From a virus, in the IMG/VR virus record IMGVR_UViG_3300045970_000666, positions 1 through 42,362 of that record: a stretch of 42,362 bases of DNA; one strand, written 5' to 3'. Within the stretch, counting starts at the first letter, position 1, and every line of letters starts with the position of its first letter. The notes under the pieces are model-generated. The model did no database searches. It saw nothing but the letters and a program-made list of their open reading frames with translations, and was not told the origin of the DNA. The position numbers and the translations under genes were made by a program. Shown piece after piece: positions 1 to 42,362 of the stretch.

Positions 1-127
1 GGCAAGCAGGTTTATGGCCAGTATCACGACGTTGGCCGAGGTCAGGCGGGCGCAGAACTGGAACTCGAAGCCAAGCGCATGACGCTGGCCTCAGTGCAGG
101 CCTCGACAGGTATTGACAAGCTCTTTA
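1..127. repeat. Terminal overlap, left copy (contig closure)
   Basis: These 127 bases are identical to 42236-42362. The overlap lies inside the tape measure reading frame and keeps it open, so the two ends are the same stretch of a circular map. An overlap of exactly 127 is a common maximum k-mer size for short-read assemblers, so it probably reflects assembly of a circular or circularly permuted molecule, not a biological terminal repeat. Confidence 0.93.
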
Positions 128-1767
128 CGGACATCGTTTCCGGCATCAGCTTGGCAACCGCGTCCAGCGCCGAACTCGACGCGGCGCTGACCAAACTGTC
201 AGATGTCATGGTGATCAAGAAGGAATTCGAGGCGCTTGGCTGGAATATCGCCAGCCTGACCACTTCCCTGATTGACGCAGCAGGCGGCACCGCCAATCTT
301 CAAGCGGGAATCTCGACCTACTACGACAATTTCTACACGGATGCTGAAAAGCAGCAGGCGACGTGGGCCGCGCTCTCGACACAGTTCTCGGCCATCGGCA
401 TCACGCTCCCCGACGCGACCAATGCCACCCGCGAGTGGTTCCGCGCGCAGATGGAAATGCCGGGGATTACCGATGCCACCAAGGCCGCGCTGCTCGGCAT
501 GTCGGGTGCCTTCGCCAGCGTGGTTTCGGCCACTACGTTAGCGACCGCCGCCGTGGTGGATAACGCGGCGGCCCTCAAAGCCGCCGCCGATCTCAAGCGC
601 ACCAACGACAGCCTGCTGGTCACTCAATACGAACTCGAAGGCAAAGCCGCTGATGCACTGGCCCTGCGTCGCACGCTTGAGACGGACGGCATGGCGACAA
701 GCACGCTGGCAATCCAGAACCGGATTTACGCGCTGCAAGATGAGGCAATGGCAACACAGGCCGCCGCCGATGCCGCAGCCGCGCTGGCACAGATCAACGC
801 CACCCGCCAAGGCTGGCAGGATCAGCTCGACGTGCTGACCGGCGCAAAAACGCAGCAGCAACTTGATCGCCAGAACACGCTCGCTGGCACGACGGACGCC
901 GCGACAAGATCACTGATGAATCAGGTATTCGCGCAGCAGGACTTGAATGCTGCGTCCGCTTTATTGAATCAAGCCTATGCTGATATTGCAGCAGCAGCAA
1001 AGAATGCTGCTGCACAGGCCGACGCCAATTGGCAAGCCTTGGGGGAGTCGGTGATTGCCTCATGGAAGAATCAGGAAAGCGTCCTGTCGGCCACCATTAC
1101 AAAAATGGACGCCTTCACTGATTCGATCAAGAAATTTCAAGATAGTCTGAATCTGGGCGACAGTTCAACCCTTTCGCCTGCCAAAAAATATAGCGTGGCG
1201 AATTCCACATTTGTCACGACGGCGCAGAAAGCCGGACTAGGCAACGAACAGGCCATCAATGATCTTCCGGCGGCCATCACGGCGCTACTCACTGCATCAA
1301 AGACCAATTCCGGCGATCTATCCGCCTATTCCCGCGATCAGGCCCGCGCCAACGCCGCACTGAATACCGTCGAAGCCTATACCTCCGGCATGGCCGCGCA
1401 GTCGGCGCAGCAGCTCAATGCCCTGCCGGCGCAAATGGAAGCGTATTACGCCTCGGTGAGTCGCATGTATCACGCCGCAGGTGTGCCCGGATTTGCATCC
1501 GGGGGAATGGCTAGCGGATTATTCACGGCGGGAGAAAAGGGAACCGAGCTGATGTACTCGCCCTCTCCGGTGCGCGTCCTGTCGAACAGTCAAAGCGGCG
1601 CAGCGGTGATTGATGGTGGCAATGTATCGAAATTGCTGACCGAGCTGATTGCCGAAAACAAGCGCATATCAGAAAAACTGGCCGCCATCGAAGGCCACGC
1701 CAAGCGCACCGCGACGGCGACCAACGGACGGCCCGATGCGCCGGTGCTGGTGGAGATCGCGCCATGA
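1..1767 (+). CDS. Tail tape measure protein, C-terminal part (continues from 39578-42362)
   Basis: This is the 3' part of the tape measure gene. The frame is open from base 1 and continues the frame that starts at 39578. Joining 39578-42235 to 1-1767 gives 1,474 codons and a stop. The internal ATG at 79 is not the start. This part is rich in Ala, Gln and Asp with long helical stretches, as expected for a protein that spans the tail lumen and sets its length. By the family rule of about 1.5 angstrom per residue, the full protein would predict a tail near 220 nm (inference). The stop overlaps the next gene by 4 nt. Confidence 0.88.
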   Translation, partial: GKQVYGQYHDVGRGQAGAELELEAKRMTLASVQASTGIDKLFTDIVSGISLATASSAELDAALTKLSDVMVIKKEFEALGWNIASLTTSLIDAAGGTANLQAGISTYYDNFYTDAEKQQATWAALSTQFSAIGITLPDATNATREWFRAQMEMPGITDATKAALLGMSGAFASVVSATTLATAAVVDNAAALKAAADLKRTNDSLLVTQYELEGKAADALALRRTLETDGMATSTLAIQNRIYALQDEAMATQAAADAAAALAQINATRQGWQDQLDVLTGAKTQQQLDRQNTLAGTTDAATRSLMNQVFAQQDLNAASALLNQAYADIAAAAKNAAAQADANWQALGESVIASWKNQESVLSATITKMDAFTDSIKKFQDSLNLGDSSTLSPAKKYSVANSTFVTTAQKAGLGNEQAINDLPAAITALLTASKTNSGDLSAYSRDQARANAALNTVEAYTSGMAAQSAQQLNALPAQMEAYYASVSRMYHAAGVPGFASGGMASGLFTAGEKGTELMYSPSPVRVLSNSQSGAAVIDGGNVSKLLTELIAENKRISEKLAAIEGHAKRTATATNGRPDAPVLVEIAP

Positions 1768-2699
1768 CCACCGCGTACAGTCCAAAAGTATTGGTTCCAT
1801 TATCCATTGTTGATGCGACCGTCACCAGCTCCACCGTAGCGGAACCCGCGGCGGGCGAAACCGCATGGATCAGCGCCAGCACCTATGCGGTTGGTGATCG
1901 TCGGATTCGCACTACGACACATAAAATCTACGAGTGCATTGCCGCGCACACCGGCATCACGACTTACCCGGAAAACGACCCGAACCGCTGGACCAGCATC
2001 GGCCCGACCTCTAAATGGTCGATGTTCGATAACACCTGCGCCACACAGACCACCTGCGTAACGCCGCTGACCGTGGTCATGGCGCCCGACTTCATCAATG
2101 CGCTTAATCTGTACGGCTTACTCGGCGCATCGGTCGAAGTGACTCTCAAGGATGCGCCAGGCGGATCAGTGGTGTATTCCGAAACGACCGTATTGAATGG
2201 CCACTATCTGGACGAATATGATTATTGTTTTGGCCAGGATCGCCAGATTACCAAGCTGGTGGTCGACGGATTATCGCCCTATCCATCGGCAGAGTTAACG
2301 ATCAGCATTACCTCGACGGGCGGGGCCACAGTCGGTTGCGGCATGGTCTGCGTGGGTGATCTGCGCGACCTGATCCTGGGCGACTGGGGTGGCGCACAGT
2401 ATGGTGCGAAGTCCGAGCCGGTGGATTACAGCTACATCAAACTCGACGACTTTGGCAATGCCGAGATCGTGCGCCGTCACAGCGCCTTGAATGCCAGTTT
2501 CAGCGTGGTTTTGCCGCAGACCGGGGCCGACTATGCGCTGGCCTGCATTCAGGAAACACTGGCCGTCCCGGCGGCGTTTGTCGGCACGGTGGCGGACGGT
2601 TATGAAGGTCTTAACGTGTTTGGCCTCGGCTCTGGCTCACTGAGTTACGACGGCCCCAATCACGCCACGCTCACCATCAATGTAAAAGGACTCGTCTGA
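1764..2699 (+). CDS. Distal/minor tail protein with a carbohydrate-binding-like module
   Basis: A 311-residue protein whose ATG overlaps the tape measure stop (ATGA), so it is probably a distal tail or tail-tip component. Near residues 30-72 is a small aromatic module with the pattern TYAVG..R, IYEC..AHTG, P..DP.RW, similar to chitin/cellulose-binding-like modules seen in phage tail proteins. The next gene carries a related module. The remainder looks beta-rich and contains several cysteines (for example GCGMVCVGDL). Exact role (distal tail or baseplate hub) is not determined. Position and module are seen; carbohydrate binding is inferred. Confidence 0.65.
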   Translation: MTTAYSPKVLVPLSIVDATVTSSTVAEPAAGETAWISASTYAVGDRRIRTTTHKIYECIAAHTGITTYPENDPNRWTSIGPTSKWSMFDNTCATQTTCVTPLTVVMAPDFINALNLYGLLGASVEVTLKDAPGGSVVYSETTVLNGHYLDEYDYCFGQDRQITKLVVDGLSPYPSAELTISITSTGGATVGCGMVCVGDLRDLILGDWGGAQYGAKSEPVDYSYIKLDDFGNAEIVRRHSALNASFSVVLPQTGADYALACIQETLAVPAAFVGTVADGYEGLNVFGLGSGSLSYDGPNHATLTINVKGLV

Positions 2700-4051
2700 T
2701 GACTACGCCCACATCTCCTACACCAATTACCGCTGCGCCGACGGTTCCGGATCGCGCTGATCGAAGCACTTTCCCGGCGCGAATGTCTGCCTTTTTTTCG
2801 TATTTGGCGGGAAGTTTTTTATCTGGGGCCAACGCGCTGGCAACCAACATTTACGACAATGCGCTTCTGGCGTATGGCTACGCCACCAGCAGCGCCACGG
2901 ACGCTTCCGTCGCCAGCGCCGCCGTCACGACCATGAATGCCATCGCGTGGGTTAGTGGCACGACCTATGCCATCGGCAATGCGCGATACAGTCCGGCTAA
3001 TTTGCAAACTTATCGCCGCGTGACTGCCGGGGCAGGCACGACCGACCCATCGACAGATGCAACTAACTGGACGCGGGTGGCGTTATCCGGGTTGTCTCCC
3101 GTAAGTCACCTTTATTCTGCCCACCCTACCGGAACATTCTCCCGCGCTGCATCGGTAGTCGGCGCGGCCTACTCGCGGACTTTGACTACTGTCACGGTCA
3201 CGGAGAACGCGCATACCCGGCAGATCGGGGATTATCTCTATCTAGACTTTACAACTGGCACGGCAGTTGATGGCTGGTTCACTATTACCGGCAAGACCGC
3301 AAATGACTGGACGGTGACACACAGCACATCCGGGGCGACTTCCGGTCTGGTCACCATCTACCCTCCGGTCATTATCACCGTGACCAGTCAAGCGGCGCAT
3401 TTGTTATCCAACGGGGATACGACTTATGTGGATTTCTCAGGTACGTTCACTGCCTCTAATTTCACTGTGGCACAGGTGGTCGGCGCTACTTTCCAGATAA
3501 AAGGCGATACCGGAAATCCGACCACGTTCGCCACGCTGGGCGTAAATACATCCGGCACAGTGACGCTCAACTCTATCGCTTACACAACGACATGGACAAA
3601 ACCTGCGGGGCTGGTCTATGCGAAGGTAACGGCGGTAGGGGGAGGAGGTTCGAATGCGGGTGGTGGGGGTGGGACGAGTATCAAGACCATCCTTGCTGCA
3701 AGTCTCGGGGCGACTGAAACAGTGATCGTGGGGCGCGGCGGGCAGATTGTGACCGCAGCAGGGGTGGGTGGGACAAGCTCATTCGGGGCGCACTGTTCAG
3801 CAACGGGGGGCACAACTGGCTCTGGTCTTGGTGGAACGGGTACTGGTGGCGATATAAATATAAATGGGAGTCCATGCGGGGACGGGGATGGAACAACCGG
3901 AACAAATGGAGGGGCATCATTCTTAGGTGCGCCGGGGGGGATGTCGGCTCCTTATAACGCTCCCGCTGGATACGGCGGTGGCGGGAGTGCAAATGGCGCG
4001 AATCTTGGCACTGGCGCTCGTGGTGTTGTGATTGTTGAGGAGTTTTATTGA
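2699..4051 (+). CDS. Tail fibre/tip protein with glycine-rich C-terminal domain
   Basis: A 450-residue protein that starts at the stop of the previous gene. Near residues 80-125 is a second small aromatic module (TTYAIGNARY, QTYRRVTAG, P.TDATNW) like the one in the preceding protein. The middle is Thr/Val-rich and probably beta-structured. The last about 150 residues form a glycine-rich domain that begins near TTWTKPAG and contains GGGGSNAGGGGG and repeated GGxG runs. This domain type is common at phage fibre tips, where it is thought to form a polyglycine sandwich that contacts the receptor. Probably the receptor-binding protein (inference from domain and position). Confidence 0.7.
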   Translation: MTTPTSPTPITAAPTVPDRADRSTFPARMSAFFSYLAGSFLSGANALATNIYDNALLAYGYATSSATDASVASAAVTTMNAIAWVSGTTYAIGNARYSPANLQTYRRVTAGAGTTDPSTDATNWTRVALSGLSPVSHLYSAHPTGTFSRAASVVGAAYSRTLTTVTVTENAHTRQIGDYLYLDFTTGTAVDGWFTITGKTANDWTVTHSTSGATSGLVTIYPPVIITVTSQAAHLLSNGDTTYVDFSGTFTASNFTVAQVVGATFQIKGDTGNPTTFATLGVNTSGTVTLNSIAYTTTWTKPAGLVYAKVTAVGGGGSNAGGGGGTSIKTILAASLGATETVIVGRGGQIVTAAGVGGTSSFGAHCSATGGTTGSGLGGTGTGGDININGSPCGDGDGTTGTNGGASFLGAPGGMSAPYNAPAGYGGGGSANGANLGTGARGVVIVEEFY

Positions 4052-4353
4052 TGCGCTACTTACGAATCCAAGACGGCAAGGCCGTTGAGTCCATCAACGT
4101 CGACTCCATTGAAGGGCTATTCCATCCCGACTTGATCTGGATACCTTCGGAAACCGCGCAGTTGGGCGATGTGTGGGATGGAACTAATTTCAGTACGCCC
4201 ATTCCCCTGCCGCCGACCAACGCGGAACTGCTGAAGAAAATTGTTGCGCTTCAGCAAAAGTCCCTGCGCTCGCTGGTGGAAGATGCGCCAGACACGACAT
4301 GGCTTGACCAGTACAAAGCACAGATCATTGCTCTGCGGAACCAAATGATATGA
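4051..4353 (+). CDS. Small protein after the tail fibre; possible fibre accessory/assembly protein
   Basis: About 100 residues. I chose the ATG at 4051, which shares one base with the fibre stop (TGATG) and has a GAGGAG ribosome site at about -12; a TTG one codon upstream is less likely. The N-terminus (MRYLRIQDGKAVESI) and a central DGTNF-like motif resemble short proteins found after fibre genes, and the C-terminal half looks helical. It overlaps the peptidase gene by 4 nt, so translation is coupled. Specific family not recognised; a chaperone or accessory role is a guess from position. Confidence 0.65.
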   Translation: MRYLRIQDGKAVESINVDSIEGLFHPDLIWIPSETAQLGDVWDGTNFSTPIPLPPTNAELLKKIVALQQKSLRSLVEDAPDTTWLDQYKAQIIALRNQMI

Positions 4354-5282
4354 ACCCCGCTGCTGTCGATCTTCGCCCGTTGGTAGATCAGGTAGAGAAT
4401 CAGGGAACTGTCGGTATGTGCGTGGCCGAAGGCATCCACAAAGCCGTGGAGGTGGCCTATGAGCGCAACGGGGGTGACTTGAAACTCTCCCCGGCTTACC
4501 TCTACTACTACGCGAGAGAGCTTGAGAAATTCCCATCGACCGAGGGTATCAAGACGCTCGGTGATGCGGCTACCGTTTTGCAGTCGCGGGGCTGTTGTCT
4601 TGAATCTTCCTATCCTTCAACGACCAACAAACAGGATATCAAGCCGCCTGCTGCGCTGGACGCTGAAGCTGCCGAGTACAAGATTCAGTCTTGGCATTAT
4701 CTCAGCGTAACACTCGACACCATCAAGACCTGTCTGGCGCAAGGAATGTGCGTGCCGATTGGCATGGCGTTGACCGAGGATTTCTACAGCCTTGGCGATC
4801 AGAAGAACTGGCGCGAGTCGCACTGGAACCCCATCGGTGACCGATTCAAGAATCCGTTTGTCGGCGAGCATGCGGTGATGATAATCGGCTATGACGATGC
4901 GGTGGGCCGGTTCTTGGTGCAAAACTCATGGGGGCCGGCCTGGGCAGATGGGGGCTTCTTCGGCCTGCCGTATGCCTCGATCTACAACTGCATCGTGCAA
5001 TGCCTTGTCATAGATAAGCTCGGCGTGCCGTTCGTCAATGCCGGCTGGACAGAAGAACCGATAGTGACGTTTGATCGGCTAATGGATTGGGCTGAGAAAA
5101 CCTACGGCCTCGCGCATATGACCACACAACGGTTCGCTCAATACTTGTACCGCACCTACGGCGACGTGTCGGCAGGGCTGGATATGAATCGCGGCATGAT
5201 CGTTAAATACACCGCATCGACCAACACGATGGAAGACTTCGGGTTGGAGTCGGAGTGGCTGGATAAAATAAATTTATCATAA
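4350..5282 (+). CDS. Papain-like (C1 family) cysteine peptidase in the tail cluster
   Basis: A 310-residue protein. The papain triad is readable: Gln18 (oxyanion hole) and Cys24 in NQGTVGMCVAEG, His174 in GEHAVMIIGYDD and Asn192 in VQNSWGPAWADGG. There is no signal peptide and no propeptide; the chain starts almost at the mature papain N-terminus, so it may need no activation. Residues after about 225 form an extra C-terminal domain of unknown role. ATG overlaps the previous stop (ATGA). Placed between fibre and lysis genes, it could be virion-associated (processing tail proteins or degrading host surface protein) or act at lysis; the sequence does not decide. Confidence 0.85.
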   Translation: MNPAAVDLRPLVDQVENQGTVGMCVAEGIHKAVEVAYERNGGDLKLSPAYLYYYARELEKFPSTEGIKTLGDAATVLQSRGCCLESSYPSTTNKQDIKPPAALDAEAAEYKIQSWHYLSVTLDTIKTCLAQGMCVPIGMALTEDFYSLGDQKNWRESHWNPIGDRFKNPFVGEHAVMIIGYDDAVGRFLVQNSWGPAWADGGFFGLPYASIYNCIVQCLVIDKLGVPFVNAGWTEEPIVTFDRLMDWAEKTYGLAHMTTQRFAQYLYRTYGDVSAGLDMNRGMIVKYTASTNTMEDFGLESEWLDKINLS

Positions 5283-5306
5283 TTACGGTACTCACTAAGG
5301 AAAATC

Positions 5307-5570
5307 ATGGCTTCTAAAGATTGTATGACTCAAACTTCCTGTACTCACGCACTTGAGTCTGCTGAACTTGCAGTCAAGAAGGTATTCGCCATCCTCGGCG
5401 TGGATATAGATAAGCCGGAATCGGTCGAAGCCTTCCGCGAGGATTTACGCTTCGGAAAGAAACTGCGCAAGGCCACCGATCACGGCGTGCTCGCTTTCGT
5501 CGGCCTGGTGGTTGTGGCGCTGGGTATGGCGCTGTGGACCGGTATCGTGCATAACGCGGTGGGAAAATGA
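5307..5570 (+). CDS. Small membrane protein upstream of the endolysin
   Basis: 87 residues with an AAGGAAAA ribosome site just before the ATG. Residues 1-60 are charged and soluble; residues about 61-80 (VLAFVGLVVVALGMALW) form one transmembrane helix, with a short tail. The layout is a cytoplasmic domain with C-terminal anchor. It overlaps the peptidase start by 4 nt, which ties it to lysis. It may be a second holin-type or accessory lysis protein. Family not recognised. Confidence 0.65.
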   Translation: MASKDCMTQTSCTHALESAELAVKKVFAILGVDIDKPESVEAFREDLRFGKKLRKATDHGVLAFVGLVVVALGMALWTGIVHNAVGK

Positions 5571-6001
5571 ACTTGACCGATCATTTCACGCTGGAAGAAC
5601 TGACGCGCAGCAGCAAGGCGGAGCGCTTCGGCATTGATAACACGTGCTCGGCGCTGATCGTTGCGCGTCTGAATGTGCTGGCGCATGGACTGGAGGAAGT
5701 GCGGGCGCTGCTCGGCTTCCCACTGCATATTGATTCCGGCTACCGAGCCCCGGCGCTGAATGCAGCCGTCGGCGGCGCCAAGGATTCGGCGCACATGGAT
5801 GGTTACGCGGCGGATTTCGTCTGCGATCCGTTCGGCGACGCACTGTCGATTGTGAAGGCCATCGAGGCCAGCGATATTCAATTCGACCAATGCATTCAAG
5901 AGGGCGGCTGGGTGCACATTTCATTTGACCCGCAACTGCGCCGCAGAATACTGACCGCGCATTTCAGCTATGCCGGCACGACCTACACGCTGGGGGTGTA
6001 A
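5567..6001 (+). CDS. Endolysin, M15 family peptidase (D-Ala-D-Ala type)
   Basis: 144 residues, full length for the Peptidase_M15_3 family. The N-terminus (LTDHFTLEELTRS) is the typical opening helix. The zinc motif SxHxxGxAxD is present as SAHMDGYAAD with His76 and Asp83, and the third ligand is His117 in WVHISF. There is no signal sequence, so release to the periplasm needs the adjacent holin. It cleaves peptide bonds of the peptidoglycan stem or cross-bridge at the end of infection (family knowledge). Coupled by overlaps to both neighbours. Confidence 0.88.
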   Translation: MNLTDHFTLEELTRSSKAERFGIDNTCSALIVARLNVLAHGLEEVRALLGFPLHIDSGYRAPALNAAVGGAKDSAHMDGYAADFVCDPFGDALSIVKAIEASDIQFDQCIQEGGWVHISFDPQLRRRILTAHFSYAGTTYTLGV

Positions 6002-6246
6002 TGAACTGGCTGCGTGAGGCGATCAGCGACGGTCGCACCGACCGCGCCAGCGCCAAGCGGATCGCCATGCTGCTGGCGACGCTGGCGATGTCGATCAGCC
6101 TGGTGATCCTGGCCGCTGCCGGGTACATCGGAAATGAAGTAGCGATGGCGATGGGCGCTGTCGCCGTACCGCTGGCGGGCCTGGGCGGGTATTCCTACGT
6201 CAATGGCAAGACGGCAGAAGCAAAACGTGATGCGGAGGTCAAATGA
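6001..6246 (+). CDS. Holin (two transmembrane segments)
   Basis: 81 residues. A short charged N-terminus (DGRTDRASAKR) is followed by two hydrophobic segments at about residues 21-43 and 47-66, then a charged tail ending in Lys/Glu residues. This is the class II holin layout. The ATG shares a base with the endolysin stop (TAATG). It would form the membrane lesion that releases the M15 endolysin. Assigned by topology and position between endolysin and spanins, not by a named family. Confidence 0.78.
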   Translation: MNWLREAISDGRTDRASAKRIAMLLATLAMSISLVILAAAGYIGNEVAMAMGAVAVPLAGLGGYSYVNGKTAEAKRDAEVK

Positions 6247-6247
6247 C

Positions 6248-6739
6248 ATGCTCAATCCATCAATTCTTCTTGCACGCCTTGTCGCTGTTCTCGTCGCCGT
6301 CGGCCTGGGATTCTGGACCGGGTATCAATGGGAGGTCCGCGCCCATGCCAAGCAGCAGCTCGAAGCGGCCAATTTCGCTGCTGACAAGGCACGTGCAGAC
6401 GCTAAGACTGAATCCGCAGAAGCGCTGGCCGTCGCAGAAGCCTCAGCGAAAACACGCCTTGCGTCCAGTGAAAAACGCCACAAACTAGAATTGGAGATCG
6501 CCCGTGATGAAACTGCTCGTAATTGCCGCGTTAGCGATGGAACTTTCGGCGTGCTGCTCGACGCCATCCGTACCGCCAACGGTGCCCCGCCCTCGGCCAT
6601 CCGCATCGATGCTGGACTGCCAGCCCTACCCGGAACCCGCAAGCCCGTCAGCAGCGGATCTGGCGCGAGCGGTGCAGGATGGCTCGGAGGTCTACGCCTC
6701 CTGCCGACTGGAAAAGCGGGCGCTGGTGGAGTGGATTAG
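6248..6739 (+). CDS. Inner-membrane spanin subunit (Rz-like)
   Basis: 163 residues from the ATG two bases after the holin stop; an upstream in-frame start inside the holin gene is unlikely. An N-terminal membrane anchor (residues 5-25, ending GFWTGYQW) is followed by a long Ala/Glu/Lys-rich coiled coil, the i-spanin layout. The outer subunit is encoded inside this gene in another frame. Together they would fuse inner and outer membranes after the wall is cut, which indicates a Gram-negative host. The last 50 residues are low in structure and share DNA with the nested gene. Confidence 0.82.
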   Translation: MLNPSILLARLVAVLVAVGLGFWTGYQWEVRAHAKQQLEAANFAADKARADAKTESAEALAVAEASAKTRLASSEKRHKLELEIARDETARNCRVSDGTFGVLLDAIRTANGAPPSAIRIDAGLPALPGTRKPVSSGSGASGAGWLGGLRLLPTGKAGAGGVD

Positions 6740-6752
6740 GCGAGGGGAGTGA
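6507..6752 (+). CDS. Outer-membrane spanin lipoprotein (Rz1-like), nested in Rz
   Basis: About 81 residues starting at ATG 6507 (a GTG lies one codon upstream). The signal peptide MKLLVIAALAMELSAC ends in a lipobox (LSAC), so Cys16 would be lipidated. A Pro-rich stretch follows (STPSVPPTVPRPRP), as usual for Rz1. It lies in a different frame within the Rz gene and runs 13 nt past its stop, the classic nested spanin arrangement. Confidence 0.85.
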   Translation: MKLLVIAALAMELSACCSTPSVPPTVPRPRPSASMLDCQPYPEPASPSAADLARAVQDGSEVYASCRLEKRALVEWIRRGE

Positions 6753-6974
6753 TCGCTGAAAAGTGTCTAAGATTAAAAATGACACCCAGCAACCACGCGG
6801 GTTCGCGGACACCTAAAAACCACAAAACCTTAGAAGGTTTCTCTATATAAAATGCTTAATTATCAAATAGATATAGCATTTATTCTAGTTGCTGACAGCA
6901 AAACCACATAGCTCTATATGTATTTGATTCATTTGATATTTATCGCAATCTGTCTAAGGTTTTTAGGTAAGTGT
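6753..6974. other. AT-rich intergenic region, candidate attP with arm-type repeats
   Basis: An AT-rich gap between the lysis cassette and the 3' end of the integrase gene. AAGTGTCTAAGATT occurs at 6761-6774 and again at 6969-6982 (inside the integrase stop region), and a related TGTCTAAGGTT at 6951. ACCTAAAAACC (6811-6821) is inverted at 6958-6968. A 7-bp inverted repeat AAACCTT/AAGGTTT lies at 6825-6840. Direct and inverted short repeats beside a tyrosine integrase are what arm and core sites of an attP look like. I cannot identify the exact crossover core or a tRNA fragment. Confidence 0.5.
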
Positions 6975-7928
6975 CTAAGATTTTGTCGCAAACTTCACCG
7001 GATCGACGACTGGAATAGTATGTTCGCGCAGGTATCCCGCGTGCGTTTTTTTCTCTTTGTGACCTAGCAATCCCATCCCGTCTATTCCTTGCTTTTTGGC
7101 CTCACCCGCTGCGGTGGCGCGAATGTCATGCAGGGTTACTCCCTTCACGCCTGATTTCTCCAAGGCCCGCATAAACTGCGTCCGAATCGTGTTGTAGGCA
7201 AGCTGTGTGCCTTTGCGCGTATGGAATAGGGTAAGCCCTCGCACGGACTGATGGATGCTCTTGGCAGTCCTGATGGCCGCTTCCAGATCGGGCGATATTT
7301 TCACAATCAATTCATGCCCGGTCTTTTGTTGTTTAACGTATAGACCATCAGCTATAAAGTCGGCATATTTGATCTTCAGCACGTCGCCTATTCTCTGCCC
7401 GGTCAGGTAGCAAATATCGAGGATAGCTCTGAGCGTAGGTTGGCAGTGCGCCTTGATAAGCTCGAATTCCGCTATGGTCAGGTTGCGCGTTCGCTTGGTG
7501 CTGGGGAATAAGTCAATCTCGGTGGCGACGTTATGCTCAATCAAGCCTTTTCTGATGCCGAGACTCAGGACCATGCGTAACGTCCTGACGTACTGATTCG
7601 CCATCGCCGGGGTATCACTGGTGGCGTCCATCAAGGCGTAAATATGGGACGGCTTCAGATCGGACGGCTCAAACTCTGCAAATACTTTCTTGATCTTGTT
7701 GCAGGCCAAGGTATGCAGCTTGACCGTACTCGGCTCGCCGGTGTATTTGGACAGAAACGCATCCGAGAGGTCGGCCAGCCCTTTAATTCTTTTCTCAACA
7801 AACGTGCCAGAGTACATCCTGAAAGCCTCGGCCTTGTCTCTGGACAAAAATGTCCACTTGTTGCGAAAGACATAATAGTAAGCCCCGTTCTTTTCGTGCA
7901 TCCGGACGGGGAGTTTCCGGGCGTTCAT
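6975..7928 (-). CDS. int: Tyrosine recombinase (phage integrase)
   Basis: 317 residues. The C-terminal catalytic domain shows the expected residues in order: Arg in GQRIGDVLK, Lys in KQQKTGHEL, His-x-x-Arg in LHDIRATAA, His in LLGHKEKKTHAGY, with the Tyr nucleophile in that last motif. The N-terminal part has the SAM-like core-binding domain (about residues 55-150). It integrates and excises the phage at attP/attB. It is the last gene of the leftward operon and overlaps the DUF4224 gene by 4 nt. The TAG stop lies within one of the direct repeats of the attP candidate. Confidence 0.92.
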   Translation of the reverse strand: MNARKLPVRMHEKNGAYYYVFRNKWTFLSRDKAEAFRMYSGTFVEKRIKGLADLSDAFLSKYTGEPSTVKLHTLACNKIKKVFAEFEPSDLKPSHIYALMDATSDTPAMANQYVRTLRMVLSLGIRKGLIEHNVATEIDLFPSTKRTRNLTIAEFELIKAHCQPTLRAILDICYLTGQRIGDVLKIKYADFIADGLYVKQQKTGHELIVKISPDLEAAIRTAKSIHQSVRGLTLFHTRKGTQLAYNTIRTQFMRALEKSGVKGVTLHDIRATAAGEAKKQGIDGMGLLGHKEKKTHAGYLREHTIPVVDPVKFATKS

Positions 7929-8116
7929 AGGTGCATTCTTGGCTCTGGCTTGGTAATTTGACCGGATAGACTAGCACACACGGCCTCACGGAGTACCCTT
8001 GGCCAGCCATCGCCGCCTATCTTGAATAGGTAGCCATTATCGGCAAGCCACTCCATGACCTTGGCCGGGCGCTTCCATCCGGTTAATTCCCGAAGTTCTT
8101 CGATGGTCAGGAACAT
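7925..8116 (-). CDS. DUF4224 protein, probable excisionase-like factor
   Basis: 63 residues. The sequence FLTIEELRELTGWKRPAK followed by W.ADNGY and GWPRVLRE matches the DUF4224 pattern, a small winged-helix-like family usually found just upstream of phage integrases. ATGA overlap with int indicates coupled translation. A role in directing excision or controlling int is inferred from this association and is not shown by the sequence. Confidence 0.8.
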   Translation of the reverse strand: MFLTIEELRELTGWKRPAKVMEWLADNGYLFKIGGDGWPRVLREAVCASLSGQITKPEPRMHL

Positions 8117-8117
8117 T

Positions 8118-8342
8118 TCAACTCTTCATCCAGTGATGCCGCACGCCGCGCATCCATCCAGCGGCATAGACAAACGACAGCGCAAAAATTCCCCACTGCG
8201 CCGCCTTGAAGGTGGCGTACATCCAGAACGGTTGCGCGATCAGGCCGATGAGGCAGGCCCAGCGTCGCCAGCGTTCGCGCGGATCGTTGGCAAGCCAGAT
8301 CGAGGACATGCCGCAGATCGCAATAATGGCCTGTTCGATCAC
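8118..8342 (-). CDS. Small membrane protein of unknown function
   Basis: 74 residues with a GTG start at 8342 and an AAGGGG ribosome site placed in the end of the preceding gene. Two or three hydrophobic segments (residues 1-18, about 31-45 and 49-66) separated by a charged loop (NDPRERWRR) indicate a small inner-membrane protein. Located in the early operon just before the excisionase/integrase pair. Family not recognised. Confidence 0.65.
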   Translation of the reverse strand: MIEQAIIAICGMSSIWLANDPRERWRRWACLIGLIAQPFWMYATFKAAQWGIFALSFVYAAGWMRGVRHHWMKS

Positions 8343-8346
8343 CGGG

Positions 8347-8652
8347 TTACCCCTTCAACCGATGCTGAGTAACGCGCAAGCCGGGGCGTTGCTCGACCAC
8401 CTTGGCACCGCCTTCGTCGCCCGGCAACGCTATTTCCGATGGAATGAATCCGCTGCCTTTGCCGCCGGCGACGCGGACGAATTCGACTTCGACCTTGGCG
8501 CTGTTGATGATGGTCTGCGCGACATCGGCGATGGCCTTGGCGCGATCGATGTCCAGTGGTTGGCTCTTGTCGCTGAGGCCGCGCAGGGCGGCGAAGAGTT
8601 CAGTGCGCAGCTCGGCGATGGTGCCGCCGGCGGGTGGGGTGTGGGTGGTCAT
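8347..8652 (-). CDS. Conserved phage-type protein of unknown function
   Basis: 101 residues. The start is the ATG at 8652, with AGGAGG 6 bases upstream and a 4-nt overlap with the HNH gene; a much longer open frame upstream is only a shadow of that gene. Residues 10-55 look helical (IAELRTELFAALRGL, IDRAKAIADVAQTIINSAKVE), and residues 56-65 contain VEFVRVAGGKGSGF. The helical part resembles short phage DNA-metabolism proteins, but I do not recognise a named family. Confidence 0.7.
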   Translation of the reverse strand: MTTHTPPAGGTIAELRTELFAALRGLSDKSQPLDIDRAKAIADVAQTIINSAKVEVEFVRVAGGKGSGFIPSEIALPGDEGGAKVVEQRPGLRVTQHRLKG

Positions 8653-9284
8653 GCGGCCTCCTGATGGTGGGTTCGTTCGGCGTTGCGGATCTTGCGCAGC
8701 AGGGCGCCGCGCAGCTGCACCAGCTCGGCGACTTCCCTGGGTAATTGGTGGACGGTATTGCGCGCCATGTTTTGCCGCAACGTGATGCATTCCAGGTTGC
8801 TGATGTCGCAATTCATCCGGTTGCCATCCTTGAAGATCAACACCATGCCGCGCGGAGGCAATTCTCCTGTCGCCTGTACCCAGTTCCAGCGATGCAGTGA
8901 CACCCACTTTCTTGGGCCGGGCGCGGTCTTGATGTCGAGATAGCCTTCCGAATTCAGCCGGATATAGCCGACTGGCAGGCGGTTCGCCGGGGTGCTGCCT
9001 TTCTTGAAGCGCGTTTCTTTCGAACGGCCGCCGGCGACGTAGTGCGTGCCCTTGTTCCAGGGCTCCTGACCTTTGCTGAACCGCGTCTGAATTCCTGTCC
9101 CAGGGTGAAGTCTTCCGGCATCCGGTCCCGCCAGGTAATCGGGGGATTTCTTGAGTCCGATCGCGCGCGCTTTGGTGTAGCAGCTCTGCATCGTGCGGCC
9201 GATGTCCCGTGCGAGATCCTCGGTGCGTTCGTTTGCATAGCGCTTGATCAGCATGGCGAGCTGCTGTTTGGTCCAGATCGTCAT
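8649..9284 (-). CDS. HNH endonuclease (first of three in the operon)
   Basis: 211 residues from ATG 9284, chosen because it overlaps the upstream stop (ATGA); an ATG six codons upstream also exists. The N-terminal part (WTKQQLAMLIKRYANERTE) is a SANT/HTH-like DNA-binding region. The central HNH part reads SLHRWNWVQATGELPPRG, then FKDGNRMNCDISNLECI, with the first His and the DG..N..DISNL signature conserved. The architecture is that of free-standing phage HNH or homing nucleases. It may mobilise itself or cleave competing DNA. Confidence 0.82.
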   Translation of the reverse strand: MTIWTKQQLAMLIKRYANERTEDLARDIGRTMQSCYTKARAIGLKKSPDYLAGPDAGRLHPGTGIQTRFSKGQEPWNKGTHYVAGGRSKETRFKKGSTPANRLPVGYIRLNSEGYLDIKTAPGPRKWVSLHRWNWVQATGELPPRGMVLIFKDGNRMNCDISNLECITLRQNMARNTVHQLPREVAELVQLRGALLRKIRNAERTHHQEAA

Positions 9285-10174
9285 GATGCCGCGGCGTCGC
9301 ACACTTCAAGCTGGCCGCCCTGGTCAAGCAGATGCTTAGCCCATCCCGGCATCTTTCCTCTGCCCGTCCAGGTGAGGTCGGAATTCTGCGGGTGGCGATA
9401 CTTGATCGGGACGCCGCTGCCTTTCTTGGCAGCCGGTTTGCTGATAATGTTCCGATTGCCTTTGTCATCCAGGGCGCTGATGATCCCTTCTTTTTCCATC
9501 CGCTCCAGGATGCGCGCGGCGGCGTTGTATCCGATCTTCAGATTTCGCTGCACATGGCTGATCGATGGTCGATTGGTTTCGCGCACCAGCTTGACGGCCT
9601 CCTGATACGCCTCTTCGCTTTCCGCGCCTAAGCGGCCAATGACGTCTCCGTCAGGACCGGTGATGGTGAGTGAGGTTCCGCTCTTTTCGAGTGATTCATT
9701 CAGGGCCTTGATCTCTGTCACCACGTCAGAATCTGCAGTTTTTGGCTGCAAATCCAGACTGGGTTCCGGGCGAATTTCGATCTCGATTTCATCGCCCGCC
9801 AGATCGGCGAGGATCGCGGTCTGCCGGCCTTCGGGATGCACGCTGGCTACCAGTGACAGCGCCAGTCGGCCCGACGGCAGCGGCTCGAATTTGAACTTGG
9901 TCAGCACGGCGCCGATGAAGCGCTCGCCGGCAATGGTGAGATCCATGTGCGCCATTTCACCAGTCCAGCTGATCGGCTTGATGTTGCGCATGCGCGGGCC
10001 GCCATGCTCGGAGAACAGAAAATGGCGCAGGGTTGGATCGAAATGCGCCAGGATGCCCGGATCGGTAGCGGCACTGAGCTTGATGTCGATCATCAGCATG
10101 TGCGCGTCTGCGGGGCCTTTCTTGCGGATATTGACCTTGCTGAGGGTAATCATCTGGTGGAGTTCTAGACTCAT
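9281..10174 (-). CDS. Fusion of phage-specific N-domain, FtsK-gamma winged helix and H-NS-type DNA-binding domain
   Basis: 297 residues with three parts. Residues 1-140 form a beta-rich domain of unknown family, ending in an acidic stretch. Residues about 185-243 match the FtsK gamma domain (EEAYQEAVKLV, SISHVQRNLKIGYNAAARIL, MEKEGII), a winged helix that in FtsK reads polarity sequences and contacts XerD. Residues about 257-292 carry the H-NS C-terminal DNA-binding signature (KYRHPQNSDLTWTGRG, then P.W). No ATPase motor is present. ATG overlaps the upstream stop and has an AAGGA site. A role as DNA-architectural, recombination or silencing factor is inferred. Confidence 0.75.
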   Translation of the reverse strand: MSLELHQMITLSKVNIRKKGPADAHMLMIDIKLSAATDPGILAHFDPTLRHFLFSEHGGPRMRNIKPISWTGEMAHMDLTIAGERFIGAVLTKFKFEPLPSGRLALSLVASVHPEGRQTAILADLAGDEIEIEIRPEPSLDLQPKTADSDVVTEIKALNESLEKSGTSLTITGPDGDVIGRLGAESEEAYQEAVKLVRETNRPSISHVQRNLKIGYNAAARILERMEKEGIISALDDKGNRNIISKPAAKKGSGVPIKYRHPQNSDLTWTGRGKMPGWAKHLLDQGGQLEVCDAAAS

Positions 10175-10629
10175 GACATTCCTTTTATGCGATAGGTTTT
10201 GGTGAGGGGTTGCGTGAGTGCGCGCTCAACGGTCCAGCCGAGGCGCAGGCGCATGCGGATGGTGTTGGCCGTCATACCGACAGCAGCGGCCCAGTCAGCA
10301 ACGTTCTGCGTGATGCCGTTGTGCGTCAGTTCAACGCAGGACGAACGGTGCTTGTTTTGCTCGGCTTGTGTAGTCCATCGACAGTTGCCTGGTTCGTAGC
10401 CGATCTCGTTCTTGTGCCGGTCAAGCGTCATCGTTCGATCAGGGCATTCGTCCATGTCGGCGAGGAAGGCCGCGAACTCGTGCCAGCGCGCGCAGACGGT
10501 GATGCCCTTCCGCCGTAGTAGCGGTAGTTGGTCGCCGTGGCGGTGTAGCAGCGCTGCATCATGGATTTCCAGCGCGCATAAGTTATGCGTGCCGTGGCCA
10601 CCGTGTTTGGGGTTGCCGTGCTTATTCAT
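10171..10629 (-). CDS. HNH-like nuclease (second)
   Basis: 152 residues. The opening NKHGNPKHG, the middle GITVCARWHEFAAFLADM, then LDRHKNEIGYEPGNCRW and EQNKHR follow the pattern of small phage HNH-type nucleases that carry the LDR..N..Y.P.NCRW signature. The C-terminal part (VADWAAAVGMTANTIRMRL, GW..ERAL) is a helix-turn-helix module typical of nuclease-associated modular domains. It overlaps the upstream gene by 8 nt and the downstream gene by 4 nt. Catalytic competence cannot be judged from sequence alone. Confidence 0.72.
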   Translation of the reverse strand: MNKHGNPKHGGHGTHNLCALEIHDAALLHRHGDQLPLLRRKGITVCARWHEFAAFLADMDECPDRTMTLDRHKNEIGYEPGNCRWTTQAEQNKHRSSCVELTHNGITQNVADWAAAVGMTANTIRMRLRLGWTVERALTQPLTKTYRIKGMS

Positions 10630-10984
10630 GGCCGTGCCCCATCTCGATGATGGCGTGGACTACGCATAGCAAGCGTGAGACAGCGGTATCAGCGATCTCT
10701 GCACCCTCGCGCAGGTGGTCCTTGTAAAGGTTGATTTCCTCGACCATATTGAGCAACGTGTCTGGACCGTCACCTGAGCCAAAGCCTTCTAGTAGTTGGT
10801 CGCGAGAGCGCGCCAGCGAGATCAGCATTACGCGGCGTCGCATGCCCCAAATGCTGTTGTACTCACGTTCGCTTTCCTCGATTTGCGCTTCGGTGACTAG
10901 CGCCGTGAAATCGCGTTGCGCGACTTCGTCCATTGTGGGTTCGGCGGTGGGTTTGGCGCGAGCGCGCCGGGTTTTTGCATTCAT
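10622..10984 (-). CDS. Protein of unknown function downstream of the structured RNA leader
   Basis: 120 residues from ATG 10984, which has a GGAG site 9 bases upstream. The open frame continues far upstream, but that part overlaps strong RNA hairpins and does not look like protein. The N-terminus is basic (KTRRARAKP); the middle (FTALVTEAQIEESEREYNSIWGMRRRVMLISLARSRD) and the rest are helical. Family not recognised. It is the first gene after the C4-like RNA segment and its promoter, and so the most direct candidate for control by it. Confidence 0.72.
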   Translation of the reverse strand: MNAKTRRARAKPTAEPTMDEVAQRDFTALVTEAQIEESEREYNSIWGMRRRVMLISLARSRDQLLEGFGSGDGPDTLLNMVEEINLYKDHLREGAEIADTAVSRLLCVVHAIIEMGHGHE

Positions 10985-11017
10985 GATGTGTGCTCCAGTC
11001 CGATTGAATAACCGAAT

Positions 11018-11108
11018 TCCCGTCGCCAAACGGGAGGGCGGTACCGAACGGGTTGGCGAACCGGTGGAGCACCGGCAGAGCCTTGCGGCTCTCCCATTCG
11101 GCCCGCCC
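11018..11108 (-). ncRNA. Candidate C4/CI-like structured antisense RNA
   Basis: Read on the minus strand, 11108-11036 folds into a three-way junction. The closing helix is GGGCGG/CCGCCC (11103-11108 with 11036-11041) plus CCGAA/TTCGG (11097-11101 with 11044-11048). Inside are hairpin AGAGCC-GCAA-GGCTCT (11077-11092) and hairpin CCGGTG-CTC-CACCGG (11061-11075). An unpaired TTCGCCAACCCG (11049-11060) remains. This segment is complementary, apart from one bulge, to the upstream hairpin at 11179-11195 and partly to the hairpin at 11018-11035 just 3' of it. A sense-antisense-sense order is how the P1 C4 and P4 CI immunity RNAs work. Family membership is inferred. Confidence 0.55.
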
Positions 11109-11128
11109 AAAACTGGACGCACCAAACG

Positions 11129-11162
11129 ACAAAAAAGCCGCTTGCTGACTGCATAGCGGCTT
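11129..11162 (-). terminator. Rho-independent terminator in the leader
   Basis: On the minus strand, AAGCCGCT and AGCGGCTT pair (8 bp; 11155-11162 with 11135-11142) around a 12-nt loop that can itself pair TGC/GCA, followed directly by six T. It lies between the leader promoter and the C4-like RNA, so it would stop read-through from upstream unless the fold is prevented. Confidence 0.75.
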
Positions 11163-11178
11163 GTCGCCGCTCCATCCG

Positions 11179-11195
11179 AGTCGCCAAACCCGACT
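11179..11195 (-). promoter_or_regulatory. Leader hairpin, candidate antisense target
   Basis: Minus-strand hairpin AGTCG-GGTTTGG-CGACT. It contains the 10-mer GTTTGGCGAC, which recurs in the hairpin at 11018-11035. The single-stranded TTCGCCAACCCG of the C4-like RNA can pair with it over about 11 bases with one bulged T. It lies about 20-30 nt after the predicted transcription start. Confidence 0.45.
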
Positions 11196-11218
11196 ACGTT
11201 TTTTCCCGTAGCGAGCGG

Positions 11219-11248
11219 ATCATGCGCCCGGTTGAATGCGCTTGTCAA
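11219..11248 (-). promoter_or_regulatory. Promoter for the structured leader (minus strand)
   Basis: Minus-strand TTGACA (11243-11248), 18 bp, then CATGAT (11219-11224), a perfect -35 and a 4/6 -10. It would start transcription near 11212, ahead of the leader hairpin, the terminator and the C4-like RNA. It lies just after the third HNH gene and so makes the downstream half of the operon independently expressible. Confidence 0.6.
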
Positions 11249-11277
11249 TAGTCGGCGCTGGCGGCACGGCGAAGCAA

Positions 11278-11763
11278 TCATGATGCGTAGGCGTCCGACC
11301 AGGGCTTGCTGCGAACAATGCGATAGATGGTGCTTTGGCGTACGCCGAACTCCCGCGCCAGTGCACAGGTGCTGTTGCCGCGCTGGTAAGGCGTGTAGCG
11401 CCGATAGATTTCGTCGCGCTGGGCATTGGACAGCTTGGCGAGGCCATGCGCTTCGCCGCTGGCCTTATTGCCGCGTCCCTTGGCGAGCATGTCGGCGGTA
11501 TTCGCACGCTGATTGCCAAGGCTCAAGTGCGCGGGATTGATGCAGAGCCGGTTGTCGCAGGAGTGCATGACCACCGCGCCCGCCGGGATTTCGCCGTGAT
11601 GCACGAGATAGGAGATGCGGTGTGCGCTCTGGTGGCGACCATCGGCCCAAATCAACCCATATCCCGACGTCTTGCTATTCCCGCCAGTCCAGATCAGGCA
11701 ATCGCCCTGCGAAACGGCCTTAGCGAGCAATCGTTCTTTGATCGTGGGGTTCATGGGGTTCAT
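11278..11763 (-). CDS. HNH endonuclease with C-terminal helix-turn-helix (third)
   Basis: 161 residues (an ATG three codons later is possible). The HNH_3 signature is clear: AHRISYLVHHGEIPAGAVVM, HSCDNRLCINPAHLSLG, then ANTADMLAKG. The C-terminal 45 residues form a DNA-binding HTH (LSNAQRDEIYRRYTPY, CALAREFGVRQSTIYRIV). This is the layout of phage homing-type nucleases. No strong ribosome site is visible. It separates the DUF1566 pair from the structured leader. Confidence 0.88.
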   Translation of the reverse strand: MNPMNPTIKERLLAKAVSQGDCLIWTGGNSKTSGYGLIWADGRHQSAHRISYLVHHGEIPAGAVVMHSCDNRLCINPAHLSLGNQRANTADMLAKGRGNKASGEAHGLAKLSNAQRDEIYRRYTPYQRGNSTCALAREFGVRQSTIYRIVRSKPWSDAYAS

Positions 11764-11784
11764 GCCGGAATGAAAAGGTGGCGG

Positions 11785-12168
11785 CTAGTCGATCAGCAAT
11801 CTGCGGACAGCTCTGGCGCGGCACTGGGCGCCGAGGTGGTCGTTGAACTGGGTGCCGTTGCGGAAGTACTGACTCCAGGCATACCTCGCGTCGGAGGCGT
11901 ATGCCTCGCCGGACCAGTACCAGTTGGGCTTGAATTCCTCTTTGAGGTTGGCGTAGAGCAGCGACTGTTCGCGTCGTGTCGGCAGTTCGCCGCCGGCTTT
12001 CTTGGCGAACTCCTTGGCTTGTTCCCAGGTGACGCCATTGGCTTCACCGGGCAGCAGGATCAGGTGGTAGTCCGGTTCGCCGTTTTTGCCGAGGATGAAT
12101 CCGGAATAGGTCTCGCCGGCCTTGAGGTTGTCTTTGAGCCAGCGGGCTTTGAATTCAGAGGGTTTCAT
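11785..12168 (-). CDS. DUF1566 (C-type-lectin-like) protein A with variable C-terminal segment
   Basis: 127 residues from ATG 12168 with AGGAG 8 bases upstream. The DUF1566/Lcl C-terminal pattern is clear: LPTRREQSLLYANL, WYWSGE, YAWSQYF, CRARAVRRL. This fold is one of the main classes of diversity-generating retroelement (DGR) target proteins. It is paralogous to the next gene upstream: about half identical in the first 80 residues, but with almost identical DNA in the last 128 bp apart from clustered changes in codons that specify surface residues. Function in the phage is unknown; DUF1566 domains usually display ligand-binding loops. Confidence 0.85.
   Translation of the reverse strand: MKPSEFKARWLKDNLKAGETYSGFILGKNGEPDYHLILLPGEANGVTWEQAKEFAKKAGGELPTRREQSLLYANLKEEFKPNWYWSGEAYASDARYAWSQYFRNGTQFNDHLGAQCRARAVRRLLID
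11797..11924 (-). repeat. Variable-region repeat, copy A (DGR-like)
   Basis: 128 bp aligned without gaps to 12213-12340. The first 34 bp (11797-11830, the 3' end in coding sense) and the last 20 bp (11905-11924) are identical. The 74 bp between differ at 14 positions in 10 codons, all at codon positions 1 or 2 and none at position 3. Eight of the 14 have A on the coding strand in one copy, and the rest are explained if both copies were changed from an A. Confidence 0.8.
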
Positions 12169-12203
12169 GTGGCGCTCCTGCGAAGGAATGAAGGGATAAA
12201 GGA

Positions 12204-12578
12204 CTAAATGGACAATCTGCGGACAGCTCTGGCGCGGCACTGGGCGTAGATGTGGCGGTAGTACTGGTTGCCGTTGCCGAAGTACTGAAACCAGGCATAC
12301 CTCGCGTCGGAGGCGTGTTGCTCGCCGGACCAGTACCAGTCCTCTTCGAAATGCTGTTTGCAATTGGCGAACAGGAGTGATTGCTCGCGGCGATTAGGCA
12401 GTTCGCCACCGATGCTTGCGGCCCAATCGACAGCGGCTTGCCATTCGGTGTCTTCGTGATCACCGGGCAGCAGCACCAGATGATGGATAGGCGTGCCGTC
12501 TTCGCTGAGGATCAGGCCGGCGTATTGTTCGCCGTCGGCGAGTCCGATGTCGACGGCAGGGATTGCGATTTTCTTCAT
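12204..12578 (-). CDS. DUF1566 (C-type-lectin-like) protein B with variable C-terminal segment
   Basis: 124 residues from ATG 12578 with GGAG 9 bases upstream. Same DUF1566 signature as its neighbour: LPNRREQSLLFANC, WYWSGE, YAWFQYF, YAQCRARAVRRL. The variable segment here reads GNGNQYYRHIYAQ where copy A has RNGTQFNDHLGAQ. Tyr, Asn, Asp, Arg and Gly at the varying sites are typical of mutated AAY codons. It precedes copy A in the operon. Two adjacent targets with diverged N-terminal halves but near-identical 3' DNA suggest that both received this segment from a shared source. Confidence 0.85.
   Translation of the reverse strand: MKKIAIPAVDIGLADGEQYAGLILSEDGTPIHHLVLLPGDHEDTEWQAAVDWAASIGGELPNRREQSLLFANCKQHFEEDWYWSGEQHASDARYAWFQYFGNGNQYYRHIYAQCRARAVRRLSI
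12213..12340 (-). repeat. Variable-region repeat, copy B (DGR-like)
   Basis: Partner of 11797-11924. The 34-bp block 12213-12246 is identical to copy A and lies at the 3' end of the gene, where the initiation-of-mutagenic-homology site of a DGR target sits. I found no third copy (template repeat) elsewhere in the window. Confidence 0.8.
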
Positions 12579-12597
12579 GTGTTTCTCCAGGTGGTGG

Positions 12598-13281
12598 TCA
12601 GAAGGGATTCCAGATGCCATGGGTGGCACCCATGAAATGGCCGAGTTTTCGGGCTTGTTTGGGATCGAGTTCGATAACGGATTCAATGGTGCCAATCGTG
12701 ATCGTTCCGTCGTGATCGATGCGAATATCCAGTGCGCTGGTGGCGTCACCCGCCGAAGCTTTTGTCTGCGCGGGACCGGTTCCCCGCCGTTCAGACGCTG
12801 GCTTCGGCGTTGCCGGGGCAGCAACGGCGTGCGCCTCGGGGGAGGCGGCTGTCGAAGACATGCCCGATCGCGCGCTGCCGGTGTTTTTACCCACCGCCGG
12901 CTGGGGCTGATGATTCAGGAATACCGGCGGCTCGGCCGAATTGGGTTTGGGTGGCTGGGGCGGCGCTTTGCCGGCCTCGGTGTTGCGGTGGGCGGCTGTG
13001 CCCAGGGCGACGCCAGAACGTTTGGTCTTGAGCGGCTGGAAGTCAGGCACGGCCATGCCGCCGCCGATGCGGTATTCGTTCGAGGGTGGCGAGCCAGGCA
13101 CCGTTACCTTGCAGACGGCAAGGACGCCCTTGCGCACGGCGACGGCCAGCAATACGGAAATGCTGGCAGATGGCACGCCGGTGGCCTTGGCCAGATCGCC
13201 GGTGCGCACGCTGCCCAGTCGCCGGATCACGCCGATGAGTTGCTCGGTCTTGGTGACCGATTTCATTTCGCTCGCGGTCAC
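12598..13281 (-). CDS. Winged-helix protein with Pro/Ala-rich linker
   Basis: 227 residues. The start chosen is GTG 13281, which overlaps the upstream stop (GTGA) and follows a GGAAG site; an ATG at 13266 is the alternative. Residues about 10-60 (TEQLIGVIRRLGSVRTGDLA, VPSASISVLLAVAVRKGVL) are a winged helix-turn-helix. Residues 85-175 are a low-complexity Pro/Ala/Ser linker. The last 45 residues form a small conserved-looking domain (ALDIRIDHDGTITIG, ELDPKQARKLGHFM). Probably a DNA-binding regulator or replication accessory factor. Family not recognised. Confidence 0.7.
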   Translation of the reverse strand: MTASEMKSVTKTEQLIGVIRRLGSVRTGDLAKATGVPSASISVLLAVAVRKGVLAVCKVTVPGSPPSNEYRIGGGMAVPDFQPLKTKRSGVALGTAAHRNTEAGKAPPQPPKPNSAEPPVFLNHQPQPAVGKNTGSARSGMSSTAASPEAHAVAAPATPKPASERRGTGPAQTKASAGDATSALDIRIDHDGTITIGTIESVIELDPKQARKLGHFMGATHGIWNPF

Positions 13282-13532
13282 AGTGGGACTTCCATCACGG
13301 CGGCGCTGAGCACGGTTGGCGCCAGGCCATAGCCGGTGTGGCTGTAGATCGTGCAGCGCAGCTTGCTGCCGTCATGCGTGGCGATCGCCGTCTCGCCGGG
13401 GTTCGGTGTGCAGGCGTCTGCAACCCAGGCGCGGTAAGACAGCCGATCTTCGGTGGTGCGCTCGATGATGTCGACCAGGCCATAGACGGCGAGCAGACCC
13501 GCGATGGCGATGAGGGCGATGAAGGATTTCAT
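13278..13532 (-). CDS. Small exported or membrane-anchored protein
   Basis: 84 residues. The N-terminus MKSFIALIAIAGLLAVYGLV is a signal anchor or signal peptide; the rest is soluble with two cysteines (DACTPN, LRCTIY) that could form a disulfide. It overlaps both neighbours by 4 nt. Function unknown. A periplasmic role such as superinfection exclusion is possible, but I see no direct support. Confidence 0.65.
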   Translation of the reverse strand: MKSFIALIAIAGLLAVYGLVDIIERTTEDRLSYRAWVADACTPNPGETAIATHDGSKLRCTIYSHTGYGLAPTVLSAAVMEVPL

Positions 13533-13786
13533 GCCGCCGCCAGTTCGGGGAAGGTCAGGTACATCGATTTGTTGATGACCGGGCCTTCGCCTTCGCAGGC
13601 GAGGTGCTCGCCTTCCGGGTAGGGTTTGGCGATGATGGCTAGGCCGCGTGCTTCGAGCAGCTCGGGCACGTCGCTTTCGAGATGGTCAATCGCCTGGCAG
13701 ATGGCGTCCGGCGTGCCGAGATCGGCGACGATGTAGGTGCGGCTGCTGCCGTTAATGATGAAACGGACTGCGTACTTTTTCAGCAT
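13529..13786 (-). CDS. Small early phage protein of unknown function
   Basis: 85 residues. Beta-alpha pattern (KKYAVRFIINGSSRTYIVAD, then a helix AICQAIDHLESDVPEL, then AIIAKPYPEG). There is no transmembrane segment. Its stop overlaps the next start by 4 nt, so it belongs to the early operon. Family not recognised. Confidence 0.65.
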   Translation of the reverse strand: MLKKYAVRFIINGSSRTYIVADLGTPDAICQAIDHLESDVPELLEARGLAIIAKPYPEGEHLACEGEGPVINKSMYLTFPELAAA

Positions 13787-13820
13787 GATGGGCTCCTGAG
13801 CGATGTCATGAAGTGAGTTG

Positions 13821-14024
13821 CTATTTAATGATGCGGGCCTGCTTTTCTAGGAAATTGACGCAGGCCAGCGCATAGCCGCGATCCGGGCTATTCGCGATGA
13901 TTTGAAACGCCAGGGAAAACAGCGCGCCGAGCACGATGGTGCTGTGCTGATCTACGCATACCCCCGCTATCTGATTGGCTAGCAGATCCATTTCCGCGTC
14001 TCGCCCTGCGTCGGCAGAACTCAT
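13821..14024 (-). CDS. Small early protein of unknown function
   Basis: 67 residues, mostly helical, with a hydrophobic stretch (STIVLGALFSLAFQIIA) that is amphipathic or a weak membrane helix. The ATG overlaps the antirepressor stop by 4 nt, so it is translated with it. Family not recognised. Confidence 0.6.
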   Translation of the reverse strand: MSSADAGRDAEMDLLANQIAGVCVDQHSTIVLGALFSLAFQIIANSPDRGYALACVNFLEKQARIIK

Positions 14025-14773
14025 GCCGCTGCCAGATGGAACTGCTCTGCCAGCTTGGCGAGGCCCTTTGCCGTCACCAGTACCTGCTCGACTGTCTTGG
14101 CGCTTCCGTCCGATCTCTCGATCGTGGTGACCTTGTGTTCAAGCAAGTCGCATTGCAGGCGATGCTGATAGGCGACCCAGCCAGATCCACCGGCGCGGCG
14201 GTAGATCCACTGGTGAGCCTGGAGGTGGGAAAATAGTGCCTTGGGCTGAATCTGCAGTGACTTGGCGGCATTGGTGATGCATAGCGTGCCATCGGTGCGG
14301 GTGGCGATGCGATCAAGGGCTTCGGCTTTGGGCGTCAGGGTTTCTACCTGATCAACCAGCAGCAGCCGCTCTTGCTCGGCTTGCATGGCGATCTCGATCA
14401 GCTGCAGGCGAGTGAGCGTGGCCGGGTTCATCACGCCGCCGCCGGTGACCATCGCATCGTAGGCGCGGATCACTTTGAGATGGAAACTTGCGTTGATCCA
14501 CATCGCGTAGGCGTAGACCAGCTCCTTGACTACATAGGTGCCTTGATCATTCCCGCCCTTGATGGCATTGACAGGAGCGATACCCAGATCCTGGGTATCG
14601 GTCAGCTCGCCCAGCAGGTCTATCGTTTGCGGGCTGGAAAAAAACTTTCCCGGTTCCTTGGTTCGTTCGTTGGCTCCATTTGAAACAGCCGCTTTGTGCA
14701 AATCGTTGAGGCAGTAGCGACCTGCCTCGTCCTGGCGAATGGTGATCTCGCCGATGTTGAGGGTGGGGTGCAT
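14021..14773 (-). CDS. KilA-N / ANT domain antirepressor-type protein
   Basis: 250 residues with an AGGAGA site 9 bases before the ATG. The N-terminal KilA-N domain covers residues 5-110 (RYCLNDLHKAAVSNG, QGTYVVKELVYAYAMWIN, FHLKVIRAYDAM). The C-terminal ANT/KilAC DNA-binding domain covers about 150-245 (ALDRIATRTDGTLCITNAAK, WVAYQHRLQCDLLEHK, VLVTAKGLAKLA). Family members include phage antirepressors that inactivate CI-type repressors. It is the first gene of the leftward operon and is controlled by two copies of the phage operator. Because the repressor here has no self-cleavage domain, this gene is a good candidate for the induction switch (inference). Confidence 0.88.
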   Translation of the reverse strand: MHPTLNIGEITIRQDEAGRYCLNDLHKAAVSNGANERTKEPGKFFSSPQTIDLLGELTDTQDLGIAPVNAIKGGNDQGTYVVKELVYAYAMWINASFHLKVIRAYDAMVTGGGVMNPATLTRLQLIEIAMQAEQERLLLVDQVETLTPKAEALDRIATRTDGTLCITNAAKSLQIQPKALFSHLQAHQWIYRRAGGSGWVAYQHRLQCDLLEHKVTTIERSDGSAKTVEQVLVTAKGLAKLAEQFHLAAA

Positions 14774-14794
14774 CGCTGTTCTCCTTTTTCAAAA

Positions 14795-14839
14795 GTTAAG
14801 TACAGCTTATCTAATTAAAAAAGATAAGTCAAACTTAAC
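14795..14839 (-). promoter_or_regulatory. Early leftward promoter with two phage operators
   Basis: Two 17-bp operator copies lie here. GTTAAGTACAGCTTATC is at 14795-14811 (plus strand). GTTAAGTTTGACTTATC reads on the minus strand at 14823-14839. Their centres are 28 bp apart. They match the operators at the CI/Cro switch. A -35-like TTGACT (14827-14832, minus) falls in the second operator, and a weak -10 would overlap the first. Repressor bound here would block the antirepressor-to-integrase operon. Confidence 0.72.
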
Positions 14840-14850
14840 TTTGTTGGCGT

Positions 14851-14875
14851 AAAAAACCCGTCTCTTGGACGGGTT
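14851..14875 (-). terminator. Rho-independent terminator closing the cargo operon
   Basis: Minus-strand stem AACCCGTC / GACGGGTT (14868-14875 with 14855-14862), a 5-nt loop and a T run. It lies just after the coiled-coil GIY-YIG gene and ahead of the early leftward promoter, so it separates lysogen transcription from the early operon. Confidence 0.82.
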
Positions 14876-14902
14876 CAGGAGTCAGCGCTGGCGGGGAGAT
14901 GC

Positions 14903-16567
14903 TTACTCGGGTGTTGCGGCCTCAGTGATCTCTTCCGCATGCTCGATCTCTTCTTCCAGCTCGGCTTGGTGCTGTATCCATCCGGACTGGGCCTGTGGAT
15001 CGTTTCGCAGTTGCTCCTCGATGACCAAAGTTTCCCGGTACTGACGAGCGGCGGCCAACATCGTCCAGGAGGTAGCGATACCTAAGCCGTCAATCTCGCG
15101 GTGGATGTCGGTGAGTGGAACGCGGAAAAACTCTTTTCGTGGATTGACCTTATTCATCTGCGCTCGAAGGAAATGCTTGTGCAGGGCGTGTTCGAGCGCG
15201 GGGGCGTCGTCGCTGTAGATCATGGCGTGAATATCGAACTCGAAGGGCACACTAGCGTCGCCTAGTTCGCGGACTCGGTCGGTGGGTTCCAGGCGACGAG
15301 TCATCCCGATCTTGAAGACCTCTTCGCCAAATGATCCGATGTTCGAGATCACATACACGTGGCCGGACTTGGTTTGCTGGGCCATGGACAGGGCGCGCTG
15401 ACTCTTTTCCTCGGCGAGCTTGAGCTTCTCTTCCAGTTCTGCCAGCTTGGCTTCGAAGGCAGCACGCTGGGCGTCGCTCGCCTGGGCAACTTGCTGCTGT
15501 ACCTTTTCCATGGCCTTCTTGAGTGTTTCTTCCTCTTTGGCGGCATCCCGAAGTGCCTTATCGAATTCACGCTGGGCGCGCTCTTCCTCGCGGATGCGTT
15601 CCTTGATACTGCGTTGTTCCTCTCGTTCCTGTTCGCGTAATTCCATTACAACCGTTCCCCAGCGCAGCTCGTCAAGCCGCGACTGAAGATATTCCGGCGT
15701 GATGCGTGCATTGCGAAAGGCGGCTCCATTGAGGTTGGTCAGGTTGTAGGCATCCTTGATCTGTTGCGCCAGTGTTCCGTGGTTATCGGCTTTGCTGCGC
15801 GAAAGAATCGCGTCCACGCGCCCGTTGAAGGCGTCGGTGACAAAACGGATCGCTGTTATACGGCGTTCTGCCTCCACATAATCGCAGAGTGCGGCGCGGT
15901 TCATTTTCACCATGGTGCGGGTGTGGTCGCGTGATTCCTTGAGTTTTTGACCGGCATCGGTATGTGCCAATTCCTCTGCCAGTTCGTCGAGTAGCTGGTA
16001 GGTGGGAATGATGTATTGGTCGCCGTAACCTTCGATTATGTTCTTCATGGCCCTGGCCGTCTGCTCGTAGTGGTCAGCGCGGTCCTTGGCCTGTAGGGCG
16101 TCTCCTGCGATCTCTAATGCTCGTCGTTTGGCGTCGGCAATGATTACGTCGGCTTCTTGCGCTGCTCTCGCAAGTTTGAGTTCGCCCTGAGCAATGCGAT
16201 CTTTTGCGGCCTGGGCGGCGGCGGATCGTTCGTCTTCCCCGCTGGCGCGCAGGCGTGCGACATGGGCTTCGACGTCAATGATAGGGCTGTATTTTTCTAG
16301 AGCCGAGACCTGGGATCGAAGGCTGGAGAGTGCTTTCTCAGCAATATCGAGATCGGTCTCCAGAGTAGTGATGTGGCGATCTCGGTCGGCGACTTCCGCT
16401 ATGCGTCTCGACAGCAGTATAAGTTGCCAAATTACGCCGGCGGACAGGCCGATGGCAATGATTCCCCATCCGCCAATGGCCGCGTAAAGCCATTTCATGG
16501 CGGCGACGGGTGCCGCAATGAGTAGTGCGATGATTATGAAACTGCCAGAACCGCTCTTTTTGGCCAT
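14903..16567 (-). CDS. Membrane coiled-coil protein with DUF4041 and GIY-YIG (MUG113/T5orf172) domains
   Basis: 554 residues with GAGAGG before the ATG. Residues 8-55 contain two hydrophobic segments (membrane anchor). A long coiled coil with a DUF4041-like region spans about 60-390 (IIEGYGDQYIIPTYQLLDEL, YNLTNLNGAAFRNARIT). A GIY-YIG nuclease-like domain covers about 405-500 (GHVYVISNIGSFGEEVFKIG, MTRRLEP..RVRELGDASVP, LEHALHKHF, RKEFFRV). An acidic tail ends the chain. Proteins of this design occur in prophages and defence islands. A superinfection-exclusion or DNA-entry-sensing role is plausible but unproven. Confidence 0.75.
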   Translation of the reverse strand: MAKKSGSGSFIIIALLIAAPVAAMKWLYAAIGGWGIIAIGLSAGVIWQLILLSRRIAEVADRDRHITTLETDLDIAEKALSSLRSQVSALEKYSPIIDVEAHVARLRASGEDERSAAAQAAKDRIAQGELKLARAAQEADVIIADAKRRALEIAGDALQAKDRADHYEQTARAMKNIIEGYGDQYIIPTYQLLDELAEELAHTDAGQKLKESRDHTRTMVKMNRAALCDYVEAERRITAIRFVTDAFNGRVDAILSRSKADNHGTLAQQIKDAYNLTNLNGAAFRNARITPEYLQSRLDELRWGTVVMELREQEREEQRSIKERIREEERAQREFDKALRDAAKEEETLKKAMEKVQQQVAQASDAQRAAFEAKLAELEEKLKLAEEKSQRALSMAQQTKSGHVYVISNIGSFGEEVFKIGMTRRLEPTDRVRELGDASVPFEFDIHAMIYSDDAPALEHALHKHFLRAQMNKVNPRKEFFRVPLTDIHREIDGLGIATSWTMLAAARQYRETLVIEEQLRNDPQAQSGWIQHQAELEEEIEHAEEITEAATPE

Positions 16568-16575
16568 GGTCCTCT

Positions 16576-16595
16576 CCCGTTATGCATATAACGGG
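16576..16595. promoter_or_regulatory. Perfect 8-bp inverted repeat upstream of the coiled-coil gene
   Basis: CCCGTTATGCATATAACGGG: arms CCCGTTAT and ATAACGGG around GCAT. It sits 9 bases before the ATG, just ahead of the ribosome site, between the SecB-like gene and the GIY-YIG gene. It could be an operator or a translation-controlling hairpin; no T run follows, so a terminator is unlikely. Confidence 0.45.
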
Positions 16596-16623
16596 GGCAT
16601 GGTATCCCAAGTGGAAGTCTTGG

Positions 16624-17100
16624 TCAGCTAGGCTGACTCTGGTCTGGCGCCTTTTCAGTTGTCGCCGTTGCAGATTTGTTCTGGTATTCCTTGAAACTGT
16701 CGATAAACGATGCTGTCGGCAGCATCAGGGTGCCGAACAAGCTGCGTCCGGTAATGCTGGCAATCATTTCTCTGATCGCGCCGAATACCAGGGCAGAGCC
16801 ATTTTCGTAAATTAATAAATCGCGTTTCTCTTCAGGGACGGATTCATCGACATCGAAGAACGCGACCGCTTTCATGTCGACAATGTAAGGACAGCGTTTT
16901 TCTTTGTCGCTTTGCAGGGCGTATTCAAGTCCGAGCCAGAATTTCAACGGTTCATCGTCGCGATGTCCATAGCGCGTTTCCCATCGGTATTTTGAACCTT
17001 CAAATTCAAAATCTCCGGCCTCGCCTTCAAATTCCGGGTCGATGTCGATTCTCGTCCGCACAAAAAGCAGATCTCGGAGTTGGAGAATGCTTGGCTTCAT
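16624..17100 (-). CDS. SecB-like chaperone of a toxin-antitoxin-chaperone module
   Basis: 158 residues from ATG 17100, one base after the antitoxin stop; the longer upstream frame overlaps the antitoxin gene and is not coding. The SecB fold signature is visible: FWLGLEYALQSD, VDMKAVAFFDVD, YENGSALVFGAIREMIASIT, then LMLPTASFIDSF. The length is close to housekeeping SecB (155). In TAC systems the SecB-like protein protects a labile antitoxin from degradation (established for the HigBA-SecB and MqsRA-SecB types). Its position as third gene after MqsR- and MqsA-like genes fits that. Confidence 0.78.
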   Translation of the reverse strand: MKPSILQLRDLLFVRTRIDIDPEFEGEAGDFEFEGSKYRWETRYGHRDDEPLKFWLGLEYALQSDKEKRCPYIVDMKAVAFFDVDESVPEEKRDLLIYENGSALVFGAIREMIASITGRSLFGTLMLPTASFIDSFKEYQNKSATATTEKAPDQSQPS

Positions 17101-17101
17101 G

Positions 17102-17758
17102 TCAGGCAACCCAGAGCGCGACGTCTTCCAGTCTTGCTTTATCACGCTGTGGCGATTTTTCGAACCTGGCGTACAAGCACTCGTTGGCCGCGTCGGAGTA
17201 TGCTGGGAGTTCAGAAAGCGCAGCGCCGAAAAGCGATTCGTAAGCCTTGATGCCATATCGGCGCAGGGCTATGCGGTCCGGAATGTTGGCTTCAATCGCA
17301 AGCAGGGTTTCAGGTGACAGAGAGACCTCGTAGCGTTTTGCTATGTGCGCAATGTTTTCCGGGTTATCGACCAGGCACAACTCCAGCAGCCGGTTCATGG
17401 CGACGCTTTGGTTAATATCTTCAGATTCGTACTTCGAGAAGGCCACTGGGCCACCGCCAAACAATTCAGCAGCGAGCTTCTGTGTAAGTCGGAACCGCGT
17501 GCGCAGCGACTTGATTTGATCTCCGCTCAGAAGTTTGCTTCCCTGGCGCGCAACTGAGCGTATCCGCTTCAGTTCTGCGCGAATCAGGTTCGAATTGAAG
17601 TCGAGTTGATCAGGGGTTTCTACCTGGGCATCGCAATGCGGGCACTGCCAATGTTGCAGCCCTTCGACGAAAACACTGCCGTTGCGTGTGTTCACATCGC
17701 GCGAACTGGTTGTAACGATCATCTCGCCTTCCCTGCATCGACGGCAAATTTTGCTCAT
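17102..17758 (-). CDS. MqsA-like antitoxin with zinc finger, XRE helix-turn-helix and C-terminal extension
   Basis: 218 residues. Zinc ligands Cys5/Cys8 (KICRRC) and Cys39/Cys42 (WQCPHC) form the N-terminal MqsA/YgiT finger. Residues 76-125 are the HTH (LLSGDQIKSLRTRFRLTQKL, FSKYESEDINQS). The E. coli protein ends near residue 131; here about 85 extra residues follow. In TAC systems such a C-terminal chaperone-addiction segment makes the antitoxin depend on SecB (established for the type; inferred here). Two bases separate it from the toxin gene and one base from the chaperone gene. Confidence 0.8.
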   Translation of the reverse strand: MSKICRRCREGEMIVTTSSRDVNTRNGSVFVEGLQHWQCPHCDAQVETPDQLDFNSNLIRAELKRIRSVARQGSKLLSGDQIKSLRTRFRLTQKLAAELFGGGPVAFSKYESEDINQSVAMNRLLELCLVDNPENIAHIAKRYEVSLSPETLLAIEANIPDRIALRRYGIKAYESLFGAALSELPAYSDAANECLYARFEKSPQRDKARLEDVALWVA

Positions 17759-17760
17759 GG

Positions 17761-18168
17761 TTAACTCGATAGGTGAATGGAAACAATCCCTACTTCGGGA
17801 TCAAAGCAGGTATCCAAGGAAAACTTCAGATAGATCACTGAGCAGCTCTCCCGTATAGCGGCTCTGCGCAGTCGCTTTCCATCGGTTGTAGTTGGGTCGT
17901 AATCATCGTTGCGGTCCATTTCCACTATCTTGATGCAGTAGTGATCGCAATCAAGGGGGCCATTATCGGATTCCATGCCGATCTGGTTGCCGAGGAGATG
18001 CTGGTCTTCATCAAGCAATTCAAAAAGCTCAACGATGTGCTGCGAAGTCCATTCGAGATCCTGATACTGGTGTCGTGCCTTCGTGGTGACGAGGGCAAAC
18101 TTAAGCGAGCTTACATATCCGCGTACCGTCACTAAATCAAACAGCGGATAAGGCTTATTATTTACCAT
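17761..18168 (-). CDS. MqsR-like toxin (first gene of the TAC module)
   Basis: 135 residues from ATG 18168 (a TTG at 18186 would add six). Order and spacing before an MqsA-like gene make it the toxin. MqsR-type features include a helix with TTKARHQYQDL.W followed by SQHIVELFELLDED, and the C-terminal strands SVIYLKFSLD and GIVSIHLSS, comparable with VYLKI and LIVSF in E. coli MqsR, an mRNA interferase of the RelE fold. It is longer than E. coli MqsR (98) because of an N-terminal extension and an insert. Catalytic residues cannot be assigned by eye; identity is moderately sure. Confidence 0.6.
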   Translation of the reverse strand: MVNNKPYPLFDLVTVRGYVSSLKFALVTTKARHQYQDLEWTSQHIVELFELLDEDQHLLGNQIGMESDNGPLDCDHYCIKIVEMDRNDDYDPTTTDGKRLRRAAIRESCSVIYLKFSLDTCFDPEVGIVSIHLSS

Positions 18169-18186
18169 TAAGGTAAGTTTAGTCAA
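18157..18186 (-). promoter_or_regulatory. Possible autoregulated promoter/operator of the TAC module
   Basis: Minus-strand TTGACT (18181-18186), 18 bp, AATAAT (18157-18162). Between and overlapping them is the inverted repeat TTACC-N5-GGTAA (18162-18176), a plausible MqsA-type site. If this promoter is used, transcription would start after the ATG at 18168 and the toxin would begin at a later codon, so either the start or the promoter assignment is wrong. Confidence 0.35.
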
Positions 18187-18219
18187 TAGGTCGTGGCAGT
18201 TTATGCGTGACAGCAGGGA

Positions 18220-19128
18220 TCAAAGTACAAACGCCAATGCGTCTTCCTTGATGCGGGCCAGCGTGTCTCTCACGTAGGGCGTGATGGCGAACTTTTCCTT
18301 TAGCACCCACGTGACGTCATCAATTTCGTTGTCGATAGCTAGTTTCATCTCATTCGGTATCGTCGGATCTTCGGTTGGGCGCAGAATGAACACGCCGCCC
18401 TTGGCGCTGCCGAGAGTGTAGCTTCGGGCAATCGTCAGGCCGTGATATGCACCTTTGAGATAACCGTCGCGATAGTGACTGTTTCTGTAGCAGGCCGAGA
18501 CAATGCTGGCGAAACAGCGCGGGCTAAACAGTTCTTGTTGATCTTGCCAGATCGGAAGATCAATGCGATGACGCGCATTGCCTATCGGCAGCACTACTGA
18601 TTCGTCACGCCAATAACGTCCAAAACCATCGCGATCATTACTGCGGAAGGCGCGTCGGATACGCTTGCGGATGCTCTCGGTACTGCGCGGAGCCGTGCGT
18701 TCTGCCGGAGTGGGCGCATCAGCATCGTCCATCTGTGCGCGGCGGCCCAGCGTAACTACGGACTGGTAAAACGCATCAACGATTTCCTGCGGACTGTCGC
18801 CTTGAGCGGCGCGCGGAACGCCAAAACTGATCTGCTCGCTGATTCCGGCATTGGGGCCATGCTGCTCAAGCGATTCGCACACTACGCGCAGCAGAAAACC
18901 GAATTGTTCGCGCGCACCCGGCCCGTAGAGGCAGGCGAACGGAGCTGGAGTGTCGAGCAGGCGAAAAAAGAATTTCCTTGTCCGTGCCTGGATAAAGCCG
19001 ACGCCAATGTTCAGCCGTTCGCCTGAGACAAGATCGGGGGCGAGTTGGATTTCAAACCATTTTCCACTGATTTTGGGGCGTTTGGCTGCAGTTTCGTCGG
19101 CGGCAAATAGGGGATCGAGAGTCAGCAT
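18220..19128 (-). CDS. DUF3037-like protein paired with the HipA-like kinase
   Basis: 302 residues. Residues 20-75 (GKWFEIQLAPDLVSGERLNI, GVGF, then RTRKFFFRLLDTP) resemble the DUF3037 opening, where a strand, a helix and ERxNIGV are conserved. The rest has no domain I can name. The ATG overlaps the end of the kinase gene by 7 nt. DUF3037-type proteins are, from memory, often adjacent to HipA-like kinases, which fits. It could be the regulator or antitoxin partner of the kinase. Confidence 0.6.
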   Translation of the reverse strand: MLTLDPLFAADETAAKRPKISGKWFEIQLAPDLVSGERLNIGVGFIQARTRKFFFRLLDTPAPFACLYGPGAREQFGFLLRVVCESLEQHGPNAGISEQISFGVPRAAQGDSPQEIVDAFYQSVVTLGRRAQMDDADAPTPAERTAPRSTESIRKRIRRAFRSNDRDGFGRYWRDESVVLPIGNARHRIDLPIWQDQQELFSPRCFASIVSACYRNSHYRDGYLKGAYHGLTIARSYTLGSAKGGVFILRPTEDPTIPNEMKLAIDNEIDDVTWVLKEKFAITPYVRDTLARIKEDALAFVL

Positions 19129-19973
19129 AGCGCGTAGCGGTCGGCGATTCGTTGCGGTGCCGAGAGTGTACGCGTTTGTAGAAAGTTGTGAAAGGCGGCC
19201 CGCTCGGTCTCGTTATGCAGTAAGGGGCCAAGCCAGTGGTTGACTTCATGCAGGCCAGTCAGCAGCGCGGTGGCAGAGTCTGCGGCAGCTACCATGCCGT
19301 TGGCGGCCTCTGTAGGGTGCTCATGCAGGAGCGCCAGCAAACGATTATTGGCAGCCAGCGCCGGGTCGAGATGTTCCTTTTGCCAGTGGCCGTCGGCGAC
19401 TACCAGGCGCCCGTGATCGATCAGGGCATAGCGGGCTTCCCCGGTTCGCAGCAGATTGTTCAGGTGTCGGTCGAGATTGGCCACGATGTCGTCGAAGGTG
19501 AGCGTTTTAAGGGCATCCTTCCAGCGCCGGACATCGCCCATCATTGCATTGTGGGCCTTGGCGCCGAAGTGATGATACGGGGTGGGGGCATTGATCTCGA
19601 GGGTGCAGAAGGCCGGATAATCGGTACGTTCTTTCGCAATCGCTTTGAGCCAGGCGTGGCGCTTCGGCAAGGTTTTCAGGTCGAGTTTATTGAGTGGCGC
19701 GCGCAGGATGCAGGCGGGAGCCGGTTGCGGCAGAGCCCAGCGGTCGGCCAGCACGTAGCCGGCGACTTCATTGGCCAGCGCTCGAGAGCGACCCGCCAGA
19801 TCCGGGTAGAACTTGGCATAAAAAGGTCTTGCTGTAGGCAGCCCTGGATGGTGAATTTGAATGATTGCCGTCGCCTCGCGACCGGCCTCGTCGCTCCCTT
19901 TTCCCTCTCCTGGAAGCCAGCGCAAAAATCCGCTGAAGCGTGTTGCCGAAAGGAAGCGCAGCGTATAGGTCAT
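19122..19973 (-). CDS. HipA-like serine/threonine kinase (HipA_2 type)
   Basis: 283 residues. The N-lobe has a Lys in FYAKFYPDLAGRSRALANE followed by a helix with Glu, as in HipA-type kinases. The catalytic loop reads IVANLDRHLNNLL (Asp, then Asn) and the metal-binding segment ALIDHGRLVV. No separate N-terminal HipA beta domain is present, so it belongs to the compact HipA-like group. The ATG overlaps the CI repressor stop (ATGA), so it is translated with the repressor in lysogens. Target unknown; toxin or defence kinase is inferred. Confidence 0.72.
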   Translation of the reverse strand: MTYTLRFLSATRFSGFLRWLPGEGKGSDEAGREATAIIQIHHPGLPTARPFYAKFYPDLAGRSRALANEVAGYVLADRWALPQPAPACILRAPLNKLDLKTLPKRHAWLKAIAKERTDYPAFCTLEINAPTPYHHFGAKAHNAMMGDVRRWKDALKTLTFDDIVANLDRHLNNLLRTGEARYALIDHGRLVVADGHWQKEHLDPALAANNRLLALLHEHPTEAANGMVAAADSATALLTGLHEVNHWLGPLLHNETERAAFHNFLQTRTLSAPQRIADRYALC

Positions 19974-20416
19974 TCCGCGGGTAAATCGTCCAGGCCCTTG
20001 TAACCGTCCTTGGTGGCTACGGGCTGCGCCAGGTCGAGTACTGCTTCCAGCGCAGCGAGTAATTGAGGGGATGAGCTGCCTGATGATTCGGCGGTTTCGA
20101 TGCGGGAAATAAGCCGCCTAGCGTGGGGGCTGATAACTCGCCTAGTGTTGCTGTCAGGGGTGGTACTTTTGGTTTCTGATCGATAAATATTTACGAGGTC
20201 GCTTTCGTCATTGATTAACCAGTCCATTGAAGCATCAGTGTGGTGATGTATCCCCACCATATTCGCGTGCGTTGGTTTCGTTCGCTTTTCTGGATTTTTG
20301 GATTCCCATTGAGCTACAGCTGCTTTAGAGACATCAAGCAATTCCCCGAGTTTTTCCTGGGTTAGGCCAGCGGCCCTTCTTGTAGCACGTATTCGCTCAT
20401 GCAGTTGACTTGGCAT
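19970..20416 (-). CDS. CI-type repressor (XRE helix-turn-helix, no S24 domain)
   Basis: 148 residues from ATG 20416. I prefer this over ATG 20422 because a -10 AATAAT ends 6 bases upstream, which predicts a leaderless start here. The HTH is at residues about 8-60 (RIRATRRAAGLTQEKLGELL, VSKAAVAQWESK). The C-terminal half (SPHARRLISRIETAESSG, PQLLAALEAVLDLAQP) is helical and shows no S24 peptidase, so RecA-stimulated self-cleavage is unlikely. It is divergent from the Cro-like gene, with shared 17-bp operators between them. It heads the transcript that carries the HipA-like kinase and the following cargo. Confidence 0.85.
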   Translation of the reverse strand: MPSQLHERIRATRRAAGLTQEKLGELLDVSKAAVAQWESKNPEKRTKPTHANMVGIHHHTDASMDWLINDESDLVNIYRSETKSTTPDSNTRRVISPHARRLISRIETAESSGSSSPQLLAALEAVLDLAQPVATKDGYKGLDDLPAE

Positions 20417-20422
20417 CAGCAT

Positions 20423-20492
20423 ATTATTTAAGCCTAGCTTAACTCGCGCAATAGAGTATGGCTTGACATAAAGGTTAAGCGCAGCTTATCCT
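20423..20492. promoter_or_regulatory. Immunity switch: divergent CI and Cro promoters with two operators
   Basis: Operator 1 is TTTAAGCCTAGCTTAAC (20427-20443), operator 2 is GTTAAGCGCAGCTTATC (20474-20490). The rightward promoter has TTGACA (20463-20468), 18 bp, TATCCT (20487-20492), and ends 6 bases before the Cro ATG. The leftward promoter has TTGCGC (20446-20451, minus), 17 bp, AATAAT (20423-20428), and ends 6 bases before the CI ATG at 20416. Each operator overlaps one promoter. Both genes lack a ribosome site, so both messages are probably leaderless. Confidence 0.78.
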
Positions 20493-20498
20493 TGTCGT

Positions 20499-20717
20499 AT
20501 GGATACCAAACAAGACCCCAATCCGATCATCGACCAACTTGGCGGAACAAGTGCTGTGGCGCGGCTGTGCGAGGTCACCAAAGCCTCGGTTTCGCAATGG
20601 CGCAGCGCCGGAATTCCAAAGGCCCGCCTGATGTTTCTGAAACTGGCCCGACCGGAAGTATTTGAAAAACTCGGCGCTGGCGAGGCGGCTACCGAGCCCC
20701 ACCAAGAGGCAGCGTAA
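20499..20717 (+). CDS. Cro-like (YdaS/Cro family) DNA-binding protein
   Basis: 72 residues. The HTH reads IIDQLGGTSAVARLCEVTKA, SVSQWRSAGIPKAR, the pattern of Cro/YdaS-type proteins. It is the first gene of the rightward early transcript, divergent from the repressor, with no ribosome site and a predicted leaderless start. Expected to repress the CI promoter through the shared operators and favour lytic growth (by analogy). Confidence 0.85.
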   Translation: MDTKQDPNPIIDQLGGTSAVARLCEVTKASVSQWRSAGIPKARLMFLKLARPEVFEKLGAGEAATEPHQEAA

Positions 20718-20993
20718 ATGGTTATCTGCCCAATAAAGTGGCTGGCCATCGCAAATGACCGCGCTCCGCAGCGGAGTGGGTTGACTCCCTGGTTCCCCGG
20801 AACCACCAAGCCGGTGCGGATTGGCTGGTACGAGCGGCACTTCACTGATAGTCGGGTCATTGGCAGTGCCACGATGCACTGGTGGGATGGCAGAACGTGG
20901 CGTTCCGATAAAAATGGATTCGCTCATTGGCGTCAGGTTGGTGAATACCCCGCTTGGCGTGGATCGACTAAGCCTTTGTCGGGGGTAGCGTGA
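20718..20993 (+). CDS. Early protein of unknown function
   Basis: 91 residues; the ATG follows the Cro stop directly (TAAATG). Rich in Trp (seven), with segments KPVRIGWYERHFTD, HWWDGRTWRSDKNGF and RQVGEYPAWRG. The compact aromatic pattern looks like a real small protein, not a shadow frame, and similar short early proteins occur in proteobacterial prophages, but I cannot name the family. Co-transcribed with Cro. Confidence 0.65.
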   Translation: MVICPIKWLAIANDRAPQRSGLTPWFPGTTKPVRIGWYERHFTDSRVIGSATMHWWDGRTWRSDKNGFAHWRQVGEYPAWRGSTKPLSGVA

Positions 20994-21055
20994 TATGGAA
21001 ATGAGCCGGGTAGACCGCACGATGGAGCGGTTGCGTACCGATACATTGATCAGCC

Positions 21056-21310
21056 CTACGCGTCGAGGATCATTTTTGACAGTGTGTCGTGACATTCCGC
21101 TGCCTGCTGCTGAAATACAGCGCTTTCGTCTCGTCCTTCCAATTGTCGACGCATTGAGTCGTAGGACGCCGTCAGCAGCGCCCGCACGGTTTGTGGCGGG
21201 AAGGGCAGTGCTGCAAGAAGCGCGGCGCTTACTTGGTAAAGCGCTTCGTGCTCTGTGGCGAGCCGCAGTGCTTCTTGCTCGAGGCGCGTGATGCGCTCGG
21301 AGTCGGTCAT
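21056..21310 (-). CDS. Small helical protein, antisense to the early rightward transcript
   Basis: 84 residues. Sequence features are those of a normal protein: MTDSERITRLEQEALRLATE opens a coiled coil, and RALLTASYDSMRRQLEG and FQQQAAECHDTLSKM follow. AGGA lies 9 bases before the ATG. The overlapping plus-strand frame (20995-21291) is Arg/Ala-rich and less convincing. The stretch 21311-21462 after it holds no gene I can support. An odd minus-strand gene in a plus-strand block, so medium confidence. Confidence 0.5.
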   Translation of the reverse strand: MTDSERITRLEQEALRLATEHEALYQVSAALLAALPFPPQTVRALLTASYDSMRRQLEGRDESAVFQQQAAECHDTLSKMILDA

Positions 21311-21462
21311 GGCCAGTCCTTTCGGTAAGTCGTTGCGTGAGAACTTCGATTCTATCCGTCATGGGCTGGCCTCTTTTTTGGTATCTGCAGGTTCCTATTT
21401 TTGCCTGTTGGCAGCAACAACCAGCAGCAATCAACCGCATAAAAACGTATTGGAGGTTATTG

Positions 21463-21831
21463 ATGGCAAACCAACTGACCCTCGAACTTGAGCCTGGCCT
21501 GACTGACCGCTACTCGAGTCTGCGCGAGTGCATGACGGCGGAAATCTATTCCCACGGCCTGAAGCGTGTGGCGATGGATCTGGACAAGGCACCGGGCAAT
21601 CTTTCCCGGATGTTGGCCGGAGAGGGGGGCTACCATTTCTCGATCGAGCTGATGGAGCGCTACATCCAGACGCAGAACGATCTGACGCCGATCTATTACC
21701 TGATCGCGCGCTATATGGGCGACCAGGCCGCTGCTGAAGGGGCGACCTTGCGACGGGTCGAGGGGTTGATGCAGGAGGTGGCTGCGTTGATGGCGCAGTC
21801 GGGAGCGCCCAAGAAAACTGCTCGTCGGTAA
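21463..21831 (+). CDS. CII-like / phage regulatory protein (Phage_CP76 type)
   Basis: 122 residues from ATG 21463, which has a strong GGAGG 7 bases upstream; the open frame extends further upstream, but the start is clear. Residues 15-75 (SSLRECMTAEIYSHGLKRVA, LDKAPGNLSRMLAGEG, FSIELMERYIQ) match the CII-like helix-turn-helix regulators of proteobacterial phages. The C-terminus is helical and basic. Likely an activator that balances lysis and lysogeny, by analogy. It lies between Cro and replication genes as in lambdoid maps. Confidence 0.7.
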   Translation: MANQLTLELEPGLTDRYSSLRECMTAEIYSHGLKRVAMDLDKAPGNLSRMLAGEGGYHFSIELMERYIQTQNDLTPIYYLIARYMGDQAAAEGATLRRVEGLMQEVAALMAQSGAPKKTARR

Positions 21832-21838
21832 GCGTTTC

Positions 21839-24001
21839 ATGGTTGAACCTCGTATCAACGTCGAGGCGCTATTGGCGCGGGTGGATATTGTCGCCCTGAT
21901 CGATAGCCACGTTCCGCTGACAAAGCGCGGGGCGGAACATGAGGCGTGCTGTCCTTTCCATTCCGAATCGTCGCCGTCATTCAAGGTGAATGCGGCCAAG
22001 CAGATGTACCACTGCTTTGGCTGCGGCGCGAATGGCAACGCCATCGGGTTCTTGATCGCCTACAAGGGCCTGTCATTTATCGACGCCTGCGCTGAATTGG
22101 GCGGGGCACCGGCGGCAGCTGGTGCAGCTCCTGTGCAGCGGGCCGCGCCTGAAAAAGCGCCGCGCACACCCTGGGTACAGGTCATGCCTGTTCCAGCCTC
22201 GGCCGGCGATCCGCCGCGGGCGCATGTGATGCGCGGCTTGCCGGAAAAGAACTGGTGTTACCGTTCCGCCGATGGCGCGGTGATGGGCTTTGTCTATCGC
22301 TTCACCAAGAGCGATGGCGGCAAAGAAACATTGCCCTTGGTGTGGGCGCGCCATAGCGAAACGGCGCAGGAGGAATGGCGCTGGATGGGCTTCGGTGATG
22401 CCGGGCGCCCCTTGTATGGCCTGGATCGTTTGGCGGCGAAGCCGGATGCGGTGGTGTTGGTAGTCGAGGGCGAGAAATGCGCTGATGCCGGCCACGAGCA
22501 CTTGCCGGAATTCGTGGTCATCAGCTGGCAGGGTGGGGCAAAGGCGGTCGATAAATCCGACTGGTCGCCGCTTTCCGGGCGCAAGGTTTTGACCTGGGCG
22601 GATTGCGATGCGAAGCGCGAGCGTCTGACACCGACCGAGCGTGAAGCGGGTGTCAGTGAGGATTCGAAGCCGCTCTTGCCAGAAGCGGAACAGCCGGGGC
22701 GCATGGCCATGGATGCGGTAGCGCGCCAGGTGCGCAGCCTCGGCGGCCAGGTGCGCGATGTGATCATTCCTGCGCCGGGTGAAGTCGCCAGCGGATGGGA
22801 TATTGCAGATGCGGTGGCAGAGGGCATGGGTGAGGCCGAGCTGGTGGCGTTCATGCGTTCCGGCATGCGCGTGCCGGTGGTCCTGGTTGATCCTGTTCCA
22901 GCTGCGGCCGATCCGGATTCAGCGCTTGAGCCTCCGGATTACATCATGGAAGAGATCCCACTTCCGGATGTTCCAGCTTCGGCGCGCGCGCATAAATCGT
23001 CAAAGCCGCTATTGATCGATGCGGTGCAATGGCTGGATGAAAGTGCGCCATTCGAATGGGTGGTTGATGGGTTGATCCAGCGCGGCGCGCTCTATGCCAT
23101 GACGGCGGTGACCAACCACGGCAAGACGGCCATCGGCTTGCTAATGGCCTTGTGTGTGGCTTCTGCGCAGCGATTTGCGTCGCGCGAGGTGGTACGCGGA
23201 AAGGTGTTGATTCTTTGCGGTGAAAACCCGGATGGATTTCGAACGCGGTTGCGGGCAACGATGGCGGCGCTCGATCTGGAACGGGAGGATGTGAGCGGTC
23301 TGGTGACGGTGCTGCCGCATGCGCTGCCGTTGCGGAACTACGTGGAACAGATCAAGGAAGAGGGCGCCCGCTGCGGCGAGTTCGCCCTGGTGCTGGTGGA
23401 TACGTCGGTCAGCTATTTCACCGGCGACAGCGAGGATGACAACCTGCAGGCGCGATCGCATGCCTGGGATCTGCGCGCCCTGGCGGAACTGCCGGGACAC
23501 CCTGCGGTGATTGCCAACTGCCATCCGACCAAGAGTGCGAACAAGGACACGCTGGTTCCGCGCGGCGGCGGGGCGTTCGTCAATGAGATCGATACGAATC
23601 TGACGGTGTGGAGCGATGGCGAAACCGCGCATCTGCACTGGCATTTGAAAAAGCGGGGGCCGGATTTCGATCCGATTCCGTTTGAGTTTCATGGCAAGAG
23701 TATGGAAGAGCACGGGCAGAAGGTGCCCACTGTGGTGGCTTTGCCGATTACCGACCAGCGTGCGCACGATCTCAAGAAAGGGCGCAACCAGGACGAGGAT
23801 CGGCTGCTGTACGCGATGTTGCATCACCCGGATTCCAACTTCGCCGACTGGGCTACCGCCTGCGGCTGGAATGGCGAGCGAGCCAAAAGCAAGGTCCATC
23901 GGGTGATGGCGCGGCTGCTGGATGACAAGCTGGTGGAGAAGTCGCGCCGGGGCTTCTCTCTGAGTGTGAAGGGTACAAACGAAGCAAAGGCGGTGCATTG
24001 A
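21839..24001 (+). CDS. Primase-helicase (CHC2 zinc finger, TOPRIM, RecA-like ATPase)
   Basis: 720 residues. The N-terminal zinc finger is Cys38-x2-His41 with Cys59-x2-Cys62 (CCPFHSE, YHCFGCGANGNAIGF). A TOPRIM region starts near residue 204 (VVLVVEGEKCADAG, with WADCDAKRE). The C-terminal ATPase has a Walker A-like AVTNHGKTA near residue 423, with Ala in place of the first Gly, and a Walker B-like LVLVDTS. The last 70 residues look like a winged helix (WATACGWNGERAKSKVHRVM). It primes and unwinds phage DNA; one chain covers both jobs. Confidence 0.9.
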   Translation: MVEPRINVEALLARVDIVALIDSHVPLTKRGAEHEACCPFHSESSPSFKVNAAKQMYHCFGCGANGNAIGFLIAYKGLSFIDACAELGGAPAAAGAAPVQRAAPEKAPRTPWVQVMPVPASAGDPPRAHVMRGLPEKNWCYRSADGAVMGFVYRFTKSDGGKETLPLVWARHSETAQEEWRWMGFGDAGRPLYGLDRLAAKPDAVVLVVEGEKCADAGHEHLPEFVVISWQGGAKAVDKSDWSPLSGRKVLTWADCDAKRERLTPTEREAGVSEDSKPLLPEAEQPGRMAMDAVARQVRSLGGQVRDVIIPAPGEVASGWDIADAVAEGMGEAELVAFMRSGMRVPVVLVDPVPAAADPDSALEPPDYIMEEIPLPDVPASARAHKSSKPLLIDAVQWLDESAPFEWVVDGLIQRGALYAMTAVTNHGKTAIGLLMALCVASAQRFASREVVRGKVLILCGENPDGFRTRLRATMAALDLEREDVSGLVTVLPHALPLRNYVEQIKEEGARCGEFALVLVDTSVSYFTGDSEDDNLQARSHAWDLRALAELPGHPAVIANCHPTKSANKDTLVPRGGGAFVNEIDTNLTVWSDGETAHLHWHLKKRGPDFDPIPFEFHGKSMEEHGQKVPTVVALPITDQRAHDLKKGRNQDEDRLLYAMLHHPDSNFADWATACGWNGERAKSKVHRVMARLLDDKLVEKSRRGFSLSVKGTNEAKAVH

Positions 24002-24061
24002 TTATGCGATGTGTCATATTTTCCGGAGCAATGCGGGGCGCGGTCGGAAAAGCGGGGGCGT

Positions 24062-24309
24062 ATTGGAACGGGGTTGGAACAAGACTGGAACGCGGGCCGT
24101 TCCAGCGGTTTCACAATGAGCTAAACGTAGATGCATCAAGGGTTTGTTGGCTGTTCCAGCATGGAACGGTTCCGGAGGCTTGGAACGAAAAAACAGAAAG
24201 TGGAACGGGAACGGCGCAACGCTTAGCGCTGCAAGGGTTTTGGCGTCTTTTTGGTGGTTGGAACGAAATGGAACGGGGACACCCACCACCCCCCCTAAAG
24301 GGGGTGGTG
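24062..24309. repeat. GGAAC repeat array with strong hairpin, candidate replication origin
   Basis: Between the primase-helicase stop and the next gene (24002-24350, about 350 bp without a supported gene) GGAAC or its complement GTTCC occurs 12 times: 24065, 24076, 24087, 24099, 24153, 24163, 24169, 24182, 24202, 24208, 24260 and 24270. Many are 10-12 bp (one helical turn) apart, most as TGGAACG. At 24284-24309 a 10-bp GC-only-like stem (CACCACCCCC / GGGGGTGGTG) with a 6-nt loop follows. An iteron-like array right after the replicase suggests an origin or a protein-DNA assembly site. Confidence 0.55.
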
Positions 24310-24350
24310 TGGGTGGGTGCCCCGTCCGGCGGCTTTGCGGAGGGTTGGCA

Positions 24351-24593
24351 ATGAGCCGGCAATCGATGCCAACCGTGACGGCATGGATCGATGATCTGCG
24401 AGAGGCGTTTGGCAAGACGGAGATCGATGCCGTGATCCGTGTCGGGTTGAGGCCGGACTGCGAGCCGAGGCGGAGATTCTTTGCCAGCGAGAACGGGCAG
24501 GAGATCGGCAGGCGGTTTGTGCCGTCGGGTGAAATATCGGTGGCGCAGATGGTGATCGGAGATTGGGTTGGCGTACCAGGTCGAAAGGGATGA
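24351..24593 (+). CDS. Small conserved phage-type protein of unknown function
   Basis: 80 residues from ATG 24351 with GGAGGG 8 bases upstream. Segments MPTVTAWIDDLREAFGKTEI, DAVIRVGL, FFASENGQEIG look like a compact helix-then-strand protein. The stop overlaps the next gene by 4 nt. Such small proteins are common after phage replication genes, but the family is not recognised. Confidence 0.65.
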   Translation: MSRQSMPTVTAWIDDLREAFGKTEIDAVIRVGLRPDCEPRRRFFASENGQEIGRRFVPSGEISVAQMVIGDWVGVPGRKG

Positions 24594-25384
24594 CGATGAT
24601 CACGGTAAAGATCGATGGCTTGAATGCAACGAAGGCTCGCTTAGAGGGAATGCAGAAGCAAATTCGTTATGCCGCCAGCCGTGCGCTGAACAGCGTCGCT
24701 TTTTCCGTCAATGCTGAGATCAAGGAAGAAATGAAGCGATCCTTCAAGGGTGGGCCTACGGCTTTCACGCTGCGTGCCTTCAGAATTGAGAGGGCAACAC
24801 GCGACAACTTGACGGCACGGGTTGTGCTGCGTGAAGACTCTTCGGAAGGCGGCACGACTTACGCAAAGGCTCTTCGGCACCTGTTCTCTGGTGGAACGCG
24901 TGACTGGAAAAAAGTTGAGGGTGCGCTGCGTGGGTGCGGCTTAGTTCCGGATGGCTACATGATCGTACCGGGAAAGGACTGCCCGCTCGACAGTCGCGGA
25001 AACATCAAGCGCACACAGTTCGCTGAAATGTTTGGTGTGCTTAGGTCATCGATCAGGAACCTTAGGCTTGACTATACGAGGGCGAGAGACCGGGGAATGG
25101 GGAGAAGTAAGAAGATTGGATTCTTCGTCATTATGCCCGGTGCCAGATCGCATCTGTATCCCGGAATCTATCGCAGGATCGAGCAAAGCAGCGCGAATGC
25201 CACCATGCTGAAGTCTAAGCGGACTCAGTACAAAAGTGGAATTCAGCCCTACATCATGTTCGTCAAGCCTGGTAGGTGGCGACAGTTCATTGACCTACAG
25301 CGACTTGGTGAGCAGGTCGTCTCAAAACGTTGGCAGCCCGAGTTCGAGCGCGAGCTAACAGCAGCCCTGGCCAGCGCCCGATGA
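24590..25384 (+). CDS. Minor tail protein Z-like protein outside the tail cluster
   Basis: 264 residues from ATG 24590 (ATGA overlap); a second ATG is two codons on. The N-terminus (MITVKIDGLNATKARLEGMQ, YAASRALNSVAFSVNAEI) fits the phage minor tail protein Z / HK97 gp10-like pattern of an alpha-beta tail-completion protein, and FVKPGRWRQFIDLQRLGEQV near the end is also typical. Its place between replication and terminase genes is unusual, since such proteins normally lie with the tail tube genes. It could be a relocated tail gene or a relative with another job. Confidence 0.55.
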   Translation: MTMITVKIDGLNATKARLEGMQKQIRYAASRALNSVAFSVNAEIKEEMKRSFKGGPTAFTLRAFRIERATRDNLTARVVLREDSSEGGTTYAKALRHLFSGGTRDWKKVEGALRGCGLVPDGYMIVPGKDCPLDSRGNIKRTQFAEMFGVLRSSIRNLRLDYTRARDRGMGRSKKIGFFVIMPGARSHLYPGIYRRIEQSSANATMLKSKRTQYKSGIQPYIMFVKPGRWRQFIDLQRLGEQVVSKRWQPEFERELTAALASAR

Positions 25385-25473
25385 TTCGCGGGTCCTCCCC
25401 AGCACTCCGCCGCACGGGTAATGCGAACCCCGAGCTTTCGCTAGTCACGGGTTTTATCTAAGGGGGGCATAGG

Positions 25474-25968
25474 GTGCTTACTCAGCAGGGGATTGCCAAG
25501 CATCTGGATCTGGATCAGTCGTCGATCAGTAGGCTGCTGTCGGAGCTGGCCATCGACTGGAAAGCGGCATCGATGAATGAGATCCGCGTGGCTTATATTC
25601 GTCGGTTGCGCGAGCAGGCGGCGGGCAGGGCGGCGATAGGCGACCTCGATCTGGCGGGTGAGCGCGCGGCGCTGGCCAAGGCGCAGCGCGAGCGGATTGA
25701 AATGCAAAATTCGGTGACACGCGGCGAGCTAGCGCCGGTGGTATTGATCGAGGAGGTGCTGACGAAAACCGCATCGAAAACCGCCGGAATTCTCGACGCG
25801 ATCCCCGGCATGATTCGCCGCCGGGTGCCGCTGCTGACGGCCGACGACATCGATCTGATCGCGGGCGAGGTGGCCAAGGCCCGCAACATGGTCGCGGCGA
25901 TGTCGCTGGCGGATCTGACCGCTGCCGAGAGTGCAGACGTATCCACTGAGCCGGAGGTGATCGCCTGA
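25474..25968 (+). CDS. Terminase small subunit
   Basis: 164 residues with GTG start at 25474 preceded by AAGGGGGG. An N-terminal HTH (LTQQGIAKHLDLDQSSISRL) is followed by a basic helical region (AALAKAQRERIEMQNSVTRG) and a C-terminal part (KTAGILDAIPGMIRRRVP) typical of the Nu1-type small terminase. It binds the packaging site and recruits TerL. Its stop shares a base with the TerL start. The 89 bp before it (GC-rich, with GGGTCCTCCCC near 25389) may hold the cos/pac site, but I cannot define it. Confidence 0.82.
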   Translation: MLTQQGIAKHLDLDQSSISRLLSELAIDWKAASMNEIRVAYIRRLREQAAGRAAIGDLDLAGERAALAKAQRERIEMQNSVTRGELAPVVLIEEVLTKTASKTAGILDAIPGMIRRRVPLLTADDIDLIAGEVAKARNMVAAMSLADLTAAESADVSTEPEVIA

Positions 25969-28004
25969 TGGATCTCTCAGAGCACACCCGATTCGTGATG
26001 CCGATGCTGCAGCAGCACTTGCAGCGCGGTCTTGCGGCGTTCGGGGTGCCGGAGCCGATGACCCTCGACCAATGGGCGCGCGAGCATTTCTACCTGTCGG
26101 CGGAATCCAGCTACGTCGAGCAGCGCTGGACGCCCTGGTGGTTTCAGCGCGCCATCATGGCGTGCATCAGCAACGATGACATCCGCGAGGTGGATCTGCG
26201 CAAGTCGGCGCGGGTCGGTTACACCAAGATCCTGCTGGCCGCCATCGGCTATTTCTCGCAGCACAAGCGGCGCAACCAGGCACTGTGGCAACCGACCGAC
26301 GACGACCGCGACGAGTTCGTCAAGACCGAGCTGGACCCGATGCTGCGCGACGTGGCGGTGATGGAAACCGTTTTCCCTGCGTACCTGAAGCGCGACAAGG
26401 ACAACACGCTGCAGGCCAAGAAGTTCCTGGGCAGCATCGCGCACATGAAAGGCGGCAAGGCCGCGAAGAATTACCGCCGCATCAGTGTCGATACCGCCTA
26501 CCTGGACGAATACGACGCCTTCGACAGCAACATTGAAAAGGAGGGCGACCCCGGTACGCTGGCGGCCAAGCGGATCGAGGGTGCGACTTTCCCAAAACTG
26601 GTGGTCGGCACCACACCGAAACTCAAGGGCTTCTCGAATATCGAAAAGCGCGAGCGAGAAGCCGGCCTCTTTCTGCAGCCTTTCATTCCCTGCCCGGAGT
26701 GTGGCGAGTATCACGCGCTCACCTGGGGCGGCAAGGATGAGCCGCACGGCTTCAAATGGACCGACGACAACCCGGAAACCGTTCGGCACCTCTGCCCGCA
26801 TTGCGGAGCGCTGATCGACCAGGCGCAGTACCTGGCCGGCGCCGATCGCGGTCGCTATCAGTCCGAGGATGGCACGACCTGCGACAGCGATGGCATCTTC
26901 CGCAACGCCGCCGGCGAGATCATCCGCCCGCCGCAGCATATCGCCTTCCACGTCTGGAGCGCCTACAGCCCGAATGTATCCTGGGTCAGCATCGCCCGTG
27001 ACTTCCTTGCCGCCTTCCGCGAGTCAGGCGAAGGCAAGAAAGAAAAGCTGCAGGCGTTCTGGAATACCACGCTGGGCGAGTATTGGGCCGAAGCCTTCGA
27101 GAAGTCGGATGAGAATGAACTGCGCCAGCGTGCCGAGCCTTTTCCATTGGAGCGCGTGCCGATGGGAGCGGTGCTGTTGCTGGCCGGCATCGATACCCAG
27201 CCCAACCGGCTGGAGTGCGTGGTGTATGGCTATGGCCGCGGCTGCGAGACCTGGACGGTGGCGCACCGGATCTTCTTCGGCAATCCCGATGAGGAGGAAG
27301 TCTGGCACGACCTGGAGGAGTTCCTGTTCGAGACAGAATTCACGCACGTCAGCGGGCAGCGGCTGCGGATCGCGGGGGCGGCCATCGATACCCGTGGCCA
27401 CAACACGCATGCCGTGTATAACTTCTGCGCCAAGCATGTGCGGCGCAAGGTGTTTGCCATCGGCGGTCGGTCGGGCCGTGAAAAGCATATCCGCGACGGC
27501 GCGTCCAAGGTCGATATCGACTGGAAGGGGCGGCTGCGCAAGAACGGCCTGGTGCTGTGGTGGGTCGGCACCAATCACGCCAAGGATCTGATTCACGGCC
27601 GGCTGCAGATCACGCGGCCAGGGCCGGGATACATGCACTTCAGCAACGAGCTATCGGACGAGTTCTTTCGCCAATTCACCGGCGAAGCGCGCACTACGCG
27701 GCGCACGGTCCGCGGTGATGAATCGACCTGGACCGCAATCCGCAAGCGGGTCGAAGCCTGGGACTGCACGGTTTATACCGTGTGGCTGGAGACCTATTTC
27801 GAGCTGGCGAAAAAGAGCCCGAAATATTGGGATGAGCTGGAAGGCCGGGTGCAGCCGGTGGTCGGCGATCTGTTCGAGCCGGTGAATCTTCCGCCGCAGA
27901 AGATCGTGAACGCATCATTGCATGCGACCGCCGCGCCGCCAGCGCCGACTTTCAGCCTGCCGTTCAAAAAACAACCGGGTCGCACTTTAGGGAGGGCATG
28001 GTGA
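25968..28004 (+). CDS. Terminase large subunit (lambda gpA family)
   Basis: 678 residues, full length for the GpA family. A Walker A-like KSARVGYTK follows the typical W.P....F. entry region (TPWWFQRAIM). A zinc-finger pair CPEC (residue about 242) and CPHC (about 276) interrupts the ATPase-nuclease part. The nuclease segment includes GIDTQPNRLE with its metal-binding Asp, and AIDTRGHNT. It cuts and translocates DNA into the prohead. The gpA family usually acts at cos sites (family knowledge), so cohesive-end packaging is likely. Confidence 0.93.
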   Translation: MDLSEHTRFVMPMLQQHLQRGLAAFGVPEPMTLDQWAREHFYLSAESSYVEQRWTPWWFQRAIMACISNDDIREVDLRKSARVGYTKILLAAIGYFSQHKRRNQALWQPTDDDRDEFVKTELDPMLRDVAVMETVFPAYLKRDKDNTLQAKKFLGSIAHMKGGKAAKNYRRISVDTAYLDEYDAFDSNIEKEGDPGTLAAKRIEGATFPKLVVGTTPKLKGFSNIEKREREAGLFLQPFIPCPECGEYHALTWGGKDEPHGFKWTDDNPETVRHLCPHCGALIDQAQYLAGADRGRYQSEDGTTCDSDGIFRNAAGEIIRPPQHIAFHVWSAYSPNVSWVSIARDFLAAFRESGEGKKEKLQAFWNTTLGEYWAEAFEKSDENELRQRAEPFPLERVPMGAVLLLAGIDTQPNRLECVVYGYGRGCETWTVAHRIFFGNPDEEEVWHDLEEFLFETEFTHVSGQRLRIAGAAIDTRGHNTHAVYNFCAKHVRRKVFAIGGRSGREKHIRDGASKVDIDWKGRLRKNGLVLWWVGTNHAKDLIHGRLQITRPGPGYMHFSNELSDEFFRQFTGEARTTRRTVRGDESTWTAIRKRVEAWDCTVYTVWLETYFELAKKSPKYWDELEGRVQPVVGDLFEPVNLPPQKIVNASLHATAAPPAPTFSLPFKKQPGRTLGRAW

Positions 28005-28285
28005 TCGAGTTTATCGACGATGTGCAGCGGCGGATAACCTGCGCCCTGGAGCGTCTCGGCGTCTCTCCGGAAGTTGCAGTCATGGTAGGCAGCGAGATCG
28101 TGACCGACTTGCATCACACCTGGCGCGGAGAACGGATTTTCGTCGGCACCAAGGAAAAAGAACGGGCCCGGATCAGGGACGAAGTGAGACGCCGCTTCAA
28201 TGGCCGCAATGCCCGCGAGTTAGCGCGCGAGTTTGAAATCGGTCGCGCGACGGTCTATCGCATCATCAAAACCGCAGGGAGATAA
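27998..28285 (+). CDS. Mor-like helix-turn-helix protein
   Basis: 95 residues, overlapping the TerL stop by 7 nt. The N-terminal half is helical (FIDDVQRRITCALERLGVSP, EVAVMVGSEIVTDL) and the C-terminal half has an HTH (RNARELAREFEIGRATVYRI), matching the Mor/C middle-late activator layout of Mu-like phages. Such proteins also occur beside terminase genes in lambda-type phages. A late-gene regulator role is inferred. Confidence 0.68.
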   Translation: MVIEFIDDVQRRITCALERLGVSPEVAVMVGSEIVTDLHHTWRGERIFVGTKEKERARIRDEVRRRFNGRNARELAREFEIGRATVYRIIKTAGR

Positions 28286-28287
28286 GC

Positions 28288-28356
28288 ATGGAGCAGATTC
28301 ACGCCATTGAAGCGCAGACCGGCCGGGAGTGGTACGGGAGAAGTTCCTGCCGTTGA
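28288..28356 (+). pseudogene. Truncated small ORF cut short at the toxin-antitoxin insertion
   Basis: A 22-codon frame with a good AGGGAG site before ATG 28288, in step with the late operon. It reads MEQIHAIEAQTGREWYGRSS and stops just before the inverted DUF2442/DUF4160 pair. A strong ribosome site on so short a frame suggests the 5' end of a gene whose remainder was replaced when the pair was inserted. It could also be a real short peptide. Confidence 0.4.
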
Positions 28357-28373
28357 GAAACGCGCCCGCCGGC

Positions 28374-28853
28374 TCAGGCGTGCGCCGCTTCCGGTGCACG
28401 CCGGGCGCGGCGGGGTTTGCGCTGGCTTTCCCAGCCAAGACACGCCAGCCAGACCATCTGCGGGATCGGTTTTTCCGCCGACAGATAGTAGTTGAGCATG
28501 CGCCGCGACAGGCCGATGGCTTCGGCGGCGCGCTCCTGGGTGAGGTTGTTGCGGTGCATCCATTCGATGATGCGCTCGTGGCCGATGCCGTCGGACTGCT
28601 CTTCAACCAGATTGCGCAGGTTGTCGGCGCCCAGTTCGATCTCGTCGTCGACCCAGACCACCGTGGCGCCGTGCTCACCGACCCGCGCCTTGGCGAATAG
28701 CGCCTGATCCTTGAGTGGGGCCAGTGCCTTGGTATTTTTGATCCAGTCGGTCAGATCGACAGGGCGGGCATGCAGGTCACCGAAGACGAGATGCAGTGCT
28801 TGGCGTCCTGGCAGCACGTCCACACGGGTGATGCGCAGCGGGTCGTTGGTCAT
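28374..28853 (-). CDS. DUF2442 plus XRE helix-turn-helix protein, probable antitoxin
   Basis: 159 residues. The N-terminal DUF2442 domain covers residues 5-75 (RITRVDVLPGRQALHLVFGD, VDLTDWI). The C-terminal HTH covers about 90-140 (IIEWMHRNNLTQERAAEAIG, LSRRMLNYYLS). The start overlaps the DUF4160 stop by 4 nt. DUF4160-DUF2442 pairs are a recognised toxin-antitoxin-like arrangement. The HTH would bind the palindrome in the promoter. It is transcribed against the late operon around it, a sign of recent acquisition. Confidence 0.78.
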   Translation of the reverse strand: MTNDPLRITRVDVLPGRQALHLVFGDLHARPVDLTDWIKNTKALAPLKDQALFAKARVGEHGATVVWVDDEIELGADNLRNLVEEQSDGIGHERIIEWMHRNNLTQERAAEAIGLSRRMLNYYLSAEKPIPQMVWLACLGWESQRKPRRARRAPEAAHA

Positions 28854-29083
28854 TGCTGTAGCTCCTCGAATCGTTGGGTCAGTTCATCTGTGCGCCCGGC
28901 AATCCACGCCAGCGCATCCGCCAGTTCGCCGGTGCGAATGATCTGGCGGGAAACAATGCGCAGATCATCCAGATACACCAGTGCCTCGCGCCCGTCGGAA
29001 AACAGTACATGCACATGCGCCGGCCGGTGGTCGCGGCTGCGCAGTTCGATCTTGCAATTCGGCAGGCGGTGGAGTGTCGGCAT
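28850..29083 (-). CDS. DUF4160 protein, probable toxin partner
   Basis: 77 residues from ATG 29083; a longer frame upstream would run through the promoter. The DUF4160 signature is present: MPTLHRLPNCKIELRSRDH, RPAHVHVLFSDG, then ALVYLDDLRI. No ribosome site is visible; the -10 element ends 6 bases before the ATG, so a leaderless message is predicted. First gene of the pair. Confidence 0.8.
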   Translation of the reverse strand: MPTLHRLPNCKIELRSRDHRPAHVHVLFSDGREALVYLDDLRIVSRQIIRTGELADALAWIAGRTDELTQRFEELQQ

Positions 29084-29089
29084 GAGTCT

Positions 29090-29118
29090 ATTATTGTGCA
29101 ATGGTTGCACAATGTCAA
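29090..29118 (-). promoter_or_regulatory. Promoter and palindromic operator of the DUF4160/DUF2442 pair
   Basis: Minus-strand TTGACA (29113-29118), 17 bp, AATAAT (29090-29095). The whole spacer is the perfect inverted repeat TTGTGCAA-N3-TTGCACAA (29094-29112). A repressor bound there would occlude RNA polymerase, so autoregulation by the DUF2442-HTH protein is likely. Confidence 0.82.
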
Positions 29119-29168
29119 GCGGTTTGTGACACTTGGACAGCGTTCCTGATGACATTCGCGCGCCGATA

Positions 29169-29197
29169 GTCTCATTTTTGGCAGAAATGAGACTGCC
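29169..29197 (+). promoter_or_regulatory. 29-nt repeated pseudoknot-capable element, copy 1 (before gpW)
   Basis: A 9-bp stem GTCTCATTT / AAATGAGAC with loop TTGGCAG. The loop GGCA is complementary to TGCC immediately after the stem, so an H-type pseudoknot is possible; alternatively GGCAG pairs with CTGCC. 28 of 29 bases recur at 34244-34272. A small GC hairpin (CCCGG/CCGGG) follows, directly ahead of the gpW start at 29218, which lacks a normal ribosome site. Confidence 0.6.
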
Positions 29198-29217
29198 ACC
29201 CCGGTAGCGTGCCGGGC

Positions 29218-29424
29218 ATGGCCCTTACCCAAACCGACCTCGATAACCTCGATGCCGCCATCGCCAGCGCGGAACTTACCGTCAAAGTCGATGGCAAGGA
29301 AGTCACCTACCGCTCCGTTCTCGAACTCAAGCGTGCCCGCGAGCATGTCGCCGGCGTGATTGCGTCCGGATCGGGGACGCGTCGTGGCGTGTTCTATTTC
29401 ACTCCCTGCGGACGGCGCGACTGA
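29218..29424 (+). CDS. Head-tail joining protein (gpW-like)
   Basis: 68 residues from ATG 29218. The pattern (ALTQTDLDNLDAAIASAELT, VKVDGKEVTYRS, LELKRAREHVAGVI) matches lambda gpW: helix, beta hairpin with DGK.V.Y, helix. It completes the head connector so that the tail can attach. Located before the portal, as in lambda. The stop overlaps the portal start by one base. Confidence 0.85.
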   Translation: MALTQTDLDNLDAAIASAELTVKVDGKEVTYRSVLELKRAREHVAGVIASGSGTRRGVFYFTPCGRRD

Positions 29425-31145
29425 TGGCCGCGCCCGCGTATTCGCTGGTCGACCGCGCCATCGGCTGGTTCGATCCAGCCGCCGGATTACGCCGCGCCCT
29501 GTCACGCCGTGCGCTGGCCAAGGTCCGCGCCTACGAGGGTGCCAACGTCGGTGCCGACGGCTGGGTGCCGCGTCGCCAGGGCGCCAGCGCCAATGCCGAT
29601 CACCGTGCCGATGCGCCGATGTTGCGCGCCCGTGCGCGCAGCCTGGTGCAGAACAATCCCTATGCCGCCAAGGCGCTGTCGTGCCTGGTCAGCAATGTCG
29701 TGGGCGAGGGCATCATTCCATCCAGCCGCGCCACCGATACTAAAACCAAGGGTCTCCTGGATGCCCTGTGGCGCGAATGGATCTCCGTCTCCGATGCCGA
29801 TGGCGGCACCGACTTCAACGGACTCGAAGCGCAAGCCTATCGCGCCATGGAACAGGACGGCGAAGTGCTGTTGCGCCTGCGCTCGCGGCGTCCGGAAGAT
29901 GGCTTGCCGGTACCGTTGCAAGTGCAGCTGCTGGAAATCGATTATCTCGACACCACGCGCACCGGGGTCATGGGGCAGGCCGGCGGGCCAATTGTCAGCG
30001 GCGTCGAATTCGACGCGCTGGGGCGCATCGTCGCCTATTGGCTGCGCGATCAGCATCCCGGCGATACCACGTTCTCCGCACTGAAATCCAGCCTGACCTC
30101 GAAGCGGCACGATGCGCGCAACATCGTGCATCTGTTCGCGCCCGACCGGCCGGGCCAGGCACGCGGCATCACGCGCTTCGCGCCGGTCATTGCCCGCCTG
30201 CGCGACCTGGCGATCTATGAAGACGCCGAGCTGGCGCGCAAACAGAATGAGGCGCTGATGAGCGTCTTCATCAGCGGCGACGGCAGCGACTTCGCGGTGC
30301 CCGGCCTGGGTGAAGCGCAATCAACCGCATCGAGCAATGCCGCGACGCTGGGCGAGCTGGGCAGCCTGAAGCCGGGCGCTGTGCTGGCCACCAACGGCCA
30401 GTCGGTGACCGTGGCGCAGCCGACCGCCGCACCGGGCTATGAAAACTATATCCGCACGCAGCTCTACGCGATCGCGGCCGGCACCGGGGTAACTTACGAA
30501 ATGCTGACCGGCGATCTGAGCCAGGTCAATTTCAGCAGCGCGCGGGTCGGCATGATGGAATTCCGTCGTCGTGCCGAACAGAGCCAGTGGCATGTCCTGG
30601 TGCCGCGTCTATTGACGCCGATCTGGCGTGCCTTTGTCGATGCCGCAGTGCTGGCCGGGAAGATCCCGCGCGCCGATTACGCCGTCGAATGGACCACGCC
30701 GAAGTGGGACTACGTTAACCCGCTGCAAGATGTCGAAGCCGATGCGGCCGAGATCGCCGCCGGTCTGTCGTCCGTCTCGGAAAAGCTGCGGCAGCGCGGC
30801 TATCAGCCCGACGCGGTATTTGCCGAGCTGGGTGAGGATTACAAGAAACTAAAGGCCACCGGCGCGCTGGACTACCTTGGCTTCGTCAAGACCAAGATCA
30901 GCGATCGCGTCGATAGCACCGCACCGGCCGCCGGCGATGCGGCCCAGCGTGAAGCGTCCGAACAACAGCATCGCAGCGCAATGGAAACGATCACCAGCGG
31001 ACTGCTGGCCATGGCCTCGCGCGAAACACCCACCACGCAGATCCACATGCCGCCGGTCACCGTCGGCCCGGCACCGCAGCCAAAGTCAATCCGGTTCATC
31101 CACGATGAAAACGGCGAGATCGTCGGCGCGGAACCTACTTTCTAA
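29424..31145 (+). CDS. Portal protein (lambda family)
   Basis: 573 residues. Typical segments: RALSRRALAKVRAYEGA, LRARARSLVQNNPYAAKALS, FNGLEAQAYRAMEQDGEVLL, VTYEMLTGDLSQVNFSSARV, EFRRRAEQSQWHVLVPRLL. These are conserved in the lambda-type portal family (gpB). It forms the dodecameric DNA channel. The C-terminal 70 residues are low complexity and variable. Confidence 0.92.
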   Translation: MAAPAYSLVDRAIGWFDPAAGLRRALSRRALAKVRAYEGANVGADGWVPRRQGASANADHRADAPMLRARARSLVQNNPYAAKALSCLVSNVVGEGIIPSSRATDTKTKGLLDALWREWISVSDADGGTDFNGLEAQAYRAMEQDGEVLLRLRSRRPEDGLPVPLQVQLLEIDYLDTTRTGVMGQAGGPIVSGVEFDALGRIVAYWLRDQHPGDTTFSALKSSLTSKRHDARNIVHLFAPDRPGQARGITRFAPVIARLRDLAIYEDAELARKQNEALMSVFISGDGSDFAVPGLGEAQSTASSNAATLGELGSLKPGAVLATNGQSVTVAQPTAAPGYENYIRTQLYAIAAGTGVTYEMLTGDLSQVNFSSARVGMMEFRRRAEQSQWHVLVPRLLTPIWRAFVDAAVLAGKIPRADYAVEWTTPKWDYVNPLQDVEADAAEIAAGLSSVSEKLRQRGYQPDAVFAELGEDYKKLKATGALDYLGFVKTKISDRVDSTAPAAGDAAQREASEQQHRSAMETITSGLLAMASRETPTTQIHMPPVTVGPAPQPKSIRFIHDENGEIVGAEPTF

Positions 31146-31155
31146 GGAGTAACAC

Positions 31156-31575
31156 ATGGCCCTGAATACCCAATTGACAAATGCCACCGTTTCCGCCGAA
31201 GCCGACGCCCTCGCGCGGCTACTCGACAACGGTTATCTGCGTCTCTATGACAGCACGCAGGCCGCCACTGCCGACACGGCAGTTGGCGCCCAGGTGCTAC
31301 TTGCCGAATTGCGCTTTAACGCCACCTCGGCGCCATCGGCATCGAATGGTGTGCTCACTTTCAACGCCATCACCGCCGATTCCGACGCCAATGCCAGCGG
31401 CACGGCGAGCTGGTTCCGCGCGTTGAAATCAGACGGCAGCACCGTCGTCATGGATGGCTCGGTCGGGACCGCAACGGCTAACCTGGTGCTCAACTCCACC
31501 GCGATCACCATCCATGCCGCAGTTTCGGTGTCCGCATTCACGCATACCGTCGCCAAGGCGACATCCGGCAGCTAA
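31156..31575 (+). CDS. Putative virion protein of unknown function
   Basis: 139 residues with GGAG before the ATG. Starts with MALNTQLTNATVSAEADALA, followed by Thr/Ala/Ser-rich, beta-prone sequence (SDANASGTASWFRALKSDGS). No cysteines or membrane segments. Between portal and capsid genes, so probably a head decoration or structural protein; family not recognised. Confidence 0.65.
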   Translation: MALNTQLTNATVSAEADALARLLDNGYLRLYDSTQAATADTAVGAQVLLAELRFNATSAPSASNGVLTFNAITADSDANASGTASWFRALKSDGSTVVMDGSVGTATANLVLNSTAITIHAAVSVSAFTHTVAKATSGS

Positions 31576-31581
31576 CAGTCG

Positions 31582-32775
31582 ATGTTGTTACTTACTTCCA
31601 CCTCGGACATCATCCGGTTGGTGACCGGTACGGCTACGTCCACCATCGAGGTGCATGCGTCGTATGTGGATGCGAACGGCTCGACCATCACGCCGGGGCG
31701 CACCAACACGCGCATCACGACCGCGACGACGACGACCATCGTTGCCTCGCCTGGGGCATCGACGCAGCGCAACGTCAAGGCGATCTACGTCACCAACAAC
31801 AGCGCCGGAACCAACTGCAATGTGGGCCTGGAACACTTCGACGGCACGAACAGTGTCGAACTGATGCAGTTCGTTTTGCTCCCTGGCGAGAACATGGGTT
31901 ATCGCGAAGATGGTTCATGGGTTCATCGCGATCAAAACGGCGCGGAATATCCGCCGTCCGGGCTAGGTAACTACGGTGGCCGCAGCATCCCCTTCATGAA
32001 AACATCTACAGCCACTGACGTTGCAGGGTGCTGGTACTGTACGTCCAAGGATGCGGGGTATCCCGGTGCATGGGCACCCGGAACGCCGGGGATCAACGGC
32101 CGTGTCACTGATGGCACGGCGTCGGGCGACTACGGGTGCATTCCAATCCCCAATCCCTCTACAGGGGGGAATTACCTGACTGCGCTGGAAATGGCGGCAT
32201 CGGTCGTTCATACCAATGACTTCTTCGACGTGCTGTGGGTGAACACGGGCATCGTCCTCGCCACCTTGACTGAGCAAGCCATCACCACGCCAACCCTGCC
32301 GGCGCGGGATGTGAATGGAACGACGAACGGTGAAGGGTGCGGCATCGCGCTATTGGTGACGTCAGCGGCGCTGAACAACGCCGCAGCGAACGCAGGCATT
32401 ACGGTGCGCTACACCAACAGCAAAGGGACGGGTTCAAAGGTTGCCACGTTATCGGCCATCGCCGGTTCTCAATTGCCCGCGACGGCGGTCGTAGGGACGA
32501 TCATCTGGTTTCAGCTTGCTGCCGGTGATACCGGTGTGCAGTCAATTCAGGGCATCACAAATACGACAAGTCTTGGAACAACAGGCTCTGTGTCATTGAT
32601 GATCTGCCGCGATATATCCACCATCGGCACCGCCGTTGTCAACGTCAGCACACCCAAAGTGATCGGTTCTCCCGGCATCCGGCTTTATAACGGGACGTGC
32701 ATGCTGCACAACATCCTGAGTTCGGCAACTACAGCCACATTCTTCAGCGGCAGTCTCGCCGTGATGGAAAAATAG
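31582..32775 (+). CDS. Putative structural protein with beta-rich sequence
   Basis: 397 residues. The N-terminal 100 residues resemble an Ig-like or decoration-type beta domain (VKAIYVTNNSAGTNCNVGLE, FDGTNSVELMQF). The centre has GCWYCTSKD and PNPSTGGNYLTALEM, and the rest is Thr/Val/Ala-rich. Lies in the head-gene block, so a capsid surface protein is likely. No strong ribosome site is seen before ATG 31582. Family not recognised. Confidence 0.65.
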   Translation: MLLLTSTSDIIRLVTGTATSTIEVHASYVDANGSTITPGRTNTRITTATTTTIVASPGASTQRNVKAIYVTNNSAGTNCNVGLEHFDGTNSVELMQFVLLPGENMGYREDGSWVHRDQNGAEYPPSGLGNYGGRSIPFMKTSTATDVAGCWYCTSKDAGYPGAWAPGTPGINGRVTDGTASGDYGCIPIPNPSTGGNYLTALEMAASVVHTNDFFDVLWVNTGIVLATLTEQAITTPTLPARDVNGTTNGEGCGIALLVTSAALNNAAANAGITVRYTNSKGTGSKVATLSAIAGSQLPATAVVGTIIWFQLAAGDTGVQSIQGITNTTSLGTTGSVSLMICRDISTIGTAVVNVSTPKVIGSPGIRLYNGTCMLHNILSSATTATFFSGSLAVMEK

Positions 32776-32776
32776 C

Positions 32777-32950
32777 GTGGTGATCGTCGGGGTCAGGAAT
32801 GGACTGGTCGAGCTTTGCGTCAGCATTACGCCCAACCAGTTGCAGACGGTGTGCGAGATGTACCCGGAGCATCAGATCATGGAGCAGACGGGTGATGAGA
32901 ATATCGGATGGACGTATGACAGGGTGACCTTCACCCCCCCACAGGGGTAA
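32777..32950 (+). CDS. Small virion-cluster protein (57 residues)
   Basis: GTG start at 32777 (or 32780), 2 bases after the previous stop. Reads VIVGVRNGLVELCVSITPNQ ... YPEHQ ... NIGWTYDRVTFTPPQG. The C-terminal W.YD...FTPP motif is common in short phage tail-fibre or virion accessory proteins. Coding is supported by this motif and by tight packing between two genes. Role unknown. Confidence 0.65.
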   Translation: MVIVGVRNGLVELCVSITPNQLQTVCEMYPEHQIMEQTGDENIGWTYDRVTFTPPQG

Positions 32951-32953
32951 GCC

Positions 32954-34231
32954 GTGGCGCGTATCGGCCTGTTCGATGCCGAGCTGTTGCCGGACGGCTG
33001 GTTCGATGCCAACCTGAAAGCAGAAGGCTGGTTTGACACCAACCTGATCGACGCTCCCGCTGCGGGTGGCCCGGTCACCGGAACAGCGGCCACCGGCCAG
33101 GGTAACGAATCAACCTCCGCAGCGGGAGCTGAATCCTTCACAGGGTCGGCCAGCAATGGCCAGGGTTCGCAGTCGGTCAGCGGATCTGGCGGCGAGACTT
33201 TCAGCGGTGCGGCCAGCACCGGGCAAGGATCACAGAGCAGCAGCGATGCCGGCGCAGAGACCTTTACCGGCACGGCGGCGACTGCGCAACGTTCGCAAAG
33301 CGCAGCCGGAAGTGGCGGCGAGACATTCAGTGGCACCGCGGCCAGCGGTCAGGGTTCGCAAAGCATCAGCGCCAGCGGATCGCCACCAGCTATTACCGGA
33401 ACAGCCAGCTGCGGTCAGGGATCGCAGAGCATCAATGCGGCAAGCGTCGAGACTTACACCGGTGCGATCGCTACCGGTCAGGGTTCGCAGACCACTGGTG
33501 ATACAGGTCTTGAAACTTACACCGGGACTGCAGCGACCGGGCAGGGCGCACAACGCGCGAGCGGCACGGGTGGCGAAACATTCACCGGCGCGGCCAGTAC
33601 CGGCCAGGGCTCACAGAGCAGCAGCGATGCCGGCGTAGAGATATTTAGCGGCAGCGCGGCCACCAGGCAGGGCGGTGCCACCAGCGCGGCGACGGGTGGT
33701 GAGACGATCACTGGCGCTGCAGCGAGCGGGCAGGGCGCGCAGTCGGCGACCGGCATCGTGATCGAACTGTTCAGCGGCGCGATCATCAGCGGGCAGGGCT
33801 CGCAAAGCGTTGCCGGCGGGTCCGGCGCCATCGTCGGCGATGGCGCTACGGCGCAGGGGGGGCAGTCGAGCACCGCGACGGGCAGCGTCCCGGTGCCGGT
33901 GATCAGTACCTTTCCGGATCATGCCTCGGGTGGCCTGGCCAAGTCGAAAGGTCGATGGAAAAAATCCGGCGAGAAACCTGTATCGATCAAGGCCGAAAAG
34001 ACTCCGGCAAAGCCAGCGCCTGTTGAGCCTCTGGCGATCTGCGGTATTGGCGCAACCCTCCAGGGTTCGCAGTCGTGTGCAGTAGTCGTTCGCATGCAAG
34101 CCGCGAATCGTGGTGTGGCGACAACTGGCCAGGGCGGGGCGCAGGTCATTGCCTTGGGTGCGGTGGACGATACTGTTCCGCGTAATCGAAAAAAGGCGCG
34201 CCTGCTCGCTGCATTACTGCTCGCTGCCTGA
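32954..34231 (+). CDS. Repeat-rich virion protein with about thirteen 21-residue repeats
   Basis: 425 residues, GTG start three bases after the previous stop. The N-terminus has three short repeats built on (L/W)FDA.L (GLFDAELLPDGWFDANLKAE). Residues about 43-315 are about 13 units of 21 residues with consensus G.A.TGQGSQS....G.ETF. The tail (LAKSKGRWKKSGEKPVS) is basic, with two further degenerate units. A regular period with Gly/Gln/Ser turns suggests a beta-solenoid or extended fibre, perhaps on the head surface. Family not recognised. Repeat number could change by slippage or recombination. Confidence 0.72.
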   Translation: MARIGLFDAELLPDGWFDANLKAEGWFDTNLIDAPAAGGPVTGTAATGQGNESTSAAGAESFTGSASNGQGSQSVSGSGGETFSGAASTGQGSQSSSDAGAETFTGTAATAQRSQSAAGSGGETFSGTAASGQGSQSISASGSPPAITGTASCGQGSQSINAASVETYTGAIATGQGSQTTGDTGLETYTGTAATGQGAQRASGTGGETFTGAASTGQGSQSSSDAGVEIFSGSAATRQGGATSAATGGETITGAAASGQGAQSATGIVIELFSGAIISGQGSQSVAGGSGAIVGDGATAQGGQSSTATGSVPVPVISTFPDHASGGLAKSKGRWKKSGEKPVSIKAEKTPAKPAPVEPLAICGIGATLQGSQSCAVVVRMQAANRGVATTGQGGAQVIALGAVDDTVPRNRKKARLLAALLLAA

Positions 34232-34243
34232 CGAGCGAAGATT

Positions 34244-34272
34244 GTCTCACTTTTGGCAGAAATGAGACTGCC
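34244..34272 (+). promoter_or_regulatory. 29-nt repeated pseudoknot-capable element, copy 2 (before the capsid gene)
   Basis: Second copy, 28/29 identical to 29169-29197; the one change (C for T at 34250) breaks one stem pair. Loop GGCA and downstream TGCC are kept. An 8-bp hairpin CCTTCCGT / ACGGAAGG (34283-34307) follows, and its 3' arm contains the only ribosome-site-like sequence (GGAAGG) before ATG 34313, so folding could control capsid translation. Confidence 0.6.
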
Positions 34273-34312
34273 GAATCACTAGCCTTCCGTCATCACGTCA
34301 CGGAAGGCGATC

Positions 34313-36187
34313 ATGTCCCAAACCCGCGAACTACCCATGCAGTGCCGCGAGGCGCGTTTTGAGCCCGCCACGCTGGTCCGCGCCGCCGATGGCGCGATGT
34401 CGGTCGAAGTAGTCTGGACGACCGGAGCCAAAGTGCGCCGCCAGGACTTCTGGACCGGTCGCCGCTACGACGAAGAGCTTTCGCTTGATCCCACTCATGT
34501 TGATTTATCCCGCCTCAATGACGGGGCGCCGCTGCTCAACAGCCATGCGGCCAATGATCTCGGTTCGGTCATCGGCGTCGTCGAGCGTGCCTGGCTGAAC
34601 GGTGCCGAGGGTCGCGCCATGGTGCGTTTCTCGGAGCGCGCCGACGTCGCGCCGATTGTGGCCGACGTCAAGGCCGGCATCCTGCGCAACATCAGCGTTG
34701 GCTATGCCGTGCGCAAGTACCAGATCGAAGAGGGCGACGTGCCCGTCTATCGCGCAATCGACTGGGAGCCGATGGAAATTTCCCTTGTTCCAGTTCAGGC
34801 CGACGCTGGGGCCGGTACGCGCAGTCTGCCAGCAACTTCGTGTGAATTTCAGAATCGGGCAGCCGCCCAAACTCAGGAGAAAACCATGTCTCAAGCAAAT
34901 CCGGCGGCGAATCCCGCCAATCCCGATCTCGACGCGATCCGCGCCGAGGTCACGCTTACCGAACGCAGTCGCGTATCCGAGATCCTCGGTCTGTGCAAAC
35001 GGCACGGCGTCGATGATCTGGCGCCGACCATGATTGACAACAACGTGACCATCGATGCCGCCCGCTCGCAGATCCTCGGCAAGCTGGCCGAACGCGATGC
35101 CGGTCGCAACGTGAAGATCGAGACCGTCACCGACGAAACCGATGTGCGCCGCGAAGCAGTCGAAAACGCCATCATGCACCGCGCCCAGCCCGGACGCACC
35201 AAGCTGACCGAGGCCGGCCGCCAGTATCGCAGCCTGAGCCTGCTCGAAATCGGCCGTGAGCTGCTGGAGAAGTCCGGCGAAAACACGCGCGGCATGGACA
35301 AGCTGCAGTTGGCGCAGCGCGCCCTGGCCACCTCGGATTTCCCGTACATCCTGGCCAACGTCGCCAACAAGACGCTGCGCGCCGGCTACGAAGCCGCGCC
35401 GCAGACCTTCAAGCCCTTCACCAAGCAGACCAGCGCGCCGGACTTCAAGACCATTCAGCGCACCCAGATCGGCGATGCGCCGCAGCTCAAGCAGATCAAC
35501 GAAGCCGGCGAATTCACCTACGGCTCGATCGGCGAGGGCAAGGAAAGTTATCAGCTCGCCACCTACGGCCGCATCATCGCCGTGACGCGTCAGACCATCA
35601 TCAATGACGACCTGAATGCCTTTGCCGACCTGCCGGCCAAGTTTGGTCGCGCCGCGGCGAATCTCGAATCCGACATCGTCTGGGGCATCGTCACCACCAA
35701 CGCCGCGCTGAACGATGGCACGGCATTGTTCCATGCCAACCACGGCAACCTGGGCAGCGGCGTCATCGCTGTCGCCGGGCTGGATGCCGGTCGCAGTGCG
35801 ATGCGCATCCAGAAGAGCCTGGACGGTCAATTCATCAACGTCATGCCGCAATTCCTGATCGTCCCGGCCGCCAAGGAAACCATCGCGCAGCAATACACCA
35901 GCGCCGATTTCGTCTCCGCCAAATCCAGCGACATCAACCCGTTCAAGTCCAGCCTGCAAGTACTGGTCGAGCCGCGCCTGGATGCCACCAGCACCGCCGT
36001 CTGGTATCTGGCGGCCGACCCGATGACTATCGACACCATCGAATACTGCTACCTCGATGGCAACGAGGGCGTCTATATCGAGACCCGCAACGGCTTCGAG
36101 GTCGACGGCATGGAGATCAAGGCCCGCCTCGATTTCGCCGCCAAGGCCATCGATTACAGGGGCTTGTACAAGAGTTCTGGCGCCTAA
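34313..36187 (+). CDS. Prohead protease-major capsid protein fusion
   Basis: 624 residues. Residues 1-170 are an HK97-type prohead protease (U35): His78 in LLNSHAANDLGSVIG and Ser128 in LRNISVGYAVRKY are the catalytic candidates. A helical scaffold-like region follows (about 190-300, LDAIRAEVTLTERSRVSEIL). The major capsid domain is about 320-624 (AGYEAAPQTFKPFTKQTSAP, FTYGSIGEGKESYQLATYGR, ITRQTIINDDL-type segment, LFHANHGNLG). The protease would free the capsid part during maturation. No separate capsid gene is present. Confidence 0.9.
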   Translation: MSQTRELPMQCREARFEPATLVRAADGAMSVEVVWTTGAKVRRQDFWTGRRYDEELSLDPTHVDLSRLNDGAPLLNSHAANDLGSVIGVVERAWLNGAEGRAMVRFSERADVAPIVADVKAGILRNISVGYAVRKYQIEEGDVPVYRAIDWEPMEISLVPVQADAGAGTRSLPATSCEFQNRAAAQTQEKTMSQANPAANPANPDLDAIRAEVTLTERSRVSEILGLCKRHGVDDLAPTMIDNNVTIDAARSQILGKLAERDAGRNVKIETVTDETDVRREAVENAIMHRAQPGRTKLTEAGRQYRSLSLLEIGRELLEKSGENTRGMDKLQLAQRALATSDFPYILANVANKTLRAGYEAAPQTFKPFTKQTSAPDFKTIQRTQIGDAPQLKQINEAGEFTYGSIGEGKESYQLATYGRIIAVTRQTIINDDLNAFADLPAKFGRAAANLESDIVWGIVTTNAALNDGTALFHANHGNLGSGVIAVAGLDAGRSAMRIQKSLDGQFINVMPQFLIVPAAKETIAQQYTSADFVSAKSSDINPFKSSLQVLVEPRLDATSTAVWYLAADPMTIDTIEYCYLDGNEGVYIETRNGFEVDGMEIKARLDFAAKAIDYRGLYKSSGA

Positions 36188-36214
36188 CCCATTCCCACTT
36201 GAAAGGACAACAGC

Positions 36215-36559
36215 ATGAAAAACTTTATTCAAGAGGGCGATACCCTCACCCTGACCCCGGCGGCCGCCGTGGCCTCTGGCGTCGGCTACCTGTTCGGCAC
36301 CGCGTTATTCGGTGTTGCCAAGACCGATGTCGTCATCAGCACGGCGGGCGAGTTCCTGATTGAAGGCGTAGTCGAGATCGGCAAGACCTCGGCCCTGGCC
36401 ATCAGCGTCGGCGACCGGCTGTTCTGGGATGCCACCAACAAGGTAGTGAACAAGACGGCTACTGCGCAGCAGTGCGTCGGAATTGCCGTCGCAGCGGCGG
36501 CCAATCCTTCCAGCACCGTCTACATGCGGCTCGGCAGCAACCTGCCGGTAGCAACCTAA
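36215..36559 (+). CDS. Capsid cement/decoration protein (DUF2190)
   Basis: 114 residues with AAAGGA before the ATG. The DUF2190 pattern is clear: NFIQEGDTLTLTPAAAVASG, FGTALFGVAKTDVV, FLIEGVVEIGKTSA, GDRLFWDATNKVVN, CVGIAVAAAA. Family members bind the outside of the capsid and stabilise it, and usually follow the capsid gene, as here. Confidence 0.88.
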   Translation: MKNFIQEGDTLTLTPAAAVASGVGYLFGTALFGVAKTDVVISTAGEFLIEGVVEIGKTSALAISVGDRLFWDATNKVVNKTATAQQCVGIAVAAAANPSSTVYMRLGSNLPVAT

Positions 36560-36577
36560 GTATAGACGTCTGCAGCC

Positions 36578-36871
36578 GTGGTCGATTTCGCCGCCCATAC
36601 CGCCCGCATCATCAACCGCCTCGGTCAGCCCGTCACGCTGACCCCGGCGGGCGGGCCGGCACGGGTGGTGAATGCCGTATTTTCCGCGCGCCCCGAGACA
36701 GTGCTCCTGGTCGGCGGTTATCTGCCGACACTACGCGTTGCTGCGGCATCTGCCGCAGGCCTGAAAGCGGGTGACGCGGTCGCCGTCGGGGCCAATAATT
36801 ACACCATCGCCGACATCGATGACGACAGTCTGGATTCCGGTGATGTCGTTTATCAGTTGCAGGCCGCATGA
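36578..36871 (+). CDS. Head-tail joining protein (gpFII-like)
   Basis: 97 residues, GTG start at 36578. Segments INRLGQPVTLTPAGGPARVV, FLSARPE-like FSARPETVLLV, LPTLRVAAA and IADIDDDSLDSGDVVYQL match the lambda gpFII-type joining family (beta-barrel). Between the cement protein and the tail terminator, the expected place. Its stop overlaps the next start by 4 nt. Confidence 0.72.
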   Translation: MVDFAAHTARIINRLGQPVTLTPAGGPARVVNAVFSARPETVLLVGGYLPTLRVAAASAAGLKAGDAVAVGANNYTIADIDDDSLDSGDVVYQLQAA

Positions 36872-37320
36872 CACACGCGCGCGCCCAGATCCGCGAAGCC
36901 ATCGCTACCCGGTTGAGCGGGCTGACAACCACCGGCACACGCGTATTCCAAAGCCGCCTGCGACCGCTTGCTGATGCCGACCTGCCCTGCCTGCTGGTGT
37001 TCTGCATCCAGGAGGATCTGGACTATTCCGGGCTTGATTACCCGCGCCGGCAGCGCCGCCAGGTGCAGATCGAAATCAAGGCCGTGGTCAAGCAGACCGC
37101 CAGCCTGGATGACGAACTGGACGGCATCGCCGCCGAGATCGAATTCGCCCTGGCGGGCAGCCTGACCGCCGTCACGCTGGGGGGGCTGCTCAAGGAGTTG
37201 ACCCTGGGCAGAACCGCTATCGACTTTGATGCCGGTCTCGAAAAGCCGGTCGGCATCGCCACGCTCACCTATGTGGGCACCTATCTCACCCTCGAAAACG
37301 CCCCTGGCGTTCTTTTATAA
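36868..37320 (+). CDS. Tail terminator-like protein (gpU-like)
   Basis: 150 residues. ARAQIREAIATRLSGL, then TRVFQSRLRPLADADLPCLL and RRQRRQVQIEIKAVVKQ form the alpha-beta pattern of minor tail protein U / tail completion proteins. It caps the tail tube and fixes its length together with the tape measure. It lies directly before the tail tube gene. Confidence 0.75.
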   Translation: MTHARAQIREAIATRLSGLTTTGTRVFQSRLRPLADADLPCLLVFCIQEDLDYSGLDYPRRQRRQVQIEIKAVVKQTASLDDELDGIAAEIEFALAGSLTAVTLGGLLKELTLGRTAIDFDAGLEKPVGIATLTYVGTYLTLENAPGVLL

Positions 37321-37332
37321 AAGGACCTCACC

Positions 37333-38553
37333 ATGACCACGCTCGCCTCCACCTCTCGCGTTGCCCTGCGTTACAAGCCCGAAGCTACCTGGGGCACCAC
37401 GCCCGGCACCGGGTCGCACTACCTGCTGCGTACTACCGGTGAATCGCTTGACTACACCATCGGCACCGAAACCTCGAAAGAGATCCGCAGCGACCGACAG
37501 ATTACCGACCTGATCCAGACCAAGGTCGAGACTGCGGGCGGGGTCAATTTTGAGCTGTCCTACGGTGAATTCGACCCCTTCATCGCCGCCGCCCTGCAAG
37601 GCAGTTGGGTCGCCTTCGGCGTCAACGGCGTCGGCGTCGCCATCCCCACCTCCGCCACCTTTGCCGCCGGCACCCTCACCGCCGGCAGCGCCACCTCGGG
37701 CCCCAGCATCTTTACTAATCTGGTGAAGGGTCAGTGGGTCAAGATCGGCGGATCGAGCGTCTCCGGACAGAACATCTGGACGCAGGTGTCCACCACCGTC
37801 GATCCCACCGCCACTGTACTGACCTTCGAGGGCACGCCCTTCACCGGCAGTACCGGCAGCGGCGGCGCGGCAGTCACGGTATCGGCCTCGCGCCTGGTTA
37901 ATGGCACCACGCAACCGAGCTTCACCATCGAAAAGAACTTTGCCGACATCACCCAGTTCCTCAGCTATCGCGGCATGACGGTCTCCAAAATGGCGCTCAA
38001 TCTGGCCAGCGGCTCGATCCTGACCGGCAGCTTCGACTTCATGGGCAAGAACGGCGCCCGTGCTGCCGTCACCACGCTGCCCGGAACGACCACCGCCTCG
38101 CTCACCAACAACGTCATGAATGGCGTCTCCAGCGTCGCCAACATCCTGGAAGGCGGCGCGGTGCTTTCCTCCACCTACATCAAGAGCCTGTCGCTCTCGC
38201 TGGATAACGCCCTGCGCGGGCAGGATGCAATCGGCGTGCTCGGCTTTGCCGGCATCGCTTCCGGCGTGGCTTCCATTACCGGAAATCTGGAAGTGTATTT
38301 TGCCGACGGCGCGCTGTACGACAAATTCATCGCCAACACCGCCAGCAGCCTCTCGTTCCGCGTCAATGACGGATCGCTTAACGGCTACGTCATCACCCTG
38401 CCGAATATCAAGTACGGCAGCGGCAAGATCACCGCCGGCGGGCTGGGTCAGGATGTCATGGTCAGCATGAGTTACCAGGCACTGCGCGACGCCACCAGCG
38501 GCAGCACGATCCTCATCGATCGCGCTGGCGCGGCCGTCACCGCGCCGGTCTGA
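37333..38553 (+). CDS. Major tail tube protein
   Basis: 406 residues with AAGGACC before the ATG. Opening SRVALRYKPEATWGTTPGTG, then RTTGESLDYTIGTETSKEIR and FELSYGEFDPFIAAALQG, followed by a C-terminal Ig-like or second beta domain, match the phage tail tube (Phage_tube_2) family of long-tailed phages. A large protein for the family, probably with an added surface domain (residues about 95-190, with FTGSTGSGGAAVTVSASRLV). Confidence 0.85.
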   Translation: MTTLASTSRVALRYKPEATWGTTPGTGSHYLLRTTGESLDYTIGTETSKEIRSDRQITDLIQTKVETAGGVNFELSYGEFDPFIAAALQGSWVAFGVNGVGVAIPTSATFAAGTLTAGSATSGPSIFTNLVKGQWVKIGGSSVSGQNIWTQVSTTVDPTATVLTFEGTPFTGSTGSGGAAVTVSASRLVNGTTQPSFTIEKNFADITQFLSYRGMTVSKMALNLASGSILTGSFDFMGKNGARAAVTTLPGTTTASLTNNVMNGVSSVANILEGGAVLSSTYIKSLSLSLDNALRGQDAIGVLGFAGIASGVASITGNLEVYFADGALYDKFIANTASSLSFRVNDGSLNGYVITLPNIKYGSGKITAGGLGQDVMVSMSYQALRDATSGSTILIDRAGAAVTAPV

Positions 38554-38558
38554 TCGTT

Positions 38559-38618
38559 TTGGCGCGGCCAGGAGTTTTATCTCCGAAACGCTGACGCCCG
38601 CAGCGTCGGTCGCGCCAA
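38559..38618 (+). ncRNA. Structured three-way junction RNA between tail tube and chaperone genes
   Basis: An 11-bp closing helix TTGGCGCGGCC / GGTCGCGCCAA (38559-38569 with 38608-38618, one G-T pair) encloses two hairpins: GGAG-TTTTAT-CTCC (38571-38584) and CGCTG-ACGCCCG-CAGCG (38589-38605). No T run follows. It begins 5 bases after the tail tube stop and could protect or process the abundant tail message. Known RNA family not recognised. Confidence 0.55.
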
Positions 38619-38648
38619 TCCTCAAGCGGGCAGAACGGGTAAATCAAC

Positions 38649-39044
38649 ATGGACATCAAAAAGAATTTCGGCACCTCGCTCATTCAGGAGGAGCAGGGGG
38701 CATGGATCGACATTGGCGAAGGCGCCAGCATCAAGGTCGCGCGTGCCGGCAACAAAGCCAACCGGGCGCTGCTCAAGCGTCTGGTCGCACCGCATAAACT
38801 GGCCCTGCGCCACGACCGCGTGCCGGACGACGTACTGGAAAAAATCACCATCGAAACCATGGCCGAAACCATCCTGCTGGATTGGAAAGGCATTGAAGAG
38901 GATGGCAAGCCACTGCTTTTCAGTCGCGATAACGCGCTGCGACTGCTCACCGACTACAAGGATTTTCGCGAGCAGGTCAGTAGTTTCTCAAACGATCTGG
39001 CGACGTTCCAGGCGGACCGCCTGGAGGCCGAAGTAAAAAACTGA
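38649..39044 (+). CDS. Tail assembly chaperone, short form (gpG-like)
   Basis: 131 residues. MDIKKNFGTSLIQEEQGAWI, then IKVARAGNKANRALLKRLVA and ITIETMAETILLDWKGIEED, RDNALRLLTDYKDFREQV match the lambda gpG-like tail assembly chaperone families (one chaperone domain, helical end). It binds the tape measure during tail assembly and is absent from virions. It ends in GTA AAA AAC TGA, a -1 frameshift site that makes a longer product. Confidence 0.82.
   Translation: MDIKKNFGTSLIQEEQGAWIDIGEGASIKVARAGNKANRALLKRLVAPHKLALRHDRVPDDVLEKITIETMAETILLDWKGIEEDGKPLLFSRDNALRLLTDYKDFREQVSSFSNDLATFQADRLEAEVKN
39035..39041 (+). promoter_or_regulatory. Programmed -1 ribosomal frameshift site A AAA AAC
   Basis: The heptamer AAAAAAC is read as ..A AAA AAC in the frame of the upstream gene and is followed directly by its TGA (39042). 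It is a canonical X XXY YYZ slippery site in the right phase. A -1 shift enters the downstream frame, which is open from 39041 to 39352 without a stop. Confidence 0.88.
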
Positions 39045-39352
39045 CAGAGACGTTGGCGTGGATACTCGAGTGGGGCCCCTCGCGCATCATGCTGGACCAG
39101 CTCGACGGTTTGCCGCCCGCCTTGGCGGCCGAACCTCAGTTGTGGCCGGAAAACGCCGACGCCTGGAATTGCTTTCACGATCTGTCGGGCTCGCGGCCGG
39201 TCGGATTCGCTCTCGGCAGCATTCCGATTGGCGACATCCTGCACTGGGCATCAATGATGTCCGTCGAGCCTGTCGAGGATCATTACCGCAAAGTCTGTGC
39301 GATGGATCGCGAGTTTCTCGCCTTCCATCACGAAAAAGAGGCTACCCGTTGA
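39041..39352 (+). CDS. Frameshift extension of the tail chaperone (gpGT-like)
   Basis: 103 residues in the -1 frame, LTETLAWILEWGPSRIMLDQ ... DLSGSRPVGFALGSIPIGDI ... VCAMDREFLAFHHE. It has no good start of its own (TTG at 39053, no ribosome site), so it is made as a fusion of 234 residues with the upstream protein. RP.GFA.G.IPI.DI.....M...VE with a C-terminal MD..F helix is the common pattern of phage T-type extensions. It contacts tape measure and tube protein by analogy with lambda gpGT. Confidence 0.85.
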   Translation: MTETLAWILEWGPSRIMLDQLDGLPPALAAEPQLWPENADAWNCFHDLSGSRPVGFALGSIPIGDILHWASMMSVEPVEDHYRKVCAMDREFLAFHHEKEATR

Positions 39353-39554
39353 CCAGCTTGCCAAGGGACGGATCAAGCCAGACCGCCAAGGCAACGAGTC
39401 CGACCATGCACAGCACGGCCCCGGTAATGCGCACGGCGCGTTCGCCCGCGCCCTCGTCCGGTCTGGGGTCCCAGCTGGCGCGGGGCGTAGATACCCGCTG
39501 CAGGGTTTTTCCTGCAATCCATAGCCCTAGCGTCCATGCAATAAATCGCTCCAT
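39342..39554 (-). CDS. Possible small antisense membrane protein
   Basis: 70 residues opposite the gap between chaperone and tape measure. Two hydrophobic parts (MERFIAWTLGLWIAGKTL and VRITGAVLCMVGLVALAVWL) with charged sequence between look like a two-helix membrane protein. No clear ribosome site. Without it, 39353-39577 (about 225 bp) would hold no gene. It may be a moron or a chance frame. Confidence 0.42.
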   Translation of the reverse strand: MERFIAWTLGLWIAGKTLQRVSTPRASWDPRPDEGAGERAVRITGAVLCMVGLVALAVWLDPSLGKLVNG

Positions 39555-39577
39555 CAGGTCAGCATAGCACCCTATCC

Positions 39578-42362
39578 ATGGAAATCAACAACCCCAAGAT
39601 CGTCATCACCGCCGATGCCACTCAGGCCGAAGGCGCGTTTGACCGACTCAAGGGCGCCACCATGGGGCTGATGCGGGAGCTGGGCATGTTGCAGGGGGCG
39701 CTATCCTCCATCGGCATCGCCGCCGGACTGGCCGGGTTTGGCGCCATGGTGCAAAAGTCCATCGAGGCCAAGGCGCAGCTCTATCAGCTCTCCGAGGCCG
39801 TCGGCGTCAGTGTCGAATCGCTCTCATCGCTCAAGCGTGCCGCATCGCTCGAAGGGGTCGGTATCGAAGACATGGCCAAGCGCATGGCCAATCTGCAAAA
39901 GGCCATGCTCGAAACGGCGCGCGGCGGAGGTGATGCCAAGAAAGCCTTTGACGAACTCAATCTCTCGGTCACCCAGGGTGGGCGGCTGAAAGAAGCGGAC
40001 AAGATGCTGCTCGAGCTGGCCGTCAAGCTCGATGGCATGAGCAATGCAACGCAACGCAATGCCTACGCCCAGGCCATCCTCGGCAGGGACTACCTGGCCT
40101 TGATGCCCGTGCTGAAGAATATTGCCGAAGAGGGTCTCGATGCTGCGCGGGTAACCACCGAGCAGGCCGCCGCCGCCGATCATTTTGAAAAAACCATGAT
40201 TCGTGCCAAGGCGGCCGGCATGCAATGGGCTAACGCTTTCACCAGCGCAATGATTCCGGCGCTGGAAAGTATCGCTACCGGATTCAAGACCTTCGGCATC
40301 CTGTACGCCGAATGGTGGGTGGTATTTGTCGCCGCACCACCCGTCATCGCCGCCGTGGCGACGGCCTGGGGAACGCTACAGCTTCAGTTGGCCCTGGCCG
40401 GTGCCGAAATCAAAACGGGTACCGGCGCGCTGGCGGTAATGAATACCGCGCTGTGGGGAACCCAGGTAGCGCTGCTGTCGGTAAAAACCGTTCTCGGCAG
40501 CCTGTTCGCCCTGATCGCCGGCTATCAGTTCGGAACCTGGCTCAGCGAAAACTTCACGGAAGCGCGCCTGGCTGGCAACCTCATGGTGCAAAACCTTCTG
40601 GTGGGCTGGGAATCGCTCAAATACGGATTCGAGACCGCCCTGAACGGCATGGCCGGCCTCTGGTACGGATTCATCCAGGGGCTGGGCGATACCCTGCAAA
40701 AAATACCGGGGTTCGGGGCTGCCGGAAAAGTGCTATCCGATCAGGGGTCCGCGGGACTGCGCCAGCTTGCTGCCGACCAGAAAGCCGCCAAGGCCGCCTA
40801 TGAAGGCGAAGTCGCTTCCATTAAGGCCATCATTGATCAGATGGGCGCTGAAGAGATCGCACGCGGCAGCGTTGCCAAGGCGGCGAAGAAGCAACGCGAG
40901 GAAGTCGAGCTCGAAACGGATCAACAAACAGAATCCCTGACCGATGCCCAAAACGCCTATAACCGGGTTCGTGAAGCAGCCATCCTATACAACGCCGAAC
41001 TCAATGAAGAACTATCCGCCGGCGCCAAATTGACGCGCGGGGAAAAGATGCTGGTCGACGCCCGGAGTCAGCTGACCCCGGAGCTATACAAGCAGATCGA
41101 AGCCTATCTGAAGCTCAACATCGAACGCGAAAAATCTGTCGCGATCAATGCGGAAATCGCCAAGGCGAAAAAAGAACAGATCGATACCCTCAACAAGGAT
41201 ACGGCTGCTCTGATTGCCGAAACCGAGAAGATGCGCGATCACAATTTCGAGATCATCTTCGGCAAGAGCGCGCTGGAAGCCCGCAAGATCGCGCAGGATG
41301 AATCCACGCTGGCGTCTTTGCAGAGCCGCCTGGAGTCCATCGATGCGACAAAACAATGCACGGCGGAAGGCGAGGCAATCCGCACTCAGATTGCGGCCAT
41401 GAAAGACCGCAATGCGGTTCGTGCCGAAACTATTACGGCGAACAATCTCAAGCAGCAGATGGACGAGTGGAAGAAGTTCACCGATGAAATCGACCGGGCG
41501 CTGACCGACGCGCTGATGCGCGGGTTCGAGAACGGCAAGGGTGGGTCGCAGGTGTTTATCGACTCGATTAAAAACAGCCTGAAAACGGCCGCCTTCAAGA
41601 TCGTCATCAAGGCGGTGCTCGATCCGATCACCGGTGGTTTGCAGGGCTTGATGGGCGGTGGCGGAACGGTCACGCAGGGAATGTTCGGTAATACCGGAGG
41701 CTTGAGTACGCTGCAATCCGGTGGCAGTCTCTACAACTTCGCTACCGGAAACGTCGGCGGCGGAGCGTATGGCGCGTTTGCAACGTCCAGCGTCGGTCAA
41801 AGCATGGGCCTGTCACAGATAGGCTTTGGTGCCGGGGCCGATCCACTGATGGGGTCGGCCGGCCTGACGGAATTAGGCACCGCCATCCCCTACATCGGCG
41901 CCGCCGTCGCCGCGATATCTGTCATCAGCAGCCTGATGGGCAAAGGTGGCGGGCCAAAGACCGAAGGCGACATGCTCGGCACTTTGGGCGCTTACGGGGC
42001 GATCAACAACAAGTCCTTTACCGGCGGCGCAGCCGGATCGGCGGCGGACTGGATGACGGGTCACTCTGCCGATTCGACCGTGGAAAAGATGATGGCCCCG
42101 CTTGGGGTAGGCATCGCCAGCCTGATTAAAAACCTTGGCGGCAGTGCCACAGGCATCCAGTTGCACATGGGTTACAACACCGACCCGCAAGGGACGGCCC
42201 CGGATAATCTCGGAGCGCAGGTGTTAGATGCGTCTGGCAAGCAGGTTTATGGCCAGTATCACGACGTTGGCCGAGGTCAGGCGGGCGCAGAACTGGAACT
42301 CGAAGCCAAGCGCATGACGCTGGCCTCAGTGCAGGCCTCGACAGGTATTGACAAGCTCTTTA
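39578..42362 (+). CDS. Tail tape measure protein, N-terminal part (continues at base 1)
   Basis: Open in one frame from ATG 39578 to the end of the window and on into 1-1767. The N-terminus (MEIKNPK-like start MEINNPKIVITADATQAEGA, FDRLKGATMGLMRELGMLQG) is typical of phage tape measures with an early hydrophobic helix (LSSIGIAAGLAGFGAM). Residues about 240-330 hold the central hydrophobic region; 410-620 are coiled coil (AAKAAYEGEVASIKAI, AEIAKAKKEQIDTLNKDTAA); then a Gly-rich region. Full length 1,474 residues. No standard ribosome site precedes the ATG, so the start is moderately sure. Confidence 0.88.
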   Translation, partial: MEINNPKIVITADATQAEGAFDRLKGATMGLMRELGMLQGALSSIGIAAGLAGFGAMVQKSIEAKAQLYQLSEAVGVSVESLSSLKRAASLEGVGIEDMAKRMANLQKAMLETARGGGDAKKAFDELNLSVTQGGRLKEADKMLLELAVKLDGMSNATQRNAYAQAILGRDYLALMPVLKNIAEEGLDAARVTTEQAAAADHFEKTMIRAKAAGMQWANAFTSAMIPALESIATGFKTFGILYAEWWVVFVAAPPVIAAVATAWGTLQLQLALAGAEIKTGTGALAVMNTALWGTQVALLSVKTVLGSLFALIAGYQFGTWLSENFTEARLAGNLMVQNLLVGWESLKYGFETALNGMAGLWYGFIQGLGDTLQKIPGFGAAGKVLSDQGSAGLRQLAADQKAAKAAYEGEVASIKAIIDQMGAEEIARGSVAKAAKKQREEVELETDQQTESLTDAQNAYNRVREAAILYNAELNEELSAGAKLTRGEKMLVDARSQLTPELYKQIEAYLKLNIEREKSVAINAEIAKAKKEQIDTLNKDTAALIAETEKMRDHNFEIIFGKSALEARKIAQDESTLASLQSRLESIDATKQCTAEGEAIRTQIAAMKDRNAVRAETITANNLKQQMDEWKKFTDEIDRALTDALMRGFENGKGGSQVFIDSIKNSLKTAAFKIVIKAVLDPITGGLQGLMGGGGTVTQGMFGNTGGLSTLQSGGSLYNFATGNVGGGAYGAFATSSVGQSMGLSQIGFGAGADPLMGSAGLTELGTAIPYIGAAVAAISVISSLMGKGGGPKTEGDMLGTLGAYGAINNKSFTGGAAGSAADWMTGHSADSTVEKMMAPLGVGIASLIKNLGGSATGIQLHMGYNTDPQGTAPDNLGAQVLDASGKQVYGQYHDVGRGQAGAELELEAKRMTLASVQASTGIDKLF
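42236..42362. repeat. Terminal overlap, right copy (contig closure)
   Basis: Identical over all 127 bases to positions 1-127. With one copy removed the circle is 42,235 bp. See the left copy for interpretation. Confidence 0.93.

Follow-up and report, generated by a model that had tools for sequence, protein, structure and literature searches.

Between a gene for an HNH endonuclease-like protein (positions 11763-11278) and a gene for a protein of 120 amino acids (10984-10622), both on the minus strand of a phage genome, lies a leader that raises the question of what RNA it encodes and which genes that RNA might control. The DNA that we analysed, referred to here as the window, is a stretch of 42,362 bases that makes up an entire IMG/VR virus record; a complete record can nevertheless be a fragment. 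It contains portal and head genes and a lambda/N15-like terminase (39% identity). The sole match between its first 25,000 bases and named phages is about 100 bases long, in a KilA-N gene, to two Komagataeibacter phages. An initial annotation had described the leader, from its letters alone, as a C4/CI-like antisense RNA locus with target-antisense-target logic. That description stands, and we put the probability that the locus is a C4 antisense RNA module of the kind found in phage P1 at roughly 0.88.

A C4 RNA behind an isrK-like leader

An Rfam scan of the whole window gave a single match above its cut-off, to the C4 antisense RNA (RF01695), at 11114-11030 on the minus strand. The match covers the full length of the model (1-87) and scores 47.4 bits against a gathering score of 45, a margin of just 2.4 bits. 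It coincides with a three-way-junction RNA placed there by the initial annotation, which had proposed this model as a check, and it comprises a closing helix (P1), a hairpin P2 (11092-11077), a hairpin P3 (11076-11060) whose loop carries a segment called b', and an exposed strand, a'. These two labels follow the phage P1 record; a passage of PMC5320573 instead calls the variable loop a'.

We collected relatives with a DNA pattern for the C4 core. It matched 79 stretches of viral contigs and at least 119 of bacterial genomes; 80 of the latter (mostly from Pseudomonadota) were taken up. When 20 relatives were rescanned with Rfam, C4 was above its cut-off in all 20, isrK in five and c4-a1b1 in three. 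For covariation we used 112 distinct sequences that have a site resembling one of the two a' targets, a1 and a2, described below. Their RNAalifold structure has 20 pairs, 14 of which have changed on both sides. Paired cells make up 91.3% of the helices, against 73.2% after shuffling, and covariation scores 0.479, compared with 0.157 for shuffled alignments (none of 500 reached the observed value) and at most 0.153 when the structure is slid by 1-3 columns. The covariation, which had also been proposed as a check, is borne by helices P1 and P2; because the search pattern itself fixed five P3 pairs and the a' strand, the constancy of P3 and a' among the relatives is no evidence. On sequence grounds, 11114-11030 is a genuine member of the C4 family, a kind of RNA that was known previously; a passage of PMC2864571 includes both c4 and c4-a1b1 among structured RNAs.

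Upstream of C4 there is a putative sigma-70 promoter, TTGACA-18-CATGAT (11248-11219), with 10 of 12 consensus matches. It had been claimed as the locus's own promoter and is present as described, with TTGAC recurring at the corresponding place in two of four aligned relatives (L044 and L071, not L012 and L051), but taken alone it is not above chance, since 3.6 promoter-like sites are expected in 8.2 kb and a consensus scan found two. Next comes a 5' hairpin, GCTACG-N8-CGTAGT (11212-11193), which in the predicted fold corresponds to the first hairpin of isrK (RF01394); in an alignment read by eye, relatives pair here with other bases, such as GTCGCCG..CGGCGAC in L044. A second hairpin (11192-11177) contains a1 (11189-11180), which reads GTTTGGCGAC, and is followed by b1, TGGAGC (11174-11169), and by an intrinsic terminator (11162-11131) made of AAGCCGCT and AGCGGCTT and then a run of T. 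The terminator was missed by our consensus scan, yet it lies where the initial annotation had it, and the 3' end of the isrK model aligns with it. Together these elements form a candidate isrK-like short RNA (11212-11131), which contains a1 and b1 and stops at the terminator. It scores 43.0 bits with the isrK model (E = 3.3e-8 in a search of 351 bases), below the gathering score of 50. Similarly, its layout of hairpin, a1 and b1 aligns with that of c4-a1b1 (RF03163), but it reaches only 17 bits against a gathering score of 46.7, so by score it is a member of neither family.

Codon usage in the frame that crosses the leader is non-coding (-0.20 per codon), which supports the earlier claim that coding potential is poor here, and becomes coding-like (+0.245) in the same frame from 10984 onwards. 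The same scores bear on the idea that the leader is simply part of a frame of 219 amino acids (11281-10622), open from an ATG at 11281 and starting on the stop codon of the upstream HNH gene, with the RNA features incidental. We find this scarcely credible in view of the change in codon score at 10984, the covariation of the RNA helices, and the different genes that follow C4 in its relatives.

Two antisense segments and their targets

The exposed strand a' (11060-11051, minus strand) reads TTCGCCAACC and contains TTCGCCAAC; its TCGCCAA is unpaired, with a probability of 1.00 at 11059-11053 in the predicted fold. As read from the sequence, it pairs with a1 over 10 bp with one bulged U, close to the 11 or so bases with one bulge first reported. 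A second copy of its target, a2 (11031-11022), which likewise reads GTTTGGCGAC, sits in a downstream hairpin, CCCGTTTGGCGACGGG (11034-11019), and both hairpins are at the places originally claimed for them. An a1-like site lies upstream of C4 in 76 of the 80 viral-set loci and in 66 of the 80 genome loci taken from at least 119 matches, and an a2-like site is present in 69 and 65 of these loci, respectively. The loci that have neither site (L024 and L038 in the viral set, and nine in the genome set, several of them from Actinobacteria) are probably chance pattern matches or divergent. The predicted duplex between the C4 core and its target has an energy of -35.5 kcal/mol upstream and -28.4 kcal/mol downstream, the loop being included; of 1000 dinucleotide-shuffled targets, just 1 did as well upstream and 3 downstream. 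Co-folding of intact C4 with either target brought a gain of only about 1 kcal/mol, so pairing must open C4 helices.

The initial annotation had missed a second antisense segment. In the window b' is GCTCCA (11070-11065), in the apical part of P3, where CUC alone is unpaired in the predicted fold. It is complementary both to b1 and to b2, a further TGGAGC (10997-10992) in the Shine-Dalgarno region, 7 nt 5' of the ATG of the 120-amino acid gene. The locus therefore has two antisense segments complementary to a1 and b1 on one side and to a2 and b2 on the other, with b2 at a ribosome-binding site. At a single locus the b2 signal is partly a generic GGAG, and the claim rests on a test across loci. 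When relatives are set side by side, the P3 apical loop b' varies from phage to phage, and b1 and b2, the latter overlapping the Shine-Dalgarno site, change alongside it. Among 57 distinct b' segments in the viral set, the mean longest perfect complement is 6.84 bases in the locus's own b1 region and 7.02 in its own b2 region, against 3.75 and 4.21 in the regions of other loci, and the best means among 5000 permutations are 4.28 and 4.82. The bacterial genome set, with 53 distinct b' segments, behaves in the same way (6.83 and 7.15 for own regions, 3.84 and 4.26 when crossed, and 4.42 and 4.91 for the best permutations). These numbers come from one locus per distinct b', and each locus had to have an a1-like site and sufficient sequence downstream, which reduced the 80 viral loci to 57 and the 80 genome loci to 53; the test was run twice, the second time with slightly altered a-site patterns and search ranges, and the number of distinct viral loops was 58 in the first run and 57 in the second. 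The GCTCCA of the window is common to three relatives, L012, L044 and L051.

The complementarity of the a and b segments and the covariation of b are direct observations, as are family membership and the helices. They also bear on whether we are looking at a decayed, functionless C4 remnant, as might be suspected from a score barely above the cut-off and from the orphan status of the first gene behind it. We regard this as very improbable: none of the complementarities a'-a1, a'-a2, b'-b1 and b'-b2 is missing, and an HNH gene also follows C4 in L012 and L044, which have this b' too.

Genes behind C4 and the proposed mode of action

The 120-amino acid gene belongs to no family, and we found no relatives of it in PHROGs, Pfam, phages or viral contigs. 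It overlaps by 8 nt a gene for an HNH endonuclease (10629-10171; phrog_3377, 1e-33), whose product is 53% and 48% identical to the proteins encoded immediately after C4 in L044 and L012, respectively. Behind these two genes, on the same strand, a putative operon continues with a protein that has domain matches to FtsK_gamma and to the H-NS C-terminal domain (10174-9281), a second HNH protein (9302-8649), a protein of 101 amino acids (8652-8347), an excisionase (8116-7925) and, as its last gene, an integrase (7928-6975). The genes overlap throughout, save for a gap at 8346-8117 before the excisionase. We found no match to an antirepressor family in any of the seven genes that run from 10984 through the integrase, so the output of this locus differs from that of P1.

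Antirepressors are common at this position in the relatives. We scanned the gene that comes first behind C4 in 69 loci, the window among them. It matches Bro-N in 11, KilA-N in four, ORF6N in four, P22_AR_N in three and pRha in one, with possible overlap between these groups, and antirepressor PHROGs head the list of PHROG matches. Because antirepressor types lead among the first genes of its relatives, the window departs from the commonest recognisable C4 output. The 69 loci were drawn from 80, the other 11 having no usable first ORF, being cut by the end of the locus or not being C4, and the second ORF was taken for L019 and L075. We also considered whether C4 generally controls integrases and found no support for this idea: in the viral set, of 95 large proteins scanned from the 139 found in the 6 kb that follow C4 (the window's own integrase being among the 95), just 2 match Phage_integrase.

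Several features of the neighbourhood deserve separate mention. HNH endonuclease-like genes occur three times on the minus strand, flanking the C4 operon (11763-11278) or inside it (10629-10171 and 9302-8649). The protein with FtsK-gamma winged-helix and H-NS C-terminal domains (10174-9281) has partial tblastn matches in 157 phage records. Upstream, the adjacent minus-strand genes 12824-12204 and 12171-11785 both have weak matches, below the cut-off, to the same Lcl_C C-terminal domain, and their DNA is near-repeated, apparently by tandem duplication. A KilA-N/Ant-like gene (14773-14021, minus strand) lies upstream of the C4 transcript and outside it, and could be the phage's antirepressor under other control.

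The initial annotation had drawn a parallel to both P4 CI and P1 C4. Phage P1 fits better, because the order of elements and the layout of a and b match P1 one for one and the downstream target is on a Shine-Dalgarno site. In the P1 record the annotated order is a1, b1, c4, a2, b2, icd and ant1, with b2 right before icd; in the window it is a1, b1, C4, a2, b2 and the first ORF, with b2 close 5' of the start codon, as in the c4-icd-ant arrangement of RF01695, and the short first ORF overlaps the next gene as it does in P1. The two loci differ in the sequences of a and b (TTGACAG and GTTAGTG in P1) and in the second gene, which encodes an HNH protein in the window and not ant. A C4 fold with a variable target loop is also described in a passage of PMC5320573 for the group 1 C4-like sRNAs of Acinetobacter baumannii, which, unlike the window locus, occur as many chromosomal copies and are reported there as highly expressed. 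The same source describes the processing of C4 by RNase P in P1 and P7 to an RNA of about 77 nt, and the roles of its two loops.

From phage P1 and Gifsy-1 we infer transcription, processing, the direction of the effect, translational coupling and immunity for the window locus, as follows. Transcription of the leader would start from the promoter at 11248-11219. Some transcripts would stop at 11131 and yield a short isrK-like RNA with the target copy a1-b1, while those that read through would contain C4 (11114-11030), to be excised by processing. C4 would then offer b' (GCTCCA) and a' (TTCGCCAAC) for antiparallel pairing with a2 and b2, in trans or in cis. With b2 as the Shine-Dalgarno site of the 120-amino acid gene, such pairing would block initiation at 10984, and coupling through the gene overlaps would keep the HNH gene and the rest of the operon off as well. 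The block would act in the lysogen and in superinfecting phages that have the same pair of a and b. The upstream a1-b1 copy may be a decoy that competes for C4, in which case an abundant short RNA would relieve the block, as in Gifsy-1. By analogy, P1-type action, with C4 covering a2-b2, is the most likely mode.

P4 offers a different division of labour, in which C4 would act mainly on a1-b1 beside the terminator at 11162-11131 and force early termination, with a2-b2 secondary. The window shares with the P4 CI RNA and its seqA and seqC the order target-antisense-target and an early terminator; b1 is 6 nt from the terminator stem, and pairing is predicted to be stronger upstream (-35.5 kcal/mol) than downstream (-28.4 kcal/mol). 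In P4, as a passage of PMC4825925 has it, SeqA is a structural homologue of IsrK, and CI-dependent termination works through pairing with seqA and seqC. Unlike in P4 as described there, the downstream target in the window is on a Shine-Dalgarno site; as b2, it follows b' in relatives. In Gifsy-1, the effect of IsrK is reported in that source to be mainly translational, at 139-fold against 8-fold in fusions. A P4-type role for the early terminator is possible, but as the main mode of action we consider it unlikely.

Gifsy-1 itself has a C4 match at 34214-34131 on the minus strand (L204), directly after its isrK stretch. Like the IsrK, STnc1160 and orf45-anrP region of Gifsy-1 (RF01394), the window has a leader with hairpins and a terminator, a C4 match, and an ORF whose ribosome-binding site coincides with a b2 match; it differs in that its leader is under the isrK cut-off and in that the downstream gene is not antirepressor-like. 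According to a passage of PMC4825925, anrP translation increases with the IsrK mutations G28A and G31A and with C162U and C159U in the downstream transcript, and pairing an IsrK mutation with a downstream one restores the silent conformation. One sole transcript start fits the published numbering; with it, G28 and G31 fall within a1, and C159 and C162 within a'. The compensatory mutants thus fall on a1-a', and Gifsy-1 provides a genetic test of this pairing in a C4 locus. By the Rfam model the IsrK/orf45 system is a C4 locus, and the isrK and C4 families are one leader type.

The published Gifsy-1 model, as given in that passage and for a locus of the same order, assigns the roles differently: cis pairing between a1 and a' would dominate, and the short leader RNA would be a trans activator, instead of C4 being a trans repressor. 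The P1 record, on the other hand, attributes the repression of icd-ant translation to C4 RNA bound at a2 and b2. We think the Gifsy-1 arrangement of roles a real possibility for the window, if somewhat improbable; it has the same pairings as the P1 arrangement, and both may apply.

Many-copy chromosomal sets and the C4 code

When whole genomes were searched with RF01695, Pseudomonas sp. dw_612 had 42 matches and Zoogloea sp. LCSB751 had 15. Across the genus of dw_612, 54 of 59 genomes (dw_612 included) have a match, with a median of 17 and a maximum of 54. We parsed 39 of the dw_612 loci (L227-L266; L246 was not parsed, and two of the 42 matches, near contig ends, were left out), and these have 39 different b' segments and 22 different a' cores. 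Their summed complementarity of a' and b' is 12.87 to their own upstream target and 13.82 to their own downstream target, against 8.83 and 8.99 to foreign ones; no foreign target does better than the locus's own for 33 of 39 loci upstream and 32 of 39 downstream. In Zoogloea (L267-L281) all 15 combinations of a' and b' are distinct, with the own target unbeaten in 15 of 15 cases upstream and 14 of 15 downstream. These figures come from anchored complementarity runs, which we adopted after a cruder and noisy ranking by duplex energy over long stretches, in which the own downstream target came first for 9 of 40 antisense segments in dw_612 and 5 of 15 in Zoogloea. Judged from their sequences, the C4 loci of these two genomes look like a set of mutually insulated chromosomal antisense switches. 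The 55 loci gave 50 first ORFs, and the 44 that were scanned include 15 with DUF6124, four with DUF3077 and two with Bro-N. A limited literature search for DUF6124 with Pseudomonas returned no paper, and prior publication of many-copy sets is possible.

A broader and tentative reading, doubtful as it stands, would make C4 a general, rewritable antisense code of two segments, a and b, that extends beyond the phage antirepressor switch. In the window it would stand before an operon of HNH and FtsK-gamma/H-NS proteins that runs into excisionase and integrase, and the target of superinfection immunity would be excision instead of a repressor. The copies in Pseudomonas and Zoogloea, dozens per chromosome and insulated from one another, would on this view control paralogous small proteins (DUF6124 and DUF3077).

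What is unusual in the window locus is its non-antirepressor operon and the completeness of its a and b layout, and it indicates that C4 can precede genes other than antirepressors. The comparison joins two literatures: the text of the IsrK paper (PMC4825925) mentions neither C4, P1 nor Citron, yet the IsrK compensatory mutants lie on the a1-a' pairing of C4. Should the many-copy chromosomal sets prove to be functional, a library of insulated antisense switches would be available in nature. For the phage, which is uncharacterised, the locus is a likely immunity determinant, and the covariation of b', b1 and b2 would allow the immunity group of a C4 phage to be read from about 20 bases.

Follow-up and report, generated by a model that had tools for sequence, protein, structure and literature searches.

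The window analyzed here, i.e., the complete 42,362-bp IMG/VR record IMGVR_UViG_3300045970_000666, comes from a phage, as indicated by recognizable terminase, portal, and capsid-protease genes and an integrase gene. A tape-measure-like gene with few homologues seems to be split between the two ends of the record (39578–42361 and 1–1767, in frames that do not join directly), so the record may represent a nearly complete, circularly permuted genome. The window also encodes an MqsA-type antitoxin domain (17102–17758; E = 8.6e-14), and no near-identical DNA for positions 1–12000 was found among GenBank phages. The locus under study lies on the (−) strand and is annotated as follows, in the direction of transcription:

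12204..12578 (−): upstream target gene of a diversity-generating retroelement (DGR), 124 aa, Lcl_C/DUF1566, C-type-lectin-like fold (Pfam PF07603, E = 2.8e-6, under the curated cut-off)
12213..12314 (−): portion of the upstream target's variable repeat (VR) that is homologous to template repeats (TRs), from alignment to the TRs of two relatives, L008 and L001
12183..12216 (−): T-rich repeated element behind the upstream VR, retained (consensus AGATT..C.ATTTA.T.ATTTA..CATTT)
11785..12168 (−): downstream DGR target gene, 127 aa, next to the HNH gene (PF07603, E = 2.5e-6, under the cut-off)
11797..11898 (−): TR-homologous portion of the downstream target's VR, from TR comparison; the T-rich element behind it is mostly gone
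11278..11763 (−): HNH endonuclease gene at the relatives' Avd start, in the place of Avd, TR, and reverse transcriptase (RT) (PF13392, E = 1e-10; PHROG endonuclease/HNH families)
11030..11114 (−): C4 antisense RNA (Rfam RF01695, 47.4 bits against a cut-off of 45)
10622..10984 (−): small ORF following the C4 RNA, 120 aa when started at an internal ATG of ORF 10622–11281
10171..10629 (−): second HNH-type gene (phrog_3377, E = 1.2e-33)

The HNH gene starts ~22 bp behind the downstream target and is followed by the C4 RNA, the small ORF, and the second HNH-type gene. The small ORF has no Pfam match and by its position would belong to the same cassette. Relatives of the second HNH-type gene were found after the first HNH in locus L078 and inside the broken DGR of locus L093.

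Comparison of the two target genes reproduced the pattern that an earlier note on this DNA had described. Specifically, the 128-bp ends at 11797–11924 and 12213–12340 align without gaps and share identical blocks of 20, 26, and 34 bp. The 14 differences between them fall in 10 codons, always at codon position 1 or 2 and never at position 3, and 11 of the 14 are transversions. Farther upstream, the two genes are an ordinary pair of diverged paralogues, with identity at 37 of 80 aligned residues and with 34, 25, and 40 differences at codon positions 1, 2, and 3, respectively. At the rate seen in these upstream parts, the absence of any third-position change among 14 differences would be improbable (binomial p = 0.0014). 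Earlier work (PMC6642488) has described both DGRs that carry several VRs and DGRs whose targets are DUF1566 proteins. Our AF2 model of the upstream target (12204–12578) has a pLDDT of 96.3, and its best structural match is the C-terminal domain of Legionella Lcl (8q4e, TM 0.69), followed by C-type lectins. The model thus shows the C-type-lectin-like fold of a DGR target gene, as the note had supposed.

Relatives of the targets occur among GenBank phages, in IMG/VR, and as prophages in species genomes, mostly those of Betaproteobacteria. Most of them carry the same tandem target pair with Avd, TR, and RT directly downstream (~99 loci); this core is complete behind the pair in Burkholderia phage Magia, Shewanella phage QDWS, L001, and most others, and the depositors of Magia had themselves annotated a "possible DGR target". 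The downstream target of the window (11785–12168) is homologous to positions 8001–8384 of L001, where the gene stands ahead of Avd. In the DGR mechanism, the TR is copied with random changes at adenines and the VRs are rewritten. At the 99 loci with an intact RT, 75-nt alignments of every VR with the TR of its own locus showed differences at 2148 of 4609 A positions, compared with 86 of 9566 other positions. As judged from these alignments, such A-specific differences are the signature of a DGR.

The nearest templates to the VRs of the window are those of L008 (UViG_3300037189_016545) and L001 (UViG_3300025308_000096), both of which have a primase and neighbouring genes in common with the window but, unlike it, retain an intact Avd-TR-RT core. 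Since the window's own TR has been lost, its VRs were judged against the TR of L008, which over 84 nt mismatches one VR at 2 and the other at 3 non-A positions; the TR of L001 does so at 5–6. In both comparisons, TR homology begins at about ACGCCTCCGACG, which places 3 of the 14 differences (those in the first two codons) 5′ of the VR proper and 11 inside it. L008 has A in its TR at 10 of these 11 positions (27 A in 84 nt; hypergeometric p = 2.7e-5) and T at the eleventh, where many other TRs of the family have A. With the relative's TR as the yardstick, the C-terminal VRs show the differences at TR adenines that mark a DGR target gene. Several further TR adenines are altered alike in both VRs, so the lost template was probably different there, or the VRs have a common ancestry at these positions. 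Both the A-specific pattern at 99 loci and the 10 of 11 matches to adenines of L008 uphold the mutation signature that had been proposed for the pair. We therefore regard the two genes, on the strength of their relatives, as authentic DGR targets whose core once lay directly downstream.

Nothing of this core was recovered from the window. Searches of the 42,362-bp record returned no RT (PF00078, RVT_1), no remnant of Avd or RT, and no third VR/TR-like copy that might be a template, which confirms that the phage carries neither RT nor template; as far as these searches reach, all three parts that would complete a DGR (RT, TR, and Avd or another accessory protein) are missing. In IMG/VR, the exact 27-bp VR 3′ block had no match, and a 24-bp internal VR block matched L008 alone. 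The template pattern of the window was absent from 399 genomes of one order, a weak test, as these need not include the host of the window. The note had concluded that the enzyme must work in trans, or else that diversification of the pair preceded its capture; this finds no support, as relatives have the core directly downstream and the window has an HNH gene there, like a dozen further relatives that lack the RT. The simplest account would be that the core was recently lost or replaced at this locus.

Homologues of the first HNH gene immediately follow the targets in L056, L078, L084, L089, L091, and L103, none of which has an intact RT, and more distant HNHs occupy the same position in L004, L022, and L135. 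Of the 26 RT-less loci whose sequence extends ~3.5 kb or more downstream, 9 had an HNH directly behind the targets, compared with 1 of ~97 loci with RT (p = 2e-6). When the search started from the HNH instead, the HNH proved to be the next gene after targets in 8 of the 10 nearest among 80 IMG/VR HNH loci, and reading of L174 added a ninth; no intact RT was present at any of them. In a tree of 85 HNHs, 13 from target loci, including that of the window, formed one exclusive clade (SH-aLRT 96). All members of this clade are located directly behind such targets and none beside an intact RT, and a C-terminal RT remnant is often present; the clade includes neither the HNHs near intact RTs (L086 and L029) nor the NUMOD4-type HNH of L004. 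As for RNAs in the stretch that takes the place of the core, a C4 RNA is found there in three loci (window, 11030–11114; L084, 8559–8642; L103, 10571–10650), and an sRNA-Xcc1 match in L078.

We also placed the HNH alleles on a tree of the last target (non-VR part). They were dispersed (13 changes for 14 rows) and no more clustered than shuffled labels, with the reservation that support for this tree is weak and its starred branches force only 4 changes. Because HNH-bearing targets are scattered in this way, replacement of the core has probably been recurrent. The first HNH gene combines the HNH domain expected of a homing endonuclease (PF13392) with sporadic occurrence at one locus in conflict with the flanking-gene tree, the latter being the weakly supported target tree.

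Pairs of loci with and without the core allowed the replacement to be viewed more closely. L084 (HNH) and L060 (RT) are 99% identical in the last target outside its VR, and their flanking DNA has identities of 92% on one side and 90% on the other, with junctions at Avd codon 6 and at the RT LQP motif; the two can be read as a near before/after pair. Among cultured Pseudomonas phages, Cruim01 (PP179333) has a DGR and Aurca01 (PP179334) a NUMOD4-HNH, and the two genomes are 99.8% identical over 2.6 kb downstream and 93% over 3.2 kb upstream. Aurca01 retains its targets, with the HNH directly behind the VR and the left junction at the VR end; a remnant of 30 codons is all of an RT that was found in the whole record. 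C-terminal RT remnants were detected behind the HNH in 11 loci, and their starts fall in a few clusters. In L078 (4907–5197), L103 (11419–11724), and L084 (9419–9790), the remnant is an open frame of ~96–123 codons with its own start, which may reflect either a retained role or recent loss. No HNH was detectable downstream of the targets at the RT-less loci L083 (8363–8594), L040, L101, L137, L141, and L143. From the sequences of these loci, DGR cores appear to have been lost by more than one route.

Next, we considered how recently the VRs may have been rewritten. Tandem VR pairs show no third-position difference over 75 nt in the window, L056, L078, L084, and L089, and the same is true of L091, L022, L176, L180, and L182. 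Such pairs free of silent differences imply either recent loss of the core or rewriting in trans. The T-rich element behind the upstream VR also bears on this point. Its consensus was built from 191 targets of loci with RT, and it has at least three blocks in 153 of 174 distinct targets of such loci and two in the remainder; it is likewise present behind the VRs of L001, L002, L003, and L121. The target next to the HNH has wholly or partly lost the element in the window and in L056, L091, L135, and L004. The DGR of BPP-1 has a hairpin behind its VR. Perfect hairpins (stem of at least 6 bp, loop of 3–8) were absent behind the VRs of the window, L008, L060, and Magia, and one was found in Cruim01. 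The T-rich element may be a candidate recognition element for retrohoming, at the place of the BPP-1 hairpin; BPP-1 requires as much as 35 bp beyond its VR (PMC3240598), which suggests that retrohoming may need the element.

Taken together, we consider it likely that the window contains what was once a DGR, that its core gave way to other DNA, probably through homing of an endonuclease, and that too little time has passed since then for the VRs to decay. The comparisons above establish the DGR ancestry of the targets, the absence of the core, and the HNH in the place of the core, a pattern repeated in many relatives, as well as the confinement of one HNH clade to loci of this kind. In the lineage of the window, the core would have given way to a stretch comprising the HNH endonuclease, the C4 antisense RNA, and the small gene, with its left junction just behind the last VR and a right end devoid of any RT remnant. 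Under intronless homing, the HNH would cut the DGR-bearing allele in a co-infecting phage or a prophage, and repair from the HNH-bearing genome, with the target genes as the left arm and the 3′ end of the RT or the downstream genes as the right arm, would exchange the DGR core for the HNH stretch. The VRs would thereafter stay frozen at their last rewriting, in the window too recently for silent changes to have accumulated. Homing seems the most likely route of replacement, and we infer that cutting by the HNH caused the loss, where the cut was made, and that the targets are now frozen.

A core lost without homing, either at a recombination hot spot that exchanges DGR and HNH modules or through an earlier deletion, with the HNH a mere passenger, is a possibility that we take seriously but think unlikely. 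As the window has no RT remnant, its own event is not separable from a module swap and may equally have been a deletion followed by HNH colonisation; moreover, several RT-less loci have no HNH, L083 resembles a simple deletion, and two types of HNH occur at such loci. On the other hand, the association of the HNH with RT loss is strong, a single HNH clade is confined to DGR target loci, and the RT remnants begin in few clusters directly behind the HNHs, all of which argues for homing. Diversification in trans, with the VRs as passive targets kept fresh by RT, Avd, and TR borrowed from a co-resident prophage or co-infecting phage, appears improbable. It would fit the many RT-less loci whose VR pairs lack third-position differences and the post-VR element retained by the upstream target, and the BPP-1 DGR does function when a donor plasmid provides avd, brt, and TR (PMC3240598). 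However, recent loss accounts for the clean VRs as well, the HNH-proximal target has lost much of its post-VR element, and no matching template turned up in the 399 genomes of one order or, L008 aside, in IMG/VR. Furthermore, a search of the host genomes of L089, L091, and L093 for other RTs of this family yielded remnants only.

We give almost no weight to the reading that the pair are ordinary diverged duplicates, shaped by positive selection or gene conversion, whose DGR-like pattern is coincidental. Every difference does fall at the amino-acid-relevant codon positions 1 and 2, but 99 homologous loci show A-specific TR/VR pairs, silent differences are absent from the ends and numerous in the upstream halves, and the TRs of L008 and L001 are A-rich at the matching columns. 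Chance or ordinary selection on duplicates was rejected because the TR comparison contradicts it.

Returning to replacement by homing, close relatives of the HNH gene occupy this position in other phages as well, which points to repeated silencing of such DGR systems by selfish endonucleases. The chances seem to us about even that these HNHs constitute a homing lineage specialised on DGRs, one that replaces Avd-TR-RT, stops hypermutation, and fixes the current target variant. In the open-access literature, we found no description of an HNH or homing endonuclease associated with a DGR, the search returning reviews and unrelated genomes only. Large surveys detect DGRs via the RT, so targets without a core can be missed. 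Searching from the targets reveals many core-less loci, with part of the loss tied to one endonuclease clade, and natural before/after pairs are available (L060/L084 and the cultured Cruim01/Aurca01). These loci make testable the route of DGR loss, service of VRs in trans, and the role in phages of diversified lectin-like proteins of the early region.

Among known systems, Magia (MT701587) and vB_Sb_QDWS (OK094664) resemble the window in their tandem targets, C-terminal VRs, lectin-like fold, early-region location, and downstream integrase; both have Avd, TR, and RT, whereas the window lacks all three and has the HNH there instead. Aurca01 shares with the window the presence of targets, the loss of RT, and an HNH directly behind the VR, but its NUMOD4-HNH lies outside the HNH clade of the window, and it keeps an RT remnant that the window does not have. 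Finally, the predicted endonuclease of the window is similar to free-standing phage HNH homing endonucleases in its HNH_3 domain, its free-standing gene, and its many phage relatives, and differs from them in that its gene occupies the place of a retroelement core and belongs to a clade confined to the DGR target locus.
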